NCBI GenBank assembly: GCA_018267545.1
Contig: JAFDYG010000537.1
Span: forward strand, 62,001-126,000
Source of the DNA: Bacteroidota bacterium
GTDB taxonomy: Bacteria > Bacteroidota > Bacteroidia > Chitinophagales > Chitinophagaceae
Length of the DNA: 64,000 nucleotides
Reading direction: 5' to 3'
Shown here in pieces: positions 1 to 64,000 of the stretch (position 1 is the first letter of the stretch; each line of letters starts with the position of its first letter). Below the pieces are notes generated by a model. It was not told where the DNA came from and ran no database searches. It saw nothing but the letters and a program-made list of their open reading frames with translations. Position numbers and translations under genes: made by a program.

Positions 1-75
1 GCCATAAGGAATGAAAAAACCCTTCAGATCTTCGTCCTGCAGATCGAAGCTTAAATTCGAAACATAAATGTTCAT
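1..75 (-). CDS. RNA-binding protein with RRM domain (5' end only)
   Basis: The minus-strand frame starting at an ATG at 75 encodes 25 residues before the window ends. They begin MNIYVSNLSF and continue with an acidic stretch and GFFIPYG, which is the first beta strand (RNP2-like) and helix 1 of an RRM. This N-terminus is characteristic of the roughly 100-residue RRM proteins of Bacteroidota, thought to act as RNA chaperones in the cytoplasm. The RNP1 motif and the rest of the gene lie outside the window, so length and integrity cannot be judged. Confidence 0.75.
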   Translation of the reverse strand, partial: MNIYVSNLSFDLQDEDLKGFFIPYG

Positions 76-184
76 AAAAAATAATTAAAAATGAAAACTG
101 ATGAGAAGGCAAGTAGAAAAAACTAACTAGAAGAGGGGACGCTTACTGGATAATTGATAATAGATGCAGACTCAAATAACACGT

Positions 185-192
185 CAAATATA
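185..192 (-). promoter_or_regulatory. Candidate -7 promoter element for the RRM gene
   Basis: Read on the minus strand this is TATATTTG, a match to the Bacteroidota -7 consensus TAnnTTTG. It lies about 110 bases upstream of the RRM start, which would give a long A/T-rich leader of the kind common for cold-inducible RNA-binding genes. The -33 region has only TTA at the expected 20-base spacing, so the assignment is tentative. The rest of 76-272 shows no gene. Confidence 0.3.
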
Positions 193-272
193 CCACTTTA
201 TTTGACAATATCTAATAATATCTTTCCCGCTCACCTTCCCACCTGCCTTTCCGGACCCAAAACCCGATCCGC

Positions 273-631
273 CTACCCTAAAACTCCCGCACCGTCGGCA
301 CTCACCGCAAACTTCGTCCCACTATACACCGTCCCCCCGGGAGCAAACACCTTCACCCCCGCAGCAATCCGATAAAGCACCCCCTTGATATTGATGTCGA
401 TCATAGCATCCCACTCTTCCGTTCGCACCTCAGCCATAGGAGCTATCGGCATGATACCCGCATTGTTGATGATCACATCCACCCTGGCGTAAGTAGCAAC
501 CGCCTTATCCACCAGCGCCTGCACATCCCCTTTCCGGGTAACATTCATAACCTGGTAAATAGCAACGCCTCCCCCAGACCACTGCTGGCGCCCGTAATAA
601 CGATAACCTTCCCTTTGATTGAATTCTCCAT
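273..631 (-). pseudogene. Decayed short-chain dehydrogenase/reductase (SDR)
   Basis: An ATG at 631 opens a normal SDR N-terminus with the cofactor motif TGASSGLG, but that frame stops after about 28 codons. The homologous sequence resumes in another frame (IYQVMNVTRKGDV, then the NNAGIM structural motif and INIKGVLY). After IAAG the segment with the catalytic serine is missing and the text jumps to the YSGTK active-site motif (Tyr-x-x-x-Lys), after which homology is lost at once. At least three deletions explain this: one out of frame after the glycine-rich motif, one in frame in the middle, one near the C-terminus. An intact SDR has about 245 residues; about half remains. Active-site serine and substrate lid are gone, so a working enzyme is very unlikely. 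Confidence 0.8.
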
Positions 632-673
632 AAATTTTTAAAGACAAAGCTCAACCAAATGACATCACCCCTT

Positions 674-688
674 CTATAAGAATTATAG
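674..688. promoter_or_regulatory. Perfect 6-bp inverted repeat between SDR remnant and ALDH operon
   Basis: CTATAA-GAA-TTATAG is a perfect inverted repeat located 70 to 84 bases upstream of the aldehyde dehydrogenase start and upstream of the divergent SDR remnant. It could be an operator for a divergent promoter pair. No regulator is assigned and A/T-rich palindromes of this size occur by chance. Confidence 0.25.
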
Positions 689-757
689 GAACACCTATCA
701 CCCAAGCTATTTTAAACATCCACCACACCTTCTCAACTTCGTAGAAACAAAAGAATC

Positions 758-2125
758 ATGAGCATAGCATCGATCAACCCCGCAAACGGCCAAAAGATAA
801 AAGACTATCCCTCCCACACCCCACAACAAGTATCCGAAAAAATAACCGCCACCCATAAAGCCTGGCAAACCTGGAAATGCACCGACCCCTCCACCCGCGC
901 AGAGCTCCTAAGCAAAATGGCAGCCGCCTTAAGAACCCGGAAACAGGAGCTAGCCGAGCTCATGGCGGACGAAATGGGCAAACCCATCACCCAGGGCCTG
1001 TCCGAAGTCGAAAAATGCGCCGCCTGCTGCGAATACTACGCAGCCAACGCAAAGATCCACCTCGCAGATACCTCCATCCCCACCGAAGCCTCCCATAGCT
1101 ACGTCACTTTCCAACCCCTCGGCGTGATCCTGGCCGTCATGCCCTGGAACTTCCCTCTCTGGCAGGTCTTCCGCTTCCTGGCGCCCGCACTCGCCGCCGG
1201 CAACACAGGCGTCCTCAAACACGCTTCCAACGTCCCCGGCTGCGCACTCGCCATCGAATCGATCGTAAGAGAAGCAGGCTTCCCCGACAACGTCTTCCAG
1301 ACACTCCTCATCGGAGGCAGCGCCGTAGCCAGCGTCATCGAAAACCCATATATAAAGGCGGTCACACTAACGGGAAGCAACAACGCCGGGATCGAGGTAG
1401 CCCGCAAAGCCGGCTCCGTCTTAAAGAAAGTCGTATTGGAGCTTGGCGGCAGCGACGCCTACGTAATACTGAAAGACGCTGACCTCGAGCTCGCTGCCGA
1501 AGTCTGCGTCAACAGCCGCCTGATCAACAGCGGACAAAGTTGTATCGCAGCCAAACGATTCATCGTCGAAGCAAAAATAGAAGAAGCCTTCACCAAACTA
1601 TTTCTCAAAAAAATGCAGGCCAAGACCATGGGCGACCCCCGCAAACCCTCCACCGACGTCGGCCCCCAGGCCCGAAAAGACCTCAGGGACCAGCTCCACG
1701 AACAAGTCACAAAATCCATCGCCAAAGGCGCCAAAAGCATCCTCGGAGCAGAAGTGCCCCCCGGTGACAACGCCTTCTATCCCCCCACCATCCTCACTAA
1801 CGTCAAACCCGGCATGCCCGCCTACGACGAAGAGCTCTTCGGCCCCGTCGCATCTATCATCACCGCCAAAGACGAAGAAGACGCGATAAGAATCGCCAAC
1901 GACAGCGAGTTCGGTCTCGGCTCCGCCGTCTTCACCACCGACACAAAAAAAGGCGAACACATCGCAAAATATCACCTCGACTCCGGCACCAGCTGCGTCA
2001 ACGCCCGCGTGATATCCGACCCCCGCCTGCCCTTCGGCGGCGTCAAGAACTCCGGCTACGGCCGCGAGCTCAGCTCCTTCGGCATCCGCGAATTCGTAAA
2101 CGTCAAGACCATCTATATAAAATAA
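758..2125 (+). CDS. NAD(P)-dependent aldehyde dehydrogenase, succinate-semialdehyde type
   Basis: A 455-residue ALDH-superfamily enzyme that oxidises an aldehyde to the acid in the cytoplasm. Visible landmarks are the MPWNFP segment with the transition-state Asn (residue 131), the cofactor-loop motif LTGSNNAG (204-211), the general base Glu228 in LELGG, the catalytic Cys262 in NSGQSC, and the C-terminal PFGGVKNSGYGREL signature. Length and the short N-terminus resemble the GabD/Sad succinate-semialdehyde group, but substrate cannot be fixed from sequence. It is the first gene of a tight operon with a DJ-1-family protein (11 bases downstream) and an ABM monooxygenase, which suggests reactive aldehyde or quinone detoxification. 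Confidence 0.9.
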   Translation: MSIASINPANGQKIKDYPSHTPQQVSEKITATHKAWQTWKCTDPSTRAELLSKMAAALRTRKQELAELMADEMGKPITQGLSEVEKCAACCEYYAANAKIHLADTSIPTEASHSYVTFQPLGVILAVMPWNFPLWQVFRFLAPALAAGNTGVLKHASNVPGCALAIESIVREAGFPDNVFQTLLIGGSAVASVIENPYIKAVTLTGSNNAGIEVARKAGSVLKKVVLELGGSDAYVILKDADLELAAEVCVNSRLINSGQSCIAAKRFIVEAKIEEAFTKLFLKKMQAKTMGDPRKPSTDVGPQARKDLRDQLHEQVTKSIAKGAKSILGAEVPPGDNAFYPPTILTNVKPGMPAYDEELFGPVASIITAKDEEDAIRIANDSEFGLGSAVFTTDTKKGEHIAKYHLDSGTSCVNARVISDPRLPFGGVKNSGYGRELSSFGIREFVNVKTIYIK

Positions 2126-2136
2126 ACGCACAAGTC

Positions 2137-2730
2137 ATGAAAAAGAAAATCCTCTTTCTCGTCTCCAGCTCGAGCCACATCGGCCCCAACAATCGCAAGA
2201 CGGGTAATTTCCTCACCGAAACGGGCCATCCCTACGTAACTTTCAAACAACGCGGCTATCACATCGACATCTTTAGCATCAAAGGCGGCGAAGCTCCCCT
2301 CGACGGATGGGCAGATAAGAACAACGAGCTCAACCAGATCTTCCTCAACGGCACCGGCATGATGCAAATGAAGGTGACACGCCCCATCTCCGAGGTGAGC
2401 AACCTCGACCAGTACGACGCCGTCTTCGTCCCCGGAGGCCTCGCTCCGATGGCCGACATGCCCGAGAACGAAAAAGTACACGAAATTATCAGAACGATGT
2501 GGGAAAGCGGTAAAATAGTCAGCGCAGTCTGCCACGGCCCCTTATCCCTCCTAAACGTAAAGCTGAGCGACGGCTCCTGGCTCATCGATGGCAAGAACAT
2601 CACGTCTTTCAGCAACGCAGAAGAAGAAAACTACGCAAAAGCCGACGGACGTCTGGTCACCGGTCAAAACCCCGCCTCCGCCCTCGGCGTAGCCACCAGA
2701 GTCGTAACCCTCCTCGAGCCCCTCGATTAA
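2137..2730 (+). CDS. DJ-1/PfpI family class I glutamine amidotransferase-like protein
   Basis: 197 residues with the DJ-1/PfpI fold and no signal peptide, so cytoplasmic. The nucleophile elbow is VCHGP with Cys132-His133, preceded by the VFVPGG turn at about 96-101. The early SSSHIGPNNRKTG segment is typical of the Hsp31-like branch that handles glyoxals and glycated or damaged molecules. The activity (glyoxalase III, deglycase or chaperone) cannot be decided here. The gene sits between the aldehyde dehydrogenase and the ABM monooxygenase with gaps of about 10 bases, so the three are probably co-transcribed. Confidence 0.85.
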   Translation: MKKKILFLVSSSSHIGPNNRKTGNFLTETGHPYVTFKQRGYHIDIFSIKGGEAPLDGWADKNNELNQIFLNGTGMMQMKVTRPISEVSNLDQYDAVFVPGGLAPMADMPENEKVHEIIRTMWESGKIVSAVCHGPLSLLNVKLSDGSWLIDGKNITSFSNAEEENYAKADGRLVTGQNPASALGVATRVVTLLEPLD

Positions 2731-2740
2731 AAACCTACGC

Positions 2741-3037
2741 ATGTCACCAATCCACGTATTCGCAAAATGGACCATCATCCCAGGTCATCTGGAAAACGTC
2801 CTGATGATGCTAAAAGAGCTGCAAGCTAAAACCAGGGAAGAAATGGGAAATCTCTTTTTCGACATCCATCAGGATAATGCAGACCCCCACACCCTGGTCT
2901 TGTTCGAAGGTTATAAGGACGCCTCCGCACAAGCCCTGCACATCAATTCTGCTCATTATATATCGGTGGTTGTAGAAAAAATCCGCCCTCTCCTTTTGGA
3001 GAGGGCTGTGATTTTAACCACGCCGATAGAAGTCTGA
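2741..3037 (+). CDS. ABM-family monooxygenase (putative quinol monooxygenase)
   Basis: 98 residues forming a single antibiotic-biosynthesis-monooxygenase (ABM) ferredoxin-like domain; the central VLFEGYKD and the HINSAH segment are characteristic. Members such as YgiN are small cytoplasmic dimers acting on quinols or aromatic substrates without cofactor. The last codons overlap a perfect 9-bp hairpin that looks like an intrinsic terminator, so the native 3' end may have been altered, although the frame stays open and its C-terminal ILTTPIEV still resembles the family. Third gene of the ALDH operon. Confidence 0.75.
   Translation: MSPIHVFAKWTIIPGHLENVLMMLKELQAKTREEMGNLFFDIHQDNADPHTLVLFEGYKDASAQALHINSAHYISVVVEKIRPLLLERAVILTTPIEV
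2985..3006 (+). terminator. Intrinsic-terminator-like hairpin inside the 3' end of the ABM gene
   Basis: GCCCTCTCC-TTTT-GGAGAGGGC is a perfect 9-bp stem with a 4-base loop. It is flanked upstream by an A-rich run and downstream by TGTGATTTT, so the flanks pair further. It lies within the last 18 codons of the ABM gene and could end transcription of the ALDH operon before the sigma-54 activator genes. Confidence 0.5.
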
Positions 3038-3136
3038 AATTTCATACAATTGACGAAATCCCAGAAGTCGCCAAAAACATAACCGGCTTAAAATCAAACT
3101 ACAACAAACAGGAATAGTTCTTGGTATCCCTAAAGA

Positions 3137-4588
3137 ATGAGTAGCCAAATCCTGCTTTCCTTCTGCACCGAGCTGGCATCCGTAAAGGATGCCGGCGGCC
3201 TGCAGTACATCTTGAAACAATACCTGAAACAGCTCCTTGGAATAAAAGGATATAGCCTATCCATCCGGAACTTCACCGACAATACCTATATACCCTTCCT
3301 CCACGACCTGCCAAATAATCCAAAAGTTCTCCCCTACCCCGAGCCCACCGCATCGCTGCTTCGTTCAGACAACCCCATCGTATTACCCTCCTCCTCCTTC
3401 TGGCGAATCGGCATCAGGCTGCACGTAGCCGGAGACCCCGTCGGCTTCCTCCTGATAAATACAGAAACCATCGACCAGCGCCTCCTCAAAGGAGTTTCCG
3501 CCCAAATCTCCATCGCCATCTCGAACGCCCTGCACATAAAAGAAATCGAACGCCAAAAAGACGAAATCCGTCGCCACAAAAAGTACGACCTGCCGGAAGA
3601 ACCTCCCCCCTGCGACAACAACCTCGAGCTCATCGGCGCCGGCCCCGAAATGCAAAAAATCCATCAGGCCATCGACCAGGTCGCCTTCTCCGACAGCAGC
3701 GTGCTGATCATGGGCGAAACAGGAACCGGCAAAGAGCTCATCGCCGCATCCATCCACACCCACTCCAACCGGAAGGACAAGCGAATAATAAAAGTAAATT
3801 GCGCCGCCCTGCCCGCCGACCTCGTCGAGTCGGAATTGTTCGGTCACGAAAAAGGCAGCTTCACCGGCGCCATCGACCGAAAAATCGGCAAGTTCGAGCT
3901 GGCCAATAACAGCACCCTATTCCTGGATGAAATAGGTGAGCTCCCCCCCGACCTCCAGGTGAAGCTGCTCCGGGCCATCCAGGAACGCGAAATCGAACGC
4001 ATCGGCGGTAAGAAAACGATCAAAGTCGACGTCCGCATCATCGCCGCAACAAACAGGGACCTCCAGAAAGAAGTCTCCGAAGGACGGTTCCGGGGAGACC
4101 TGTTCTATCGCTTGAATGTTTTTCCGATCTTTGTCCCGGCCCTGAGAGACCGGCTGGAAGATATCCCGCTCCTGGTCAACCACTTCATAAAAAAGCTGGC
4201 GGCAAAGACCGGGAAGAACGGAACAGGCATTTCCGTAAAAGCCCTGAACCAGCTGATAAAACACAACTGGCCGGGAAACATAAGAGAATTGGAGAATTGT
4301 ATCGAACGATCGCTGCTGATGAGCCCACAGCCCGTTATCGAACAGGTCGAGCTCCCAAGTTTCAGAGGTTTGCTGTCGAGGACCCTCAGCCAGGCTCCCC
4401 TCGACAAATCTCTCCGCGACAACGAGCGCGACCACATTATCGCCATTCTCCGAAAATGCCACGGCAAAGTCGGCGGAACCGGCGGAGCAGCAGAAATCCT
4501 GGACGTCAACACGTCTACCCTGAATTCTAAAATGCGGAAACTAGGCATCAAAAGAGGCCGGTTTATTACACAAACAGAACATGAGTAA
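3137..4588 (+). CDS. Sigma-54-dependent activator with N-terminal GAF-like sensor
   Basis: 483 residues in three parts: an N-terminal GAF-like sensory domain (about 1-135), an AAA+ domain (about 160-400) and a Fis-type helix-turn-helix (about 440-475). The AAA+ part has Walker A GETGTGKE (193-200), Walker B LFLDEIGE (261-268) and the sigma-54 contact loop as GSFTGA (240-245), a conservative variant of GAFTGA. Such proteins hydrolyse ATP to open promoters held by RNA polymerase with sigma-54. The gene overlaps the next activator by 8 bases, so the two are translationally coupled and may co-assemble or act in series. The ligand sensed by the GAF domain is not evident. Confidence 0.9.
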   Translation: MSSQILLSFCTELASVKDAGGLQYILKQYLKQLLGIKGYSLSIRNFTDNTYIPFLHDLPNNPKVLPYPEPTASLLRSDNPIVLPSSSFWRIGIRLHVAGDPVGFLLINTETIDQRLLKGVSAQISIAISNALHIKEIERQKDEIRRHKKYDLPEEPPPCDNNLELIGAGPEMQKIHQAIDQVAFSDSSVLIMGETGTGKELIAASIHTHSNRKDKRIIKVNCAALPADLVESELFGHEKGSFTGAIDRKIGKFELANNSTLFLDEIGELPPDLQVKLLRAIQEREIERIGGKKTIKVDVRIIAATNRDLQKEVSEGRFRGDLFYRLNVFPIFVPALRDRLEDIPLLVNHFIKKLAAKTGKNGTGISVKALNQLIKHNWPGNIRELENCIERSLLMSPQPVIEQVELPSFRGLLSRTLSQAPLDKSLRDNERDHIIAILRKCHGKVGGTGGAAEILDVNTSTLNSKMRKLGIKRGRFITQTEHE

Positions 4589-5963
4589 AAAGATCCTGAT
4601 CGTCGAAGACGGAATCGTGGAAGCAAACAACCTCCGGATCATCCTGGAGACCGCGGGCTTTACAGTATCCGGAATGGTAGACTCCTATGAAAAGACCATC
4701 GCCTTCCTCGAAAACGAATCCCCGGACCTCGTACTCCTGGACATCTTCCTGACCGGCGTAAAAACAGGAATCGACATCGCCCGGATTCTAAAGGAAAGAA
4801 ACATCGCCTTCATCTACCTATCCGCCAACTCGAACAAGGAAATACTCGAAATGGCAAAAGTCACGGAACCCTATGGCTTCCTGGTAAAGCCATTCCGGAA
4901 GAAAGACATCCTCATCGCACTGGATATCGCCAATTACCTCCACGAGCAAAAACAAACCATCCGCGATCGCGAAACCTTCCTGGCCACGTTTGAAAAGCCG
5001 TCGACATTTACGGGAATCATCGGCAGCTCCGCCCCCCTTCTCAAAGTGCTGCACCTCGTCAAAGTCGTGGCCCCCACCGATACTTCCGTCTTGATCCTCG
5101 GCGAAAGCGGTACCGGAAAAGAAGGCATCGCCGAAAATATCCACGCCACCTCCGCCCGAAAGAACAAGCCGCTGATAAAAGTAAACTGCGCCGCCCTGCC
5201 GGCTAACCTGATAGAAAGCGAGCTATTCGGCCACGAACGCGGCGCCTTCACCGGCGCAAACGAACAACGCATCGGAAAGTTCGAACAAGCCCAGAAAGGC
5301 ACCATCTTCCTCGACGAAATAGGAGAAATGCCCATCGATCTCCAGGTGAAGCTCCTCCGCGTCCTCCAGGAACGCGAGATCGACCGCGTCGGCGGAAAAG
5401 GCAGCATCAAAGTCGATATCCGTATCATCGCCGCCACAAACGTCGACCTGGAAAAGGAAGTGCTCGAAGGCCGCTTCCGTATGGATCTCTATTATAGGCT
5501 CAACGTTTTCCCCATCCAGATGCCGCCGCTAAGAGACCGAAAGACCGACATCCCCGAGCTTGCCGCATACTTCCTCGACCGTTTTTCCCGGCTCAACAGC
5601 CTCCGGCCAAAAAGGCTCTCCGAAACAGCCATAAATAATCTCCTGTCCTATTCCTGGCCCGGCAATATCAGGGAGCTCCAGCACCTGCTGGAACGAACCG
5701 CCCTATTGACACCCGGCGATACTATCACCGAAATCGCCCTGCCCCATAACAGCCCCGGCCCGGTCAACATACCCGCCCCCGCCGCCCCCGGCGTCATGAC
5801 CATCAAAGAAATGGAAATCGAGCACATCAAATCCGTACTCCAGCTCTGCAACGGTAAAATCTACGGCCCCGGCGGCGCAGCCGAAATCCTAAAGCTCCCC
5901 TACAGCACCCTGATCTCCCGAATCAAGAAGCTGGGAATAAAAACTGAGAAGTACTATCGCTAA
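4581..5963 (+). CDS. Sigma-54-dependent response regulator (NtrC type)
   Basis: 460 residues: receiver domain (about 1-120) with phospho-acceptor Asp54 in LVLLDIF, the conserved Ser81, and Lys103 in LVKPF; AAA+ domain with Walker A GESGTGKE (174-181), intact GAFTGA (221-226) and IFLDEIGE (242-249); C-terminal Fis-type HTH (about 415-460). It would be phosphorylated by a histidine kinase not encoded next to it; the nearest kinase is the orphan on the minus strand at 9532-12072. Its AAA+ and HTH regions closely resemble those of the preceding GAF-type activator, indicating an old duplication with sensor-domain exchange. The start overlaps the upstream stop as ATGAGTAA. Confidence 0.9.
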   Translation: MSKKILIVEDGIVEANNLRIILETAGFTVSGMVDSYEKTIAFLENESPDLVLLDIFLTGVKTGIDIARILKERNIAFIYLSANSNKEILEMAKVTEPYGFLVKPFRKKDILIALDIANYLHEQKQTIRDRETFLATFEKPSTFTGIIGSSAPLLKVLHLVKVVAPTDTSVLILGESGTGKEGIAENIHATSARKNKPLIKVNCAALPANLIESELFGHERGAFTGANEQRIGKFEQAQKGTIFLDEIGEMPIDLQVKLLRVLQEREIDRVGGKGSIKVDIRIIAATNVDLEKEVLEGRFRMDLYYRLNVFPIQMPPLRDRKTDIPELAAYFLDRFSRLNSLRPKRLSETAINNLLSYSWPGNIRELQHLLERTALLTPGDTITEIALPHNSPGPVNIPAPAAPGVMTIKEMEIEHIKSVLQLCNGKIYGPGGAAEILKLPYSTLISRIKKLGIKTEKYYR

Positions 5964-6033
5964 TCGGCGAAATATAACAGGCAGAAAAAACCAATCCATC
6001 CGCTATTTATATGATCATCAATGGAAATCCCAC

Positions 6034-6048
6034 TGGCATACGAATTGT
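6034..6048 (+). promoter_or_regulatory. Sigma-54-type -24/-12 promoter
   Basis: TGGC-N7-TTGT is one base from the sigma-54 core TGGC-N7-TTGC with exact spacing. It ends 24 bases before the ATG of the alpha/beta hydrolase gene, giving a predicted start near 6060 and a short leader. Two sigma-54 activators are encoded immediately upstream, which makes this the most economical target for them in the window. Confidence 0.55.
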
Positions 6049-6072
6049 GCGCCAATGCGAAACCATTAAAAG

Positions 6073-7014
6073 ATGAACCTCGATTTCACAAAATCCGTTA
6101 GACAATTCCTGCTGCAGCTAAACAAAAATTGGTCCCCCTTGCCGCCCTCATCCCCCGAACAAGCCCGAAAAGCATTTACTGCCCTGCAAAACAGCAGTAA
6201 GGTCGACGTCTCCGGTATCACCGAATTACAAAAGATCATTCCCTGCGATGACACCCACATCCTGTTGAACATCGTAAGACCCGAAGGTTCCAAAGGCCCG
6301 TTGCCCGTTTTTCTGTTTATTCCCGGAGGAGGATGGGTCCTGGGTGACTACTCCACACACAAGAGAATGGTGCGCGACCTCGTCGTCGCCACCGGCTTTA
6401 CCGCAGTATTTATCAACTATAGCCGTTCCCCCGAAGCCCGATATCCCCAAGCGCTCAAAGAAATTCATACAGCGGCCAAATGGCTCTCGGAACACGGCGA
6501 AACAATCCAGGTACATCCGGAACGCATCGCCATCGTAGGCAACGGAGTCGGCGCAACCATGGCGGCAGCAGTTTCCCTCATGGCAAAAGCCAACGGCGGC
6601 CCTGAATTCAAGGCACAAATCCTGATCTGTCCCGCGGCCAGCGCCGGATTCGATACCGATTCCTGGAAAAAACACGATGCATTCCTTAGCACAGCCCTGA
6701 TGAAATGGATGTGGGACCAGTACACCGCGGACCTCTCACACCGTAAAGAAATCTACGCATCCCCCTTACAAGCCACTCCGGAACAGCTGAAAGGACTCCC
6801 TCCCACACTCATCCAGACAGCCGAGAACGATATTTTACGGGATGAAGGCGAGGCCTTTGGCAGAGCGCTGGATAACGCAGGGGTCATGGCAACGACAATC
6901 CGCTACAACGGCGTGATTCATGACTTCGGACTATTGAACGGCCTGGCCGGCCTGCCTCAAACAAAAAGCCTCTTCCTGCACGCCGCAGCCGAGCTAAAGA
7001 ATTATTTGGACTAA
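6073..7014 (+). CDS. Alpha/beta hydrolase of the HSL/esterase family lacking the serine nucleophile
   Basis: 313 residues with the alpha/beta hydrolase-3 (hormone-sensitive lipase-like) layout and no signal peptide. The oxyanion-hole motif, usually HGGGW, is PGGGW (84-88). The nucleophile elbow, usually G-D/N-S-A/V-G, reads GNGVG at 156-160, so position 158 is Gly (codon gga) instead of Ser. The remaining triad members appear present as Asp253 (AENDIL) and His283 (VIHDFG). Family members are carboxylesterases; with no Ser or Cys at the elbow, normal acyl-enzyme chemistry should not work. It may bind a ligand or have another activity. The reading frame is intact and it has its own sigma-54-like promoter. 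Confidence 0.85.
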   Translation: MNLDFTKSVRQFLLQLNKNWSPLPPSSPEQARKAFTALQNSSKVDVSGITELQKIIPCDDTHILLNIVRPEGSKGPLPVFLFIPGGGWVLGDYSTHKRMVRDLVVATGFTAVFINYSRSPEARYPQALKEIHTAAKWLSEHGETIQVHPERIAIVGNGVGATMAAAVSLMAKANGGPEFKAQILICPAASAGFDTDSWKKHDAFLSTALMKWMWDQYTADLSHRKEIYASPLQATPEQLKGLPPTLIQTAENDILRDEGEAFGRALDNAGVMATTIRYNGVIHDFGLLNGLAGLPQTKSLFLHAAAELKNYLD

Positions 7015-7018
7015 CCGG

Positions 7019-7057
7019 CAACTTATAAAAAAAGTTGGGGTTCCTATAATTCAACTT
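7019..7057. promoter_or_regulatory. Three CAACTT/AAGTTG half-sites upstream of the double-ABM gene
   Basis: CAACTT (7019-7024), its inverse AAGTTG (7032-7037) and CAACTT again (7052-7057) lie between the hydrolase stop and the next start. The first pair forms a 6-bp stem with a 7-base loop but has no T-run after it, so an operator is as likely as a terminator. Confidence 0.25.
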
Positions 7058-7094
7058 ATTTCTCCGGCATTTTTACTCTTCTCATCTTTACAAC

Positions 7095-7784
7095 ATGAAT
7101 CTGCTTTCTTTCATATTAGTCATGAACATCCTACTTAACCCAGCCGCACGACTAACAAAATATCACATAAAGCCGCAATACAGCACGCAGTTCCGCAGCG
7201 CAATAAGCGCCTACATCTTCAAATCGCTGAAAGCCGAAGGAAACGTAATGGCAGAAGCCTACTTCGAACGGGAAGACTCCTCCACACTATGGATCATCGA
7301 ACGCTGGACCAGCCGAGACCACCTGAGCAATAACGAAAAAAGCAGCGAAGCAAAAGCAATTGCCGTCCTATCCAAAACCGCACTGACAACCCCGCCCGAA
7401 ACCATCTTTATCGAAGACCTTGAACCCCTTCCCAATGAGGCTTACCGGAAAGCACCCGCGCAACAAGACCATCCATTGACAGTAATGCTCTTCGTAGACG
7501 CCCAGGAAGGCACCGAGGATAAATTCAAAACGATCTACCATACCGCCATGCCGAAATTCCGTGGAGAACCCGGCGTCGTCACTTATCAATTGAGCCAAAT
7601 CCAGGGCCAAAAGACAAAATTCGTCACCTATGAAAAATTTCGCGATAACGAAGCCTTCCAGTTCCACCTGAAATTCCCGCCCATCGATCCGGTTATTCAA
7701 TACCTGCGCACCTCCATCAAAGAACCGCCATTTGAAAAAGGCATCCATAACCTGATCGAGTTCGCTCCACTGTATAGAAAATAA
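7095..7784 (+). CDS. Two-domain ABM-family monooxygenase-like protein
   Basis: 229 residues with two ferredoxin-like ABM-type halves (about 20-110 and 125-225). Each has a strand of the type STLWIIERW or TKFVTYEKF followed by a His-containing helix, as in quinol monooxygenases. The first 20 residues are hydrophobic but carry no clear positive n-region, so export is uncertain. It is followed after 14 bases by an exported DJ-1-family gene, repeating the ABM/DJ-1 pairing of the first operon in reverse order. Confidence 0.7.
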   Translation: MNLLSFILVMNILLNPAARLTKYHIKPQYSTQFRSAISAYIFKSLKAEGNVMAEAYFEREDSSTLWIIERWTSRDHLSNNEKSSEAKAIAVLSKTALTTPPETIFIEDLEPLPNEAYRKAPAQQDHPLTVMLFVDAQEGTEDKFKTIYHTAMPKFRGEPGVVTYQLSQIQGQKTKFVTYEKFRDNEAFQFHLKFPPIDPVIQYLRTSIKEPPFEKGIHNLIEFAPLYRK

Positions 7785-7798
7785 CAAACATCATCAAA

Positions 7799-8596
7799 AT
7801 GAAAAAACTACATCTTTATTTAACCAACGCCTTACTCTTTATGCTTTCCAGTCAATCCATCCATGCACAGAGCGATGCCACCAGAGAATTGGAGATCCTC
7901 AGACAGCTGTCCACCCCACCGGTCGTTTCAGGTTTGTCCGTACCAGCCATGCTGAATGCGCCTGGCAACGAAAAGCTAAAAAGCTTTTTCATGACTCCCG
8001 TATCCAACAAAGAACAATTGAAAGGAAAGAGAATTGCCGTCATCGCCGCAGACGGATTCGAAGAGATCGAAATGCTCGCCCCCCTCTGGTATTTCAAAGA
8101 ATTGGGCGCACAAGTAGACATCGTGGCGCCAAAATATAACCCCGCCCCCGCCAGGTACGGCCTGACCATGCCCGAAATGGCCCAGAACCATATCATGGCT
8201 ATTCAATATCTCAACCCCGTCGGATGGGTCAAGGTGGACCGCACCGCAGACCAGATAAAAGTAGCAGAATACGATGCCATCTTCATCCCCGGCGGCGCAT
8301 GGAACCCCGATAACCTCCGGTTCGACAAAGACGTCATTAAATTTATCCAGGACTTCTACAAGAGCGGAAAGCTGACCGCCGCTATCTGCCACGCCCCCGT
8401 CGTGCTGGCCACAGCCGGCATTCTGAAAGGTAAGAAGCTCACCGGTTACTGGAACATCCACACCGACCTGGTCAATGCCGGCGCAACTGTCCTCGACGAA
8501 CCCGTAGTCGTAGACGGCAACCTCATCACCAGCAGACACCCCATCGACGTGGCCGATTTTTCCCGCGCCGTCGCCAACTGGCTAAACAAACATTAA
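7799..8596 (+). CDS. Exported DJ-1/PfpI family protein
   Basis: 265 residues with a Sec signal peptide (1-23, ending SIHAQ) and a DJ-1/PfpI domain from about 77. The family marks are DGFEEIE (85-91), IFIPGG (161-166) and the nucleophile elbow AICHAP with Cys197-His198. Compared with the 197-residue cytoplasmic relative at 2137-2730 it has an extra 50-residue segment after the signal. The likely location is the periplasm. It lies between the double-ABM gene and a LysR regulator, and DJ-1 genes next to LysR genes are often controlled by them. Confidence 0.85.
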   Translation: MKKLHLYLTNALLFMLSSQSIHAQSDATRELEILRQLSTPPVVSGLSVPAMLNAPGNEKLKSFFMTPVSNKEQLKGKRIAVIAADGFEEIEMLAPLWYFKELGAQVDIVAPKYNPAPARYGLTMPEMAQNHIMAIQYLNPVGWVKVDRTADQIKVAEYDAIFIPGGAWNPDNLRFDKDVIKFIQDFYKSGKLTAAICHAPVVLATAGILKGKKLTGYWNIHTDLVNAGATVLDEPVVVDGNLITSRHPIDVADFSRAVANWLNKH

Positions 8597-8615
8597 ATAA
8601 ACAGTAAATTCGTAC

Positions 8616-9521
8616 ATGCTAAACCTGGAATGGTTAAGGACATTCAAAGCTATATATGAAACCGGGACATTGTCGGCAGCAGCACAATTGCTACATCTAT
8701 CCCAACCCGGCGTAAGCCTTCATCTGAACGCGCTTGAATCCTATACCGGATACCGGCTGTTCGAAAGGGACACCCGTAGAATGACCCCTACAGAAAGAGG
8801 CACCTTATTATACAACCAGATCATCCAGCCTTTGACCCAGCTGATAGAAGCCGAACAGCTCTTTCACCGGAACACAAAGCAGGGCAAACCGACCATCAGC
8901 GTAGGCATGTGCTTCGAGACCTTCCAGTATACCCTGGAAGAGCACATCGCACAGCTGCCATTCAATCTGATTATCCGGTTCGGAGAATATCCCCAGATGT
9001 TGCACGACCTGGACACCGGCGCCCTTGACCTCATCCTTACCCCTCAAAGGGGACAACAGCCCAACCTGGAATACACCCCGTTTGCCAAAGAACAAATTGT
9101 GCTGATCTGCGGCATCGGGTCCAGCACCGAAGAGCTGGATAGAATGATCGAAGCCAATGAAAAAACCGGAATCCGGGATTGGCTCAGAAACCAAATCTGG
9201 TATACTACCGCAGCCGACATGGAGCATTTAAGAAATTTCTGGCTCCTCAATTTCGGTATGCTGCCCGACTTCAAGCCGAACTTTGTCGTCCCTTATTTCA
9301 GCTCCATCATTCGATGCCTCAGCAGAGGAGAAGGCTTTGCGGTAATACCAAGCTTTTTATGCAGGAATGAGATCATGAACCGGGAGATCAAGCTCGCCTG
9401 GGAAGGAAATCCCCGGCTCGAAAATACCCTCCACTTCGGAAAAAGGAAAAAAACCATCTACGCAAAGGAGATTCAACAGCTGGAGGAAATACTGGCGAAG
9501 AACTGGTTTTCATGGACCTAA
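8616..9521 (+). CDS. LysR-family transcriptional regulator (paralogue 1)
   Basis: 301 residues. The N-terminal winged HTH (about 1-60) carries SAAAQLLHLSQPGVSLHLN; the effector-binding half (about 90-295) is of the type-2 periplasmic-binding fold with LDTGALDLILT. It starts 19 bases after the exported DJ-1 gene, so it may be the last gene of the ABM/DJ-1 operon. It is highly similar along its full length to the LysR protein at 12254-13183, including the segment QIWYTTAADM, so the two are recent paralogues and probably sense related ligands. Confidence 0.9.
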   Translation: MLNLEWLRTFKAIYETGTLSAAAQLLHLSQPGVSLHLNALESYTGYRLFERDTRRMTPTERGTLLYNQIIQPLTQLIEAEQLFHRNTKQGKPTISVGMCFETFQYTLEEHIAQLPFNLIIRFGEYPQMLHDLDTGALDLILTPQRGQQPNLEYTPFAKEQIVLICGIGSSTEELDRMIEANEKTGIRDWLRNQIWYTTAADMEHLRNFWLLNFGMLPDFKPNFVVPYFSSIIRCLSRGEGFAVIPSFLCRNEIMNREIKLAWEGNPRLENTLHFGKRKKTIYAKEIQQLEEILAKNWFSWT

Positions 9522-9531
9522 AGCCTTTTCA

Positions 9532-12072
9532 TCAGTCCCTGAATTCGAGCATAACCCGCACTCCTTCGCCCGTGCTCCGTATGGAAAAACGCCCGCCCAA
9601 TTTCTGACCGATGCTTTTCATCAGCGTCATTCCGAGCGAATAGGAATCACTGCCCGACTCCGTAAGCATCCCCACTCCATCGTCGCATATTTGCAGCAGC
9701 ACGTGCCCGCTGGGCAGGCGTCGCATGCTAACCTCGATATGCCCCGTCCGGATAGCATTCTGATCGGCGTTATCGGGAAAGGCATGCTTGAGGGCATTGG
9801 TGATCGCCTCGTTCAGCATCAGCCCGATCGGCAGCCCCAGCGAAAGGTCCAGCATGATCGGTTCGATGAATTGCGAGATGGTGATCCGGCGTTCACGCGC
9901 CCCCAGCGAGCTGGCAAGAAACGCACACAATTCGGCAATATAAGGAGCCATTTCCAGCGACGTCACATTGCTGGACCCGTACAATTTCTGATGCAGCAAA
10001 GAAATAGTTTGAATCCGGTTCTGGCTGTCCTGCAATACATCGCGCGCGGCCTGATCGTTGAGATACGCACTCTGTGATTCCAGCAGGCTCATCACCGTAT
10101 GCAGATTATTTTTTACCCGGTGATGCACTTCCTGCAACAAAAGGTTTTTCTCCGCCAGAAGATCGTTCTTTTCACCAACCAGCTGCTCCAACGCCAGGTT
10201 CTTTTCATTGATCTCCCCCTGTTGCAAAATCAGCCGGTGAACATTCCTTTGCTTGGTCCGATAAGCATAATACATCCAGGCAGCCAGACCCAGCAATACG
10301 ATGATACCGCCAAATTGGACCTTACGGGTGAGAGACGCCTGACTCAGCTGGTCCCGCTGCCGTTCACCTTCACTCCGCAGCAGCAGGATCGACTGCTCCT
10401 TTTCTTTTGCCTGATACTGCACCTGTAATGCCTGGAATTGCTGCATCTTTTCGACGTTGAAGACAGAATCCCGGATAGCAGTGTACTTCATATAGTGACC
10501 AAGCGCCGATCGCAGATCGCCGGTAGCAGAATCTGTTTTATACAACATCAGGTGGAGCTCGCTTCCGGCAGTGGACTGTTTGTCTATCGGCGCATCGGTC
10601 AATGCCTTTTGCAAAAAAAATTGGGCTTGCTGGTATTTGCCCCAGTGCACGTAAAACCTACCGGTATACAGATGGATTAAGAAGGGATTCAGCTGAGGGC
10701 GGCGAAAAATAACCGTATTTCTTTCCTTTTGTACGGCAGAGTCGAGGTTTGTCAACTGCCTGAACCAGGTGTCCGCCTTCCCGTAAAGGCCAAGCGCATC
10801 GTAAACAAGGCCGTAGCTATAAGCAAGTGACTCTTGCTGCTCCGGAAAAAGTGCCGGATGAGCCGCGTTGAATTCCTGCAAATACGTCAGCGCCTTCTCT
10901 GGCTGGTTTTGCTTGACGAGGGCGTCGACCACGAACGTGACAAAGTAGTGCAGCTCAGGAATTTCGAAACGAATAGCCTCTTCGACCGCCAGTCTTCCAT
11001 AATACAGCTCCTCGGAAGGGACCCCGGTTTGCTGATAGATATGAGCCAGCCCGCCATACGGATACCGTCTAAAATAATTGTTCTTTCGGCCAGTCGCATT
11101 GAGGGACCTCAGGCAATAATCGAGCGCTTTATTGACATGACCTTCGTTAAGGAACAGGGAAGCCAGCTCATAGTTGGTATTGGCGGATGGCTTGGTGCCC
11201 TCTTTTGCGGTTTCCCTGAGAAATATCATAAACTCCTCTTCGGAAGAATCGTACTCGCAGGCATACCGATGCATCACGGCTAGATCCCGAAGGGAATAGA
11301 GCTCGTCATGCCGATCTCCCGCTTCTTTGTAAGCACGGATAGACTCGCGGCAGGCGAAAAGATGATAGGAAATAGTTTGGCTGGTGATAGGCATATAATA
11401 GCTCATTTCCGACCAATATTTGCCCACCCCTTTCTTATCTCCAAGACTCTCGCAGATTTTGATGTTCGTAAGTATGGCGTTCTTTCCATCTTCCAGATCG
11501 CCATGCTCGAAAAAATACTTGGCCTGAAGCATGAGACACTCCTTTTTCCACATGACGGAACGAATCGAGTCCGCAAGCTGTGTAGCCTTCGAGAGATAAG
11601 GCCAGGCCCTTTCCAGGAACCGGGCATCGACGGGTTGACGATTTACGTAGCCTTCTGCGATCCTCAGCAGCATATGGATACGCTGCTCACCATAGGCCAT
11701 GGGTAACAACGCAGCAGCCGATGTAAATTCTCCTTTAAACGAGTAAACCTCGCAAATCCTTCCCAAAGCCTCATTGACTCCGCTGGTGTCATGAATCTCC
11801 TGAGCGATGCCGTGCGCCTCCCTTATATAGATCAGGCTGGTGTCGAGACACTTGCCCCTGCCATGATCCCGGTATATCTTGGCGATCGCAAGCAGCTGCT
11901 GTACTTTACGGGTACTCGAAGGAAGAGTCTCCGTCTGACGAATGATCTCTTCCACCGGAATGGAATCATCGAAGGTTGGGAGACTGTAAAACCAGCTCGC
12001 AGTCTGGCCGCGAGCCAGCAATACGTTTGCAGTAAGAAAGAGAAGAAGGAATATGAATTTTACCCGCACCAT
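9532..12072 (-). CDS. TPR-containing HisKA_2 sensor histidine kinase (orphan)
   Basis: 846 residues: signal peptide (1-23), a long TPR-like periplasmic region (about 55-540), a coiled-coil segment, one membrane helix (about 590-612, VLLGLAAWMYYAY), then a HisKA_2 dimerisation domain with the phospho-acceptor in EVHHRVKNNL (His near 650) and a HATPase_c domain with N-box NEAITNALKHAFP (about 760) and DDGVGML. HisKA_2 kinases commonly pair with unlinked regulators. No response regulator adjoins it; the closest is the NtrC-type regulator 3.6 kb away. It lies antisense between two LysR paralogues. The start is only 8 bases from a TATCTTTA element, implying a very short leader. Confidence 0.88.
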   Translation of the reverse strand: MVRVKFIFLLLFLTANVLLARGQTASWFYSLPTFDDSIPVEEIIRQTETLPSSTRKVQQLLAIAKIYRDHGRGKCLDTSLIYIREAHGIAQEIHDTSGVNEALGRICEVYSFKGEFTSAAALLPMAYGEQRIHMLLRIAEGYVNRQPVDARFLERAWPYLSKATQLADSIRSVMWKKECLMLQAKYFFEHGDLEDGKNAILTNIKICESLGDKKGVGKYWSEMSYYMPITSQTISYHLFACRESIRAYKEAGDRHDELYSLRDLAVMHRYACEYDSSEEEFMIFLRETAKEGTKPSANTNYELASLFLNEGHVNKALDYCLRSLNATGRKNNYFRRYPYGGLAHIYQQTGVPSEELYYGRLAVEEAIRFEIPELHYFVTFVVDALVKQNQPEKALTYLQEFNAAHPALFPEQQESLAYSYGLVYDALGLYGKADTWFRQLTNLDSAVQKERNTVIFRRPQLNPFLIHLYTGRFYVHWGKYQQAQFFLQKALTDAPIDKQSTAGSELHLMLYKTDSATGDLRSALGHYMKYTAIRDSVFNVEKMQQFQALQVQYQAKEKEQSILLLRSEGERQRDQLSQASLTRKVQFGGIIVLLGLAAWMYYAYRTKQRNVHRLILQQGEINEKNLALEQLVGEKNDLLAEKNLLLQEVHHRVKNNLHTVMSLLESQSAYLNDQAARDVLQDSQNRIQTISLLHQKLYGSSNVTSLEMAPYIAELCAFLASSLGARERRITISQFIEPIMLDLSLGLPIGLMLNEAITNALKHAFPDNADQNAIRTGHIEVSMRRLPSGHVLLQICDDGVGMLTESGSDSYSLGMTLMKSIGQKLGGRFSIRSTGEGVRVMLEFRD

Positions 12073-12079
12073 CTATTCC

Positions 12080-12087
12080 TAAAGATA
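12080..12087 (-). promoter_or_regulatory. Candidate -7 element of the orphan kinase gene
   Basis: On the minus strand this reads TATCTTTA, one base from TAnnTTTG, and ends 7 bases before the kinase ATG. No TTG is seen at the -33 position. The transcript would be nearly leaderless. Confidence 0.3.
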
Positions 12088-12253
12088 CGAAGATCTTCCC
12101 CTTCCACTACATGGGCAGAATACAGCTACGTCATTTCACAAATCAGTGATATTTGACAGGCACGCCTACCCACCCCCCTCGCCAACCACCTGATTACAAA
12201 CACCTTAATTGTTGGCATCAAAATAGGGTCTTTCTTAATCAAAACGAACGCAT

Positions 12254-13183
12254 ATGTTGAATCTGGAATGGTTTAGAACTTTTAAGGCGATCTATGAAAC
12301 AGGCAATCTCTCCAACGCAGCACAGGCGCTATTCATCTCCCAGCCCGGCGTAAGCCTTCACTTGAATTCCCTCGAAGCCTATACCGGCTACCGGCTTTTC
12401 GAACGCGAGACAAGAAAAATGATCCCAACCGAACGCGGCACCATCCTGTACAATTGTATCGTCGACCCGATGAACAGGCTCACGGAAGCCGAAGACGTCT
12501 TCTGCCGGAACTCGGACGCAGGCAAACCCACCCTCAGCGTGGGCCTTGGCTTCGAAACATTCGAATACTCCCTCGCCGAACACATCGCCCAGCTCCCCTT
12601 CAACCTCATCGTCAGATTCGGCGAATGCCCGCAAATGCTGCACGATCTCGACACCGGCGCCCTCGACCTCGTGCTGACATCCCAAAAAGGCCCCCAGCCC
12701 AACCTCGAATACACCCCCTTCTTAAAGGAAAAGCTCATCCTGATCTGCGGCGCCCGCACCGACGCACGAGAGCTGGACCACCTTATAGCTGCAGACAAAC
12801 AAACCGCTATCCGCGAATGGCTGAAAAAACAAATCTGGTACACCACCGCAGCAGACATGGGCTATCTGAAAAATTTCTGGCAGGCAAACTTCGACTGTCA
12901 GCCCGACTTCAAACCCAACTACGTGGTCCCCTACTTCAGAGCCATCCTCCGCTGTCTTCGCAACGGAACCGGCTTCGCCATCATGCCCGACTTCCTCTGT
13001 AAAAACGAGCTGGAACAAAAAACAATACGCATAGCCTGGGAAGGCAGCCCCCAGCTCGAAAACACCCTCCACTTCGGAAAACGCAAAAAAACCAGGTACG
13101 CCCTCGAAATCCGCCAGCTGGAACAAATACTCAACAACTCCATAAACTCTGTCATATGCCCTACTTCAATATACAACAGCTAA
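12254..13183 (+). CDS. LysR-family transcriptional regulator (paralogue 2)
   Basis: 309 residues, HTH at about 1-60 with FISQPGVSLHLN and a type-2 periplasmic-binding effector domain containing LDTGALDLVLT and QIWYTTAADMG. Nearly the whole chain aligns with the LysR protein at 8616-9521; differences concentrate in the linker and the C-terminal tail, which is 8 residues longer here. A weak LysR-box-like TTG-N7-CAA lies 33-45 bases upstream. The 3' end overlaps the next gene by 28 bases. Confidence 0.9.
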   Translation: MLNLEWFRTFKAIYETGNLSNAAQALFISQPGVSLHLNSLEAYTGYRLFERETRKMIPTERGTILYNCIVDPMNRLTEAEDVFCRNSDAGKPTLSVGLGFETFEYSLAEHIAQLPFNLIVRFGECPQMLHDLDTGALDLVLTSQKGPQPNLEYTPFLKEKLILICGARTDARELDHLIAADKQTAIREWLKKQIWYTTAADMGYLKNFWQANFDCQPDFKPNYVVPYFRAILRCLRNGTGFAIMPDFLCKNELEQKTIRIAWEGSPQLENTLHFGKRKKTRYALEIRQLEQILNNSINSVICPTSIYNS

Positions 13184-13686
13184 CAAAACAAAACGCCCCC
13201 TCCTGCACCCGCACGGCAACCCTCACAAACATCCGCGACGAGGTAATCGAAATATACCTCGTCTTCCAGGGCTGCGTCACCATCATAAACAAAGAATCCT
13301 TCGTATTCCTCGAAAGCAACAACCTCTACTGGGTCCACCACGACAAGCACCGCCGCATAAAAACCGACCCCTCTACCGAAGGCTACATCATTTCCTTCAA
13401 CAAAACCCTGCTCCAAACCAACACCTACCTCCCCATCTCCTGCCCATTCCCCCAAACCGACGAGATCATCCGCACCGACGGCCTCCTCTGGAACCAGGCC
13501 CTATGCGAAATGATGCACCAGGAATTCGAAGGCGCCAGCGACCTCAAAATGCAAGTCCTCGGCGGCCTCCTCAGCGTCTTCCTCCTCCACCTGACCCGCC
13601 GCTCCAACGTCGTCATGTACATCCCTGCAATCCCCGCCTCCACCCACTCCCCATCCCGCGCCGGCGAACTCTCCGCTTTAGGATAA
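13156..13686 (+). CDS. AraC-type sensor (cupin) domain without DNA-binding domain
   Basis: 176 residues resembling the N-terminal cupin-like half of AraC-family regulators: a beta-rich part with EIYLVFQGCVTII and GYIISFNK, followed by the helical linker QVLGGLLSVFLLHLTR that normally leads into the double HTH. Here translation ends about 25 residues later in a Pro/Ser-rich tail (SPSRAGELSALG), so the roughly 100-residue DNA-binding domain is missing. The downstream 60 bases contain no HTH remnant in another frame. It overlaps the LysR gene by 28 bases, so it is coupled to it. It may be a truncated remnant or a free ligand-binding module; the former is more likely. Confidence 0.6.
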   Translation: MPYFNIQQLTKQNAPSCTRTATLTNIRDEVIEIYLVFQGCVTIINKESFVFLESNNLYWVHHDKHRRIKTDPSTEGYIISFNKTLLQTNTYLPISCPFPQTDEIIRTDGLLWNQALCEMMHQEFEGASDLKMQVLGGLLSVFLLHLTRRSNVVMYIPAIPASTHSPSRAGELSALG

Positions 13687-13701
13687 ATGACCGAATTCAT
13701 T

Positions 13702-13709
13702 TATCTTTA
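13702..13709 (+). promoter_or_regulatory. Candidate -7 element of the cytochrome/DUF1501 cluster
   Basis: TATCTTTA matches the Bacteroidota -7 consensus except for the last base. Its predicted start near 13716 leaves only the TTG at 13747, the GTG at 13768 or an ATT at 13726 as start codons of the following gene. The -33 region is poor. Confidence 0.3.
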
Positions 13710-13746
13710 GTACAAACCACCCGAGATTCGCTACACCGCTGCCATA

Positions 13747-16047
13747 TTGACCCTGATCACAGGATGCGTGATCACCATTGCCGCTTGCTTTCACTCTAAA
13801 ACCGACAACGGCCGCCCCGACACATCCGGCGATGTCAGCTACAACTTCGACATCCGCCCCCTCCTCTCCGACAAATGCTTCAAATGCCACGGCCCCGACG
13901 CAAGCCACCGCGAAGCACACCTAAGACTCGACATAGCCGACAGCGCCTACGCCCCCCTAAAAAATACAAAAGGAGCCTACGCCATCGTCCCCGGCAAACC
14001 CGAACAGTCCGAGCTGCTCCGCCGGATCTCCTCACCCGACCCCAGCTACCAGATGCCGCCCACCGACTCCCACCTCGGCGCGCTTACCCCGCAGGAACAG
14101 CGCCTGTTCGAGAAATGGATCAGCCAGGGCGCCCGCTACGAAAAACACTGGGCCTTCATACCTCCCGTAAAAGCCCCGCTGCCCACCCCCAAAGATGCCC
14201 GATGGCCCCTTAACGAAATCGACTTCTTCGTCGCCCACAAGCTGGAACAGCTGGACATAAAACCCAACGAAGAAGCTGACAAAGAACGCCTCTTCAAAAG
14301 ACTAAGCCTCGACCTCACCGGCCTTCCCCCCACTCTCGCACAAATGGACGCCTATATGGCCGACAACGGCAAAGACGCCTACGAAAAGCAGGTCGACGCC
14401 CTCCTCGCCACTCCTCAATACGGCGAAAAAATGGCGGTACACTGGCTCGACGTCGCCCGTTATGCCGACAGCTATGGCTACCAGGACGACAATATCCGCA
14501 CCCAGTGGCCCTGGCGCGACTGGGTCATCCACGCCTTCAACACCAACATGCCCTATGACAAATTCCTGGTCGGACAGATCGCCGGCGACATGCTGCCAAA
14601 CGCCACCAAGGAACAAATCCTCGCCACAGCCTTCTTCCGCAATCACAAATACACCGAAGAAGGCGGAGTCGTCCCCGAAGAATACCGCATCGAATACCTC
14701 GTCGACAAAACCCGTACTTACGGCAAAGGCATCCTCGGCCTAACCGTCGAATGCGCCCAATGCCACGATCATAAATACGACCCCTTCTCCCAAAAAGACT
14801 ACTATTCCCTGCTCGCTTTCTTTAATAACACAAAAGAAATTGGCTACGAAGGAGACGTCAGCGTTTCCAAACCGGCGAAAATGCCAATCCTCAGCTTCAA
14901 CGACTCTGACGTACACAATACACTTTCTTTTATCAATAAAAGAGACACCGGTGCGATGACCGTCTCCGTAATGGGCGAACGCGACACCTTCCGCACCACT
15001 TATCTCCTCTCGAGAGGCCGCTACGACGCACCCACCGACTCCGTTCGACCCGCGGCGCCAAAAGCCATCATGTCTTTCGACACAACCATTTTTCCCCGCA
15101 ACCGCCTCGGCCTCGCCAAATGGACCGTCAGCCGGACCAATCCACTCACGGCTCGCGTATTCGTCAACCAGCTCTGGCAGGAATTTTTCGGACGGGGCAT
15201 CGTAAAAAGCGCCGGCGACTTCGGCATGCAGGGCGACCTGCCCACCAACCCACAGCTCCTCGACTGGCTCGCCGTGGATTTTATGGAACACGGCTGGGAC
15301 ATCAAACGACTCGTAAAACAAATCGTTACTTCGAAAACATACCGGCAATCGACCCGCGTCACCCCCGACCAAAAAGAAAAAGACCCCGAAAACGCCTATC
15401 AATCCCGCGGCCCACGCTCCCGGCTCCCCGCAGAATTTGTCCGTGACCTCGTCCTCTCCACCAGCGGACTACTCGTGCCTACCATCGGCGGCCCCAGCGT
15501 AAAACCCTATCAACCGTCAGGCCTCTGGGAATCCGCCACCTCGGGAAGAGGCGTCCTCGCCACCTATAAACAGGATCACCACGACTCCCTCTACCGCAGA
15601 GGTATGTACACATTCATAAAGCTCACCGTCCCTCCCCCAGGGATGGGCATCTTCGACGCCAGCAACCGCGACCAGTGCGAAGTCCGCCGCGGACGCACCA
15701 ACACCCCGCTGCAAGCCCTCGTCATGCTCAACGACCCCACCGTCCTCGAAGCCGCCCGCGTCCTCGCACAGCGCCTCCAGGCCGAACAGACCTCCTCCGA
15801 CGAAAAGATTACCAAAGCATTCCGAATCATCCTCTGCCGCAAGCCAACCGCGACAGAACAAAAACGACTCACCGACTACTACAACGACGAACTGGCAACA
15901 TTCAAGAACAGTCCAGCCGCCGCCAAAAAGACGCTGGCAGTAGGCGAATACCCACAGCAAAAAAACATCGACGCCGTCATCAAAGCCGCGCTCATGCGCC
16001 TCATCGATACCCTCTATAATTTAGAAGAGACTATTACCAAGACCTGA
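13747..16047 (+). CDS. PSCyt1/DUF1549/DUF1553 (planctomycete-type cytochrome) protein
   Basis: 766 residues in the order: membrane or lipoprotein N-terminus (hydrophobic, ending TIAAC-F at Cys14), PSCyt1 c-type haem motif CFKCH (44-48), DUF1549 (PSCyt2) domain with a second CAQCH at 336-340 followed by DHKYDPF, and C-terminal DUF1553 (PSD1) domain with RVFVNQLW and RRGRTNTPLQALVMLNDP. These proteins are abundant in Planctomycetes and recur in Bacteroidota with DUF1501 partners; their substrate is unknown but electron transfer at the cell envelope is implied by the haem sites. No ATG start exists: the frame opens after a stop at 13710, and TTG 13747 or GTG 13768 must serve. First of four co-directional genes. 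Confidence 0.85.
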   Translation: MTLITGCVITIAACFHSKTDNGRPDTSGDVSYNFDIRPLLSDKCFKCHGPDASHREAHLRLDIADSAYAPLKNTKGAYAIVPGKPEQSELLRRISSPDPSYQMPPTDSHLGALTPQEQRLFEKWISQGARYEKHWAFIPPVKAPLPTPKDARWPLNEIDFFVAHKLEQLDIKPNEEADKERLFKRLSLDLTGLPPTLAQMDAYMADNGKDAYEKQVDALLATPQYGEKMAVHWLDVARYADSYGYQDDNIRTQWPWRDWVIHAFNTNMPYDKFLVGQIAGDMLPNATKEQILATAFFRNHKYTEEGGVVPEEYRIEYLVDKTRTYGKGILGLTVECAQCHDHKYDPFSQKDYYSLLAFFNNTKEIGYEGDVSVSKPAKMPILSFNDSDVHNTLSFINKRDTGAMTVSVMGERDTFRTTYLLSRGRYDAPTDSVRPAAPKAIMSFDTTIFPRNRLGLAKWTVSRTNPLTARVFVNQLWQEFFGRGIVKSAGDFGMQGDLPTNPQLLDWLAVDFMEHGWDIKRLVKQIVTSKTYRQSTRVTPDQKEKDPENAYQSRGPRSRLPAEFVRDLVLSTSGLLVPTIGGPSVKPYQPSGLWESATSGRGVLATYKQDHHDSLYRRGMYTFIKLTVPPPGMGIFDASNRDQCEVRRGRTNTPLQALVMLNDPTVLEAARVLAQRLQAEQTSSDEKITKAFRIILCRKPTATEQKRLTDYYNDELATFKNSPAAAKKTLAVGEYPQQKNIDAVIKAALMRLIDTLYNLEETITKT

Positions 16048-16052
16048 TACAC

Positions 16053-17498
16053 ATGGAAAAAGAGCTATTACAACGCCACCTGCACTTCAACCGCCGCCGC
16101 TTCCTAAAGGGGCTGGGCTTCGGCATCGGCGGCATGGCCCTGGGCTCACTGCTCATGCCCGACCTGTTTAGCAAAGGCGAGGAAGAGACAGCCGCGCTCG
16201 GCCTCCCACACTTTGCACCAAAAGCAAAACGCATCATCTATCTCTTTCAAAACGGCGCCCCCTCCCAGCTCGACCTCTTCGACTATAAACCACTGCTCAA
16301 TAAAATGCAGGGCGAAGACCTGCCCCCTTCCGTAAGAAACGGACAGCGCCTTACCGGCATGACGGCCAACCAAACAAAGTTCCCCCTCGCCGGAACATAC
16401 TTCCAGTTCGGACAATATGGCCAGGCCCGCACATGGCTCAGCGAGCTGATGCCCTACACCGCCAAAGCCGTCGATGACCTCTGCTTCATAAAAAGCATGT
16501 ACACCGAAGCTATCAACCACGACCCAGCCCTCACCTTTATGCAAACCGGCGCCCAGCAAGGCAACCGGCCCAGCATGGGGGCCTGGCTCAGCTATGGCCT
16601 GGGCAGCGAAAATAAAAACCTGCCCGCCTTCTGCGTGCTCCTCTCGAAAGGAAAAGGCAACGGACAGGGCGTCTATTCCAAACTCTGGTCCAACGGCTTC
16701 CTCGACTCCATCCACCAGGGCGTACAGTTCAGCAACGGAGAAAACCCCGTCCTCTATCTCTCCGACCCCGACGGCATGGACCGCCTCTCCCGAAGACGCA
16801 TGCTCGACGAGCTGTCCGCCCTCAACGCAGAATCCTATAAAGAATTCGGAGACCCCGAAATCAATACCAAGATCCAGCAATACGAAATGGCTTACCGGAT
16901 GCAAACGGCCGTCCCCGAAATAACCGACCTCAGCAAAGAACCCGAAGACATCATCAAGCTCTATGGCCCCGAATGCCTCGTACCCGGCACCTTCGCCGCC
17001 AACTGCCTGCTCGCCAGAAAGCTCTCCGAAAGCGGCGTCCGCTTCATTCAGCTCTATCACCAGGGCTGGGATGCGCACGGCAACCTGCCCCAGGAAATAA
17101 AAGGCCAGTGCAAAGACGTCGACCAGGCCTCCGCAGCCCTCGTCCAGGATCTCAAACAACGCGGCCTGCTCGACGAAACCCTGGTCATCTGGGGCGGCGA
17201 ATTCGGCCGGACCAATTATTGTCAGGGTAAACTAAGCCCCGAAAACTACGGACGCGACCACCATCCCCGATGCTTCACCATCTGGATGGCCGGCGGCGGC
17301 TCAAAACCCGGCGTCTACGGCGAAACCGACGACTTCGGCTATAACATCGTCAAAGACCCCGTACACGTCCACGACTTCCACGCCACCGTCCTGCACCTCA
17401 TGGGCCTCGATCACGAAAAACTAACGTTCAGGCACCAGGGCCGCCGCTACCGCCTAACCGACGTAGCCGGCAAAGTCGTAGATGGTCTAATCGCCTAA
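16053..17498 (+). CDS. DUF1501 protein with twin-arginine signal
   Basis: 481 residues. The N-terminus has a Tat motif RRRFLKG (about 11-17) followed by a Gly/Ala-rich hydrophobic stretch, so it is exported folded. The body is a DUF1501 domain (alkaline-phosphatase/sulfatase-like fold) with [18 protein letters not shown], the histidine-bearing [10 protein letters not shown] and the WGGEFGR segment near the C-terminus. DUF1501 genes are almost always adjacent to DUF1549/DUF1553 genes; here the gap is 5 bases. Function is unknown; metal-dependent hydrolysis is suggested by the fold. Confidence 0.88.
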
Positions 17499-17519
17499 CT
17501 CCACAAACACCACAATCTT

Positions 17520-18572
17520 ATGCAGCGCAGAAAATTTATCCGCAATTCCTTCCTTGCCGTCAGCAGCGTTACCCTGACAAAAAACCTGTTCAAAAAACCG
17601 CAGGAAAAATCCTACGGCTACAACGGCATGCTCTACACCCTCGATACGGCATGGAGCAAATGCAGCAGCGCCCAATACCCCGTCAACGACTGCCACGAAA
17701 TGGTCCAGGATTCCAAAGGCAGAATCCTCCTGCTTACAAACGAAACCCATAACAACATCCTCATCTACGACACCGATGGAAAGCTGATCGATAGCTGGGG
17801 ACACGACTTCCCCGGCGCCCACGGCCTAACCCTCCACGACGAAAACGGAACCGAATTCCTCTACATCACCGACATCGAACGCCACCAGGTCTACAAAACA
17901 ACTCTCGATGGCAAAGTCCTCCTAACCATCAGCGCCCCCCTCGACGCCGGCATCTATAAAGAAGCAAAAGAATTCGTCCCCACCGAAACCACCATCGACA
18001 ACAACGGCGGCATCTTCATCGCCGACGGCTACGGAGCCCAATATATCTTGCACTACGACAAAACCGGCAAGCTGCTCAACTACTTCGGCGGCCGCGGCGA
18101 CGGCCCCGAACACCTCGACAACGCCCACGGCATCTGCTGGGACACCCGGTCTACCGACCCCGCCCACAGCACTCACCGCGCCGGCCACTCACTTCTAATC
18201 ACCGACCGCACCCGCAACTGCTTTAAACATTTCACTAAAGAAGGAAAACTAATAGACATAATCGACCTCCCCGGAGCCTGCGTCTGCCGGCCCGTCATCC
18301 ACAAAGACCACCTCTACGCCGCCGTCCTCCGCTCCCCCGACCTCAAAGCAGAAGGCACCGGCTTCGTCACCATCCTGGACAAACACAACAAAGTCGTCAG
18401 CAACATCGGCGGCAGCGAACCCCAATACCAGGACAACAAGCTCCAACCCATGCACCAAACCGACAAGATCTTTGTCCACCCGCACGACGTCTGCGTCGAC
18501 CGCGACGAAAACCTCTACGTCGCCCAATGGGCCTCCGGAAAAGTATACCCCTACAAACTCAAGCGCGTCTAA
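17520..18572 (+). CDS. Exported NHL-type beta-propeller protein
   Basis: 350 residues. The first 25 (MQRRKFIRNSFLAVSS) look like a Tat-type signal. The rest is a six-bladed NHL-like propeller with repeats such as DSKGRILLLTNE, LIYDTDGKLIDSWG, FIADGYG and the final VDRDENLYVAQWASGKVY, as in peptidyl-alpha-hydroxyglycine lyase-like propellers. A binding or scaffold role for the neighbouring DUF1501 and cytochrome proteins is plausible. It is 21 bases after the DUF1501 gene and 10 before the next. Confidence 0.8.
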   Translation: MQRRKFIRNSFLAVSSVTLTKNLFKKPQEKSYGYNGMLYTLDTAWSKCSSAQYPVNDCHEMVQDSKGRILLLTNETHNNILIYDTDGKLIDSWGHDFPGAHGLTLHDENGTEFLYITDIERHQVYKTTLDGKVLLTISAPLDAGIYKEAKEFVPTETTIDNNGGIFIADGYGAQYILHYDKTGKLLNYFGGRGDGPEHLDNAHGICWDTRSTDPAHSTHRAGHSLLITDRTRNCFKHFTKEGKLIDIIDLPGACVCRPVIHKDHLYAAVLRSPDLKAEGTGFVTILDKHNKVVSNIGGSEPQYQDNKLQPMHQTDKIFVHPHDVCVDRDENLYVAQWASGKVYPYKLKRV

Positions 18573-18582
18573 CCCATAACCC

Positions 18583-20670
18583 ATGACGAAAGAAAAGTCC
18601 GCCCTCACATATGCCCTGATCGCACTCAACACGATGCTGCTCTTCCTCGCGCTGCTGGACAACCACCTGCAAATCCCAGCCTGGCTCCAGGTAACAGGGA
18701 GACTACACCCCATGATCCTCCACTTCCCCATCGTGCTCATCATCGCCTACGGACTCTCTTCCTGGTTTGCCCCTCATTTCTCCCGTCCCCTCCTTCTCGC
18801 GTCAGCCATCACCTCCGTCATCACCGCCCTCGCAGGTATCCTCTTATCCAGAGAATCCTCCTACGAAGGCTCCGCCCTCCAAATACACAAATGGCTCGGC
18901 GCCCTCACCTCGATCACCCTATTATTACTCTACATAACATCACCCACTCCTAAATGGCTATCCGCCCTCCCCCTCATCACCATTATCCTCACCGGCCACC
19001 TCGGCGGCGACCTCACTCACGGCGCCGGCTACGTGCTCGCACCCCTTCGCCCCTCCATCCGACCAATCCCCCCCTTCGACCAGGCCCTCGTCTACGAAGA
19101 CCTCGTCCAACCCGTCCTCGCCGCCCGATGCATCCAATGCCACAGCTCCTCCACCACAAAAGGCGGACTAAACATGGAAAACCCTCAAGCCTTCGCAAAA
19201 GGCGGCCGAAACGGCGCTCCCTGGGACGTTCTCCTTACCCGCATCCACCTCCCCCTCGACGACCGCAAACACATGCCCCCCACCAATAAAACACAGCTCT
19301 CCGACCAGGAAATAAATATCCTCACCGCCTGGGTCCACGACAAAGCCCCCTTCGACTTGAAGATAACCGACCTACCCCCCTCCGACACCCTAAGAATCAT
19401 CGCCGCCACCCTGCTAAAATCCGACGAAAACGAAAACTTCGACTTCCCCTCCGCGGACGAAAAGAAAATCGCCAGTCTCCGCACCAACTACCGATCCATC
19501 ACCCCACTGGCGACCAGCTCTCCAGCCCTCGCCATCGACTTCTACGGTGCCAGCTCCTTCAAATCCGAACAGCTAACCGAACTCTCGTCGATAAAACAAC
19601 AAATCGTTTCGATCAACCTCAACAAAATGCCGGTTACCGACAACGACCTGTCCACCCTCGCCTCCTTTCCCAACCTCCGCCAGCTAAACCTCGACTTCAC
19701 CCAAATCACCGGAACGGGCATCTCCAAACTGACAAAACTCTCCCACCTGCAAAGCCTAAGCCTTTCAGGAACACAAATAAAAACAGGCGACCTCGACCTC
19801 CTGGCCTCCATCGCCTCTCTAAAAAAAGTATATATCTGGAAAACCGGCGTCACCGCCAATGAAATAAAAAACCTCCGCCAAAAAAGAAACGACCTCGGCC
19901 TAATCACCGGCTTCAACGCCGACACCGTCCGGATAAAGCTAAACCCTCCCCGCCTCGAAACCGAAGCCCGTATCATCCACGACACCGCCATCCTCATCAC
20001 CCTACACCACTTCGTCCCCGGCACCACCATCCGCTACTCCCTCGACGGCTCCGACCCCGACAGCACCAACCACAATTACACATCCCCCTTCCCACTCACC
20101 ACAAGCGCCCAATTCAAAGCCAAAGCCTACAAACCCGGCTGGCTCGCCAGCGACCCCATCACCACCACCTTCTATACCCAAAAATATCCCCCCGACTCCA
20201 TCCACCTACTCCTGCCCGTCGACTCCAACTATCTAAAATACCAGCCCTCCATCCTCATCGACGCCGACAAAGGCGACTACAGTTTCGGCAGCGGTAAATG
20301 GCTCGGCTTCCACAAAAACGACTTCCAGGCCCTCTTGTACTATCACAAACCCACCACCATCACCAACCTAATCTTCTCCAGCGTCATCAATACCGGCGCC
20401 GAAATCTTTCCTCCCACCCATCTCGAAGTCTGGGGAGGCTCCGACCAAAACCACCTGAAACTCCTCGGCACACTCCTCCCCAAACAACCCGAAAAAACCG
20501 ATGCCCCATCCATGACCAACTACCGCATAACCTTCCCCGCCATCACCGTCCGTTGCCTCAAAGTCCTCGCCGCCCGTGTCAAAAACCTCCCCCCCTGGCA
20601 CCCCAACAAAGCAAAGCCCGGCAAGGAAAAGCCGGGCTGGATCTTCTTCGACGAGCTGCTCGTAAACTAA
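18583..20670 (+). CDS. Membrane cytochrome/LRR/discoidin-like fusion protein
   Basis: 695 residues. The N-terminal third (about 8-150) has four to five membrane helices and LHPMILHFPI, as in DUF2231-type membrane domains. A PSCyt1 haem site CIQCH follows at 183-187 with the companion KHMPPTNK. Residues about 320-440 contain leucine-rich repeats (LASFPNLRQLNL, LTKLSHLQSLSL). Then come a chitobiase/FN3-like segment with IRYSLDGSDPDSTN (about 475-540) and a C-terminal region resembling F5/8 discoidin domains. This architecture joins an envelope electron-transfer site to binding modules. It is the last gene of the cluster, and its stop overlaps the convergent gene by 4 bases. Confidence 0.8.
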   Translation: MTKEKSALTYALIALNTMLLFLALLDNHLQIPAWLQVTGRLHPMILHFPIVLIIAYGLSSWFAPHFSRPLLLASAITSVITALAGILLSRESSYEGSALQIHKWLGALTSITLLLLYITSPTPKWLSALPLITIILTGHLGGDLTHGAGYVLAPLRPSIRPIPPFDQALVYEDLVQPVLAARCIQCHSSSTTKGGLNMENPQAFAKGGRNGAPWDVLLTRIHLPLDDRKHMPPTNKTQLSDQEINILTAWVHDKAPFDLKITDLPPSDTLRIIAATLLKSDENENFDFPSADEKKIASLRTNYRSITPLATSSPALAIDFYGASSFKSEQLTELSSIKQQIVSINLNKMPVTDNDLSTLASFPNLRQLNLDFTQITGTGISKLTKLSHLQSLSLSGTQIKTGDLDLLASIASLKKVYIWKTGVTANEIKNLRQKRNDLGLITGFNADTVRIKLNPPRLETEARIIHDTAILITLHHFVPGTTIRYSLDGSDPDSTNHNYTSPFPLTTSAQFKAKAYKPGWLASDPITTTFYTQKYPPDSIHLLLPVDSNYLKYQPSILIDADKGDYSFGSGKWLGFHKNDFQALLYYHKPTTITNLIFSSVINTGAEIFPPTHLEVWGGSDQNHLKLLGTLLPKQPEKTDAPSMTNYRITFPAITVRCLKVLAARVKNLPPWHPNKAKPGKEKPGWIFFDELLVN

Positions 20671-22049
20671 GCGAGCTCCGGACAATATTTAAATATCAAC
20701 CTCTTCTCCTCCTCACCCAATTCCCTCAACAAAACCGGCTTATCCTCCGGCCTCAACCCCTTCTGGTTAATCCGATTGATCAACGACCAATCCTTTATCG
20801 GCTTCGCAGGCGTCGCATCCCCCGGCTCCCTCACGGCCAAATCATACCGCGTAAAATCGATCACCATCTCCGGCGTCTTCTTATGCCAGTCATGAAGCAA
20901 CGCCAGCCGAAACTCCTTATTCATAAACCACCGTATCTCCAGGTTGTTATAGGAATCCCCCAACCCCGAGCCCCTCTCCACAAACTTGTAATTCCAATTG
21001 TCATTATTCTTATAATGCGCCCGCCACAAATTCCCAAACTCCCCAAACGTAACAAACTTCACATCCGGCCACCGCTTCAACGTATCCGTCACCCACATCC
21101 GCAGAGCGCCAATAATCAGCTCCTTCCCAAACTCATAATACATCTGCGCCTCCCAAATATTGGTCACCCACCCAAACCCATTCAACGCAAATCCCTTATC
21201 GAAGTGGATCGACTGCGTATGCATCACCTCCCTGTTCCCCAGATCCAATCCCCACCCCTTATACGTCTCTATCGGCCCAACCCCTCTCCGGCTATTATAC
21301 CCCGTAATCTCATGCCCATTGGCCCCGCTCTGCCGGGCACAAATAAAATCCATCGTCCAGCCATCCAGGTTCACACAATCGACAAAGTCACGCGCCCCCT
21401 GAGCCGGCTTGCAAAAATGCTCAGTAGAAGGATAATACGGATAAGACGGCGAACCATCCGCGCCGCCTCCATCGATATTATGCTGACTCCAAATCACCGC
21501 CTGCGCCACATGTATCCCTTCCTTCTCCGCCAGATACTTCAAGCTCTCCGCCGGTAGAAACCCACCAATAATCGACTGCGGCTTATATCCCCTCCCCACG
21601 AACCCGGAAATAATCCCAATCGCCTCCGACATCTCCTGGTTAATACGAGTACGCGGCAGATACATCGCCGGAAAATACCCCGGAAAATACGTCACCTCAT
21701 CCCCATACTTCGCCTGGCAAGCCGCCGCATACTCCCGGATTTGAACATAATTAATCCGCTTATCCTCCAACGCATTCATCGTAAATCCCCACGTAAGCCT
21801 TCCACCTGGATTCCCCTCCGCAAACGCCTCCCGCATAGCCTTCACCCCCTCCAACGTATGCCAACTCCCCTCCTCCCGCGGATGCAGCTTCACATCCCTC
21901 GATACCTCCCACGGCGTCGTACGAATCATAATACAAAGCGTAACAAACCTTCCTCCCATCAGCGCCATCGGCGCCACGCCTACCATCGGCATCGACTTCA
22001 CCAACGCAGGCATCCCCAACATTCCAGCTATAAACGAACGTCTTTCCAT
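20667..22049 (-). CDS. DUF3863-like secreted protein (paralogue 2)
   Basis: 460 residues. The start MERRSFIAGMLGMPAL has a twin-arginine-like motif. The body (from GRFVTL) aligns throughout with the neighbouring gene product at 22028-23365: shared blocks include YGDEVTYFPG, GIHVAQAVIWSQ, YYPSTEHFCKPAQG, DCVNLDGW and HFDKGF. I recognise this as the DUF3863/DUF3864 family known from gut Bacteroides; I recall no established activity. Conserved His/Asp/Trp blocks suggest a carbohydrate-active barrel, which is inference. It is the last gene of the locus and starts 22 bases inside the preceding gene. Confidence 0.65.
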   Translation of the reverse strand: MERRSFIAGMLGMPALVKSMPMVGVAPMALMGGRFVTLCIMIRTTPWEVSRDVKLHPREEGSWHTLEGVKAMREAFAEGNPGGRLTWGFTMNALEDKRINYVQIREYAAACQAKYGDEVTYFPGYFPAMYLPRTRINQEMSEAIGIISGFVGRGYKPQSIIGGFLPAESLKYLAEKEGIHVAQAVIWSQHNIDGGGADGSPSYPYYPSTEHFCKPAQGARDFVDCVNLDGWTMDFICARQSGANGHEITGYNSRRGVGPIETYKGWGLDLGNREVMHTQSIHFDKGFALNGFGWVTNIWEAQMYYEFGKELIIGALRMWVTDTLKRWPDVKFVTFGEFGNLWRAHYKNNDNWNYKFVERGSGLGDSYNNLEIRWFMNKEFRLALLHDWHKKTPEMVIDFTRYDLAVREPGDATPAKPIKDWSLINRINQKGLRPEDKPVLLRELGEEEKRLIFKYCPELA

Positions 22050-23365
22050 AATTTGTGTTTCTCGATTAATACCCGATCTGCCGCAGGCAGATCACCCAAT
22101 GGCACAGGCCGGTCTTGCTTCCGTATCCCTTTTTGATTAATAAAACCCATCAAGCTCCAATTCCGCGTACTCCCCGACACCGGCTCGCGCGCAGAAACAT
22201 CATACCGCGTAAAATCAATCACCTTCTCATCCGAACCATCGACCCCGCCCAAAAGCGCCAGCCGAAAATCCTTATTCATCACCCACCTGATCCGCTTGTC
22301 CTTATCAGAACCCCCAATCCCCGAACCCACTTCCTCAAATCTATAATTAAAACTATTCGATTTATAATGACGACGCCAAATTAACCCAAACTCACCCTGC
22401 GTTATAAACTTAACCCCCGGCCATCTCTTCCTGATCGCCTGCACCCACAACGTAATATTACTAACATCATAAGGCAGCGACAGCTCCCAGCAATTCGTCA
22501 CCCACGCAAATCCATTCAGCTCAAAACCCTTGTCGAAGTGAATCGCCGTCGTATGCATCATCTCCTCCAATCCCACCTTCTGCCCATGCTTCCCCAACGT
22601 CTCGATCGGCCCCACACCCATCCGGCTATTGAACCCTCCAGCAAACCCCGCCCTTCTCGCCGCCAGAAAATCACATGTCCACCCATCCAGATTCACACAG
22701 TCGATAAAATCGCCAGCACCACCCGCCGAGCCCGGCCCACTCTGTGCAGGCTTACAAAAATGTTCAGTAGAAGGATAAAAAGGATAAGCCACCGACCCGT
22801 CCCCATCCTGGTTATCTATAGAATACTGACTCCATATATTCCCCTGACACACATGAATCCCCTCCACCTTCGCCAGATACTCCTGGTTCGGCGCGGCCAA
22901 AAACCCCGCGACAATACTCAACGGCCGATAACCGCGACCGACCATCTGAGAAACACTCACCAGCCCCTCATGCAGATCATTATTCACCTGCTCCGTCGAA
23001 TTATACGCATTGGCAAAATAAGCCCCCGGTATAAACGTCACCTCATCCCCATACTGATAATGGTAACCCGCAACCGTCTTCCTGATCTGCCTATAATTCT
23101 CCGTAGTGTCATGCAAGGCCAGCCAGCTAAGGGCCCAGGTGATCCTCGCACCTGGGAACCCCTTAGCAATAGCTTGCCTGAAATTTACAACCCGTTCCGG
23201 CGTATGCAGCGAGCGCTCATCCTCTCCCACATTCCGATCCCTCGACACCTCGATCTGATTGACGCGAATAACCGTATTGAACGTCAAAAACCGATTCCCC
23301 ATCAATGTCTGCGCCTGAAGCCAGCCTGCCGGCATCAAGACCAAAAATAAAAATAGCGCCCTCAT
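22028..23365 (-). CDS. DUF3863-like secreted protein (paralogue 1)
   Basis: 445 residues from the ATG at 23365, which overlaps the SusD stop by one base (TAATG), so the two are coupled. A Sec signal peptide (MRALFLFLVLMPAGWLQAQ) precedes a single DUF3863-like body with YGDEVTFIPGAYFA, GIHVCQGNIWSQYS, STEHFCKPAQ, DCVNLDGWTCD and HFDKGFELNGFAW. Unlike its paralogue it uses a Sec rather than Tat-like export signal. Within a SusCD locus the family is likely to act on the imported glycan; no catalytic assignment is possible. Confidence 0.65.
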   Translation of the reverse strand: MRALFLFLVLMPAGWLQAQTLMGNRFLTFNTVIRVNQIEVSRDRNVGEDERSLHTPERVVNFRQAIAKGFPGARITWALSWLALHDTTENYRQIRKTVAGYHYQYGDEVTFIPGAYFANAYNSTEQVNNDLHEGLVSVSQMVGRGYRPLSIVAGFLAAPNQEYLAKVEGIHVCQGNIWSQYSIDNQDGDGSVAYPFYPSTEHFCKPAQSGPGSAGGAGDFIDCVNLDGWTCDFLAARRAGFAGGFNSRMGVGPIETLGKHGQKVGLEEMMHTTAIHFDKGFELNGFAWVTNCWELSLPYDVSNITLWVQAIRKRWPGVKFITQGEFGLIWRRHYKSNSFNYRFEEVGSGIGGSDKDKRIRWVMNKDFRLALLGGVDGSDEKVIDFTRYDVSAREPVSGSTRNWSLMGFINQKGIRKQDRPVPLGDLPAADRVLIEKHKLWKDVRL

Positions 23366-25050
23366 TACCACCCCGGATTTTGTGCAAGTTTAGTATTCAA
23401 AGTAATCTGCTTCGTCGGTATCGGCAGCAAATAATTCTTATTCACATTGAACGACCGCTGACTGCCCGACTGCAAAATCTTATATCCATTCTCCAGCTGA
23501 CCCGCATCTACATTATAAAAGAAGCTATTATAGCTATTCCCATCGATGGTAATAGTCTTCGAAGCCCACTCCGTCCCCGTAACCTTGATACTCAATATAG
23601 ACTTAGGCAACACCGTCTCCGCCGTCTTCCACCTGCGCAGGTCATCCCACCGGAACCCTTCAAAAGCCAGCTCTACCGTCCTTTCCCGGCGAATCTCCGT
23701 CTCCATATCCAATCCATTAGCCGTCACCAGCGTATTGGTCAGGTGAGGCATCCCCACCCGATCCCTTAACAGATTAACGGACAAGTCCAGATCAGCATCC
23801 GAAATCGACCCGTTCCTTTCAAACTTAGCCTCCGCATAAATCAGCAGCACCTCAGCATACCGGATTACATTCCAGTCGAACGCACCACCTCCATCGCCAG
23901 GAGTAGCCATCTCTGAGATATGCTTGTACAGCATATAACCCGAATTCTGATTTCTGTTGTTGTCCACACCAGGCCACTGAGGTCTGTACGTATCGTACTG
24001 GGGTCTGATAACCTTCGTCGCAGGAACAATCAACGACTGACTCATCCGGGAATCCCTATTGTAAAACTCCGACCGGCACGAATCATATCCCTTGAACAAA
24101 GGACTCTTCGAAATCGGCAACCCATCACTACACAAATACATATCGGCCATCGCCTTCGTCGGATTCAAATTCCCCCAGGAAACCCCATACGCCCATCCAT
24201 TCACATTGATATTGGTCCGGTACTTTTTTGAAATAATCGTCTCCGGATTGTTCATGCTCGTGACGTCGATAAACATATACCGGTAGCTCGACGCCCCCTT
24301 CCCCTGATACAACGTATACGATTTGCTGTCGATCACATTCCTGGATTCGGTAACCGCCTGGTCCAGCAACGTATTCGCATCCCCCGAAGCATGGAACTTT
24401 CTCCAGGTGCCTTCGAACAAACATACCCGAGCCTTAAACGCCTGAGCCGCTTCCTTACATATCCGTCCTGATTCCGCAGCGCTCTTTACCGGCAGATTGG
24501 CAATCGCGCTATTCAGGTCGTTCAAGATAGAATCCAGCACCACATCCCTCGAAGCCCTTGCGGTAAAAACTTCCGGGTCGCTCGGCAGCAGCACCTTGTT
24601 AATGATCGGAACGCCCCCATAAAGTTTAAGAAGGTTGAAATAGCTAAAAGCCCGGAAAAAGTAACCTTCACCCAGAAAAGGCTTGACGTCGTTACCAATA
24701 GTGGACGACTTCCCTTCCTGGATCAGCTTGTTCGCATTCCGGATCGCGCTATAGGCGCTATCCCAGTTATCGTCCTGCTCCGGCGCCACATAGGTCCCGG
24801 AGCTAAGCGTATTGATGCTCGTAGCAAACGCGATATCCGACGTATTATCGTCGTTATTGTTGCCATCATAGGTCGGATTGGGAAGCGTCTGATTATAAAA
24901 CCAGTTGGCCGCAAGCCGGAAATCATTGGCCGTCTGCCAGTAGGCGGGGTCCGTAATTTCGGACTGAGGCGTTAAATCGAGATATTTCTTACAACCCGTC
25001 ACCGAAATCAAAACCACGATGGCGAAGGCTGATATTTTTGACATTTTCAT
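23365..25050 (-). CDS. SusD/RagB family glycan-binding lipoprotein
   Basis: 561 residues from the ATG at 25050, chosen because the longer frame would run back into the upstream SusC gene. A lipoprotein signal ends in SVTGC, and the mature N-terminus KKYLDLTPQSEI is typical of RagB/SusD proteins. The C-terminal RWDDLRRWK and YLLPIPTKQI blocks are SusD hallmarks. It sits on the outer surface as the lid of the SusC channel encoded 10 bases upstream. The glycan cannot be predicted from the sequence. Confidence 0.93.
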   Translation of the reverse strand: MKMSKISAFAIVVLISVTGCKKYLDLTPQSEITDPAYWQTANDFRLAANWFYNQTLPNPTYDGNNNDDNTSDIAFATSINTLSSGTYVAPEQDDNWDSAYSAIRNANKLIQEGKSSTIGNDVKPFLGEGYFFRAFSYFNLLKLYGGVPIINKVLLPSDPEVFTARASRDVVLDSILNDLNSAIANLPVKSAAESGRICKEAAQAFKARVCLFEGTWRKFHASGDANTLLDQAVTESRNVIDSKSYTLYQGKGASSYRYMFIDVTSMNNPETIISKKYRTNINVNGWAYGVSWGNLNPTKAMADMYLCSDGLPISKSPLFKGYDSCRSEFYNRDSRMSQSLIVPATKVIRPQYDTYRPQWPGVDNNRNQNSGYMLYKHISEMATPGDGGGAFDWNVIRYAEVLLIYAEAKFERNGSISDADLDLSVNLLRDRVGMPHLTNTLVTANGLDMETEIRRERTVELAFEGFRWDDLRRWKTAETVLPKSILSIKVTGTEWASKTITIDGNSYNSFFYNVDAGQLENGYKILQSGSQRSFNVNKNYLLPIPTKQITLNTKLAQNPGW

Positions 25051-25060
25051 TGATAGTCTT

Positions 25061-28000
25061 TTAGAAGTTAACATTCACGCCAAAGGAGAACGTGCGGTAC
25101 ATCGGATAGTTATTCTCGTAATAATCGAAATTGTTCGCATCCTGCCCAATCGCCGGAACACGCGTTTCTTCCGGATCATACATTTTGTCCCAGGTTCCTT
25201 TTGCAAACTCGAACAAGTCCTGACCGCTCACATAGATCCGAATGCCATGGATCTTGAAGTCCTTTATCTGCAGCTCGTTGAACGTATAGCCCAGCGTCAG
25301 ATTCTTCATCCGCAGATATCTCGTATTCTCGAGCCACCGGTTCGAAAAGGCGTAGTTGTTGTTCTTGACGGTGGAGTTGTTCGAGATCCGCGGATACATC
25401 GCACCCGTATTGGTCGGACTGAATACCTTCCCGTAGAAATAGTCCAGCGGCTGGAACCAGGAATGACTCAACGGCACCCCGAAATTCCCGTTGCCTCTCC
25501 AGACATATTTGTCCCCCGTACCCTGCAGGATAAAGGAAAAGTCGAATCCCTTATACTTCAGTCCGCCCGTCACGCTATAGGTGATCTTGGGAATCTGCGA
25601 CCCCAGAAATACCGCATCACCGTTCTTCCCCTTCGTCTTGTCGCCATACGTAGTGATCTGACCGTCTCCGTCGATATCTTCATACATCATATCCCCTACA
25701 CCCAGACCGCCATAGCCATTCGGCGTCGTAGCAGGCACAATCCCCTTTCCGGCATACTTGGAAGCATAGGCGTCGAGCTGAGCCTGGCTGCGGATAACCG
25801 AGCCCTTGTATCCGAAATAAGAGTTGAGCGGAAAACCCTGTCTAGCCTGCGTCAGACCAAGGTTATATGTATCCTGCCCTTGCAGATCGGTGATGGTATT
25901 GGTATTGTAGTTCAGGATAACACCCAGATTCCACCGGACATTCCCGATCTTGTCGTTCCACTGTCCATTGAATTCCCAGCCCTTGCTCAGCAGGCTGCCG
26001 GCATTGGAAGTAGGAGCGGAAGCGCCCAGCGTAGAAGGGTAAGTAATGCTGACCAGCATGTTGTTGTTATTCTTCCGGAAGACGTCGAAAGAAACGCTAA
26101 GCCGCGAACGGAACAACGACAGGTCTACACCCAGGTTCTTCGTCTCGATCGTTTCCCAGGTCCGGTCGGGCGAGGCGATCCCACGAAGCGAAGCCAGCCG
26201 CGAAACGGTCGAACCATCGATCGGATACTGCCCGTTGATATTGATCAGCTGAATATAATCGAAGAAGCCCAGGGTGGGAAGGTCCTGGTTCCCCGTCTTG
26301 CCCCACGAAGCCCTCAGCTTGAAGAGGTTCACAATGTCATTGCTAAGCAAATTGCGGAACCACTCCTCGCCGGAAATCTTCCAGGCCGCAGAGACGCTGG
26401 GGTAGATTTCGCTCCAGCGTTTGTCCGGAGAAAACTTCGAGCTCCCGTCCTTCCGCAAGGTACCCTCGATATAATACTTGCCATCATAGGAATAAGCAGC
26501 CCGGCCAAAATAAGACTCCAACGCCCAGGGATTGTTATTCCAATAATTGTTGGCGCCCGCCCTTAGATTCCTGGCGTCCGACAACGGCAGGGTGAAAATG
26601 GTATTGCTCGAGAAATCCGCCCCGTTCATCTGCTCTTCCTGCCGGGTGAATTTTTCCCTCGAAGCACCCGCCATGACCCGGATATCGTGTTTGCCAAAGG
26701 TCTTATTGTAGTTGATATAGGTGCTGAAGTTCTTATAAACCGTCCCCCAGTTCCAATAGCTCGCCTTGTTCGGGTTGTTCCGAATCAGCGAGTTGGGCGT
26801 ATTATCCCAGTTGTGCTCGATATTGGTTGGAAAATTGGCGTTGTCATCGAACCTTTCGATATTGATCCCCATCTGTCCTGTCCATACCAGCCCCTTGATC
26901 GGCTCGAAATCCAGCTTTATGTTATTGGACCACCTGGAATCGACGATCGTCTCGAGACCACCCATCGTCAGCTCCTGGAAAGGATTCTCGTAGCCCTGGT
27001 AGCCATAGTAGTTACCGGCAGGATTATATACGGGCAGGTACGAGAACATCTTTACCCCATTATTGATCGCGTCGTTCAGCTGCGAAGGCTGCTTGATATT
27101 CAAATAGTCGTACGCAGTATTGAGGTCCAGCCGGAGATTCTTCAAAAGATTAGTCTGCAAATCGATTCTAAGGTTGTCCCGAACGGACGCGTTCGGTCCC
27201 TTGGAAATGTTTCCATTGTCCCGCGTATCGCCAAACGATACCACATAGGCAGAATTCTCTCCCCCGCCCGAAACGCTGACATTATGCGTAGGCCTGAAAG
27301 AGCTCTTGAAAAGACTTCCGTACCAGTCCCTCGACTGGTAGAACATTGGGAAAGACTGTACTCCCCAGTTTTCACCCGGCCCTACACCCGGGTCATTGGC
27401 GGCGACCTTCGCCAGCGTCTCATCCGAGAACGTCTGCGGATCACCGTCGTTCTTGTTCGCCTCATTGAACATCTTTACGAAGTGATCGGTCGACGTCGCC
27501 CTCTTCATCATCCCCGGCTTCTTGATCGCCCCATTGAAGCTATAGGCAATATTCGGCTTGCTTGATTTTTTACCCCTCTTCGTCGTCACCAGCACCACGC
27601 CATCCGCCGCACGCGCGCCATAGATAGCGGCCGTAGCATCCTTCAACACCGTAAGGTCCTGGATGTCCTGCGGGTTGATCAGGCTCAGATCGCCGGGAAT
27701 CCCGTCGATCAGCACCAGCGGTACGTTTCCGTTGATCGAAGACGCACCCCTTATCGCAATCTGAAAACCCTGGCTACCCGGCTGCCCGCTCGAACGGGTC
27801 ACCTGTACCCCGGGGACCAATCCCTGTATCGCATCCAGCGTACCCGTCACGGGACGATTCTCCAGTTTGTCCCCCCCGAGTCTTGCAACAGAACCCGTCA
27901 GATCCGCCTCCTTTACCCTCGTGCCATAACCCACGACCACCACCTGGTTCAGCGCATTCGAGCTTTCTTTCAAAACGATCTGAAGCATTGCGCCGGAAAC

Positions 28001-28570
28001 ACGGACTTCCTGGCTTTGATAACCGACGCTGCTGATCTCCAGAACGGCATCATCGGGAACATCCATTTCGAAATGTCCCTTTGCATCCGTCTGTGTCCCG
28101 CGCTTTTGTCCGGCGATGGTGACGTTGACGCCCTGCAAAGGCTTGCCCGTGCTGTCGGATACATTCCCCTGAACATGGATCGTCTGCATCATCTCGCCCG
28201 CCGACGTAACGGCTATCACCTTATCGTTGATAACTTTATAGATCAAACCGTTGTCCCGGATCAATTTATCCAGCACATCGGCAATGGGTATATCCTTCCC
28301 GTGAAGATCGACCCGGACGTTCTCGGGTATGGTATTCGAATTATACAGAAACCTGTACTTCGACCCCTTTTCGATGATCTCAAAAGCCTTCTTGAGCTTG
28401 ACACTGGATAGGTCCAGCGTCAGCTTCAAATCCTTCTGGGAATACGCTTTATTAGCGGATACCTGTAGGCAACCAACCACTAATAAAACTAATGTCAGTT
28501 TCATAATTAGCAGCAATTTTCGGAGCGCAGGATACCCAGCTCCAAATGGGAAAAAATTTTTTCCGTACAT
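25061..28570 (-). CDS. SusC/RagA TonB-dependent receptor with STN domain
   Basis: 1169 residues. Order: long n-region and signal peptide (the inner ATG at 28504, MKLTLVLLV, is an alternative start), secretin/TonB short N-terminal domain (about 50-115) that signals to FecR, a carboxypeptidase-regulatory-like beta-sandwich (about 125-210), plug with LNQVVVVGYG and VLKDATAAIYG, and a 22-strand barrel ending MYRTFSFGVNVNF. The STN domain and the upstream fecR and ECF sigma genes make a trans-envelope signalling trio: substrate binding should release the sigma factor and raise locus expression. Expression may also be affected by a rightward small RNA candidate in the preceding gap. Confidence 0.95.
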   Translation of the reverse strand: MYGKNFFPFGAGYPALRKLLLIMKLTLVLLVVGCLQVSANKAYSQKDLKLTLDLSSVKLKKAFEIIEKGSKYRFLYNSNTIPENVRVDLHGKDIPIADVLDKLIRDNGLIYKVINDKVIAVTSAGEMMQTIHVQGNVSDSTGKPLQGVNVTIAGQKRGTQTDAKGHFEMDVPDDAVLEISSVGYQSQEVRVSGAMLQIVLKESSNALNQVVVVGYGTRVKEADLTGSVARLGGDKLENRPVTGTLDAIQGLVPGVQVTRSSGQPGSQGFQIAIRGASSINGNVPLVLIDGIPGDLSLINPQDIQDLTVLKDATAAIYGARAADGVVLVTTKRGKKSSKPNIAYSFNGAIKKPGMMKRATSTDHFVKMFNEANKNDGDPQTFSDETLAKVAANDPGVGPGENWGVQSFPMFYQSRDWYGSLFKSSFRPTHNVSVSGGGENSAYVVSFGDTRDNGNISKGPNASVRDNLRIDLQTNLLKNLRLDLNTAYDYLNIKQPSQLNDAINNGVKMFSYLPVYNPAGNYYGYQGYENPFQELTMGGLETIVDSRWSNNIKLDFEPIKGLVWTGQMGINIERFDDNANFPTNIEHNWDNTPNSLIRNNPNKASYWNWGTVYKNFSTYINYNKTFGKHDIRVMAGASREKFTRQEEQMNGADFSSNTIFTLPLSDARNLRAGANNYWNNNPWALESYFGRAAYSYDGKYYIEGTLRKDGSSKFSPDKRWSEIYPSVSAAWKISGEEWFRNLLSNDIVNLFKLRASWGKTGNQDLPTLGFFDYIQLININGQYPIDGSTVSRLASLRGIASPDRTWETIETKNLGVDLSLFRSRLSVSFDVFRKNNNNMLVSITYPSTLGASAPTSNAGSLLSKGWEFNGQWNDKIGNVRWNLGVILNYNTNTITDLQGQDTYNLGLTQARQGFPLNSYFGYKGSVIRSQAQLDAYASKYAGKGIVPATTPNGYGGLGVGDMMYEDIDGDGQITTYGDKTKGKNGDAVFLGSQIPKITYSVTGGLKYKGFDFSFILQGTGDKYVWRGNGNFGVPLSHSWFQPLDYFYGKVFSPTNTGAMYPRISNNSTVKNNNYAFSNRWLENTRYLRMKNLTLGYTFNELQIKDFKIHGIRIYVSGQDLFEFAKGTWDKMYDPEETRVPAIGQDANNFDYYENNYPMYRTFSFGVNVNF

Positions 28571-28579
28571 TTATAGCAA

Positions 28580-28682
28580 GTTTAATTGTTACAAGAAACC
28601 CTCCCCTGACGTAAAAGAGTGAAGGTTTTTACAATTGAATGATACAGCGGGGAATGTTAGCGCATTTCCCGCTTCTTTTTTT
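28580..28682 (+). ncRNA. Candidate antisense small RNA in the fecR-susC gap
   Basis: The gap between fecR and susC (both minus) carries a strong rightward hairpin terminator and, at 28566-28573, TACATTTA, one base from the -7 consensus TAnnTTTG. A transcript from about 28580 would be about 100 nt and antisense to the susC leader. No TTG lies at the -33 position, so only the 3' end is well supported. The second FecR/SusC locus at 62.7 kb has the same layout with a better promoter. Confidence 0.3.
28646..28682 (+). terminator. Intrinsic terminator on the plus strand, opposite the susC leader
   Basis: An 11-bp stem AGCGGGGAATG / CATTTCCCGCT (one G-U pair) with a 6-base loop is followed by TCTTTTTTT. 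The U-tract exists only for rightward transcription, yet the genes on both sides point leftward. It therefore most likely ends an antisense RNA. In the minus-strand mRNA the same hairpin would form in the susC leader. Confidence 0.6.
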
Positions 28683-28747
28683 ATGAATTTTTAGGTTGTT
28701 GGAAGGGTCTATGTCATAAGCGTTGTTTTGGTTTAGTATTGGAAAGA

Positions 28748-29785
28748 CTACTCTATATAAATTTGATTACCCTCCCGCCGATAAGCGAAAGGGGCGATAG
28801 CCTGCAGCTCCTTCAAGGCCTCGTCGATATTCTCCTCTTCGAACCTTCCGGCAAATTTGTAGTTCCGCGCCTTCTCGTTTCTAAAAACGATCACGACGCC
28901 ATAGCGCCGCTGCATCTGCGTCGCCAGATCGTAAAAGGTCTCATCCATAAAAATCAGCTTATTCACCATCCACGCCGTGTCCGGCGCAATGCTTACCTGC
29001 GGGTTAAGCAGGATCGGTCGAATCTTCGGCTCCACCGCCATCGTATCCGTCCTCGACGCCGTTGCCCCAACCTTCTTGTCGTTTTGAATAATAATCCGCT
29101 GATTGGGAACCAACGTCAGCTTCCTGGAATGCCCCCCCTTCGTTATCACCTCGATAGAACCGCTGATCAACGAAGCCTGCCCGTTCAGATCCTCCGGATA
29201 GGCCGACACATTGAACACCGTCCCCAAATCCTTCACATCGAAGTTTTTGGTATGAACGACAAAAAGATGAAGGGAATCATGCCGTACCCTAAACATGGCT
29301 TCTCCAACCAGGGAAACCTCTCGCCTGCCGCTATTGAACTCCGCCGTAGAATAAGTAAGAGTAGAGAGAGAATTCAACCACACCTCGGTGCCGTCCGGGA
29401 GCACCACGCTCGTCTTCGAGCCCGCAGGAGTATATATCCGGCTTATTGTCTTTGCATCCTCGGCCTTGCCGCCCCCACCCGGCCGCGTAAAGTAGTAAAG
29501 ACCCGCAAACACGACCGATACGACGGCCGCGACCGCCAGGGCCCGTTTCCAAAAAATCCTTCGCCCGACGCCAACCTCGCCCCCACTTTGAAACATCCCC
29601 CCCTGCTCGTCGATATGCAGGTCCGAAATCACCTCCGAATCCAGCGATTTATACATTTTCTGCATATAACCGCGGACGGCCTCCTCGTTATCCTCCGCCT
29701 TCAAAAGCTGCATCAGCTCCTCGAATTCATCCTTCGAACAGGTACCCAGGACATATTTATCCAGCAAATCGTTTAGACGCGGCAT
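28748..29785 (-). CDS. FecR-family anti-sigma factor
   Basis: 345 residues: N-terminal cytoplasmic anti-sigma part (about 1-85), one membrane helix (about 95-115, VAAVVSVVFAGLYYF), periplasmic FecR domain with LPDGTEVWLNSLSTL and GEAMFRV, and a C-terminal DUF4974 domain (about 270-340, KARNYKFAGRFEEENIDEAL). It holds the ECF sigma factor encoded 36 bases upstream until the STN domain of the cognate SusC signals substrate. All three genes are in order sigma-fecR-susC. Confidence 0.93.
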   Translation of the reverse strand: MPRLNDLLDKYVLGTCSKDEFEELMQLLKAEDNEEAVRGYMQKMYKSLDSEVISDLHIDEQGGMFQSGGEVGVGRRIFWKRALAVAAVVSVVFAGLYYFTRPGGGGKAEDAKTISRIYTPAGSKTSVVLPDGTEVWLNSLSTLTYSTAEFNSGRREVSLVGEAMFRVRHDSLHLFVVHTKNFDVKDLGTVFNVSAYPEDLNGQASLISGSIEVITKGGHSRKLTLVPNQRIIIQNDKKVGATASRTDTMAVEPKIRPILLNPQVSIAPDTAWMVNKLIFMDETFYDLATQMQRRYGVVIVFRNEKARNYKFAGRFEEENIDEALKELQAIAPFAYRREGNQIYIE

Positions 29786-29821
29786 GCTAATAAGACGGAT
29801 GCCGGGAAGAAATCTACTACT

Positions 29822-30364
29822 CTAGTCCGTATTATTTTTTAAATAAGCGACAATATTTTCTATCGCCTTTACCAGTTGATTCCGGACCGTATTAGGGGAA
29901 ATTTGAAGAAGCGAAGCAATCTCTTTCTGCGGCTTATCCTCCGCCCGGCTCAGCAGGTACACGGCCTTTCTCTGCGGCGGGAGCTGCTCGATAGCCTGTT
30001 GTATAATAGCATGATACTCCTTTCTTTCCACGTCGACCGCGGCATCCTGCTCGTGGCTCCGTTCCAAACGCCTCCACAAGGCCTCCTTCTTCTTCTGGTC
30101 CGAAGCCGAAGCGCGCAAGCTGTCGATTACCTTATTCTCGGTGAGACGATATAAAAAGGAAGAGATATTTTTTATTTCGGAGAGCTGATCCCGTATCAGC
30201 CAAAGCTTCAAAAAAACGTCCTGGATGATATCTTTCGCCGCCGTCTCCGATTTTAGCAACTTTAAAGCAAACAAATACAAAGGATGCTCATACTCCCGGA
30301 ACAGTTCGTTGAAAAGCTGTTCCAGCATGTCTTTCGAGCTACTATGGCAATCGTCATGGAGCAT
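29822..30364 (-). CDS. ECF RNA polymerase sigma factor, SusCD-linked type
   Basis: 180 residues with sigma region 2 (about 20-90; AAKDIIQDVFLKLW) and region 4 (about 120-175; HTH KEIASLLQISPNTVRNQLVKA). It belongs to the Bacteroidota ECF group encoded next to FecR and SusC, and should direct transcription of the susC operon when released from FecR. The gene is divergent from the GH2 gene across 72 bases. Confidence 0.92.
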   Translation of the reverse strand: MLHDDCHSSSKDMLEQLFNELFREYEHPLYLFALKLLKSETAAKDIIQDVFLKLWLIRDQLSEIKNISSFLYRLTENKVIDSLRASASDQKKKEALWRRLERSHEQDAAVDVERKEYHAIIQQAIEQLPPQRKAVYLLSRAEDKPQKEIASLLQISPNTVRNQLVKAIENIVAYLKNNTD

Positions 30365-30382
30365 TCAGGTGAGCCTTTTGAT

Positions 30383-30414
30383 TTGACAAAGTAATAACAT
30401 TTTTTGTAAGTTTA
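30383..30414 (+). promoter_or_regulatory. Bacteroidota-type promoter of the GH2 gene
   Basis: TTG (30383-30385), a 21-base spacer and TAAGTTTA (30407-30414) match the -33/-7 pattern with one mismatch. The predicted start near 30421 gives a leader of about 16 bases before the GH2 ATG. Confidence 0.45.
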
Positions 30415-30436
30415 TGCCCTCACTCGAATAATTGTC

Positions 30437-32221
30437 ATGAAGAAACACATCAGCACCGCAGCATTTTTCTTATTATTTCTCTCCATACAATCTCTCGCTC
30501 AGTCTCCCCTTCTCCCTACCCGATGGACCAGCGAAGCCCTTGCTGCAACGACGCCCTTCCCCGACTATCCACGTCCCCAATTACAACGCAGCGAATGGCT
30601 CTGTCTCAATGGCAAGTGGGACTATAAAGGCGGCTCAAGTTTAGCAGACGCGCTCGACCCCCGGAAGCCAATCTCATTCGATAAAAACCCCGAGCAGATA
30701 CTCGTCCCCTACTGCCCCGAATCATACCTTTCCGGCATCCAACGCCCACAGGAAATCAATATGTGGTATCGCAGAAAATTCACGATTCCATCAACCTGGA
30801 AAAACAAACAAGTCATCATCCACTGCGACGCCATAGCCCACAATGCAACAATATTCATCAACGGCCACAAAGCAGGCTCCCACGCCGGCAGCTACGACGC
30901 CTTCAGCTTCGACATCACACCCCATCTCATCAACGGAGAAAACACCCTGATCATTGCCGTCCAGGATCGCAACGACGGCCGCGTTCCCTCCGGCAAAAGC
31001 GGCCCCCGCGGCGACTATACCTTCTGCTCCGGAATCTGGCAGACAGTATGGCTCGAACCCGTCAGCAAAAACTACATCGAAACTATTCGCCTGCTCCCCG
31101 ACCTCGAAAACAGCCGCCTAAAAATATTCGTAACCTCACCCTCAACAACAAAGGTTACCGCAATCGCATCCAACGGAAGCCAAACACAATCCACAACAAA
31201 CGGCTACTTTTACCTCCCCATCAAAAACCCGAAACTCTGGTCACCCGACTCCCCCTTCCTATACGACCTCGCCCTCAAGCTGGAAGACGCCAAAGGCAAC
31301 ACCACCGACGAAGTAAAAAGCTACTTCGGCATGCGCGACATAAAGCTGGGAAAAATCAACGGCGTCACCCGTCCCCTGATCAACGGTAAATTCATCCTTC
31401 AGCTCGGCCTCCTCGACCAGGGCTACTGGCCCGACGGCATCCTCACCGCCCCCACCGAAGAAGCCATGAAGTTCGACATGCAGTTCACAAAAAACGCCGG
31501 CTACAACCTCATCCGAAAACACATGAAAACCGAACCCCAGCGCTTTTATTATTGGGCCGATAAGCTCGGACTCTTCGTCTGGCAGGATATGCCCGCGATC
31601 TGGTTTCAAAACGACGACACCGCCACAACCCGATCCGAATTCAGAAAAGAGCTCAAAACCCTCATCGACCAGCACTACAACTCTCCATCGATCATCACCT
31701 GGGTACCCTTCAACGAAAACTGGGGCGCCTTCGACGTGACTCCCATAACCGACTGGCTCAAACAATACGACCCGTCCCGGCTCGTCAACGGCAACTCCGG
31801 CTTCAACAACAATCCCCCCTATCAAAAAGCATACGGCGACCCCGGCAACGGCGACTACGTCGACACCCATATCTACGTAGGCCCCTACGGCGCATCACAA
31901 CCCGACCAGCACCGCGCCGCCTCCCTCGGCGAATTCGGCGGCGTCGGCCTCTTCGTTCGCGACCACATGTGGCCCGTCCACAACAACGCCTACGACTACG
32001 AACCCACCAAGGCAAGGCTCACCGACCGCTATGTCTTTTTACTAGATGAAGTCGAACAGCTCGTCAAATACAAAGGCCTCAGCGTAGCCATCTACACCCA
32101 AACCACCGACGTCGAACACGAAGTCAACGGCGTCCTCACCTACGACCGCGCCGTGCAGAAGATGGACCTCGACAGAATAAAAGCCGTCAACGAAGCCGTC
32201 ATAAAGGCCAAAATACCCTAG
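30437..32221 (+). CDS. Secreted glycoside hydrolase family 2 enzyme
   Basis: 594 residues with a Sec signal (1-22, ending SLAQ). The layout is GH2: jelly-roll sugar-binding domain (about 35-210, with [13 protein letters not shown]), an Ig-like domain (about 215-300) and a TIM barrel (about 305-590). The acid/base Glu427 follows Asn in WVPFNENWG and the likely nucleophile is Glu499 in SLGEFGG. GH2 covers beta-galactosidases, glucuronidases and mannosidases; the chain is short for LacZ and lacks its C-terminal domains, so the specificity is open. It is divergent from the sigma/fecR/susCD locus and is the only recognised glycosidase linked to it. Confidence 0.88.
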
Positions 32222-32262
32222 CCTCTTTCTAAGAGTTTACGCCGGCGACAAGAAAAAGCCCT

Positions 32263-32270
32263 TATCTTTA
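32263..32270 (+). promoter_or_regulatory. Candidate -7 element of the T9SS cargo gene
   Basis: TATCTTTA is one base from TAnnTTTG and lies 21 bases before the ATG, a normal distance. The -33 box is weak. Confidence 0.3.
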
Positions 32271-32291
32271 TAAGACTGACAACCAAGCTAC

Positions 32292-33839
32292 ATGCCGATG
32301 AAACCTTTTTACACAGCCCTGTCGTTCTTAATCCTCTCAATACTAACGAGCCGAACCTTCGCCCAAACCGCCACCCAGCTCGCCATCACTACCCAGCCCG
32401 TCCTCGGTAACAACGGCGGCTCGCTGTCCGTACAGCCCGTCGTGGAAATCAGGGACGCCGGCAACGCCAAAGTCACCAACAGCACCGCACAGGTCCAAAT
32501 CGTCATCGCCTCCGGAACCGGCGGAACCCTCGGTGGAACAACCACCATAAATGCCGTAAACGGAGTAGCCACCTTCACCAACCTGACATTTACCGGCACC
32601 GCCGGTCAGAACTATACCTTCCAGTTCAAAAGCGAACCCGTCCTCGCCTCCGAACCATTCGCCTACACCGCGGGCAGCACCCTGACCGGCCAGACCGGCG
32701 GCTTCGGCTGGTCCGGCGCATGGCTCTTCCCCAATGCGGCTAATGGAAACTTCGACCCCATGACCATCGGCACGAACCTCTCTTATACAGGCTTCTCCAC
32801 CAGCGGCGGAAGCGCCGCCTATATTTCATTCAATAACGGCGCCGACGGCGGCCGGGTCCTGGCAGCTGCTTCAAACGCAGCCTACAACGTAGTCTGGCTC
32901 TCCTTCCTGGGCAGCTATGACCGGGAAGGCGGCGGCTTCAACAGCTTTCGCCTGCTGACAAACGCCACCTCCGCCGTCAACGGCGGCATTGGCGGCAATA
33001 ACAACTATGCCAATTGGACCATCCTCGACAACAACCTGCAGGCTACGACTTTTTCCTCCGCACCAATGGACGGAACAACCCGCCTCGCCCTGCTAAAAAT
33101 CGACTACACCGCAGGCACCTCCTCCCTATGGATGGACCCGACCATCGCGACCTTCGACGGAACACAAACCCCCTCCGTCACCGCCAGCTTCGCACCCGTC
33201 TTCGACCGGATCGATTTCTACAACCGTTACGACAACGTAGCAACGGACGAGATCACCCTCACCTCGACCTATAAAGCAGCGCTTCACCTCGAATCCAATT
33301 TAACGCCCGCCACCTCGGCCATAACCGTCCTCCCCGTCTCCTGGACCTCCTTCACCGCCACCTGCAAAACCAACCAAACCCTGCTCCAATGGAGCACAGC
33401 CAGCGAATTCAACAACAATCGATATATCGTTCAGAAAAGCACCGACGCCGCCACCTGGCAATCCATTGGAAAAGTAAAGGGAGCCGGCAACAGCTCCCTA
33501 AGTCAGTCCTATCAATTCATCGACAGCATACCTTCCGCAAAATCTTATTACAGACTGGAACAAGTAGACATCGACGGCAACTCCCGCTTCTCGACCATCA
33601 TCTCTTCAAATTGCAACATCACCACCCTCAAAATCTTTCCCAACCCTACACACGACGTCTTATACTTCAATGGAGCACAACCCGGCCTACCCTATCAACT
33701 AATCGATGCAACCGGCAAAGTCCGCCGCACCGGCTTATCTCAAGCTGGCACGAACACCATTCCTCTAACCAGCTTACCCGCCGGAAACTATTTCCTAAAA
33801 GTAAAAGGTAACGAAGTCCAAACAATACAGCTTAGATAG
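32292..33839 (+). CDS. Secreted protein with T9SS type A sorting domain
   Basis: 515 residues: signal peptide (1-25), an Ig-like repeat of the kind QPVLGNNGGSLSVQPVVEI to NYTFQFKS (about 26-115), a central beta-rich, lectin-like region of unknown family (about 120-340), a segment typical before the sorting signal (VSWTSFTATCKTNQTLLQWS), and a C-terminal type A sorting domain (about 445-515; KIFPNPTHDVLYF ... LPAGNYFLKV). The type IX secretion system would export it to the surface or medium. The function of the central region is unknown. Its 3' end overlaps the convergent MFS gene by 8 bases. Confidence 0.85.
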   Translation: MPMKPFYTALSFLILSILTSRTFAQTATQLAITTQPVLGNNGGSLSVQPVVEIRDAGNAKVTNSTAQVQIVIASGTGGTLGGTTTINAVNGVATFTNLTFTGTAGQNYTFQFKSEPVLASEPFAYTAGSTLTGQTGGFGWSGAWLFPNAANGNFDPMTIGTNLSYTGFSTSGGSAAYISFNNGADGGRVLAAASNAAYNVVWLSFLGSYDREGGGFNSFRLLTNATSAVNGGIGGNNNYANWTILDNNLQATTFSSAPMDGTTRLALLKIDYTAGTSSLWMDPTIATFDGTQTPSVTASFAPVFDRIDFYNRYDNVATDEITLTSTYKAALHLESNLTPATSAITVLPVSWTSFTATCKTNQTLLQWSTASEFNNNRYIVQKSTDAATWQSIGKVKGAGNSSLSQSYQFIDSIPSAKSYYRLEQVDIDGNSRFSTIISSNCNITTLKIFPNPTHDVLYFNGAQPGLPYQLIDATGKVRRTGLSQAGTNTIPLTSLPAGNYFLKVKGNEVQTIQLR

Positions 33840-35010
33840 GATCACAAATAACCGCCGCCTGCCCAGCTTCCCGTTTCTCCGGATCGGTAATGAACGTCAA
33901 CCCCAAAGAAACCAGCAGCAACGGTACCGTCATCCAAATAACTGCATGAATCCCGTACCTGGCAATAACAAACCCGCCCAGCAACGTCCCAATCGTAATC
34001 CCCGCATTAAAGAAGGAAGGCAATAAGCTATTGACAAAATCAAGCTCCGGTTCCCTTATATCATGTGTAAGATGAAGATTCGCCACAAGGAACCCGCCGG
34101 TATGTATAAAACCCCACACAGAAAGAATAATCACCATCGGGATAAAGTACCCCCCGAACCGATACGCCAGCACATGCATCACCACCAGTAAAACAAGCGA
34201 CCAACGCACCGTCAGCATGACATTCTTACTAAGCGCCCTGCCCGTAACCCAGTTACCGAGAATCCCCGTCCCCCCAAACACCAGCAACATCACACTGATC
34301 TGCGCCCCATTCATATGCGATACCTTATCCAGGTACTCCGCCAGGTAACCATAAGTCGCAAACATCCCGGCCAATATAATCGTCGATGCCAGCAGCTTCA
34401 CCCATAAATGCAAATTCTTCAAGATCTTCACCTGGCTGGCCACACTCGCCTGACTCTCGTTAACCGGCATGGACGGTGCAAACAAATAAAGCGCCCCAAA
34501 CGCCAGCAGATTGATCACCCCGGAAACGATAAAAGACGCCCTCCAATTAAAAAGGTCAGCCATATACGTCGTCAGCGGAACCCCCAGCACCGTCGCCACA
34601 CTCAGTCCACCCATCACCACCGCTATCGCCTTCGGCGCATCCTTAGGCCCGGCCTGCTTCGCCGCCGCAGTCATCGCCACCGCCCAAAACACCGGATGCA
34701 AAAACGCCGGCAAAATCCGCGCAATCATCAGCACCGTAAAATTCGGCGCAAGAGCCGACAGCAAATTCGAAACGACGAAAATCCCCAGGACCAGGCACAT
34801 CACCAGCTTCCGGTTCAGCTTCGCCGCCAGCATATTCGTAAAAGGCCCCGCCAGGGCTACCGTCAAAGCAAACGCACTCAGCAGCCACCCCGCCGTATCG
34901 ATGGATATATGAAACTCTTTCGCCAGATCCGGCAAGATGCCGATAACCCCAAATTCAGTAGTTATAATACCAAACGCTCCAAGCGCCATGATGTAAATAG
35001 ATCTCTTCAT
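33832..35010 (-). CDS. MFS transporter of the AraJ/sugar-efflux type
   Basis: 392 residues with about 12 hydrophobic helices and the family N-terminus MALGAFGIITTEFGVIGILP. The loop 2-3 motif (AAKLNRK) is a shortened form of the usual MFS motif A. Relatives are proton-driven exporters of arabinose, drugs or other small molecules in the inner membrane; the substrate is unknown. The ATG lies only 4 bases after a near-consensus -7 element, so the mRNA is probably leaderless. Confidence 0.88.
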   Translation of the reverse strand: MKRSIYIMALGAFGIITTEFGVIGILPDLAKEFHISIDTAGWLLSAFALTVALAGPFTNMLAAKLNRKLVMCLVLGIFVVSNLLSALAPNFTVLMIARILPAFLHPVFWAVAMTAAAKQAGPKDAPKAIAVVMGGLSVATVLGVPLTTYMADLFNWRASFIVSGVINLLAFGALYLFAPSMPVNESQASVASQVKILKNLHLWVKLLASTIILAGMFATYGYLAEYLDKVSHMNGAQISVMLLVFGGTGILGNWVTGRALSKNVMLTVRWSLVLLVVMHVLAYRFGGYFIPMVIILSVWGFIHTGGFLVANLHLTHDIREPELDFVNSLLPSFFNAGITIGTLLGGFVIARYGIHAVIWMTVPLLLVSLGLTFITDPEKREAGQAAVICDPI

Positions 35011-35014
35011 ACCA

Positions 35015-35022
35015 CAAAGGTA
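35015..35022 (-). promoter_or_regulatory. -7 promoter element of the MFS gene (leaderless)
   Basis: The minus strand reads TACCTTTG, a full TAnnTTTG match, with TTT 20 bases upstream as a -33 box. The start point predicted 5-6 bases downstream coincides with the ATG at 35010. Confidence 0.45.
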
Positions 35023-35070
35023 CGAAAACTATCTACATATCGAAATATTTCTATTAATGAATAAGTAAAC

Positions 35071-36144
35071 TCACCTCTTCCGCAAGTCCGTACTGTCCTT
35101 GTTGCTCTTTCCGATATTGCAAATATTACAAAGCGTCTGATAGTTATCCAGCTCGTCCTTCCCGCCCTTCGACCGCGGAAGGATATGGTCCGTGTGCAGA
35201 ATGATATCGTCTTCACTCCGTCTCCCGCAAGCAACGCATTTCCAATTGTCCCTGGCAAAAACCTGCCACCGCAGCCCCGGAGCGACCTTTATTTTCAGAC
35301 TGGCCTTATCCAGGATATCCGCCATATCCTCCTCCTCACCGCCTACTCCCTGCACCCCACCCGTAGTTTCAATACCATATCGCTCATCATACTCCTGCAG
35401 CCTCGACTTGATCGCGTCGATATACGGCTCGATCTCCGGCTGCTCCCCCAGCGATATTTTAATAAAACAATGAAACAAAGGAAACAGAAGCACATGCGAC
35501 AACATCAGCTCCTCGATCTGCTCCGACGAGATCGGATACTCAAAAGTCCTGGACGTAAGTATAATATCATAGTCGGAATTATTGAACTTGCCGACAAGGT
35601 CCTCTTCTATATCTATGGCGTCTATATACTGAAAAACATACGAAAACTTGGACCGATGAAACAAGCCATTAAAAACCGCCAGATGATCGATCAAAAACTT
35701 GAAAAATTTCTCATAGGTTTCCGCAGTAAATCCACTCGGGTAGTTGAAGTGAAAGTAGCTGAGCATCCCCTCTTCGGACAAATTAATAGATAGATTCGCC
35801 GGCGCAATCTCCGGCAGCTTGCCCGTCCCCTTGTCCAAACCATGCCACTTACCCGGTTTCCGCTGTCCCGTCAAGGAATAACCGCAGTAGGTATAGTCCC
35901 GCTTTACCGGTTCTTTCCGTTGATTTTTCGAGGTCCTGAAATGCGGAGAGAAAGCCGTAGAACAGTGTTCATGATAGTTGATATCATACAGGAAATCGAT
36001 CCTCGAAATCAATTCATTCGCAATAATCTTCAATTTAGGCAGCGTATAATTCCGCAGCGCTTCGGCTTTGAGCTGTAAATCACTGACCTGGAACAGGTTC
36101 TTGTCTTCCAGGTCGAAATTGATTTCTTTGATAGAAGGGGTCAT
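35071..36144 (-). CDS. HNH endonuclease with N-terminal domain of unknown function
   Basis: 357 residues. The C-terminal 60 residues form an HNH nuclease with two zinc-binding CxxC pairs (CVACG and CNICN) and the core HTDHILPRSKGG, giving the His-Asn-His metal site. The first 290 residues have no family I recognise; they are mixed alpha/beta with aromatic-rich segments. Such nucleases may belong to restriction or mobile systems, but no methylase, integrase or phage gene adjoins, so its role is unassigned. Confidence 0.75.
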   Translation of the reverse strand: MTPSIKEINFDLEDKNLFQVSDLQLKAEALRNYTLPKLKIIANELISRIDFLYDINYHEHCSTAFSPHFRTSKNQRKEPVKRDYTYCGYSLTGQRKPGKWHGLDKGTGKLPEIAPANLSINLSEEGMLSYFHFNYPSGFTAETYEKFFKFLIDHLAVFNGLFHRSKFSYVFQYIDAIDIEEDLVGKFNNSDYDIILTSRTFEYPISSEQIEELMLSHVLLFPLFHCFIKISLGEQPEIEPYIDAIKSRLQEYDERYGIETTGGVQGVGGEEEDMADILDKASLKIKVAPGLRWQVFARDNWKCVACGRRSEDDIILHTDHILPRSKGGKDELDNYQTLCNICNIGKSNKDSTDLRKR

Positions 36145-36162
36145 AGCTAATTTAAAGAGCTA

Positions 36163-36185
36163 ATATATAAAAAAAGCCGGCCCTA
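36163..36185 (-). terminator. Possible terminator of the five-gene secreted operon
   Basis: Just after the last gene of the operon the minus strand reads GGGCCGGC followed by TTTTTTT. The G/C-rich palindrome is short, so terminator strength is uncertain, but the position right after the stop and the T-run fit. Confidence 0.35.
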
Positions 36186-36190
36186 TCCTA

Positions 36191-38302
36191 TTACTGTAGC
36201 CCCACCGAGCTCACTCCGGTATTCAAGCTCATGCTGGCCTCCACACCCGCACTCGCCCCGACCGGACCACCAATCCCGGCGCTTACTTCCGCCCCCGCCT
36301 TGACCGTCACATCCTTCACCCCATTCCTGTCGATCTCGATATCCGCCCCCAGTTTGCCCTCTACCCCAACCTCCACCGGCCCCATCCCCGCCTTCATCCC
36401 CATCTTCGGCCCCACACTGACGGTACAGCTCTTGAACGAATCGCCAAAACCCGCATGATCCAAATCCTGGTTCAGCGTAACCCCCACAACCAACGCATTG
36501 AAGCTCGTAGACATTCCACTACAGGTGATCTGCATCCTGAACCCCAGACCGCCAAGACCCAGCGTCTGGCTAAAATCGCTGTTGAGGTCGCACTTTGGAT
36601 CCTTGAATTGCGACAGCTGTCCCCCCTTTCCACCCGAAGCATCTTCACAATCGTACTTCGTGATCGATTCGAACGTGAGGTCCATCACCGACAGATCCCG
36701 CAGCCACTGGATCTGAAAACCAGTATTTGTCATCGCCATCACATCCGGCCAGGTCGTATATAGATTGGCCCACGCTGTTTCATTCATAATCTGCTTATCC
36801 GCCTGCAGGTACTCGAAGTACAATCCTTCAAATACAGTATTATAGGCCTTCAGGAATTCGTTCGCGGCCTTTACATATTGGGGACAGTATGCCCCCGGGT
36901 TCACCGTCTGACTCACACTCTTCTTTTCGTCCTCCTTCATCTGCTTCAGGATCGCCTTCTTCGCATCTTCATACTTCTTCCGCATCGCCGCCCCATCCCC
37001 CGCCAAAAAGTCTTTTACCTTCTGACCGACCGCATCCCTCTTCTTCCACAGATTCTGCAGCACAATCGACTCCTTCATCCCGACTGTCTCTCCATAAAAA
37101 GGCAGGTTGAATTGGTCCAGACTACTCCGGTCAATCATCCCCCCGCTCGCCAGGGTCTTATCCCTCAATGCTATCCCTCTATTTATTCTATCCTGCATTA
37201 AGTTGACCGATTCCTTTGACTGCTGTTCCGAAACCTTCTTAAGCTGGGTAAGCCGCTTGTCGAGGTCCGCCCGGAACTGCTTCCATATCGGCTCCAGCGC
37301 CTTCGACTCAGCCACCGATTTGGGAAATGAAGGCATCGCCCACCCGCCCAGGTTCAGCAAGTCCGGCGTCTGCTCCGGCTTCGGAACCGGATAATTATAG
37401 TCCCCCGCATCCGGCTTGTATCCCAGCTTCTGCAGATTGTCCTTCTTATCTCCGCTATATCCCTGCTTGAACGCAGCCTTCGCATGCGCAACCGCCGCGG
37501 CTTTATCCCCCTTGCTCTGATCGATCAGACACTGGGTCTGGTTGGCCTGGGGATGCCCCGCCGCAAGCCGCAAGGTGCTATCCAGGTACTTCCCCGCCTT
37601 GTCGATCTCGCCAAGCGCAAACCACGCCTGCCCAAGATTATTCAGGATCGTGCTGTTCTTTTTGAATCGCGCGTTGAGATTCTCCAGAATAGGAATCGCC
37701 AGTTCCGCCCCACCCATCATCGTCAGCATCGAAGCATAGTTGTTGAGGTTATCCGTATTGGACGGGTCCGCGCCACAAGCCTGGGACAATATACACATAG
37801 CAATCCCCGTCCTCCCCTGCACCCAAAGCATCGCAGCAGCATTCCCGATCTCCGTGCTCGTCGCCCCCTTCGACTGCAAACCCTTATAAATCTCCCCCGC
37901 TTTCCCCTTCGCCGCCGATAAAACCATCCCACCCACCTTTCCATTGACCGTCGAGATATATCCCCCCATCCCACTCGCAGAAGGCGTCTTTGCAATGGAC
38001 GCAATCTTCTTCGCATCCTTCGCCGGCACAAGCGTAGCCACCCCCTTCGCCGAAGAAGCGCCCGGCTTATCCGATATTTCACTGTTGGCCTTGTCGATCC
38101 TGGCCCCCATCCCCACACTATTCAACATACTATCATAACTTTTCCTGGCCGCCGGACTCATCCCCGCCCGCTGTGCATCCAGCTTCTTCATCGCTTCCGC
38201 ATACTTCTTCTTGTCGGCTTCCATCTGTTCCTTGCTGGGCCGCTCCTGCGCCCGCACACCCAGTGCAGACACAAAACACAAAATCAATAAAATATATTTC
38301 AT
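36191..38302 (-). CDS. Secreted TPR protein of unknown family (C', second copy)
   Basis: 703 residues with a Sec signal (1-19, ending VRAQ). Residues about 140-290 form TPR-like repeats, including NLGQAWFALGEIDKAGKYL and HPQANQTQCLIDQSKG. A long helical stretch follows, then a C-terminal beta-rich, Gly/Val-rich region with MGPVEVGVEGKLG and RNGVKDVTVKAGAE that resembles strands of a beta-barrel or beta-solenoid. Each of these blocks recurs in the product of 39390-41483, so they are paralogues. It overlaps the preceding B' gene by ATGA and ends the operon. I do not recognise the family; location is periplasm or outer membrane. Confidence 0.75.
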   Translation of the reverse strand: MKYILLILCFVSALGVRAQERPSKEQMEADKKKYAEAMKKLDAQRAGMSPAARKSYDSMLNSVGMGARIDKANSEISDKPGASSAKGVATLVPAKDAKKIASIAKTPSASGMGGYISTVNGKVGGMVLSAAKGKAGEIYKGLQSKGATSTEIGNAAAMLWVQGRTGIAMCILSQACGADPSNTDNLNNYASMLTMMGGAELAIPILENLNARFKKNSTILNNLGQAWFALGEIDKAGKYLDSTLRLAAGHPQANQTQCLIDQSKGDKAAAVAHAKAAFKQGYSGDKKDNLQKLGYKPDAGDYNYPVPKPEQTPDLLNLGGWAMPSFPKSVAESKALEPIWKQFRADLDKRLTQLKKVSEQQSKESVNLMQDRINRGIALRDKTLASGGMIDRSSLDQFNLPFYGETVGMKESIVLQNLWKKRDAVGQKVKDFLAGDGAAMRKKYEDAKKAILKQMKEDEKKSVSQTVNPGAYCPQYVKAANEFLKAYNTVFEGLYFEYLQADKQIMNETAWANLYTTWPDVMAMTNTGFQIQWLRDLSVMDLTFESITKYDCEDASGGKGGQLSQFKDPKCDLNSDFSQTLGLGGLGFRMQITCSGMSTSFNALVVGVTLNQDLDHAGFGDSFKSCTVSVGPKMGMKAGMGPVEVGVEGKLGADIEIDRNGVKDVTVKAGAEVSAGIGGPVGASAGVEASMSLNTGVSSVGLQ

Positions 38303-39381
38303 TCTAACATTTTTTGAACCGCCGTAAAATCGAAATTCTTCGTAAAATTCTCCACAAGCCGCTGCCCCGCAGGCACCTTGGTATAACGATAGGCCAGCTC
38401 CACCATCCTCGGCTTCGCAGCTGCCCCCACGCCCGTCCCCGAAGAACCCGCGCCCCCTGCCGCATCCTTCGAAAAATAAGCGGGACTGAGCTTGTATAAA
38501 ACATCCCCATTCTTATCATCCCAAAACTCCACCGCCACACTTGCATCGGGCTTCTGACTCCTCGGGTCCACAACCGCCGGTTTTGCCAGCCACCCCTCAT
38601 CATGCTCCTTCAACGCCTTGTCCACAAGGGCCGTCCCCAGCTTCGCCCGTTGATAATATTCCACCAGCGCCCGTAAATACTCTCCCCTGCTCACCGGAAC
38701 CAGCACAGGCTGCCCCGCCTTCGTTATATACCAATGACGCGTTATATACACACTCCTGTTCCCCTGTTTCACCCCTTCATCCCGCACATCCTGGTAAAAT
38801 CCAATCCCGCTATTCATAGCCTCCAGCAGCCGTTTGTCCTTGACGCGATAGAAGTAGTGCAGACCGATAAATTTCCCATCGTACCTCCCAGCCGTCAGAA
38901 AATAGGGTGCCTCGGTCACATCGAAAGCCCCTTCCACATCCTTAAAAAGATTCACATAAACCCGCAGCACCGTCTGATATTCACTGTTCGTCATGATCTT
39001 CTTGTTCACACAGATATATTCGTAGCAGCCAAGCTGCCAGTCGTAAGGAGCAATTGTGCTCCCCCCATTGACATAATCAAGGTTCCTTCCCGAAAAGGAG
39101 CTCTTCAGCACCACCCCCTTCAAATCGAACCCCTTCCGGCTATCCCTTTCAATCCCCTCGATCTGCGTAAGCACCTTACCAGCCATGCTAATGTTCGCCT
39201 GCGTCTTCAGATCATTCAACCACGACGCCCGCTGCGCCGGATATTCGCAATGAGCGGCGTCGATATACTTCCCCGGCAGCGCATCCAGCTCCGCAGACGT
39301 CTGACAAGCCTGCGCGCCCGTCCCCTGCGCCTGCGCACCTGCTACCCTCAAAAGCAAAAAGAAAAAAACAACCTTTTTCAT
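38299..39381 (-). CDS. Secreted protein of unknown family (B', second copy)
   Basis: 360 residues with signal peptide (1-19). Three cysteines occur near the mature N-terminus and middle (ACQTS, HCEYP, GCYEYICV). Blocks shared with the product of 41522-42763 are PGKYIDA, SSFSG, HWYITKAGQPVLVPVSR followed by EYLRALVEYYQ, VLYKLSPAYF and the C-terminal NFTKNFDF. It is shorter than its paralogue by about 50 residues, mostly in the middle. It is coupled to C' by a 4-base overlap and follows C by 8 bases, so B and C proteins are probably partners. Function unknown. Confidence 0.72.
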   Translation of the reverse strand: MKKVVFFFLLLRVAGAQAQGTGAQACQTSAELDALPGKYIDAAHCEYPAQRASWLNDLKTQANISMAGKVLTQIEGIERDSRKGFDLKGVVLKSSFSGRNLDYVNGGSTIAPYDWQLGCYEYICVNKKIMTNSEYQTVLRVYVNLFKDVEGAFDVTEAPYFLTAGRYDGKFIGLHYFYRVKDKRLLEAMNSGIGFYQDVRDEGVKQGNRSVYITRHWYITKAGQPVLVPVSRGEYLRALVEYYQRAKLGTALVDKALKEHDEGWLAKPAVVDPRSQKPDASVAVEFWDDKNGDVLYKLSPAYFSKDAAGGAGSSGTGVGAAAKPRMVELAYRYTKVPAGQRLVENFTKNFDFTAVQKMLE

Positions 39382-39389
39382 AACAAAAA

Positions 39390-41483
39390 TTAAAAGCCTT
39401 TAATACCTCCCGACATATTCCCCGAAACCAAACTGATCCGCCCCGAAGCCGTGATATCCACACTCGGATTGCTAACCACCCCCGAAGGATCACTCACCGT
39501 ATTGGACCCAACCGTAACCGATGCCTCCCCCGTCACATAGACGTCCTCTACGCCATTCCGGCTGAATTCCATTCCCATGCCCGCCTTCATATTGGCGCCC
39601 ACCTGCAGCGGCCCCATCCCCTTCTTTGCCCCCACATCGATAGCCGTAACCTCGACGGTTCCGTTCGTAAACCGATCCACACCGGTATTGTCCGTCTTGA
39701 AATTCAATTTACCGCTGAGCTTGCCCGCGCTGAAGTCGACATACGCACTGTTACAGCTGAACACCTGTCGCCCAAATCCAAAATCGAGCGTGCTGGAAAA
39801 TTTACAATGCATTTCGTCAAAATCCCCCAGCTTATGCGTCTTGTTCTTATCCGGCAGGTCCGTATTACAAACATTGTTTTCCGTGATATAGGCGCTCTCC
39901 AGGTACCTTCCCCCTCCAACCGCAGCCAGCCATTCCTTTTTCGCCGTGAGCTTCGTCACCTCGAATTCATTGTCGTCCTGTATAAACTGCTTCCAGTACA
40001 GCTCCTCCGATATCTTTAGATAATATTGGTGCAAATAATCCTTATACGCTTCCTCCAGACTCCGGTTGTAATTCTTGTATACCCAATCCGAAAATTCGAC
40101 CTGCACCTTGCACACATCATAACCCAAATCCTCCCCTTTTTTGGCCAGCTCCGTTTCCTGCTCCGCCTTCACGCTGTTCGCCTTGATGAGCCGCTGACGC
40201 GCCTGATCCTTTTCAGCCTGAAAACTCTTTACCAGCTCTTCTATCTTCTTTTTAGCCGCCCCCAGCCTGTACCCGAGCCCCCCATCCTTATTCATGTCTT
40301 CCAAATTCTGTGTCGCGATCTTCTGATAAACACGCCTGGGCCCCGCCGGAGTAGCAGAAAGTCCGCTTACTCCCTTGGCGGAAATGATAGTATAAGTCTG
40401 CTGCGCCTTTTGGGCATTTTGCATAATGTACGGCTGCAGCTGCTTGTTCAATACAAGCATTTGATCCGCTATCAGCTTTTCAAAATTGTTCCATTCGTAT
40501 TTAAGCCGCACCTCCTCGCTATAGGTCTTCGGAAAATCCGGCCGGGTAAACCTCCTCAGGCCCAACGGGTCCGGATCTGGCCTGAACGGCCGGCGCATCT
40601 CACTTCCCTTTACTTTATAGCCAAGCTGCCTCAGCTTGTTATATTTATCCAGAGAGTAACTATAGGCGAGCGAATGCTTCATCTTCTCGATCGCCGCCGC
40701 CTTATTGCCTTTGCTTTCCAGAATAAGACATTGGGTATAATTAGCCTGGGGATGATACGCGAACAACCGAACCGTCTTCTCCAAATACATATCCGCTTTC
40801 TCTATATCCCCCAGGTAGAACCAGGCCTGTCCCAGGTTGTTGAGAACCGTCGTATTATCAGGATACGCCTGATTGAGATACTCCAATATAGGAATCGCCT
40901 GCTGCGGCGCACCCGCCATGCTCAGCATCGCCGAATAATTACAAAGCATATCCCCATCGGGCGTACCCACCCCGCCGCAAACCTTCGTCATCACATATAC
41001 CGCCGGCTCCAGCTTCCCTACCGCCCACAAACCCGCCGCCACATTCGCCATCTCCGCCTGGCTGTACCCGTTCTCCATCAAAAGCCCATAAGCCTTCTGC
41101 CCCATCGCCTTCGAATCCGCCGACAAATGCGCCCCCACATAATCACCCACCTTCTTTATATATCCCGGCAACGTCACCAAATCGAGCTTGACCTTGGGTA
41201 TCGCAGCAATCAACGCCTCATTCTTCCTGGGCACGCCGCCACTCACACCCCCCACAGCCATCGACACCTGTCCATCTGTCATTCCCGTACCTGGCTTCCC
41301 ATCCGGAATCTTGATCCCCATCTGCTCCATCATCTTCCTCTGCTCCGGAGACAATGCATCCAGCGCCTGCTGCGCCTGCTTCTGACGCGCCTCTACCTCC
41401 GCCTTGCTTTGGGGATTACCACTCTGGGCATGTAGACAAAACCCCCACTCCAACGCCAGCAAAAACAAAATATAAATCTTCAT
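39390..41483 (-). CDS. Secreted TPR protein of unknown family (C, first copy)
   Basis: 697 residues with signal peptide (1-19). Near the N-terminus is ALDALSPEQRKMMEQMGI, then a Met/Gly-rich linker, TPR-like repeats at about 145-290 (NLGQAWFYLGDIEKADMYL, HPQANYTQCLILESKG), a Lys/Glu/Gln-rich coiled-coil (about 420-470) and a beta-rich C-terminus with MGPLQVGANMKAGMGMEF and RNGVEDVYVTGEASV. The same order of blocks is found in C' (36191-38302). It lies 38 bases after B and 8 before B'. No enzymatic motif is visible; a scaffold or surface-structure role is inference. Confidence 0.75.
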   Translation of the reverse strand: MKIYILFLLALEWGFCLHAQSGNPQSKAEVEARQKQAQQALDALSPEQRKMMEQMGIKIPDGKPGTGMTDGQVSMAVGGVSGGVPRKNEALIAAIPKVKLDLVTLPGYIKKVGDYVGAHLSADSKAMGQKAYGLLMENGYSQAEMANVAAGLWAVGKLEPAVYVMTKVCGGVGTPDGDMLCNYSAMLSMAGAPQQAIPILEYLNQAYPDNTTVLNNLGQAWFYLGDIEKADMYLEKTVRLFAYHPQANYTQCLILESKGNKAAAIEKMKHSLAYSYSLDKYNKLRQLGYKVKGSEMRRPFRPDPDPLGLRRFTRPDFPKTYSEEVRLKYEWNNFEKLIADQMLVLNKQLQPYIMQNAQKAQQTYTIISAKGVSGLSATPAGPRRVYQKIATQNLEDMNKDGGLGYRLGAAKKKIEELVKSFQAEKDQARQRLIKANSVKAEQETELAKKGEDLGYDVCKVQVEFSDWVYKNYNRSLEEAYKDYLHQYYLKISEELYWKQFIQDDNEFEVTKLTAKKEWLAAVGGGRYLESAYITENNVCNTDLPDKNKTHKLGDFDEMHCKFSSTLDFGFGRQVFSCNSAYVDFSAGKLSGKLNFKTDNTGVDRFTNGTVEVTAIDVGAKKGMGPLQVGANMKAGMGMEFSRNGVEDVYVTGEASVTVGSNTVSDPSGVVSNPSVDITASGRISLVSGNMSGGIKGF

Positions 41484-41521
41484 AAGCTAAGTATTTCAAT
41501 CGAGCATCCGCCGCTTCGCCC

Positions 41522-42763
41522 TTAATCCAGCATCTTCCGCAACGCTTCAAAATCATAGTTCTTCTGAAAATTCTTGAACAGCTCCTCCGAAAAATACCGC
41601 CCCATCTCATACCGGAACTCCACCCGCATAAACATCGGCTTCATCAGCGTCTTCTGCTCATTCTTAAAATACTCCGGGTTATATTTATAAAGCACATGTC
41701 CCTCTTCAGGCCGTTCCATAAACCCCTTGAAGTCGAGCAAGCCGCCGGTGGCCTTACTATAGTCGTTATCCCGCTTATCCCTGCTTTTTATAATGGCCTG
41801 CTTACCCAGCCAGTCAGCCCCCTGCCGCTCCAGCAGTCCCTTCACAACAGCCACCTTCGCCTCATAAAACTTCGGATAAGCAGCCTTATCGGCTTCATAA
41901 ATAGCCAGTCTTTTCTTCGCACCATCGCCCCCCGACCTCGTATCGTCCCTTATCTTAAGCCCCATCACCTGCTCCAGATTCCTCTTCTCGATCTCATAAT
42001 ACTCCAGCAACGCCTCCAGGTATTCCTTCCTGGTAGCTGGTACAAATAGCGGCAGGCCCTTTTTGGTGACATACCAATACCTGTCTAACCATTGGTATTT
42101 CTTAGGGTCACTGCCGCCCATTACATTTTCAACCCACCCCGACCCGTTGTTGATCTTGTCGAAATCACTCTTGCTGCTGGCCACCTGGTCCTGCGGGACC
42201 AACTGAGAGATCCTGCTGCCGGGATGCGTCTGGAGATATCCCGCATTGATCTGCTGCAGATCGGCCTCTACAGACACGTCGTACCGAACGCTCTTATCCG
42301 TAATATAGAAGTCCTCGCTGCCTCCATGGAACGTACCGAAATTATTATTATTCACATCCACCCGGAAAACCGTCCGGTATTCGTCTACTGTCTTTACCAC
42401 GTGCTGCGTTATATGGCAGACATTCATATAAGCCGCCAGCTGATACCCATACACCGGCGCAGCATAAGTCCCCAAAAAATAGTTCTGACTACCGCTGAAG
42501 CTGGTTCTCAATACACAGCCCGTAGCCTGGAAATTGCTCCGGCTGGCCTCTTCCACTTTTTCAATGGCAATGAGCCGTTGCAGCTCCACCGCCTTTTCCT
42601 GAGAGGAATAATGACCCAGCCCCATCGCGTATTTCGGCTTCGTATGATCGGTATATTTAGCAGGCATCTTTCCCACTTCATCATCGTCCTTACAAGGCGT
42701 CTCCTGCGCATACAGTGTACCTGCAGCAAGCACAATCGCCGCCGTCAAAGCATATAATTTCAT
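41522..42763 (-). CDS. Secreted protein of unknown family (B, first copy)
   Basis: 413 residues from the ATG at 42763, preferred because it lies after the stop of the upstream gene and starts a clean signal peptide (MKLYALTAAIVLAAGTLYAQ). Blocks shared with B' are PAKYTDH, TSFSGSQN, the YWYVTKKGLPLFVPATR region followed by EYLEALLEYYE, VLYKYNPEYF and the C-terminal NFQKNYDFEALRKML. The middle has extra charged segments. No known domain is recognised. It is second in the five-gene operon. Confidence 0.72.
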   Translation of the reverse strand: MKLYALTAAIVLAAGTLYAQETPCKDDDEVGKMPAKYTDHTKPKYAMGLGHYSSQEKAVELQRLIAIEKVEEASRSNFQATGCVLRTSFSGSQNYFLGTYAAPVYGYQLAAYMNVCHITQHVVKTVDEYRTVFRVDVNNNNFGTFHGGSEDFYITDKSVRYDVSVEADLQQINAGYLQTHPGSRISQLVPQDQVASSKSDFDKINNGSGWVENVMGGSDPKKYQWLDRYWYVTKKGLPLFVPATRKEYLEALLEYYEIEKRNLEQVMGLKIRDDTRSGGDGAKKRLAIYEADKAAYPKFYEAKVAVVKGLLERQGADWLGKQAIIKSRDKRDNDYSKATGGLLDFKGFMERPEEGHVLYKYNPEYFKNEQKTLMKPMFMRVEFRYEMGRYFSEELFKNFQKNYDFEALRKMLD

Positions 42764-42773
42764 ATTGTTCTTT

Positions 42774-43628
42774 TTAGTAAGCCTTGCCCGCATTCAGCGA
42801 CCCGTCAACCCCCATGATATAGGTGTTCTTCGTTCCCGAGCCGCTGACTAATAATTTGGGAGTGTTGAATGTGATGGTTTTATTATTATACACCGGATGC
42901 GGCGCCCCCGAACCCTTCTTCACCTGAAACACGACCTCCACCTTGTCGATCTTCCACGCGTCCGTAAGCAGATTGGGGAAATAGCTGACTTCCAAAACCA
43001 GCCCTTTACTTTGAATATCGTTAAACCATAGCTTCCAGGGCTGATACTCACTGTTAGACCCATTGAACAGCACATAAGGTGTCTCCAGCGTAACCGAAGT
43101 CATATTGTTGGACTTATATTCCTTCTTCCTTTGGTCACCCTGACTTTCATTGCTATACAAATACAGACCCGGGCTACTCGACCCGCTCGGAGACATCACC
43201 CGGATATTCACGCTGGAAGGATATTCCTTGTTATCATTCCCTGTATAAAACCGAACAGTGACACCCGTAAGATAATAGCCGTCATAACAGGTAAGAATTT
43301 GCCCGTCATTGGTATGACCAGGAAAAATGCATGCATTGGTCGGAAACAAACCCGCCGGAGCAGCAGCCGAAGTAGCCGCAGCGGGAGCCGCCGCAGGCTG
43401 CGTAGCCGGAGCCGCTGAAGCCGCCGCCGGAGCCTGCGCAGCCGGCTTCACCGCATTATTGTTTACAATCGGCTGTACCGCAGCGGGAGCCGAAACAACC
43501 TTGGTCGCCGGTGCCGCAATAACCTTAACCGCCGCCTTGTTCATCTTAACCGAATCAATCCTCGACTGAGCCCATCCAAAAAACGGAAAAACTATAAATA
43601 TCAACAGTTTAGGGATTATCTTTATCAT
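42774..43628 (-). CDS. Secreted Ala/Pro-rich protein of unknown family (A)
   Basis: 284 residues from the ATG at 43628, chosen because it begins a signal peptide (MIKIIPKLLIFIVFPFFGWA) and sits 18 bases downstream of a -7-like box. Residues about 40-100 are a low-complexity Ala/Pro/Val linker. The C-terminal 180 residues are a beta-rich domain with two cysteines (NACIFPGH, ILTCYDG) and repeated Thr/Val/Tyr strands; I do not recognise it. It is the first gene of the operon A-B-C-B'-C' and is divergent from the kinase gene across a gap holding two copies of the regulon operator. Confidence 0.7.
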   Translation of the reverse strand: MIKIIPKLLIFIVFPFFGWAQSRIDSVKMNKAAVKVIAAPATKVVSAPAAVQPIVNNNAVKPAAQAPAAASAAPATQPAAAPAAATSAAAPAGLFPTNACIFPGHTNDGQILTCYDGYYLTGVTVRFYTGNDNKEYPSSVNIRVMSPSGSSSPGLYLYSNESQGDQRKKEYKSNNMTSVTLETPYVLFNGSNSEYQPWKLWFNDIQSKGLVLEVSYFPNLLTDAWKIDKVEVVFQVKKGSGAPHPVYNNKTITFNTPKLLVSGSGTKNTYIMGVDGSLNAGKAY

Positions 43629-43646
43629 GAGTGCTGGTTTAGGACA

Positions 43647-43695
43647 TAAAAGTAGAATCCCCAATCCCCCTAATCAATCGTTAAAAAGAATGATT
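43647..43695 (-). promoter_or_regulatory. Promoter of the A-B-C-B'-C' operon with operator copy 1
   Basis: The operator AATCGTTAAAAAGAATGATT (43676-43695, plus-strand reading) is an inverted repeat of 7-base arms with one mismatch. On the minus strand its end supplies the TT of a TTG -33 box (43677-43675), followed by exactly 20 bases and TACTTTTA (43654-43647), one base from TAnnTTTG. The ATG is 18 bases beyond. The geometry is the same as at the other three regulon promoters. Confidence 0.62.
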
Positions 43696-43715
43696 TCTCC
43701 ACCCCATTTCAATAA

Positions 43716-43764
43716 TATCATTAAAAAGAGTGATAGGAATTCCCCCCGCATTTCCCTTTTTTTG
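43716..43764 (+). promoter_or_regulatory. Promoter of the kinase-regulator operon with operator copy 2
   Basis: The operator TATCATTAAAAAGAGTGATA (43716-43735) runs into TAG at the -33 position, followed by 20 bases and TTTTTTTG (43757-43764), seven of eight to the -7 pattern. The kinase ATG at 43771 is 6 bases beyond, so the transcript may be leaderless. The start is 40 bases from that of operator copy 1, about four helical turns, so both faces of the divergent region could be bound together. Confidence 0.55.
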
Positions 43765-43770
43765 TATCCA

Positions 43771-45708
43771 ATGCGGAACATCATTTTTACGATACTTCTC
43801 CTGGCGCCGGCATATTACGCATCCGCACAGAAGTTATCCGGAATAGACAGCCTGCTGCAACAATTACCCGCAGCAAAGGAAGATAGCAATAAAGCAAAGC
43901 TCCTCATCCGTATCGCCAATTTGTACGGCGAGCACGACATAAAGAACTCCGAAAAATATTGCGTGCTGGCCAATAATCTAAGCCGGAAAATCAATTATCC
44001 GGAAGGAATGCTACACTCCTATGCAGGCTGGTCGGATGCGCTTAAATCGGAAGGTCTTTACGATTCTTGCCTGGCCGTGAACCTCGAATCCGTTGCTTAC
44101 AGCAGAAAGATCAACAATCAGCTCTACCTGGGTTATTCCCTGTACAACGCCGGCATCTCCTATATAAAGCTGGGCCAGTATGAAAACGCCATTGGCGCCA
44201 TCGAAGAAAGCAGAGCAATTTTCGAACGATTGAAGGATAAGGTAATCGAAGGGAACATCTATAATTTCCTGCAGGTTCTGGCTACCAATATGCATCAGTA
44301 CAGAAAAGCAGTCGGCTATGGCCTGAAAGCAATAGAGATCCTCCAGACAGGTAATGACAGTGAGACCTTGTGCCAGAGCTATAACAATCTCGGTTTGAGC
44401 TATATCTACGTCCAATCCTACGACTCGGCGAAATATTACCTTGGAAAAGGCTACGAAATTGCACAGGCGTCCAACATAGAATTGGTAAAGACGACGTATA
44501 ACATCAACCATGGACTCATCGCCCTGCGCCTGCAAACACCCGACAGCCTGCGCTACTATGCACAAAATGCCCTGGAGCTGTCCCATAAAAACGGCATGCA
44601 CGAATATGAAAGTCTTGCCCTTTATGGATTGGCCAGCGCTTACCTGTCCAAAAAAGACTATGCCGCTGCAAAGCTCTATGCGGATTCCTGCAAACAGCTG
44701 GCCGATAGATACAACCTGCAGCAGGCCAAACCGCTGCTTTATACACTCCTGTCTAATTATTATTTTGCCGTCCAAAACACCCGCCTGGGCGACTACTACT
44801 CTCAGCAGCAGGAATTGCTGAAAGACAGCATTTTGAACGAGTCTATCACCAAAAACACGATAGACATCGAAAAGAAATACGAGACCCAGCGAAAGGACGA
44901 CCAGATCCGTCTCCAGCAAAGCCGGCTAAAGCAACAGGCCATCCTGAATTATTTTCTGATAGCAAGCGCCATCGGTCTGGCGATCATCTCGATGCTATCT
45001 TACCGCAACTACAAAAGCCGCCAAAAGCTCCAGCAGACGAAGATCGAAGAGCTCGAAAGAGAACGGCAGCTGAGCGCAACCGAAGCCGTACTGAAAGGGG
45101 AAGAACAGGAACGAACCCGCCTCGCCAAAGAGCTCCACGACGGCCTGGGAGGAATGCTCAGCGGCATAAAATATTCTTTCATCAACATGAAAGAAACCCT
45201 TCCGCCGGAAAACACCCAGGCATTCGAACGCAACCTCGACATGCTCGACACCAGCATCCGCGAGATGCGCCGCGTAGCCCACAACCTCATGCCCGAAATT
45301 CTGATCAAATACGGACTGAACGCCGCCCTAAAAGAATTTTGCAATGAGATCAGCCGGAGCGGAGTGATTGCGATCGTATACCAGCCGATGGGCCTGGAAA
45401 AGGAGAACATTGATCAAAGCACCTCCCTGGCCGTTTACCGGATAGTACAGGAACTGGTGCACAACGTCATCAAACACGCAGCGGCAAAGACGGTGCTGGT
45501 CCAGATTCACGCCTCTCCACAGGATGGAATCCTATCGGTAACCGTAGAAGACGACGGCAAAGGCTTTACCCCCGCTACCCTGGACAACAGGTCCGGCATC
45601 GGCTGGATCAATATACAAAACAGGATAGACCTCTTGAAAGGCAGGGTGGACATTAGCTCTGCCCCCGGCGGTGGAACCTCCGTCTTAGTCGAAATCGATA
45701 TTAAATAA
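43771..45708 (+). CDS. TPR-containing HisKA_3 (NarL-partner) sensor histidine kinase
   Basis: 645 residues from the ATG at 43771, which begins a signal peptide (MRNIIFTILLLAPAYYASA); the longer frame would cross both operators. TPR-like repeats fill the periplasmic part (about 25-360), one membrane helix lies at about 390-412, then HisKA_3 with the phospho-acceptor in RLAKELHDGLGG (His near 456) and a HATPase_c domain with N-box ELVHNVIKHA and DDGKGF. It phosphorylates the NarL-type regulator encoded 17 bases downstream. It is divergent from the secreted operon. Confidence 0.9.
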   Translation: MRNIIFTILLLAPAYYASAQKLSGIDSLLQQLPAAKEDSNKAKLLIRIANLYGEHDIKNSEKYCVLANNLSRKINYPEGMLHSYAGWSDALKSEGLYDSCLAVNLESVAYSRKINNQLYLGYSLYNAGISYIKLGQYENAIGAIEESRAIFERLKDKVIEGNIYNFLQVLATNMHQYRKAVGYGLKAIEILQTGNDSETLCQSYNNLGLSYIYVQSYDSAKYYLGKGYEIAQASNIELVKTTYNINHGLIALRLQTPDSLRYYAQNALELSHKNGMHEYESLALYGLASAYLSKKDYAAAKLYADSCKQLADRYNLQQAKPLLYTLLSNYYFAVQNTRLGDYYSQQQELLKDSILNESITKNTIDIEKKYETQRKDDQIRLQQSRLKQQAILNYFLIASAIGLAIISMLSYRNYKSRQKLQQTKIEELERERQLSATEAVLKGEEQERTRLAKELHDGLGGMLSGIKYSFINMKETLPPENTQAFERNLDMLDTSIREMRRVAHNLMPEILIKYGLNAALKEFCNEISRSGVIAIVYQPMGLEKENIDQSTSLAVYRIVQELVHNVIKHAAAKTVLVQIHASPQDGILSVTVEDDGKGFTPATLDNRSGIGWINIQNRIDLLKGRVDISSAPGGGTSVLVEIDIK

Positions 45709-45725
45709 CTATAACAAGCAATGTG

Positions 45726-46340
45726 ATGAAAGCAAGCCTATTTATCGTCGACGATCATTATATGGTAATCGAGGGAATCCGTTCCCTCCTGCAAAACGAA
45801 AAGGAAATCATCTGGATGGGCCACGCCACCAATGCCGCTTCCTGCCTCAGCTTCCTCAAACAGCAACAGCCCGACATCATCCTGATGGACGTAAACCTGC
45901 CCGACATCAGCGGCATCGAGCTATGCAAAGAAGTACGCGAAAAATACCCCTCTACCTACGTCCTGGGCCTCAGCACCTTCAACCAGCAGGCCATTATCCG
46001 CAATATGATGGACAACGGCGCCTCAGGCTATATCCTAAAGAACGCCGACAAGACCGAGCTCCTGGCAGCGATCAAAGAAGTCGGACTCGGCAAAACCTAC
46101 ATGAGCGATGAAGCCTCCCTATCCCTAAAAGATTCCAGCAGCGAGGTCACCCTCATCACCCGCCGCGAAAAAGAAATCCTCAAGCTCATCGCAACCGGCC
46201 TCACCAACGCAGAAATATCCGCCCAGCTCTTCATCAGTATCCCCACCGTCAACACTCATCGCAAAAGCCTCCTGGAAAAATTCGAAGCTAAAAATACCGC
46301 CATCCTCATCGGCAAAGCCACCAAACAGGGCCTGATCTAA
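45726..46340 (+). CDS. NarL/LuxR-type response regulator
   Basis: 204 residues from the ATG at 45726 (a GTG codon precedes it). The receiver domain has the acidic pair FIVDD, phospho-acceptor Asp55 in ILMDVNLPD and Lys in GYILKNAD; the C-terminus is a LuxR-type HTH (about 140-200) with LTNAEISAQLFISIPTVNTHR. LuxR-type proteins bind as dimers to inverted repeats, which fits the 20-bp palindromes at the promoters of this operon and of three neighbouring units. That it binds them is inference from position and symmetry. Confidence 0.92.
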   Translation: MKASLFIVDDHYMVIEGIRSLLQNEKEIIWMGHATNAASCLSFLKQQQPDIILMDVNLPDISGIELCKEVREKYPSTYVLGLSTFNQQAIIRNMMDNGASGYILKNADKTELLAAIKEVGLGKTYMSDEASLSLKDSSSEVTLITRREKEILKLIATGLTNAEISAQLFISIPTVNTHRKSLLEKFEAKNTAILIGKATKQGLI

Positions 46341-46347
46341 CCCCCTT

Positions 46348-47520
46348 TCACACTCCATTCTTCAGCACATTCGTCTCCGTATACGCCGAAGCCCCGACAT
46401 AAACAAACCGTAAGACCCATCCGCCCCAAACCTTCCCCGCCAACAAAGAACCAGCCGCGCTCCCACCTGCTTTCCCTCCATCCCTCCTCGCCCCCGGCGG
46501 CCAATCGATAATCGGCTTACCCGGAGTATACGGCGGCTTGTAGCTCCACTTAGTACCACTTCGCCCATCCCGCTCCGTATTCTTATCATACGTCAAATCG
46601 AGATACGTCTGATTCATACCCGAATAATAATGAAATTCAAAAGTATAGCTGACCTTCTCCAGCTTCCTCGCAGTCGACTTCTTCAAACTCCCCCACTCGC
46701 CCGAGTTGCCGCTCGCGCTCTTGCTCCAACTTTCATTTTTCCCCTCCACAGGCGTAACGACCAGCTGATTCCCCACCACAGCCCAGGTCCCCGCCTCATG
46801 CGCAAAAAATATCTCCGTATTATAAGAGGAAAAATCCTTTTCCAAAAACACATAGGTCCCATCCGACTTAAAAGTATATGCCTTCCTGAAATACCCCGCC
46901 GTAAGCATCGGCGACCCATTCGCAAACTTCATCCCGCTTGTCTCCGACATATTACTCTCCCATATCCCCACAACCGTATTCCCGTCAGCCCCAGCCGCCC
47001 CGGCAACCTCCTCCATCTCCACAGACTTCAAAAATCCCACCATCTCCCCCTGATACTTATCCGTATTCGCCATCAAAACAATCGCCGCAATCTTTCCACC
47101 CCCCGTAGCCGTAACAAGCGTCACCAAACCCTTATTCCCACCATCCGTATAATACGCCTGCCCCGAAACCACATCCCACCCCTTCCCCTTCGAAGGCTCC
47201 CCCATAACAGGCTCGCCTGAAACTGTCACAGTCCCCTTCACCAATTTCTGCCACAACCCAGCCCACCCCTCACCCGCAGCCACATCCGTCGCCGAAGACT
47301 TGATGATCAACGCCACCGCATACTCCCCGGTCTTCTCATTCCCGGTATAAATCTGCACCCCATTTTCTTTCACCTCCTTCTTCCATCCCGCCGGCAGACT
47401 ATAAAAAACGACATCATACTTTTCCTTTTGCGCAGATGCGCCCGCATTTTGCGCAAACGCAACCGTGGCAGCAGCCATAAAGACCACCGCCAACACCAAA
47501 AAAAATGCAACTTGTTTCAT
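46348..47520 (-). CDS. Secreted lipocalin-like protein with N-terminal alpha/beta domain
   Basis: 390 residues from the ATG at 47520, which begins a signal peptide (MKQVAFFLVLAVVFMAAATVAFA) and follows a strong Shine-Dalgarno. Residues about 35-180 form a domain resembling PsbP/MOG1-like or DUF-type sandwich folds (FYSLPAGWKKEV, GLVTLVTATGGGK). Residues about 190-300 have the lipocalin-like pattern VGIWESN, YTFKSDGTYVF, GTWAVVGNQLVVTP. A proline-rich, low-complexity tail follows. Ligand unknown. It has its own copy of the regulon operator and reads toward the response regulator gene. Confidence 0.65.
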   Translation of the reverse strand: MKQVAFFLVLAVVFMAAATVAFAQNAGASAQKEKYDVVFYSLPAGWKKEVKENGVQIYTGNEKTGEYAVALIIKSSATDVAAGEGWAGLWQKLVKGTVTVSGEPVMGEPSKGKGWDVVSGQAYYTDGGNKGLVTLVTATGGGKIAAIVLMANTDKYQGEMVGFLKSVEMEEVAGAAGADGNTVVGIWESNMSETSGMKFANGSPMLTAGYFRKAYTFKSDGTYVFLEKDFSSYNTEIFFAHEAGTWAVVGNQLVVTPVEGKNESWSKSASGNSGEWGSLKKSTARKLEKVSYTFEFHYYSGMNQTYLDLTYDKNTERDGRSGTKWSYKPPYTPGKPIIDWPPGARRDGGKAGGSAAGSLLAGKVWGGWVLRFVYVGASAYTETNVLKNGV

Positions 47521-47530
47521 GTAATAGGAA

Positions 47531-47538
47531 CCTCCTTT
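47531..47538 (-). promoter_or_regulatory. Strong Shine-Dalgarno of the lipocalin-like gene
   Basis: The minus strand reads AAAGGAGG ending 10 bases before the ATG at 47520. A full anti-SD match is uncommon in Bacteroidota, where most genes lack one, and it decides the start at 47520 over the longer frame. Confidence 0.5.
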
Positions 47539-47541
47539 CGA

Positions 47542-47590
47542 CAAATGTACCCTTACCCCTACCCCCGGTCAATCATTAAAAAGAATGATT
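47542..47590 (-). promoter_or_regulatory. Promoter of the lipocalin-like gene with operator copy 3
   Basis: The operator AATCATTAAAAAGAATGATT (47571-47590) is a perfect inverted repeat of 7-base arms about a 6-base centre. On the minus strand it supplies the TT of a TTG (47572-47570), then exactly 20 bases, then TACATTTG (47549-47542), a full -7 match. This is the clearest of the four copies. Confidence 0.68.
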
Positions 47591-47986
47591 TTACCCAATA
47601 ACCACAAACCCCCGGTCCACAAACCACTTCCCATAATCATACCCATATTCCCCGCCATAATTGATCGTAATCTCCGTATGCGCCGGAATATCCTGAAAAG
47701 CAGTATACGTCATCGCCCTCCGCTCCCTGTCTAATTCATAAATCGTATTGGGATACCTGGCATAGTTGTACATCGACCCAAACCCCATCACCAGCGAAAG
47801 CGTCCGCTCTTCTTTATTGAAGTAAAAGCTGTAATCGGCCAGCTTCGTCTCATCGATCGCCGCCCCGCTGTCCGCCGGCACGACGATCAACGGGCAGACT
47901 TCGATCGTATCTCCCACAGCAATATCCCGACTACAAAACACACCCCGCCCCTTCCCCTTTACTTCTTTTAAATAAAGCTTACTCAT
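47591..47986 (-). CDS. SET-domain protein (methyltransferase-like), second of pair
   Basis: 131 residues from the ATG at 47986, which overlaps the preceding stop by 8 bases (ATGAGTAA). SET landmarks: GRGVF (13-17) and EITINYG (105-111) at the cofactor site. The usual NHS motif is replaced by YNYARYPN (73-80), so S-adenosylmethionine binding is uncertain. No signal peptide; cytoplasmic. SET proteins methylate lysines; bacterial members are few and their substrates mostly unknown. It shares ancestry with the preceding gene. Confidence 0.68.
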   Translation of the reverse strand: MSKLYLKEVKGKGRGVFCSRDIAVGDTIEVCPLIVVPADSGAAIDETKLADYSFYFNKEERTLSLVMGFGSMYNYARYPNTIYELDRERRAMTYTAFQDIPAHTEITINYGGEYGYDYGKWFVDRGFVVIG

Positions 47987-48386
47987 TCTCCGGAAAATAT
48001 ACAGGCCGCCCATCATCCGGACGGCCATTGTAATTAATAGTAATCTCTTCCCCAGCCCGAATCATCCGATACGCATAAAATTTTATCGTCTTCCTCCTCC
48101 GGCTAAACGCATAAAACGCATTGGCCCGCCCCGAATGATTATAAAACGAGCTATAGCCAAACCCAAACACCGCCGGATACTCCGCATCATTCACCAGGAA
48201 GTAATAGTTGAAAAGCGGACTATGCCGCAGCATCTCCTTCTCCTCTCCCGACAGAAAAACAGCAGGAGCCACCTCGATAATAGCCCCCCTGCGAATATCC
48301 GTCTTCGCAAACACCCCACGCCCATGCAGCGGACTATCCCTTACCTCGACACTATCCGGCTGACAAATCCTTCTATCGAAAAGCAT
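47979..48386 (-). CDS. SET-domain protein lysine methyltransferase-like, first of pair
   Basis: 135 residues from the ATG at 48386. SET landmarks are present: GRGVF (22-26), YNHS with Asn-His-Ser at 83-85, and EITINYN (114-120). The length matches minimal SET-only bacterial proteins. It has no signal peptide. The start overlaps the stop of the lysine-rich gene by one base (TGATG), so the two are translationally coupled, which suggests a functional relation such as enzyme and substrate. Confidence 0.72.
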   Translation of the reverse strand: MLFDRRICQPDSVEVRDSPLHGRGVFAKTDIRRGAIIEVAPAVFLSGEEKEMLRHSPLFNYYFLVNDAEYPAVFGFGYSSFYNHSGRANAFYAFSRRRKTIKFYAYRMIRAGEEITINYNGRPDDGRPVYFPENE

Positions 48387-48643
48387 CACTTCTGACCAGC
48401 AGCTTTTTTAATCTCCTTATTCGCAGGAGCCGCTTTATAAGTCGCCGGCGCATACTTTAAAGAAGCAGGAGCAAGCTTCGCTTCCTTCTGCTCCTTTATC
48501 GCCGCAGGGCTCTTGACAGCAGCGCCCTTCTTGACAAGGCTATCGGCCGCAGGCTTGACGGTTTCCTTTTGCGCATTGGGTGTCTGTGCTTTAAGGCCCG
48601 TGATGATCAACAGGCTGCTTAAAATGGCTAATGTTTTTTTCAT
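48386..48643 (-). CDS. Small secreted lysine/alanine-rich protein
   Basis: 85 residues from the ATG at 48643, with signal peptide MKKTLAILSSLLIITGLKAQ. The mature 65 residues are disordered in character: about 14 lysines, many alanines and prolines, and no arginine or cysteine. The composition recalls histone H1-like tails, but the signal peptide argues for export. Two SET-domain methyltransferase-like genes follow at once. No family is recognised. Confidence 0.62.
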   Translation of the reverse strand: MKKTLAILSSLLIITGLKAQTPNAQKETVKPAADSLVKKGAAVKSPAAIKEQKEAKLAPASLKYAPATYKAAPANKEIKKAAGQK

Positions 48644-48647
48644 ACCC

Positions 48648-48696
48648 ACAAAATACCCTTCCTCCCCGGTCCCTCCTATCCTTAAAAAAGAGGATT
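48648..48696 (-). promoter_or_regulatory. Promoter of the Lys-rich/SET operon with operator copy 4
   Basis: TATCCTTAAAAAAGAGGATT (48677-48696) matches the best operator at 15 of 20 positions and keeps the inverted-repeat form with changed arms. On the minus strand it ends in TAG at the -33 position, as in copy 2, followed by 20 bases and TATTTTGT (48655-48648), a weak -7. The ATG is 4 bases beyond. Confidence 0.45.
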
Positions 48697-48747
48697 TTTT
48701 GATTTGACCGATCGCCTGGCTCTTTAAACTCCCAACGTCACCGACCC

Positions 48748-50148
48748 CTAATATCCGGGATTCTGCACCACTTTATTCAACGTAAGCTCCCCAACCGGAA
48801 TCGGCAGCAGAAGCTGATCTTTATTCTTAATCCTCGGATTGATCGTCTGCAGCGTCCCCAACGGCAGCCTTCTCAACGCAAACCAATCCACCCCATTCTC
48901 ATACGCAAAATTCCGCAGATTCTCTTTGATGATCTCCAGTTGTAACGCCTCCGCCGTCACCGCGCCATCCACCGCCGCAACCTCCGAAACACCCGCCCCG
49001 GCATGCGACATCACTGTCTTCAACAACGCCTTCGCCCCCGCCAAATCGCCCCCCGACATCGTCATCGCCTCCGCCTCCAGCAAATATGCCTCCGACAGCC
49101 GGAAAGCATAACAATTACTGCTCAACGGCGTCTGTTTAGGAGCGACAAAATCTCCCGAATAATATTTCGACAATCGATAGTCTTTCGAGCTACCATTAGG
49201 AACAATCTTATACATCCATTGATTCCTCGCATCATCCGCCAGCAGGTCGGGCAAATACCCTGTAATAGCATTCCTCGACCCCACATAGGCAGTGTATTTC
49301 CTGGTCTCTCCCGAATAAGGTTGAATCCCCAGCATAACCTCTTTACTATTGAAACCCTTGGTCAAAAAGATGTCCTTCAGGCTATCCTCCAAAACAAAGG
49401 GCCCCGTACTAATAATATCTTTCGTCAAGCTAATCACCTGGGCATAATCCCCCGCCGCCCCCCTGTTCATCAAAACCCGCGCCTTGAGCAATTTGGCCGT
49501 ACCCGCATTCACGGAGTAAATGTTCGTGTTCAACGCCGGCAGTCCACCGATAGCCGCATCCAGATCCGCCAGGATCGACGTATAAGCAGCCGCAACACCC
49601 GTCCGTGGAAGCGTAATGTCGTCCACATTGGCCGACCTTTCCCGCAATATGATCCCATACGAGCTCGCCGGATCATAGTACTGACCAAAATAAAGCAGCA
49701 GCTCAGCGTTCGCAAAAGCCCGCATAAACCTCGCCTCCGCCAGCATTCGCTGCTTCACCCCAGCCCCCACCGACGTCACCGGCGTCATATTCTCGACAAA
49801 TCCATTTGCCGCCTCCACCAGGTTATACCCATAGCTCCATATGCCCGGGTCATCAGTCGGCGGTTTCAGCACATGATTGTAAAAGCTGGCTATGGCGAAA
49901 ACCTGGATCGCACCCGCAAGCACCGACGGGTCCTCCTCCTGTAAATAATACCATGTGGTAGAAGTGCCCGTGGAAGCGACAAATCTATAATAAACCCCAT
50001 TCAGCACCTGCTGGGCGCTCACCTGATCCGTAATCAGATTTCCATCCACCAGCGAAGTAGTCGGATAGACATTCAGCTGCTTCTTGCAGGCCCCGAAAAA
50101 CAGCCCCGCCGCCAGGAAGACCGATAAGCTAAGATGAGTGTGTTTCAT
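48748..50148 (-). CDS. SusD/RagB family lipoprotein
   Basis: 466 residues with a lipoprotein signal ending FFGAC (lipidated Cys near 20). SusD features include ANGFVENM, MLAEARFMRAFANAELL and the C-terminal LLLPIPVGELTLN with NPGY. It lies one base after the SusC stop, so both are made from one transcript. It is shorter than the 561-residue SusD at 23365-25050, suggesting a smaller ligand-binding insertion. Confidence 0.92.
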   Translation of the reverse strand: MKHTHLSLSVFLAAGLFFGACKKQLNVYPTTSLVDGNLITDQVSAQQVLNGVYYRFVASTGTSTTWYYLQEEDPSVLAGAIQVFAIASFYNHVLKPPTDDPGIWSYGYNLVEAANGFVENMTPVTSVGAGVKQRMLAEARFMRAFANAELLLYFGQYYDPASSYGIILRERSANVDDITLPRTGVAAAYTSILADLDAAIGGLPALNTNIYSVNAGTAKLLKARVLMNRGAAGDYAQVISLTKDIISTGPFVLEDSLKDIFLTKGFNSKEVMLGIQPYSGETRKYTAYVGSRNAITGYLPDLLADDARNQWMYKIVPNGSSKDYRLSKYYSGDFVAPKQTPLSSNCYAFRLSEAYLLEAEAMTMSGGDLAGAKALLKTVMSHAGAGVSEVAAVDGAVTAEALQLEIIKENLRNFAYENGVDWFALRRLPLGTLQTINPRIKNKDQLLLPIPVGELTLNKVVQNPGY

Positions 50149-50149
50149 T

Positions 50150-53100
50150 TTAGAATATTGCTTTTAATCCGAATGTAAATGTCCTGAGAATTGGATAGTT
50201 CGCGGCATCCACATACCCGCCGCCCACGAAATAAGGGTCGTCCGATACTTCCGGATCACTTCCCGGATATTTCGTAATGATGAAGATATTCGTGGCCGAC
50301 ATAAACAACCGCATCCCGCTCACACCAGCCTTCTTCATCCACAACGCCTCCCCGAACCGGTAATTGATCGTAGCGGTCCTTAGCTTGAAATAGGACGAGC
50401 TGAATACATCCAGGTTCGTAGCGGTGTAATTGACACTGGTCAGATCGAGCCGCGGCTGATTACCATTAGTCTGCCCGGCCGTGTATCGACCGAAGATCGA
50501 AACAGGGGCATTGAAGGGACCAAAGAACTGCGTCGCCGCTACGTGCTGCGCCCAAAGCAGATGACCCCCATGCGAAAAGGCAAAAAACAAGTCCAGGCCC
50601 CAGTTCTTATAGCTGAATTCCTGCGTCATGCCGCCATAATATTTTGGAGGCCCAACGCCGATAATTTGATTTTTTAACGGACCCAGATAGTTCGACGACG
50701 CCGGGTCGCTATCGATCCTGTACATTGGATCGCCTAACAACGGCGGGTAAAATCTTGCATAGATCCCGATCAACTTGCTGTAAGCATCGATATCCGCCTG
50801 CGTTTTGATAACCCCGGTAATATAATTGCCCGCCATCACTCCCAACGACTGACCTTTCTTAAGGATGGTCAGCTGCGGACGAATGCTATTGACCGGATTT
50901 GCCTCGATCCCCGACGGACTGGTAATCTGCGACAAATCTGCAATACTGTCCAGCCTGGTCACGATGGTCTTATTCCAGGTGACATTAATGGAAACGGTCC
51001 ATTTAAAGTCCCTGCTCCGAATAATGTCCCCGCCGATACTCGCTTCATAACCCCTGCTTCGTAAACCCGCAACATTTTGCAGCAAAGAGGGGAAGGAATT
51101 GCTGACGGAAATCGGCAGCTTCAGAAGGGCGTGGTCCGTATTCCGGTTATAATAATCGAAGGTCGCATTCAACCGGTTGTCCAGCAGCGACACATCCGCC
51201 CCCGCACCGGCTTCCTTCGTACGTTCCCACCGGACGCTCGCATTACCCATCTGTACAGGAAGTAAAGCGGTCCCCCCCGTATAAGAAACAGTATTGTATA
51301 AAGCACGATACAGCTGATCGCCGATATTTTGATTCCCCACCAGCCCATAGCTTCCCCTTAGCTTGATATCGTTGATCCATCGCACACGTCTCAGGAAACT
51401 TTCCCGCGATACCCGCCATGCTACAGCCCCCGACGGAAAATAGCCGTACTTATTGTTAGGACCGAACTTGGATGACCCATCCGCCCGCCCCGTAAAGGTC
51501 AGCAGATACTTATCCATAAAGCTGTAATTGGTCCGTAGGTAGAAGGAAAGCAGGTAGCTCTGCGGCGAACGCGGCTCGTCCCCCGCAACACCAACCACCG
51601 TGCTTGCCGAGGACAGACCATTTAAAAAGTTGTCATTGGGATACCCCGACGCCGTCGTCCTGAACCAGCTGTATTTAGTCGTTTCATAAGACTGCCCTGC
51701 CACTACATTCACCCCGTGTTTGTTGAATTGCTGATTATAGCTAAGCGTATTCTCCAGGAACCAGTCCATAAATCGACTATTGGCCTCACTTCCTATCCCA
51801 CCCGTGTTTGGACTATTGTTCCCGCCTTTTGCTTGATCGATATAGCTGGGCAGATAATTCCGCTGATTGTAATGCTGTAAATTCAGTGAAACCGCAGTCC
51901 TGAAGCGGAGCCTCCTGGTAAGATCATAGGTCCCCGAAAGAGTGCCCAAAAGACTCAGCGTCTTTCCATTGTTAGTAGCCGTCACAAGCGCCGCCGGATT
52001 GACAAGTCCACGGATCGAAGCGCCCAGCGCATTGAAGTTGGCATAGCGCCCCGTAGAATCCCTTGGCTGGATATCCGGCCTCGCCAGCATCGCCTGCATA
52101 TAGGCGCCATTGCTGACGTCCTGGTTGACAAATCCTGCCAGCAGATTGGAGGAAATTTTCACCCTCGCCCCAACCGAAGTTTCCAGGTTCAGTTTAGCCG
52201 TAAATCGCTGATAGTTGGTCCCCCGCAGCACACCCGGGGTGCTCGTATAGGAAAAGGAATTGAAGTATCTCGACGCATGACCTCCTCCCGAAACAGATAC
52301 CCCTGCATTATTCGAAACGGTCGTATGCGTCACCTGCCTGACCCAATCGACATTCGCCGTACCAAAGTAGTTCGGGCTGTCCACGATCGTAGACAGAGAG
52401 CTATAAGACGTAATCCCCTGCGACTTATAAGTGTCCATCCCATTTCTCGCCGCCTCCCGCAGGAGCATCATAAACTGCTCCTTATTCAGCAGCTTCGGCG
52501 ACCTGAACAAGGAGTTGACCGTAGTAGAATAATCCACCGCTACCCGGGCCGGCGAATTGACGATCCCCGACTTCGTCGTAATCATCACAACCCCATTGGC
52601 CGCCTTGGACCCATAGATGGCCGTGGCCGACGCATCCTTCAGCACCGAGATCGACTCGATATCTTCCGGATTGACCCCGCCCAGACTATTCAAAGAATTT
52701 ATAAACGACGCCGACAAGGCCACGCCGCTGCCCGAACCATTACCGGCCAGATTTCCATTGGGACTTGGAACGGCGAATCCCGGGTCGATAAAATTATACC
52801 GGACCTGCACCGGCACCCCATCGATCACATACAACGGGTCATTACCACCCAAAAACGAGCTCGACCCGCGAATCCTCACCCTGACCATCCCGCCCGGCGT
52901 CCCATCCGTCTTGGTAACCTCTACACCCGCCGTCTTCCCCGCAAGCGCATTATCGAAAGTATTATACGGGACTTCCCCCAGCTCCCGGACCCCAACCGTA
53001 GAAACAGCCCCCGTCAAATCTTTTTTCTTGCTGCTGCCATATCCGATCACCACCACCTGATCGGGACTGGCTGGATTGACAGCCAGCAAGACATTCACAT

Positions 53101-53611
53101 ACGCCCGGTCCCCAATCCGCACCCTCTGATCCCGAAATCCAACAAAACTAAAAGAGACCTCATCCCCCTTCCTACCCGTAATAACAAAGGCCCCGCTCGA
53201 ATCCGTTTCCGTACCATTATACCTCCTCCTGTTCATGACAGTGACGCCCATCAGTGGCTGCCCACTCTCATCCACAACCCTTCCCCGCACCTTCACTTCG
53301 GAAACATCCGGAGCAGCCACCTGCTCTTCCCTCTTCAACAACACATTATTCCCCACCACCGTAAACACCATCGGCTGTCCGGCAAAACACTTTGCCAGCA
53401 CATCCTGCAGCGTAGCATTCTTTACATGGATGGTAATAGGGCCCGCCTTCCACTCGCCCGCATCGTACAAAAAGACATACCTGGTTTGCTTTTCAATAGC
53501 CAGAAGAACCTTATCCAGCGAGGCATTCTTCTCTTTTAGCGTAATCTGGCCATACGCAGCCGAACTCACATACAGCAGAAGGATCACCAACGGGATTGTT
53601 GCCAATTTCAT
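50150..53611 (-). CDS. SusC/RagA TonB-dependent receptor with STN domain
   Basis: 1153 residues from the ATG at 53611 (signal peptide MKLATIPLVILLLYVSSAA). An STN domain (about 22-95) precedes a carboxypeptidase-regulatory-like domain, a plug with PDQVVVIGYG and VLKDASATAIYGSKAANG, and a TonB barrel ending RTFTFGLKAIF. The STN domain normally talks to FecR, but no fecR or sigma gene is nearby; instead a HisKA_2 kinase gene is divergent 105 bases away. Substrate unknown. Confidence 0.95.
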   Translation of the reverse strand: MKLATIPLVILLLYVSSAAYGQITLKEKNASLDKVLLAIEKQTRYVFLYDAGEWKAGPITIHVKNATLQDVLAKCFAGQPMVFTVVGNNVLLKREEQVAAPDVSEVKVRGRVVDESGQPLMGVTVMNRRRYNGTETDSSGAFVITGRKGDEVSFSFVGFRDQRVRIGDRAYVNVLLAVNPASPDQVVVIGYGSSKKKDLTGAVSTVGVRELGEVPYNTFDNALAGKTAGVEVTKTDGTPGGMVRVRIRGSSSFLGGNDPLYVIDGVPVQVRYNFIDPGFAVPSPNGNLAGNGSGSGVALSASFINSLNSLGGVNPEDIESISVLKDASATAIYGSKAANGVVMITTKSGIVNSPARVAVDYSTTVNSLFRSPKLLNKEQFMMLLREAARNGMDTYKSQGITSYSSLSTIVDSPNYFGTANVDWVRQVTHTTVSNNAGVSVSGGGHASRYFNSFSYTSTPGVLRGTNYQRFTAKLNLETSVGARVKISSNLLAGFVNQDVSNGAYMQAMLARPDIQPRDSTGRYANFNALGASIRGLVNPAALVTATNNGKTLSLLGTLSGTYDLTRRLRFRTAVSLNLQHYNQRNYLPSYIDQAKGGNNSPNTGGIGSEANSRFMDWFLENTLSYNQQFNKHGVNVVAGQSYETTKYSWFRTTASGYPNDNFLNGLSSASTVVGVAGDEPRSPQSYLLSFYLRTNYSFMDKYLLTFTGRADGSSKFGPNNKYGYFPSGAVAWRVSRESFLRRVRWINDIKLRGSYGLVGNQNIGDQLYRALYNTVSYTGGTALLPVQMGNASVRWERTKEAGAGADVSLLDNRLNATFDYYNRNTDHALLKLPISVSNSFPSLLQNVAGLRSRGYEASIGGDIIRSRDFKWTVSINVTWNKTIVTRLDSIADLSQITSPSGIEANPVNSIRPQLTILKKGQSLGVMAGNYITGVIKTQADIDAYSKLIGIYARFYPPLLGDPMYRIDSDPASSNYLGPLKNQIIGVGPPKYYGGMTQEFSYKNWGLDLFFAFSHGGHLLWAQHVAATQFFGPFNAPVSIFGRYTAGQTNGNQPRLDLTSVNYTATNLDVFSSSYFKLRTATINYRFGEALWMKKAGVSGMRLFMSATNIFIITKYPGSDPEVSDDPYFVGGGYVDAANYPILRTFTFGLKAIF

Positions 53612-53668
53612 AAGCTGATAGTTTTTGAGTGAAATCGTAATCCAGGGTGGAGATAGTAAAGAAGTCAA

Positions 53669-53700
53669 CGAATTTACCTAAAAAAAGAAAATTTTGCCAA
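53669..53700 (-). promoter_or_regulatory. Promoter candidate of the susCD operon at 53.6 kb
   Basis: On the minus strand TTG (53700-53698), a 21-base spacer and TAAATTCG (53676-53669) match the -33/-7 pattern with one mismatch. The leader to the ATG at 53611 would be about 50 bases. Confidence 0.4.
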
Positions 53701-53716
53701 TTGTTCTTTATCTTAT

Positions 53717-55960
53717 ATGAATTATCATATTGTAATGACCCGAACAATACCAGGCCTGCTGCTTTTCTTTTTTTGCATTTCCGCTCACGCCCAATATTTC
53801 ACCCGGGAAGAAGGGACCGCCCTTTTAAACCAACTAAAGTCCGCCCGCGAAGACTCGCAGCGAATCAGCCTGCTGATCAGCCTGGCGGAATACCATACAA
53901 TCTCCAGCTACGATCATCCGACCAATTTCGATTCGGCAGCCCTCCTCCTTACCCAGGCCGAAGAGCTGAATAACCGGAAAAAGCTACCCTCCGCAGTCAC
54001 AGAAATAATGATGGCAAAGGCATTCCTGCTCCGATACTCCGGCAAGACCGAAGAAGGGAGAAAGACCATCCTGTCCATAATCGACCTTCTGAAAGACGGC
54101 AGGGATAACCACTCCCTGGGAAAGGCCTACTACGAGCTATCGAATTATTACGACTATGACTTCAAGTACAATACCATCAGCCAGCGCACCGCCTATATCC
54201 ACCAGGCAATAACAGCCTTCGAAAAAGCCGGCGCCATAAACGACCTGGGTAATTGTTACAAAGTACTGGCCGACCTTCATCATCTCGTCAACATGTATGA
54301 CACCGCGATGAAAGAAATAGAGATTTCTCTCAAATATTACAAAATCTCCAACTACCCAAGACTCGAAGGAGTTTATGATATGTTTGGACAGCTCTATTAC
54401 GCTCGCAGCAATTATCAACAGGCCCTCTCATACGAATTGATGGCGCTCAAAACAGCCAATGTCAACTCGAACGACGGCCTCCAGATCTGCGAAATAGAAA
54501 ATAACGTAGGGCTCACGCTCTTCAAAATGAATGACCCGAAGGCCGCCCTGCCCCATTTTATGAATGCCCTTCGCATCGCGGAAAAAGAATCCGACAACGA
54601 GACCGTCTATGGACTGACGTCCCATGTCGTGGAAACATATATAGCCATGAAACAGCCGCAGGAAGGACTGAGCTTTTTAAAAGCGATCGTAAAGAAACAC
54701 ACGAAGCCCAATACGGACCGATTCGAAACGCAAGGCTATATCTACAAAACGTATCTCAATCTATACACCGTCCTCGGACAATATAACAACGGCCGTTTCT
54801 ACTACGACCAGCTCATCACTAAAGCCAAAGACCCAAACCTCGACGTCTTTAAACGAAACGGCTACTACGAGGAGATAATAAAATATCTCATCGCCACAAA
54901 AGACTTCACAAACGCGCTAAAATACCTCAACGCCAACAAGACCCTCATGGAAAGTATCAATGATGATATCGGCCTGGCGCGCAACTACAACCTCTGGTTC
55001 TCCCTCGACACAGCACAAGGGAATTACAAGTCCGCCGTCGACAAAATTCTAAAAGAACGCCTGATAACCGATACAACCCTCAACGCCGCCAAAGCCAGCG
55101 AAATCAGACACCTCGAAGTCCAGTACCAAACGGAAAAAAGAGAAAACGACATCCGCGTAAAAGACCAGACGATCAAAGCCATGGTCCAGACAGACCAGCT
55201 CAAACAAGCCAACCTCGACCAAACCCGTTTCACCCGCAACCTGACGGCCATTACCAGCGTCCTGCTGCTTACCCTCGGAACTATTCTATACATCCAATAC
55301 AAACAAAAAAGGAAAGCAAACATCCTCATCACCCAACGAAACGTACAGCTCAACCAGCTGCTCAAAGAAAAAGACTGGCTGGTCAAAGAAGTCCACCACA
55401 GGGTAAAGAACAACCTGCAAATGGTCATCAGCATCCTGAACATGCAATCCGCCTACCTGGACAACGAGGTAGCCATTTTGGCCATCCGCGACAGCCAGCG
55501 CCGTATGCAAGCCATGTCCCTGATTCACCAGAAGCTCTATCAATCCAAAAACGTCTCGGTAATCGACATGCAGAATTATATTACCGAGCTCATCTGCTAC
55601 CTCAAGGATATCTATAACACCTCCGGCATCCTCTTCGAAGAAAACATAGAACCCGTTTCCCTCGACGTCTCCCAGGCCGTCCCCCTCGGCCTGATCCTGA
55701 ATGAGCTCATTACAAACGCCATCAAGCACGCCTTCCCCACCGGCATCGGCAACGTCTCCGTATCCCTCCACTCCCCTTCTCCCCACAGCCTCCAGCTGAA
55801 AGTATGCGATAACGGCAAAGGTCTCCCCGAAAAATTCAACGCATTTGCAAGCAATTCCCTCGGCATGCGCCTCATCACCGGTCTCGTAACCCAGCTGGAA
55901 GGAACCCTCAAAATATCCAGCGACCGCGGCGTCAAAGTCCTCATCACAATCCCCTACTGA
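53717..55960 (+). CDS. TPR-containing HisKA_2 sensor histidine kinase
   Basis: 747 residues; an inner ATG at 53735 starts a cleaner signal peptide (MTRTIPGLLLFFFCISAHA). TPR-like repeats span about 60-480, one membrane helix about 505-528 (TSVLLLTLGTILYI), HisKA_2 with EVHHRVKNNLQMVIS (His near 559) and HATPase_c with NELITNAIKHAFP and DNGKGL. The whole layout matches the kinase at 9532-12072. No regulator is linked. Its divergent position suggests control of the susCD operon. The stop overlaps the convergent gene by 7 bases. Confidence 0.9.
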   Translation: MNYHIVMTRTIPGLLLFFFCISAHAQYFTREEGTALLNQLKSAREDSQRISLLISLAEYHTISSYDHPTNFDSAALLLTQAEELNNRKKLPSAVTEIMMAKAFLLRYSGKTEEGRKTILSIIDLLKDGRDNHSLGKAYYELSNYYDYDFKYNTISQRTAYIHQAITAFEKAGAINDLGNCYKVLADLHHLVNMYDTAMKEIEISLKYYKISNYPRLEGVYDMFGQLYYARSNYQQALSYELMALKTANVNSNDGLQICEIENNVGLTLFKMNDPKAALPHFMNALRIAEKESDNETVYGLTSHVVETYIAMKQPQEGLSFLKAIVKKHTKPNTDRFETQGYIYKTYLNLYTVLGQYNNGRFYYDQLITKAKDPNLDVFKRNGYYEEIIKYLIATKDFTNALKYLNANKTLMESINDDIGLARNYNLWFSLDTAQGNYKSAVDKILKERLITDTTLNAAKASEIRHLEVQYQTEKRENDIRVKDQTIKAMVQTDQLKQANLDQTRFTRNLTAITSVLLLTLGTILYIQYKQKRKANILITQRNVQLNQLLKEKDWLVKEVHHRVKNNLQMVISILNMQSAYLDNEVAILAIRDSQRRMQAMSLIHQKLYQSKNVSVIDMQNYITELICYLKDIYNTSGILFEENIEPVSLDVSQAVPLGLILNELITNAIKHAFPTGIGNVSVSLHSPSPHSLQLKVCDNGKGLPEKFNAFASNSLGMRLITGLVTQLEGTLKISSDRGVKVLITIPY

Positions 55961-57924
55961 GCCGATAGCCGCAGCAAAACCGCATCCGCTACCACAGTCC
56001 CATCCGCCCCCTTATTGCTGATTTCCACAAAATTGTTTTTTCCTCCCGCCTGCAGCTCCGCCTTCCCCGCATATACCCACTGCCCCGTAGTCTGACCCTC
56101 AACCAACAACCCGCCCGTCTTAACCTTTAGCTCCTTACCTCCCGCCAGCACCGTCGTAAACGAGCTCATCGTCTTCAACTTCGGGATATAAATATACAGG
56201 TCGTACATCCCGCCCCTCACCACATCCACGGCGAAACGCACAGACCTGCTCTCCCCATCCGCCGTCGTATCCGCCAGCCGGGAAAATCCATAGCTGTCCT
56301 GTCGCTGCTTCGTCCAATCTCCCGTTACGGTTACACGAGCCTTGTCGTCATTGTCCACGATTATCTCCGGCGTGCTGCCATCCGCCAGCGGATTGTCCTT
56401 CAAGATCGCCCTGATCCGCCCGGCATCCACCTCCTGGATCCCCTGATGTCCGTCGATCGCCAGACCGGCCGCAATCGCAGCCGACTGCCCCAGCTCCATA
56501 AACACCGGTTCCATCCGGATACTACCATAGGCAATATGGCTGGCGGAAAGACAAACCGGGACGACCAGATTGCTGCAATCCTCTTTCTTTGGAATGATGG
56601 CCCGATAGGCGATAGGGTACGGCGGGAAACCTCCGATCTGGACATCCCCTTCGTTCTTGACCATCCCATTCACCACCACCCGCTGACAATTGTGAGAGTC
56701 CATGGTATAGGCCGCCAGACCGATGCCGTCTTCCACGCTGACCTTCCCTTCACAGTTTGCTTGCGTCATAACGTACGCGCCTACCATCCGCCGGGCTTCC
56801 CGGACGTAAATCTGCGGGGTCCAGTTGCCATTGTCGGTGTATTCATCCCTGGGATAACCCCATTCCAGCATCAGTTTCCGTAAATGCCCGGGCATCTGCG
56901 GATCATGCCCGATGAAATACAACAGCCCCTTCGTATAGTCGATATGCTCCTGCAAAATCTTCTTCCGTGTATCATAATCGCCTTCCGGGTAGTCATAGCT
57001 ATTGCCGATCATATCCGTAGAAAACGGGCCGTTATTGTTGATGTCCGTTTTGTGGTTAGGCAGCAAATCGAATTTCAAAAAACCCCAGAGATCCCCCACA
57101 GGCTTCTTCGCCAGGTAGCGCACCAGCAATTGATACCGCGCAGCATCATACCGCTCAGGCTGGGTGATCTCAATCCTGTTCGCCGGGTCATTGGTCAGAC
57201 AAATCCGGTAGTTATAGGTCTGCACTTTCTTATCTCCCGTACCCGCGGGATCCAATGTCTTCGGACTGACACCGTACAAAAGCCCGCTGGAAGGATCGCC
57301 CGGCGTCTTATACGGATCCACACCATCCGGAAACTGATGCTTTTCCCGAAGCTGTACCCCATTATAGGTTTCGCTATAGACACTATTGGCCTCGCGCCCT
57401 ACCACATAGGATACACCCGCCTTTGCCATCAGGTCGCCCTCATAAGAACAATCGATATATTCCTTCGCCCTTATCTCACGCGCTCCCCCACCCCCATCCA
57501 GCCTCACACTTCTTATCACTCCACCGCTTTTCGTCGCCCCCGCAATTCGATATCCATACAAAACCTTCAAACCCGCCGCCTTTACATATTGGGCAAAAAC
57601 ATCTTCGGCCACATGCGGCTCGAAAATCCACTGCTCGAACGTACCATAGTGCTTTCCGACTCTCCGGTAGAAGTCCAGCGACAAACCCGATATCGCATAT
57701 TTATTGCCGATATCCGTATACCCCAATCCCCCCGAGCTAAGCCCGCCAAGGTGCCGCCCAGGCTCGACCAGGATCACGCTCTTATGCATCTTCTGCGCCG
57801 TGTACGCCGCAATAACCCCCGCCGAAGTCCCGCCATACACACAAATATCATAGCCGTCCTGCGCCATCAGCCGGCCCGACAGCAAACAAACAAAAACAAA
57901 AATCATCCTTTGCATAGATTTCAA
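55954..57924 (-). CDS. Exported FAD-dependent oxidoreductase with golvesin-like C-terminus
   Basis: 656 residues: signal peptide (1-21), an FAD_oxidored domain with the dinucleotide-binding motif VYGGTSAGVIAAYTA and acidic VEPGRHLGGLSSGG, catalytic-type body to about 530, and a C-terminal golvesin/xanthan-lyase-like beta domain (about 535-656; VTGDWTKQ, YDLYIYIPK, FVEISNKG). Such proteins accompany glycan loci of Bacteroidota and are presumed to oxidise a sugar derivative; the reaction is not established. It follows SusD after 2 bases and is the only enzyme in this locus. Confidence 0.85.
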   Translation of the reverse strand: MKSMQRMIFVFVCLLSGRLMAQDGYDICVYGGTSAGVIAAYTAQKMHKSVILVEPGRHLGGLSSGGLGYTDIGNKYAISGLSLDFYRRVGKHYGTFEQWIFEPHVAEDVFAQYVKAAGLKVLYGYRIAGATKSGGVIRSVRLDGGGGAREIRAKEYIDCSYEGDLMAKAGVSYVVGREANSVYSETYNGVQLREKHQFPDGVDPYKTPGDPSSGLLYGVSPKTLDPAGTGDKKVQTYNYRICLTNDPANRIEITQPERYDAARYQLLVRYLAKKPVGDLWGFLKFDLLPNHKTDINNNGPFSTDMIGNSYDYPEGDYDTRKKILQEHIDYTKGLLYFIGHDPQMPGHLRKLMLEWGYPRDEYTDNGNWTPQIYVREARRMVGAYVMTQANCEGKVSVEDGIGLAAYTMDSHNCQRVVVNGMVKNEGDVQIGGFPPYPIAYRAIIPKKEDCSNLVVPVCLSASHIAYGSIRMEPVFMELGQSAAIAAGLAIDGHQGIQEVDAGRIRAILKDNPLADGSTPEIIVDNDDKARVTVTGDWTKQRQDSYGFSRLADTTADGESRSVRFAVDVVRGGMYDLYIYIPKLKTMSSFTTVLAGGKELKVKTGGLLVEGQTTGQWVYAGKAELQAGGKNNFVEISNKGADGTVVADAVLLRLSAQ

Positions 57925-57926
57925 AT

Positions 57927-59381
57927 TTAGTAGCCGGGATTCTGATCCGTTGCCGGATTGATCGCTTTATTATAATTGTATTCGGTCGTCGGAATGGGCC
58001 ACAACAAATGTTTATCCGCTACGGCAATGCCCTTGATATCCATAATCACCTGCTTGGCCAGGCCAAGCCTTTTGAGATACAACCAACGTTTGCCCTCGGA
58101 ACAATCCTCATACCCTTCCTCTTTCACAAGCAGATTGATAAAAGAATTCAAATCCGGATATCCCGCCAGCGGAAAGTCCACCGTCGGATCCGCCGTCAGC
58201 GGATTCTTCCCATACCCCCTCCGGTGTACCATGTTCAGCTTCTCCATGGCATCCGCCGTCGTTGCATTGTTTGCCCGCGCGTCCGCCTCCGCATAGATCA
58301 TCAGCAAATCTGCATAACGATACATCGGGTAGTCGTTCCCCGCCGCCGTCACCGCGCCCTTGTCGATAAACTTCCGGTTCAGAACGGTCGTATTCCCCAG
58401 ACCAAAAGTCTGACCGTACCAATTACAGCTGTACCGGAGATCGCTCCGGTTCCAGCCCGCCAAAACCTTATTGTTGACCGAATCGCTATAGAAAGTGTAA
58501 AACCCTCCCGGCGGATAATACCCGCTATTGGGATAGAAGGCATACACAGGATAATAGTTCCCTTGCAGGTCGGGAGCCCGGGCGAATTTCAAATAGAAAA
58601 TCTCTTCGGTGCTGCCCGTAACGTCCGCCCCATACAATTTCGAATCGAAATCGGTGGCCGCCGACACGCTCACCAGTGAATATTTTTTGGACTGGATCAC
58701 CGCAAGCGCCTCGTCACGCGCACTGCTATACTGCCCCATGTTCATATACACATCGGCCAGCACCGTCTTCGCCGACCATTTCGAAGGGGTGCCTGTCAGC
58801 CGCGGAACATCCGGCAGGTTGTTCTCCGCATATTGGAGATCGCTCACGATAAACGCAAAGACATCCGCCGCCGCACTCCTCTTCAGATTGATAGAGTCGA
58901 TATTGGTCTCCGTTCTCAACGGCACCCCTCCCCAGTTGCGAACCAGGAAGAAATAGTCGAGCGCCCGCATAAACCGCGCCTCGGCAATATACTTCGATTT
59001 ATCCGGGTTCGCGACCGATTTGGCCAGCGGAGCCTTTTGGATGATGATATTGGCGTTCCGGATAGAGGTGTAGAAAAAACCCCAAAATCCGGCTACACGG
59101 GTAATATTGGTATTGTCCAGACCCTGGTAGTTGTTGAGGACAGCATGACTGCCGCGGCCGTACATATAGTCCGCATAGCACTCCAGCTGCGTCTGGTAAA
59201 GCGCACCCAGGCTATTTTGGTCGCGCAATGGTCCATAAATGGCTGCAAGACCGGCTTCGACCTCCGCCGGAGTATTGTAAAAGGCTTCCGCCGCAATGGA
59301 CTGTGGATGTTCTTCCAGTGCCTTCCTGCAGCCGGCCAGCGACAGAAAAAAGAAGATCGTTGCCAGGTAATATCTTTTCAT
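57927..59381 (-). CDS. SusD/RagB family lipoprotein
   Basis: 484 residues with lipoprotein signal ending SLAGC (Cys near 18) and mature start RKALEEHPQS. SusD blocks include ARFMRALDYFFLVRNWGGVP, YRYADLLMIYAEADARAN and the ending HLLWPIPTTEYNYN with NPGY. It works as the surface lid on the SusC porin encoded 24 bases upstream. Confidence 0.93.
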   Translation of the reverse strand: MKRYYLATIFFFLSLAGCRKALEEHPQSIAAEAFYNTPAEVEAGLAAIYGPLRDQNSLGALYQTQLECYADYMYGRGSHAVLNNYQGLDNTNITRVAGFWGFFYTSIRNANIIIQKAPLAKSVANPDKSKYIAEARFMRALDYFFLVRNWGGVPLRTETNIDSINLKRSAAADVFAFIVSDLQYAENNLPDVPRLTGTPSKWSAKTVLADVYMNMGQYSSARDEALAVIQSKKYSLVSVSAATDFDSKLYGADVTGSTEEIFYLKFARAPDLQGNYYPVYAFYPNSGYYPPGGFYTFYSDSVNNKVLAGWNRSDLRYSCNWYGQTFGLGNTTVLNRKFIDKGAVTAAGNDYPMYRYADLLMIYAEADARANNATTADAMEKLNMVHRRGYGKNPLTADPTVDFPLAGYPDLNSFINLLVKEEGYEDCSEGKRWLYLKRLGLAKQVIMDIKGIAVADKHLLWPIPTTEYNYNKAINPATDQNPGY

Positions 59382-59405
59382 ATTTGGAAAGTAAAAGGTT
59401 AGAAA

Positions 59406-62400
59406 TTAAAATCCGCAGCGAATCCCTACTGTCACGGATTTATAGGTAGGATAGGTGTAATAATCGATGCCCTGTGTTATGGAATTGCTGCCACCATACG
59501 TATTGACATCGGGATCATACCAGGAATACTTTGTAATGGTGATCAGGTTCTGACCGCTGACATACAGCTGGGCGCTCCGCCACCAGGCCGCTGCCTTGTT
59601 GACCGGAAAGTTATAGGCCAGCTGAATGTTGCGGAATCGCAGGTAGGAGCCATTCTCTACAAACCGGGATGACATATTGCCCGTTATCGATCGCGAAGGC
59701 TTAGGATATTTTGCATTGGGATTGGTGGGCGTCCAGTGATTGTAGAATTCGTCCACCGGTTCGTTCAATCCCATCCCGACGTCGAGGGTGCCCGCCTTGT
59801 TGAGATTGAAGATCTCATTGCCCTGTGAGCCCGCAATAAATACGGTCAGCTCGAAGCCTTTATACGACGTAACCGAATTGAACCCGTAGATGAAGGTAGG
59901 GTTGGGATTGCCCAGAAACGTTTTGTCCGCCGGCGTAATCTGCCCGTCCTTATTTAGATCGGCATACTGAATATTCCCCGTAGCAGTGTATCCTATTTCC
60001 TGGTAGCCATAGAACCTGCCCATCGGCTGACCTTCGCGGAGAATGTTGACATTGTCGTTCAGGTTGCCGGTATACAGGCTCTGCCCGAAAATATCCTGTC
60101 CCTGGTATAGCTTCACGACCTTGTTCCGGTTGAAGGAGATATTGGCCCCAACGGTCCAGTTCACCGGCCCTTTGAAGATATCGCCTTCCGCCGCGATCTC
60201 GAGCCCCTTGTTCCTGACCTGTCCGACATTCTGCAAAGTGGTCTTATACCCCATCGACGCCGGCAGCTGGACCTGGTTGAGCAAATTCCTCGTATCCTTC
60301 AGATAGACGTCCGCCGTCAGCCGCAGCCTCCCGGCCAGGAAACCGGCATCCACACCCGCGTCGAACTGGTTGGTCGTCTCCCATTTTAAATTACCGGGCA
60401 AGGTGGAACCCGGAGCATAGGTGGTATATAAATTATCGGCGCCAAAGATCGTGTTGCCAGAAGCAAGCTGGTTCAGCGTCGCATAGGGATTGATGGCCGT
60501 GCTTCCCGTTGCGCCGTAGCTGGCCCTGATCTTCAGGTCTGAAAGCCACTTGACGTCTTTCATGAAGCTTTCATTGTAAATCCGCCACGCAAGCGCTGCA
60601 GACGGAAAATTGCTCCACTTGCTGTTGGGCGAATAACGGGAAGACCCATCACGACGAAAGCTAACCGTCGCAAGATATTTGTCGGCATAGCTATAATTCA
60701 ATCGTCCGATAAAAGAGAACAGCACCCATTTCTGATAAGAGCTGGAGGGTATCCCCGGAGTAGCCGCCGAGCTTAGGTTGCCGGTTTGAGTAACATCGCT
60801 GAGAAATCCCGTCCCCGACCCGCTCATCCCCGTCTGCACATAGTTTTGAACGGTATAGCCCGCCGTAACGGACAGACGGTGAGCGCCAAACCCTTTGTTA
60901 TAGGTAGCGACGTTCTCGTTGAGAAGACTCGTGGTTTGAGTAGTGCCCACCGTCGCGCTGCCCACCTGGTTCGTGGACGGCTCTCTTTGATAGTAGGTAT
61001 CCGTCCGGCTGTTGACGTTCTCGATTCCACCCGAAACACGGATCGAAAGGTCTGCAAAGGGCCTAATGGTCAATGCAGCCACAGAAAATACATTGTCGGC
61101 TTTAAAACCATCGCTCACCTTATTGATCGTCACCAGCGGATTGACGATTGCATTGGAGATAAATGGATAAGCGGTATTCAACCTCCGGTAGCTGCCGTCG
61201 GAATTATACGGACTCAAAGTCGGAGGCGCATCCAGCATCCCCGAGATAAGGTCCGCGCCCCTGTTGCCCGACCCCGAATTTTGATTGCGGCCCTGTCCCC
61301 GCGTCAGGTAGATGTTGTACGAGACACTGAAGATCTTGCTGATGTCGTGATTGATCATGCCGCGAAGCGTATACCGGTCGAAATTGCTGTTGCGGATGAT
61401 CCCCTCCTGGCGAAAGAAACCGGCCGACATCGAAAAAGTCGTTTTATCGGTCCCCCCGCTGATAGTGACATTGTTGGTATACATGGGAGCTTTGTGCATC
61501 ACCAGCGCCTGCCAGTCCGTCGAAGGCGCCTTGCTGAACGAATCCAGCTGCTGCTGCGTGAAATAGGGACTAAGCCCGTCGTTGGCCGCCTGCTCGTTGT
61601 AGAACTGCGCATATTGCCCCGCATTCATCAGCTTGATCTTCTTCATCGGTGACTGCACGGTATAGCCGGAGCTGACATCGACCGTGGTATTGCCTTTCCG
61701 CCCGGTCTTCGTTGTTATCAGGACGACGCCATTAGCGCCCCTCGAACCATATAAAGCGATAGAAGAAGCATCCTTCAATATCTCCACCGAAGCGATATCC
61801 CCCGGCTGGATAAAAGTAGGGTTGCTCGGATAAGGAAAGCCATCTACGACGTACAACGGCTCGTTGCTGCCCAGGATGGAGTTGGCTCCCCTTATCCGAA
61901 CGCTGATCCCCCCGCCGGGTGCGCCGTTGTTCTGCTGCACCTGGACACCCGGAGCCCTCCCCTGTAACGCATTGATCACGTTGTTCGTGGGATAGGACGT
62001 GATCTCCGCAGGCTTCACCTGCGAGACCGAACCGGTCAGGTCGCTCTTCCGGACAGTCCCGTACGCCACGACGACGATTTCATTCAGCCCCTTCACATTG
62101 ATCGCCAGCTGAACGGTAATATCTTTCCTGTTCTTTGTATCTATTTCCTGCGTCTGATAACCGGTAAAGGATATGACGATCACCGCATTTTCCTTTATGC
62201 CTTTCAAGATGAAAGAGCCGTCGGTCTCGCTTACTACACTCATCTTTCCGCCTTTTACGGTGATGGTCGCCCCGGCCACAGGATTTCCCTTTTCATCCAG
62301 CACCTTCCCGGTGACATCCTGCAAAGGCGGCGGCAGGACAGCCTTGGCCTCCGGTTTGTCCTTAATGATGACCAGGCGGTTCAATATCGTATAGGTATAA

Positions 62401-62645
62401 GGCTGGTCCTTCAGACAAGCAGCAAGCACCTCGTCCAGCGACGCATTCCTGACATGGATGGTCACCGGCCTCGCCCGTTGCAGGAAAGTTTCCGTGTAGA
62501 TGAATTTATAGCCCGTCTGAAGCTCGATTCGGTCGAATACCCTTTCAGGAGAAGCTTCCCGTTCGGAAAGGGTGATCTTTTGTGCAGTGCTCCTGGCGCT
62601 TACCTGCAAAATGGAGACAAGTAGAAGAAAAGCAGTTAATTTCAT
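59406..62645 (-). CDS. SusC/RagA TonB-dependent receptor with STN domain
   Basis: 1079 residues from the ATG at 62645 (signal peptide MKLTAFLLLVSILQVSARSTA). STN domain (about 25-95), carboxypeptidase-regulatory-like domain (about 108-195), plug with LNEIVVVAYG and ILKDASSIALYGSRGANG, then the barrel ending VTVGIRCGF. The upstream FecR gene supplies its signalling partner. A longer frame from 62705 is possible but would span a strong rightward promoter. Confidence 0.94.
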   Translation of the reverse strand: MKLTAFLLLVSILQVSARSTAQKITLSEREASPERVFDRIELQTGYKFIYTETFLQRARPVTIHVRNASLDEVLAACLKDQPYTYTILNRLVIIKDKPEAKAVLPPPLQDVTGKVLDEKGNPVAGATITVKGGKMSVVSETDGSFILKGIKENAVIVISFTGYQTQEIDTKNRKDITVQLAINVKGLNEIVVVAYGTVRKSDLTGSVSQVKPAEITSYPTNNVINALQGRAPGVQVQQNNGAPGGGISVRIRGANSILGSNEPLYVVDGFPYPSNPTFIQPGDIASVEILKDASSIALYGSRGANGVVLITTKTGRKGNTTVDVSSGYTVQSPMKKIKLMNAGQYAQFYNEQAANDGLSPYFTQQQLDSFSKAPSTDWQALVMHKAPMYTNNVTISGGTDKTTFSMSAGFFRQEGIIRNSNFDRYTLRGMINHDISKIFSVSYNIYLTRGQGRNQNSGSGNRGADLISGMLDAPPTLSPYNSDGSYRRLNTAYPFISNAIVNPLVTINKVSDGFKADNVFSVAALTIRPFADLSIRVSGGIENVNSRTDTYYQREPSTNQVGSATVGTTQTTSLLNENVATYNKGFGAHRLSVTAGYTVQNYVQTGMSGSGTGFLSDVTQTGNLSSAATPGIPSSSYQKWVLFSFIGRLNYSYADKYLATVSFRRDGSSRYSPNSKWSNFPSAALAWRIYNESFMKDVKWLSDLKIRASYGATGSTAINPYATLNQLASGNTIFGADNLYTTYAPGSTLPGNLKWETTNQFDAGVDAGFLAGRLRLTADVYLKDTRNLLNQVQLPASMGYKTTLQNVGQVRNKGLEIAAEGDIFKGPVNWTVGANISFNRNKVVKLYQGQDIFGQSLYTGNLNDNVNILREGQPMGRFYGYQEIGYTATGNIQYADLNKDGQITPADKTFLGNPNPTFIYGFNSVTSYKGFELTVFIAGSQGNEIFNLNKAGTLDVGMGLNEPVDEFYNHWTPTNPNAKYPKPSRSITGNMSSRFVENGSYLRFRNIQLAYNFPVNKAAAWWRSAQLYVSGQNLITITKYSWYDPDVNTYGGSNSITQGIDYYTYPTYKSVTVGIRCGF

Positions 62646-62681
62646 CTTAAGGCAGTTGAATGATCGCGGTTTCCCACGATC

Positions 62682-62712
62682 TTGACAAATTGCAATCGAT
62701 ACCATAACTTTG
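62682..62712 (+). promoter_or_regulatory. Near-consensus rightward promoter in the fecR-susC gap
   Basis: TTG (62682-62684), exactly 20 bases, then TAACTTTG (62705-62712) is a full match to the Bacteroidota -33/-7 pattern. It points rightward, against both flanking genes. The predicted start is near 62719. Confidence 0.55.
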
Positions 62713-62718
62713 TTTCGT

Positions 62719-62828
62719 TTGGATTAATAATAGCTACCCGCTGTCAGGCGGTGTGGCGATACACTGAACATGTTACATTGATCCGACAATGCCGGGTCCT
62801 GATGGCGTCAGGATTCCGGCTTTATAAT
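62719..62828 (+). ncRNA. Candidate antisense small RNA in the fecR-susC gap
   Basis: A transcript from the promoter at 62682-62712 would run about 105 nt to a hairpin at 62792-62821 followed by TTTATAAT. It lies opposite the fecR-susC mRNA in the susC leader. In Bacteroides, cis-encoded RNAs at this place (for example DonS) repress their susC operons. The equivalent gap at 28.6 kb has a similar terminator. No significant reading frame is needed to explain it. Confidence 0.4.
62792..62821 (+). terminator. Hairpin at the end of the candidate small RNA
   Basis: GCCGG / CCGGC (5 bp) and TCCTGA / TCAGGA (6 bp) stack with a small asymmetric bulge and a TGGCG loop. The following TTTATAAT is a weak U-tract, so termination may be partial. 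Confidence 0.42.
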
Positions 62829-62834
62829 AAAGCC

Positions 62835-64000
62835 CTACGGCAGAATTTTCACCGTCTTCCCTTCGATTTCGAAATGTACTTTTTCCGTCAGCGAAAAGGC
62901 GTTCAGCACCTCGGTCAGATTTGCGCTCTTCGGTATCTTTGCATAGAAACGCTCCGGAATATGCGTATTCCCTTCCACCCGGATTCCATACCAGCGGGTC
63001 AGCTGCCGCATAATTGAATTCATATCGGCCCCCCTGAAATAAAAAAGGTCATTCTTCCAGGCAATCACCTCCTCGGTATTGACGTCATCGACAACAGTAA
63101 GAGCCCCGCTGGCGTCGAGCCGGGCCTGTTGTCCGGGACGGATCAGACGCCCCCCAGGTCCACGCCCGAAACGAATGGAACCCTGCAGCAGCGTAGTGGT
63201 CAGCGCAGCTTCATCTTCATATGTGCTCATATTGAAACTCGTCCCCAGCACCTGCACCACTGCAGAGCCGTGTTGTACGACGAACGGGTGATTGGCGCTG
63301 GCCGTAACTTCGAAATAGGCCTCTCCGCTGATCTCGACTTTTCTCTCCTTGTTACCGAAGCTCACCGGGTAGCGGATGGAAGACTCCGCATTCAGCCAGA
63401 CCCTGGACCCATCCGGCAGGATTAGCTGGTATTGATTCCCCGCATTAGTAGTGAGTGTATTGTAGGTAGACTCCGGGGCAGCACCGGCGGGAAGTCCCTG
63501 GTAGCTGAGCATCCCCTTCATATTGATAACCGTCACATTCCCCTGGCGGCCGACAGTCCCGCTCTGAGCGCTGTCGAGAAATATCTGCTGCCCACCCGCA
63601 AGCGTCAGCACCGCCGCATGTTTCCCCGGCGCAACGTCCTGCTTTGGGCCCCGATTATTGACGGCAAAAACAGCAGGCTTCTTCTTCCCCACAATCAGAT
63701 ACCCACCAAACGCCACCAGTAAAAGTAAGCACGCCGCAGCCGCCACCCTCCACACTGTCATCCTCCTCACAGGCGCACGCCGCCCCGCGGCCAAACCATC
63801 CGCGACCCTCCCCGCCTGCAAAATCCCCGAAAGCAGCTGTTCCGCCCTCTCCTCCCCCAATTCATCATCCCCTTTCCCGCCCTCACCAAAGGTCTGCTGA
63901 ACAGTCTCCAGCAGCCATTGCCGCACAGGCTCCTCCATCTCTCCGGTACGAAGGATCTCCATCAACTCCGCCCGTTCCGCCGGTGTAGCCGCGCCATCAC
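62835..64000 (-). CDS. FecR-family anti-sigma factor (5' end beyond the window)
   Basis: At least 388 residues; the frame stays open to the right edge, with DGAATPAERAEL before the first visible internal starts, so the true start is outside. Visible parts: end of the cytoplasmic anti-sigma domain, membrane helix (VAAAACLLLLVAFGGYLIV), periplasmic FecR domain with LPDGSRVWLNAESSI and GEAYFEV, and a C-terminal DUF4974 domain (YAKIPKSANLTEVLNAFSL). It should regulate an ECF sigma factor presumably encoded just beyond the window, and signals from the STN domain of the SusC encoded downstream. Confidence 0.92.
   Translation of the reverse strand, partial: DGAATPAERAELMEILRTGEMEEPVRQWLLETVQQTFGEGGKGDDELGEERAEQLLSGILQAGRVADGLAAGRRAPVRRMTVWRVAAAACLLLLVAFGGYLIVGKKKPAVFAVNNRGPKQDVAPGKHAAVLTLAGGQQIFLDSAQSGTVGRQGNVTVINMKGMLSYQGLPAGAAPESTYNTLTTNAGNQYQLILPDGSRVWLNAESSIRYPVSFGNKERKVEISGEAYFEVTASANHPFVVQHGSAVVQVLGTSFNMSTYEDEAALTTTLLQGSIRFGRGPGGRLIRPGQQARLDASGALTVVDDVNTEEVIAWKNDLFYFRGADMNSIMRQLTRWYGIRVEGNTHIPERFYAKIPKSANLTEVLNAFSLTEKVHFEIEGKTVKILP

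Follow-up and report, generated by a model that had tools for sequence, protein, structure and literature searches.

Genes and putative operator copies at the locus

The window (the whole stretch of 64,000 nucleotides that was analysed) carries a kinase-regulator operon divergent to a five-gene secreted operon, together with a lipocalin-like gene and a Lys-rich/SET operon, and a 20-bp inverted repeat, the putative operator, was read directly from the sequence in four copies. The features, with positions in the window, are as follows.

36191-38302, minus strand: gene 5 of the secreted operon, of ERPSKEQM type, grouped into one target family with 39390-41483
38299-39381, minus strand: gene 4 of the secreted operon (360 aa), without a Pfam family
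39390-41483, minus strand: protein with weak TPR matches, recurrent target family of 67 members at 52 loci
41525-42763, minus strand: gene 2 of the secreted operon (413 aa), without a Pfam family, falls into the largest target group (115 members, different protein kinds being merged by chaining)
42777-43628, minus strand: first gene of the secreted operon, in a recurrent target family of 19 members
43647-43654, minus strand: -7 box TACTTTTA, 21 nt past operator 1
43676-43695, minus strand: operator 1, AATCATTCTTTTTAACGATT, serves the secreted operon
43716-43735, plus strand: operator 2, TATCATTAAAAAGAGTGATA, kinase-side, proposed autoregulation, divergent pairs in relatives
43757-43764, plus strand: -7-like box TTTTTTTG, 21 nt past operator 2
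43771-45708, plus strand: TPR sensor histidine kinase (TPR_12, HisKA_3 and HATPase_c by Pfam), relatives lie beside operators
45726-46340, plus strand: NarL/FixJ-type response regulator (Response_reg and GerE), proposed operator binder (from Pfam, co-occurrence and recognition helix)
46348-47520, minus strand: apparent secreted protein with PsbP-like and lipocalin-like parts, 70 similar targets at 53 loci, itself included
47542-47549, minus strand: -7 box TACATTTG, 21 nt past operator 3
47571-47590, minus strand: operator 3, AATCATTCTTTTTAATGATT, serves the lipocalin-like gene
47591-48028, minus strand: SET-domain protein (Pfam)
47979-48389, minus strand: SET-domain protein (Pfam), a SET family with 8 members is found at 4 other loci
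48386-48643, minus strand: small Lys/Ala-rich protein with a signal-like start, recurrent target family of 8 members at 6 loci including the window
48648-48655, minus strand: -7 box TATTTTGT, 21 nt past operator 4
48677-48696, minus strand: operator 4, AATCCTCTTTTTTAAGGATA, serves the Lys-rich/SET operon

All four copies proposed in the original prediction are present: AATCATTAAAAAGAATGATT at ≤3 mismatches has 3 matches in the window vs 0.01 expected, and ATCNTNNTTTTTAANGAT at ≤1 mismatch has 4, whereas 40 dinucleotide shuffles averaged 0.05 and never exceeded 1. The fixed promoter geometry that it described is exact at 4/4 copies, i.e. the operator is followed by one base (completing TTG or TAG), 20 bases and the -7 box. 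Copies 1, 3 and 4 serve minus-strand units and copy 2 the plus-strand kinase operon, for which ATG 43771 is the likely kinase start. In the degenerate operator 4 both half-sites are altered (AATCCT...AGGATA), and forms resembling it are present in the relatives G160 and G393. Operators 1 and 2 both lie inside a long ORF that begins at 43627.

Copy 3 directly follows the stop of a SET gene and the centre of the palindrome is an A/T tract, as might be expected of a terminator hairpin or an A-tract promoter element that binds no protein. The position of the palindrome is, however, fixed relative to the promoter boxes and its half-sites can co-vary (AATCAT/ATGATT vs AATCCT/AGGATA), and we consider such an origin next to negligible.

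The regulator has a receiver domain (Response_reg, 92.2 bits, cutoff 30.2) and a C-terminal HTH (GerE, 61.7 bits, cutoff 23.5), and scores below the cutoffs of the best 25 NCBIfam models among 115 matched. For the kinase, HisKA_3 (40.5 bits, cutoff 24) and HATPase_c (54.4 bits, cutoff 26.4) were identified, the domain pair of NarX-like sensor kinases.

A stricter signal-peptide measure was positive for 68/125 first genes vs 156/565 non-target ORFs (p 2e-8), and "secreted" was otherwise judged by eye from the N-terminus; a cruder measure (121/125 first genes vs 835/1131 background ORFs) was rejected as too permissive. The Foldseek matches behind the PsbP-like reading are weak, the best PsbP-family one having E 1.6e-3 and a single match, whatever its family, reaching E≤0.001. 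For the Hcp-like target the structure model has low confidence (mean pLDDT 52.3), so the Hcp resemblance rests on Foldseek (best E 3e-7) together with a sub-cutoff Pfam match in a relative (15.4 vs 23.5 bits). Apparent cargo kinds encoded beside TPR kinases are Hcp-like, PsbP/lipocalin-like, TPR and lectin-like proteins.

Occurrence in the genome and in the Chitinophagaceae

The own genome was scanned with AATCNTTAAAAANNNNGATT, the box not being required, and the reversed pattern served as control. At ≤2 mismatches 32 places were found (reversed control 17), of which the 19 with two mismatches are at background level, window copy 2 excepted. The 13 copies with ≤1 mismatch comprise nine secreted-gene sites, one kinase-side copy (C5:11087) and three (C42, C269 and C489:7297) that lack a box at 21 nt. 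TANHTT is present at offset 21 in 9/9 of the secreted-gene sites, the background being 0.0055 per position, and the putative regulon extends genome-wide. Frequent copies away from promoters had been named beforehand as a point against a regulon; 9/13 are at secreted-gene promoters.

Among 394 genomes of the family, operator plus box is present in 35 at ≤2 mismatches and in 29 at ≤1. A relative of the regulator at E≤1e-62 was found in 29/29 of the latter vs 81/365 of the others (p 4e-18). With a threshold of 287 bits, picked after the data were seen, 27 genomes have both, two the operator only, five the regulator only and 360 neither (p 1.8e-34); both p values are overstated because the genomes share ancestry. 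This strong set omits six genomes with only 2-mismatch operators (G371, G062, G289, G219, G337 and G167), and with all 35 operator genomes the corresponding numbers are 28, 7, 4 and 355. The regulator-only genomes have either operator sites at two mismatches (G167) or diverged operators at the kinase promoter (G160, G248, G393 and G346), while in the operator-only genome G041 an operator pair adjoins its regulator, which has the same helix residues. The matches in G371, G062, G289 and G219 (4/35 operator genomes) resemble chance hits in AT-rich DNA. In G337 (88% complete) the operators are type I-like and no close regulator is present; a more distant kinase-regulator pair (31% and 37%) adjoins one of these operators.

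In relatives the TPR kinase-regulator operon often lies opposite secreted genes with two operators between them, one per direction and often about 40 bp apart. This arrangement, and the apparent secreted-protein genes behind the own-genome sites, agree with the suggestion that one operator links the four units of the window. Some kinases have no neighbouring regulator and one regulator has no neighbouring kinase, which suggests that several sensors may feed one regulator.

Operators missing upstream of orthologues, another anticipated objection, were not seen for close regulators; the system is nevertheless patchy in that 2/23 same-genus genomes (G010 and G023) match operator plus box at 0-1 mismatches. 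A looser pattern at two mismatches has matches in 21/39 relatives, mostly scattered singles with a similar control, G010, G023 and the own genome being the exceptions. In a scan of about 85,000 species, the 80 listed titles (of 94 stretches) are all Bacteroidota, among them culturable environmental carriers such as Terrimonas ferruginea, Chitinophaga terrae and a Pedobacter.

Two regulator classes with two operator types

Operator labels were given to 75 regulator rows by a 12-base half-operator (≤1 mismatch, within 320 bp upstream); 13 rows received no call, and L141, having both labels, was assigned to type I. Of the type I rows, 47/48 fall in one supported clade, and all 14 rows with the type II operator (AATCATGGAAAAAGGGGAG) in the other. 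Helix residues 176/181 are N/S in 46/48 type I rows and D/N or E/N in 14/14 type II rows; position 176 aligns with NarL K188, a DNA-contacting residue. Operator type and helix residues shift jointly on one deep branch and hence count as one event. Type II sites are present at 44 places in 40/394 genomes (reversed control 2), 33/44 of them lying no more than 3 kb upstream of a regulator gene. The diverged operator of the diverged clade keeps the same spacing, as taken on the kinase side from labelled rows and from a scan whose pattern fixed the spacing.

The correspondence has exceptions. L305 is a type II regulator behind a type I operator, although G088, the genome of L305, carries a type I regulator as well; G217 matches only type II regulators, yet has a single perfect type I site that lacks a nearby secreted gene; and seven rows with type II-like residues have no type II operator call. 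On a wider look at the 13 uncalled rows, L116, L227, L255 and L303 have type I sites in the stretch, while the sole site of L298 is type I-like and that of L182 type II-like, each with three mismatches; L188 and L189 have no site, the DNA before the kinase being outside the stretch, and the remaining five have nothing.

Many operators lie far from any regulator gene, and the sites in G337 and G217 lack a close type I regulator, as would fit another DNA-binding protein, encoded elsewhere, for which the kinase-regulator operon is merely one target. Against this stand the co-occurrence of operator and regulator over 394 genomes, the position of the regulator next to a divergent operator pair, and the matched divergence of recognition helix and operator, which together make another binder improbable. 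Co-occurrence and matched divergence, both read from sequence, thus favour the adjacent NarL-type regulator, named in the original prediction, as the putative binder.

Promoter spacing, proposed mechanism and known systems

Spacing was followed in the window plus 54 fetched regions, at 129 sites for which the search used just the operator, a sample that is biased because most regions were chosen by a box-containing pattern: within 60 nt, the box is at offset 21 in 70, at 20 in two and elsewhere in three. In 78 kinase-side views without box selection, which include target-side sites viewed from the wrong side, the first TTTG is at offset 24-25 in 29, is missing within 45 nt in 25, and is at each single other offset in ≤4. 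Polymerase contact needs fixed spacing while a repressor usually does not. As in class II promoters, the putative activator site abuts the -35/-33 element at fixed spacing.

From the computed site sequences, spacing, targets, co-occurrence and matched divergence we infer binding, phosphorylation, activation and shared signalling. The palindrome is quite probably the operator of the regulator at 45726-46340, acting by class II-like activation with autoregulation. By family knowledge, the TPR kinase (43771-45708) would phosphorylate the regulator, whose dimer would bind the 20-bp inverted repeat. Published work on Flavobacterium psychrophilum sigma-A places the -7 box at -12 to -5; by analogy the operator would span -53 to -34, with its centre at -43.5, and abut a weak or absent -33 element. 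The bound regulator would then most likely contact RNA polymerase and activate transcription, and the divergent pair, with one operator each way, would give positive autoregulation together with target expression.

The original prediction had left activation or repression open, and the exact spacing favours class II-like activation. In repression, the same regulator on the same operator would cover the -33 region until freed by signalling; the operator does abut the -33 position, and TTG is kept there in many type I promoters (next base G in 113/166 sites). The TTG is, however, absent from a good part of the sites (final operator base A in 37/166, next base not G in 53/166), the distance from operator to -7 box is near-invariant at target promoters and favoured at kinase promoters, and the related Porphyromonas gingivalis FimR is described as an activator (PMC1974823). 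Repression is consequently unlikely, if less so than another binder.

Beyond class II-like activation, we tentatively propose, with slightly more doubt than confidence, a signalling hub in which a number of TPR kinases, all of them neighboured by secreted cargo of their own, share one regulator and operator, and in which two Chitinophagaceae regulator classes with distinct operators, set mainly by residue 176 (N to D/E) with 181 (S to N), run parallel regulons of the same geometry.

To our knowledge, Bacteroidota have few two-component regulators whose operator is known. Here the same site at the same exact promoter distance precedes secreted-protein genes in dozens of related bacteria, and for many genera the site can be given together with its spacing, likely regulator and targets, which allows proteins often without a known family to be grouped into one response. 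The two classes offer a natural switch of regulator-operator specificity, and the system may be an instance of many sensors converging on a single regulator. No description of the regulon was found in the open-licence literature, judged from search listings; regulon and operator appear to be new, though of a known kind of system (NarL/FixJ two-component).

The closest characterised relative is Porphyromonas FimS/FimR, of which FimR is LuxR-type. The window kinase matches the FimS model over residues 106-432 and likewise joins a TPR sensor region to a histidine kinase (TPR_12, HisKA_3), but scores 54.7 bits vs an equivalog cutoff of 600, and no fimbrial family is found among the scanned window targets, several of which match no family. 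The comparison covers the proteins and their targets, the terms palindromic, inverted and binding site being absent from PMC1974823. With its receiver and GerE domains the regulator resembles the NarL/FixJ family, and it aligns over residues 3-190 with E. coli NarL (1a04); NarL sites are heptamers, whereas the window operator is a 20-bp palindrome with an A-tract centre. The lux box, as described in PMC4471428 and PMC7585371, is likewise a 20-bp palindrome, centred near -42.5, close to the -43.5 proposed here. In contrast to LuxR, the window regulator has a receiver domain and no autoinducer-binding family among its five Pfam matches; the operator sequence differs from the lux box, and the -7 box is of the Bacteroidota kind.

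Operators and promoter geometry

We report that the four 20-bp palindromes proposed in the original prediction are present in the window and borne out by the sequence:

43676-43695, minus strand: operator 1
43716-43735, plus strand: operator 2
47571-47590, minus strand: operator 3
48677-48696, minus strand: operator 4

Three window copies lie within three mismatches of the best copy (0.01 expected), and a looser operator pattern gave four matches where 40 shuffles averaged 0.05. The proposed fixed geometry also held, with exactly 21 nt from operator to -7 box in all four copies and the same boxes as originally read. The -7 boxes of operators 2 and 4 stop just 5-6 bp short of the start codon (window 43764-43771 and 48643-48648), so these transcripts would be almost leaderless.

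The own genome (7.3 Mb, 553 contigs) was scanned with the 20-mer pattern, promoter not required, and seven perfect, six one-mismatch and 19 two-mismatch places were found; the reversed control gave 17 places at ≤2 mismatches. At 9 of the 13 sites with ≤1 mismatch there is a box at offset 21 and a downstream gene with a signal-like start, one of the 13 is a copy facing a kinase on contig C5, and the geometry is absent at three. On C5, two operators 39 bp apart separate an Hcp-like operon from a divergent TPR protein, which resembles the beginning of a kinase and is truncated at the edge of the contig, and this arrangement is that of the window. The same plan recurs in the fetched regions: a TPR kinase-regulator operon and secreted genes are transcribed away from each other, with one operator per direction. 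Where a boxed site has an unboxed site as its neighbour (29 pairs), the two are spaced 29-49 bp start to start in 22 cases and 73-455 bp in seven, and the 166 distinct sites selected for a box at 21 give the promoter consensus AATCATCTTTTTTAATGATTG-N20-TACTTTTA.

Target genes

The 336 distinct proteins encoded downstream of 210 sites group into recurrent families (see table), and each of the four window units thus has relatives near such operators. Targets similar to the lipocalin-like protein of the window number 70 across 53 loci, counting the protein itself; one part of its model weakly resembles PsbP, and the Pfam match of the lipocalin-like part is below cutoff. A paralogue of it lies downstream of an own-genome operator, as do a LamG gene (strong Pfam match) and Hcp-like and CARDB-like genes (both below the Pfam cutoff). 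The Hcp-like assignment is based on Foldseek matches to Hcp for a relative's low-confidence model and a Pfam match below cutoff.

Table. Further target families near the operators.
TPR-like: 67 members
First secreted gene: 19 members
Hcp-like: 19 members
Lys-rich: 8 members, window included
SET: 8 members, in 4 loci other than the window

Regulon members with signal-like starts include the Hcp-like proteins at 10360-10989 of fetched stretch L109 and 1099-1728 of L110. In the window, two small SET-domain genes stand in tandem behind the Lys-rich peptide gene (47591-48389), and a similar pair of Lys-rich and SET-like genes is found in stretch L298 (10596-11307). The window also holds a further TPR histidine kinase (53717-55960), judged by eye to belong to a different kinase type; it adjoins a pair of genes that look SusC/SusD-like by eye (48748-53611).

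Distribution and co-occurrence with the regulator

In the scan of the own and related genomes that the original prediction proposed, the same site and spacing do recur, patchily within the genus. Specifically, operator plus box at ≤2 mismatches was found in 35 of 394 family genomes (23 of 101 genera); 29 of these genomes match with no more than one mismatch, and the reversed control showed one match. Matches with zero or one mismatch were limited to G010 and G023 among the 23 genomes of the same genus; the system is patchy among relatives. In an order-wide draw of 298 genomes, matches were confined to the own family (seven genomes including the own). Scanning a single genome per species for exact matches, over 84,980 species, gave 94 stretches, and the 80 whose titles were listed are all from Bacteroidota: Chitinophagaceae, Pedobacter and relatives and a few Cytophagales, with many titled just "Bacteroidetes bacterium" or "Sphingobacteriales bacterium". 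An ORF follows 110 of the 113 exact sites, starting within 50 bp of the box in 91, and a regulator of at least 65% identity is also present in 28 of the 94 stretches.

The window regulator combines a receiver with a GerE domain, and the kinase has a TPR-HisKA_3-HATPase architecture. A regulator match at E ≤ 1e-62 was present in 29/29 strong-operator genomes vs 81/365 others (p 4e-18), and a stricter 287-bit threshold, picked after the data were seen, gave 27 genomes with both, two with the operator only, five with the regulator only and 360 with neither (p 1.8e-34); both p values are too small because the genomes share ancestry. Among the seven discordant genomes, G167 carries two-mismatch operators, the kinase promoter carries diverged operators in G160, G248, G393 and G346, G041 fits upon inspection, and G217 is the remaining exception. 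In G217 a perfect operator of the window-like class (type I) with box, at 8403-8422 of stretch L136, has no secreted gene nearby, and the listed regulator match belongs to the diverged clade (type II). In G337 (L185:9086-9787) an operator and Hcp-like gene adjoin a kinase and regulator that are more distantly related (31% and 37% identical) and may represent another class of the system.

Sensors and regulators do not always come in pairs. TPR kinases also lie by operators without an adjacent regulator, in the own 3-kb contig C344 (L110, C344:1-3051) and in G139 (L118), which suggests that several sensors may share one regulator. In G269 (L186, C4) the regulator gene (7583-8197) has an operator upstream and no kinase alongside.

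Matched divergence and proposed mechanism

In more distant relatives of the regulator (59-68% identical), the kinase promoter carries AATCATGGAAAAAGGGGAG and the spacing is unchanged. In a tree of 75 regulators, 13 of them without operator label, one supported branch splits type I (47/48 rows) from type II (14/14), and recognition helix residues 176 and 181 tell the two apart; residue 176 aligns with NarL K188. Type II sites occur at 44 places in 40 of the 394 family genomes (reversed control, two); at 33 of these places a regulator gene follows within 3 kb downstream. Stretch L305 is an exception to the match of classes. The divergence of operator and helix is a single evolutionary switch rather than many independent tests, and it supports the regulator as the probable operator binder.

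Taken together, the regulon is real and widely conserved; its two-component system is of a known type, while the operator is newly defined. Both binding by the regulator and activation are predicted from sequence. The regulator at the operator would activate by touching RNA polymerase, for which three features argue: the spacing hardly varies among target promoters, kinase promoters and the type II class favour that spacing too, and the -33 TTG is often missing. The operator facing the kinase-regulator operon would imply autoregulation. As regards the signal, a review remarks of FimS that a protein might be sensed, as the TPRs in its sensor region imply. Finally, if the -7 box lies at -12 to -5, as in a passage of PMC9723704, the operator centre is at -43.5, close to the -42.5 at which passages of PMC4471428 and PMC7585371 centre the lux box of LuxR.
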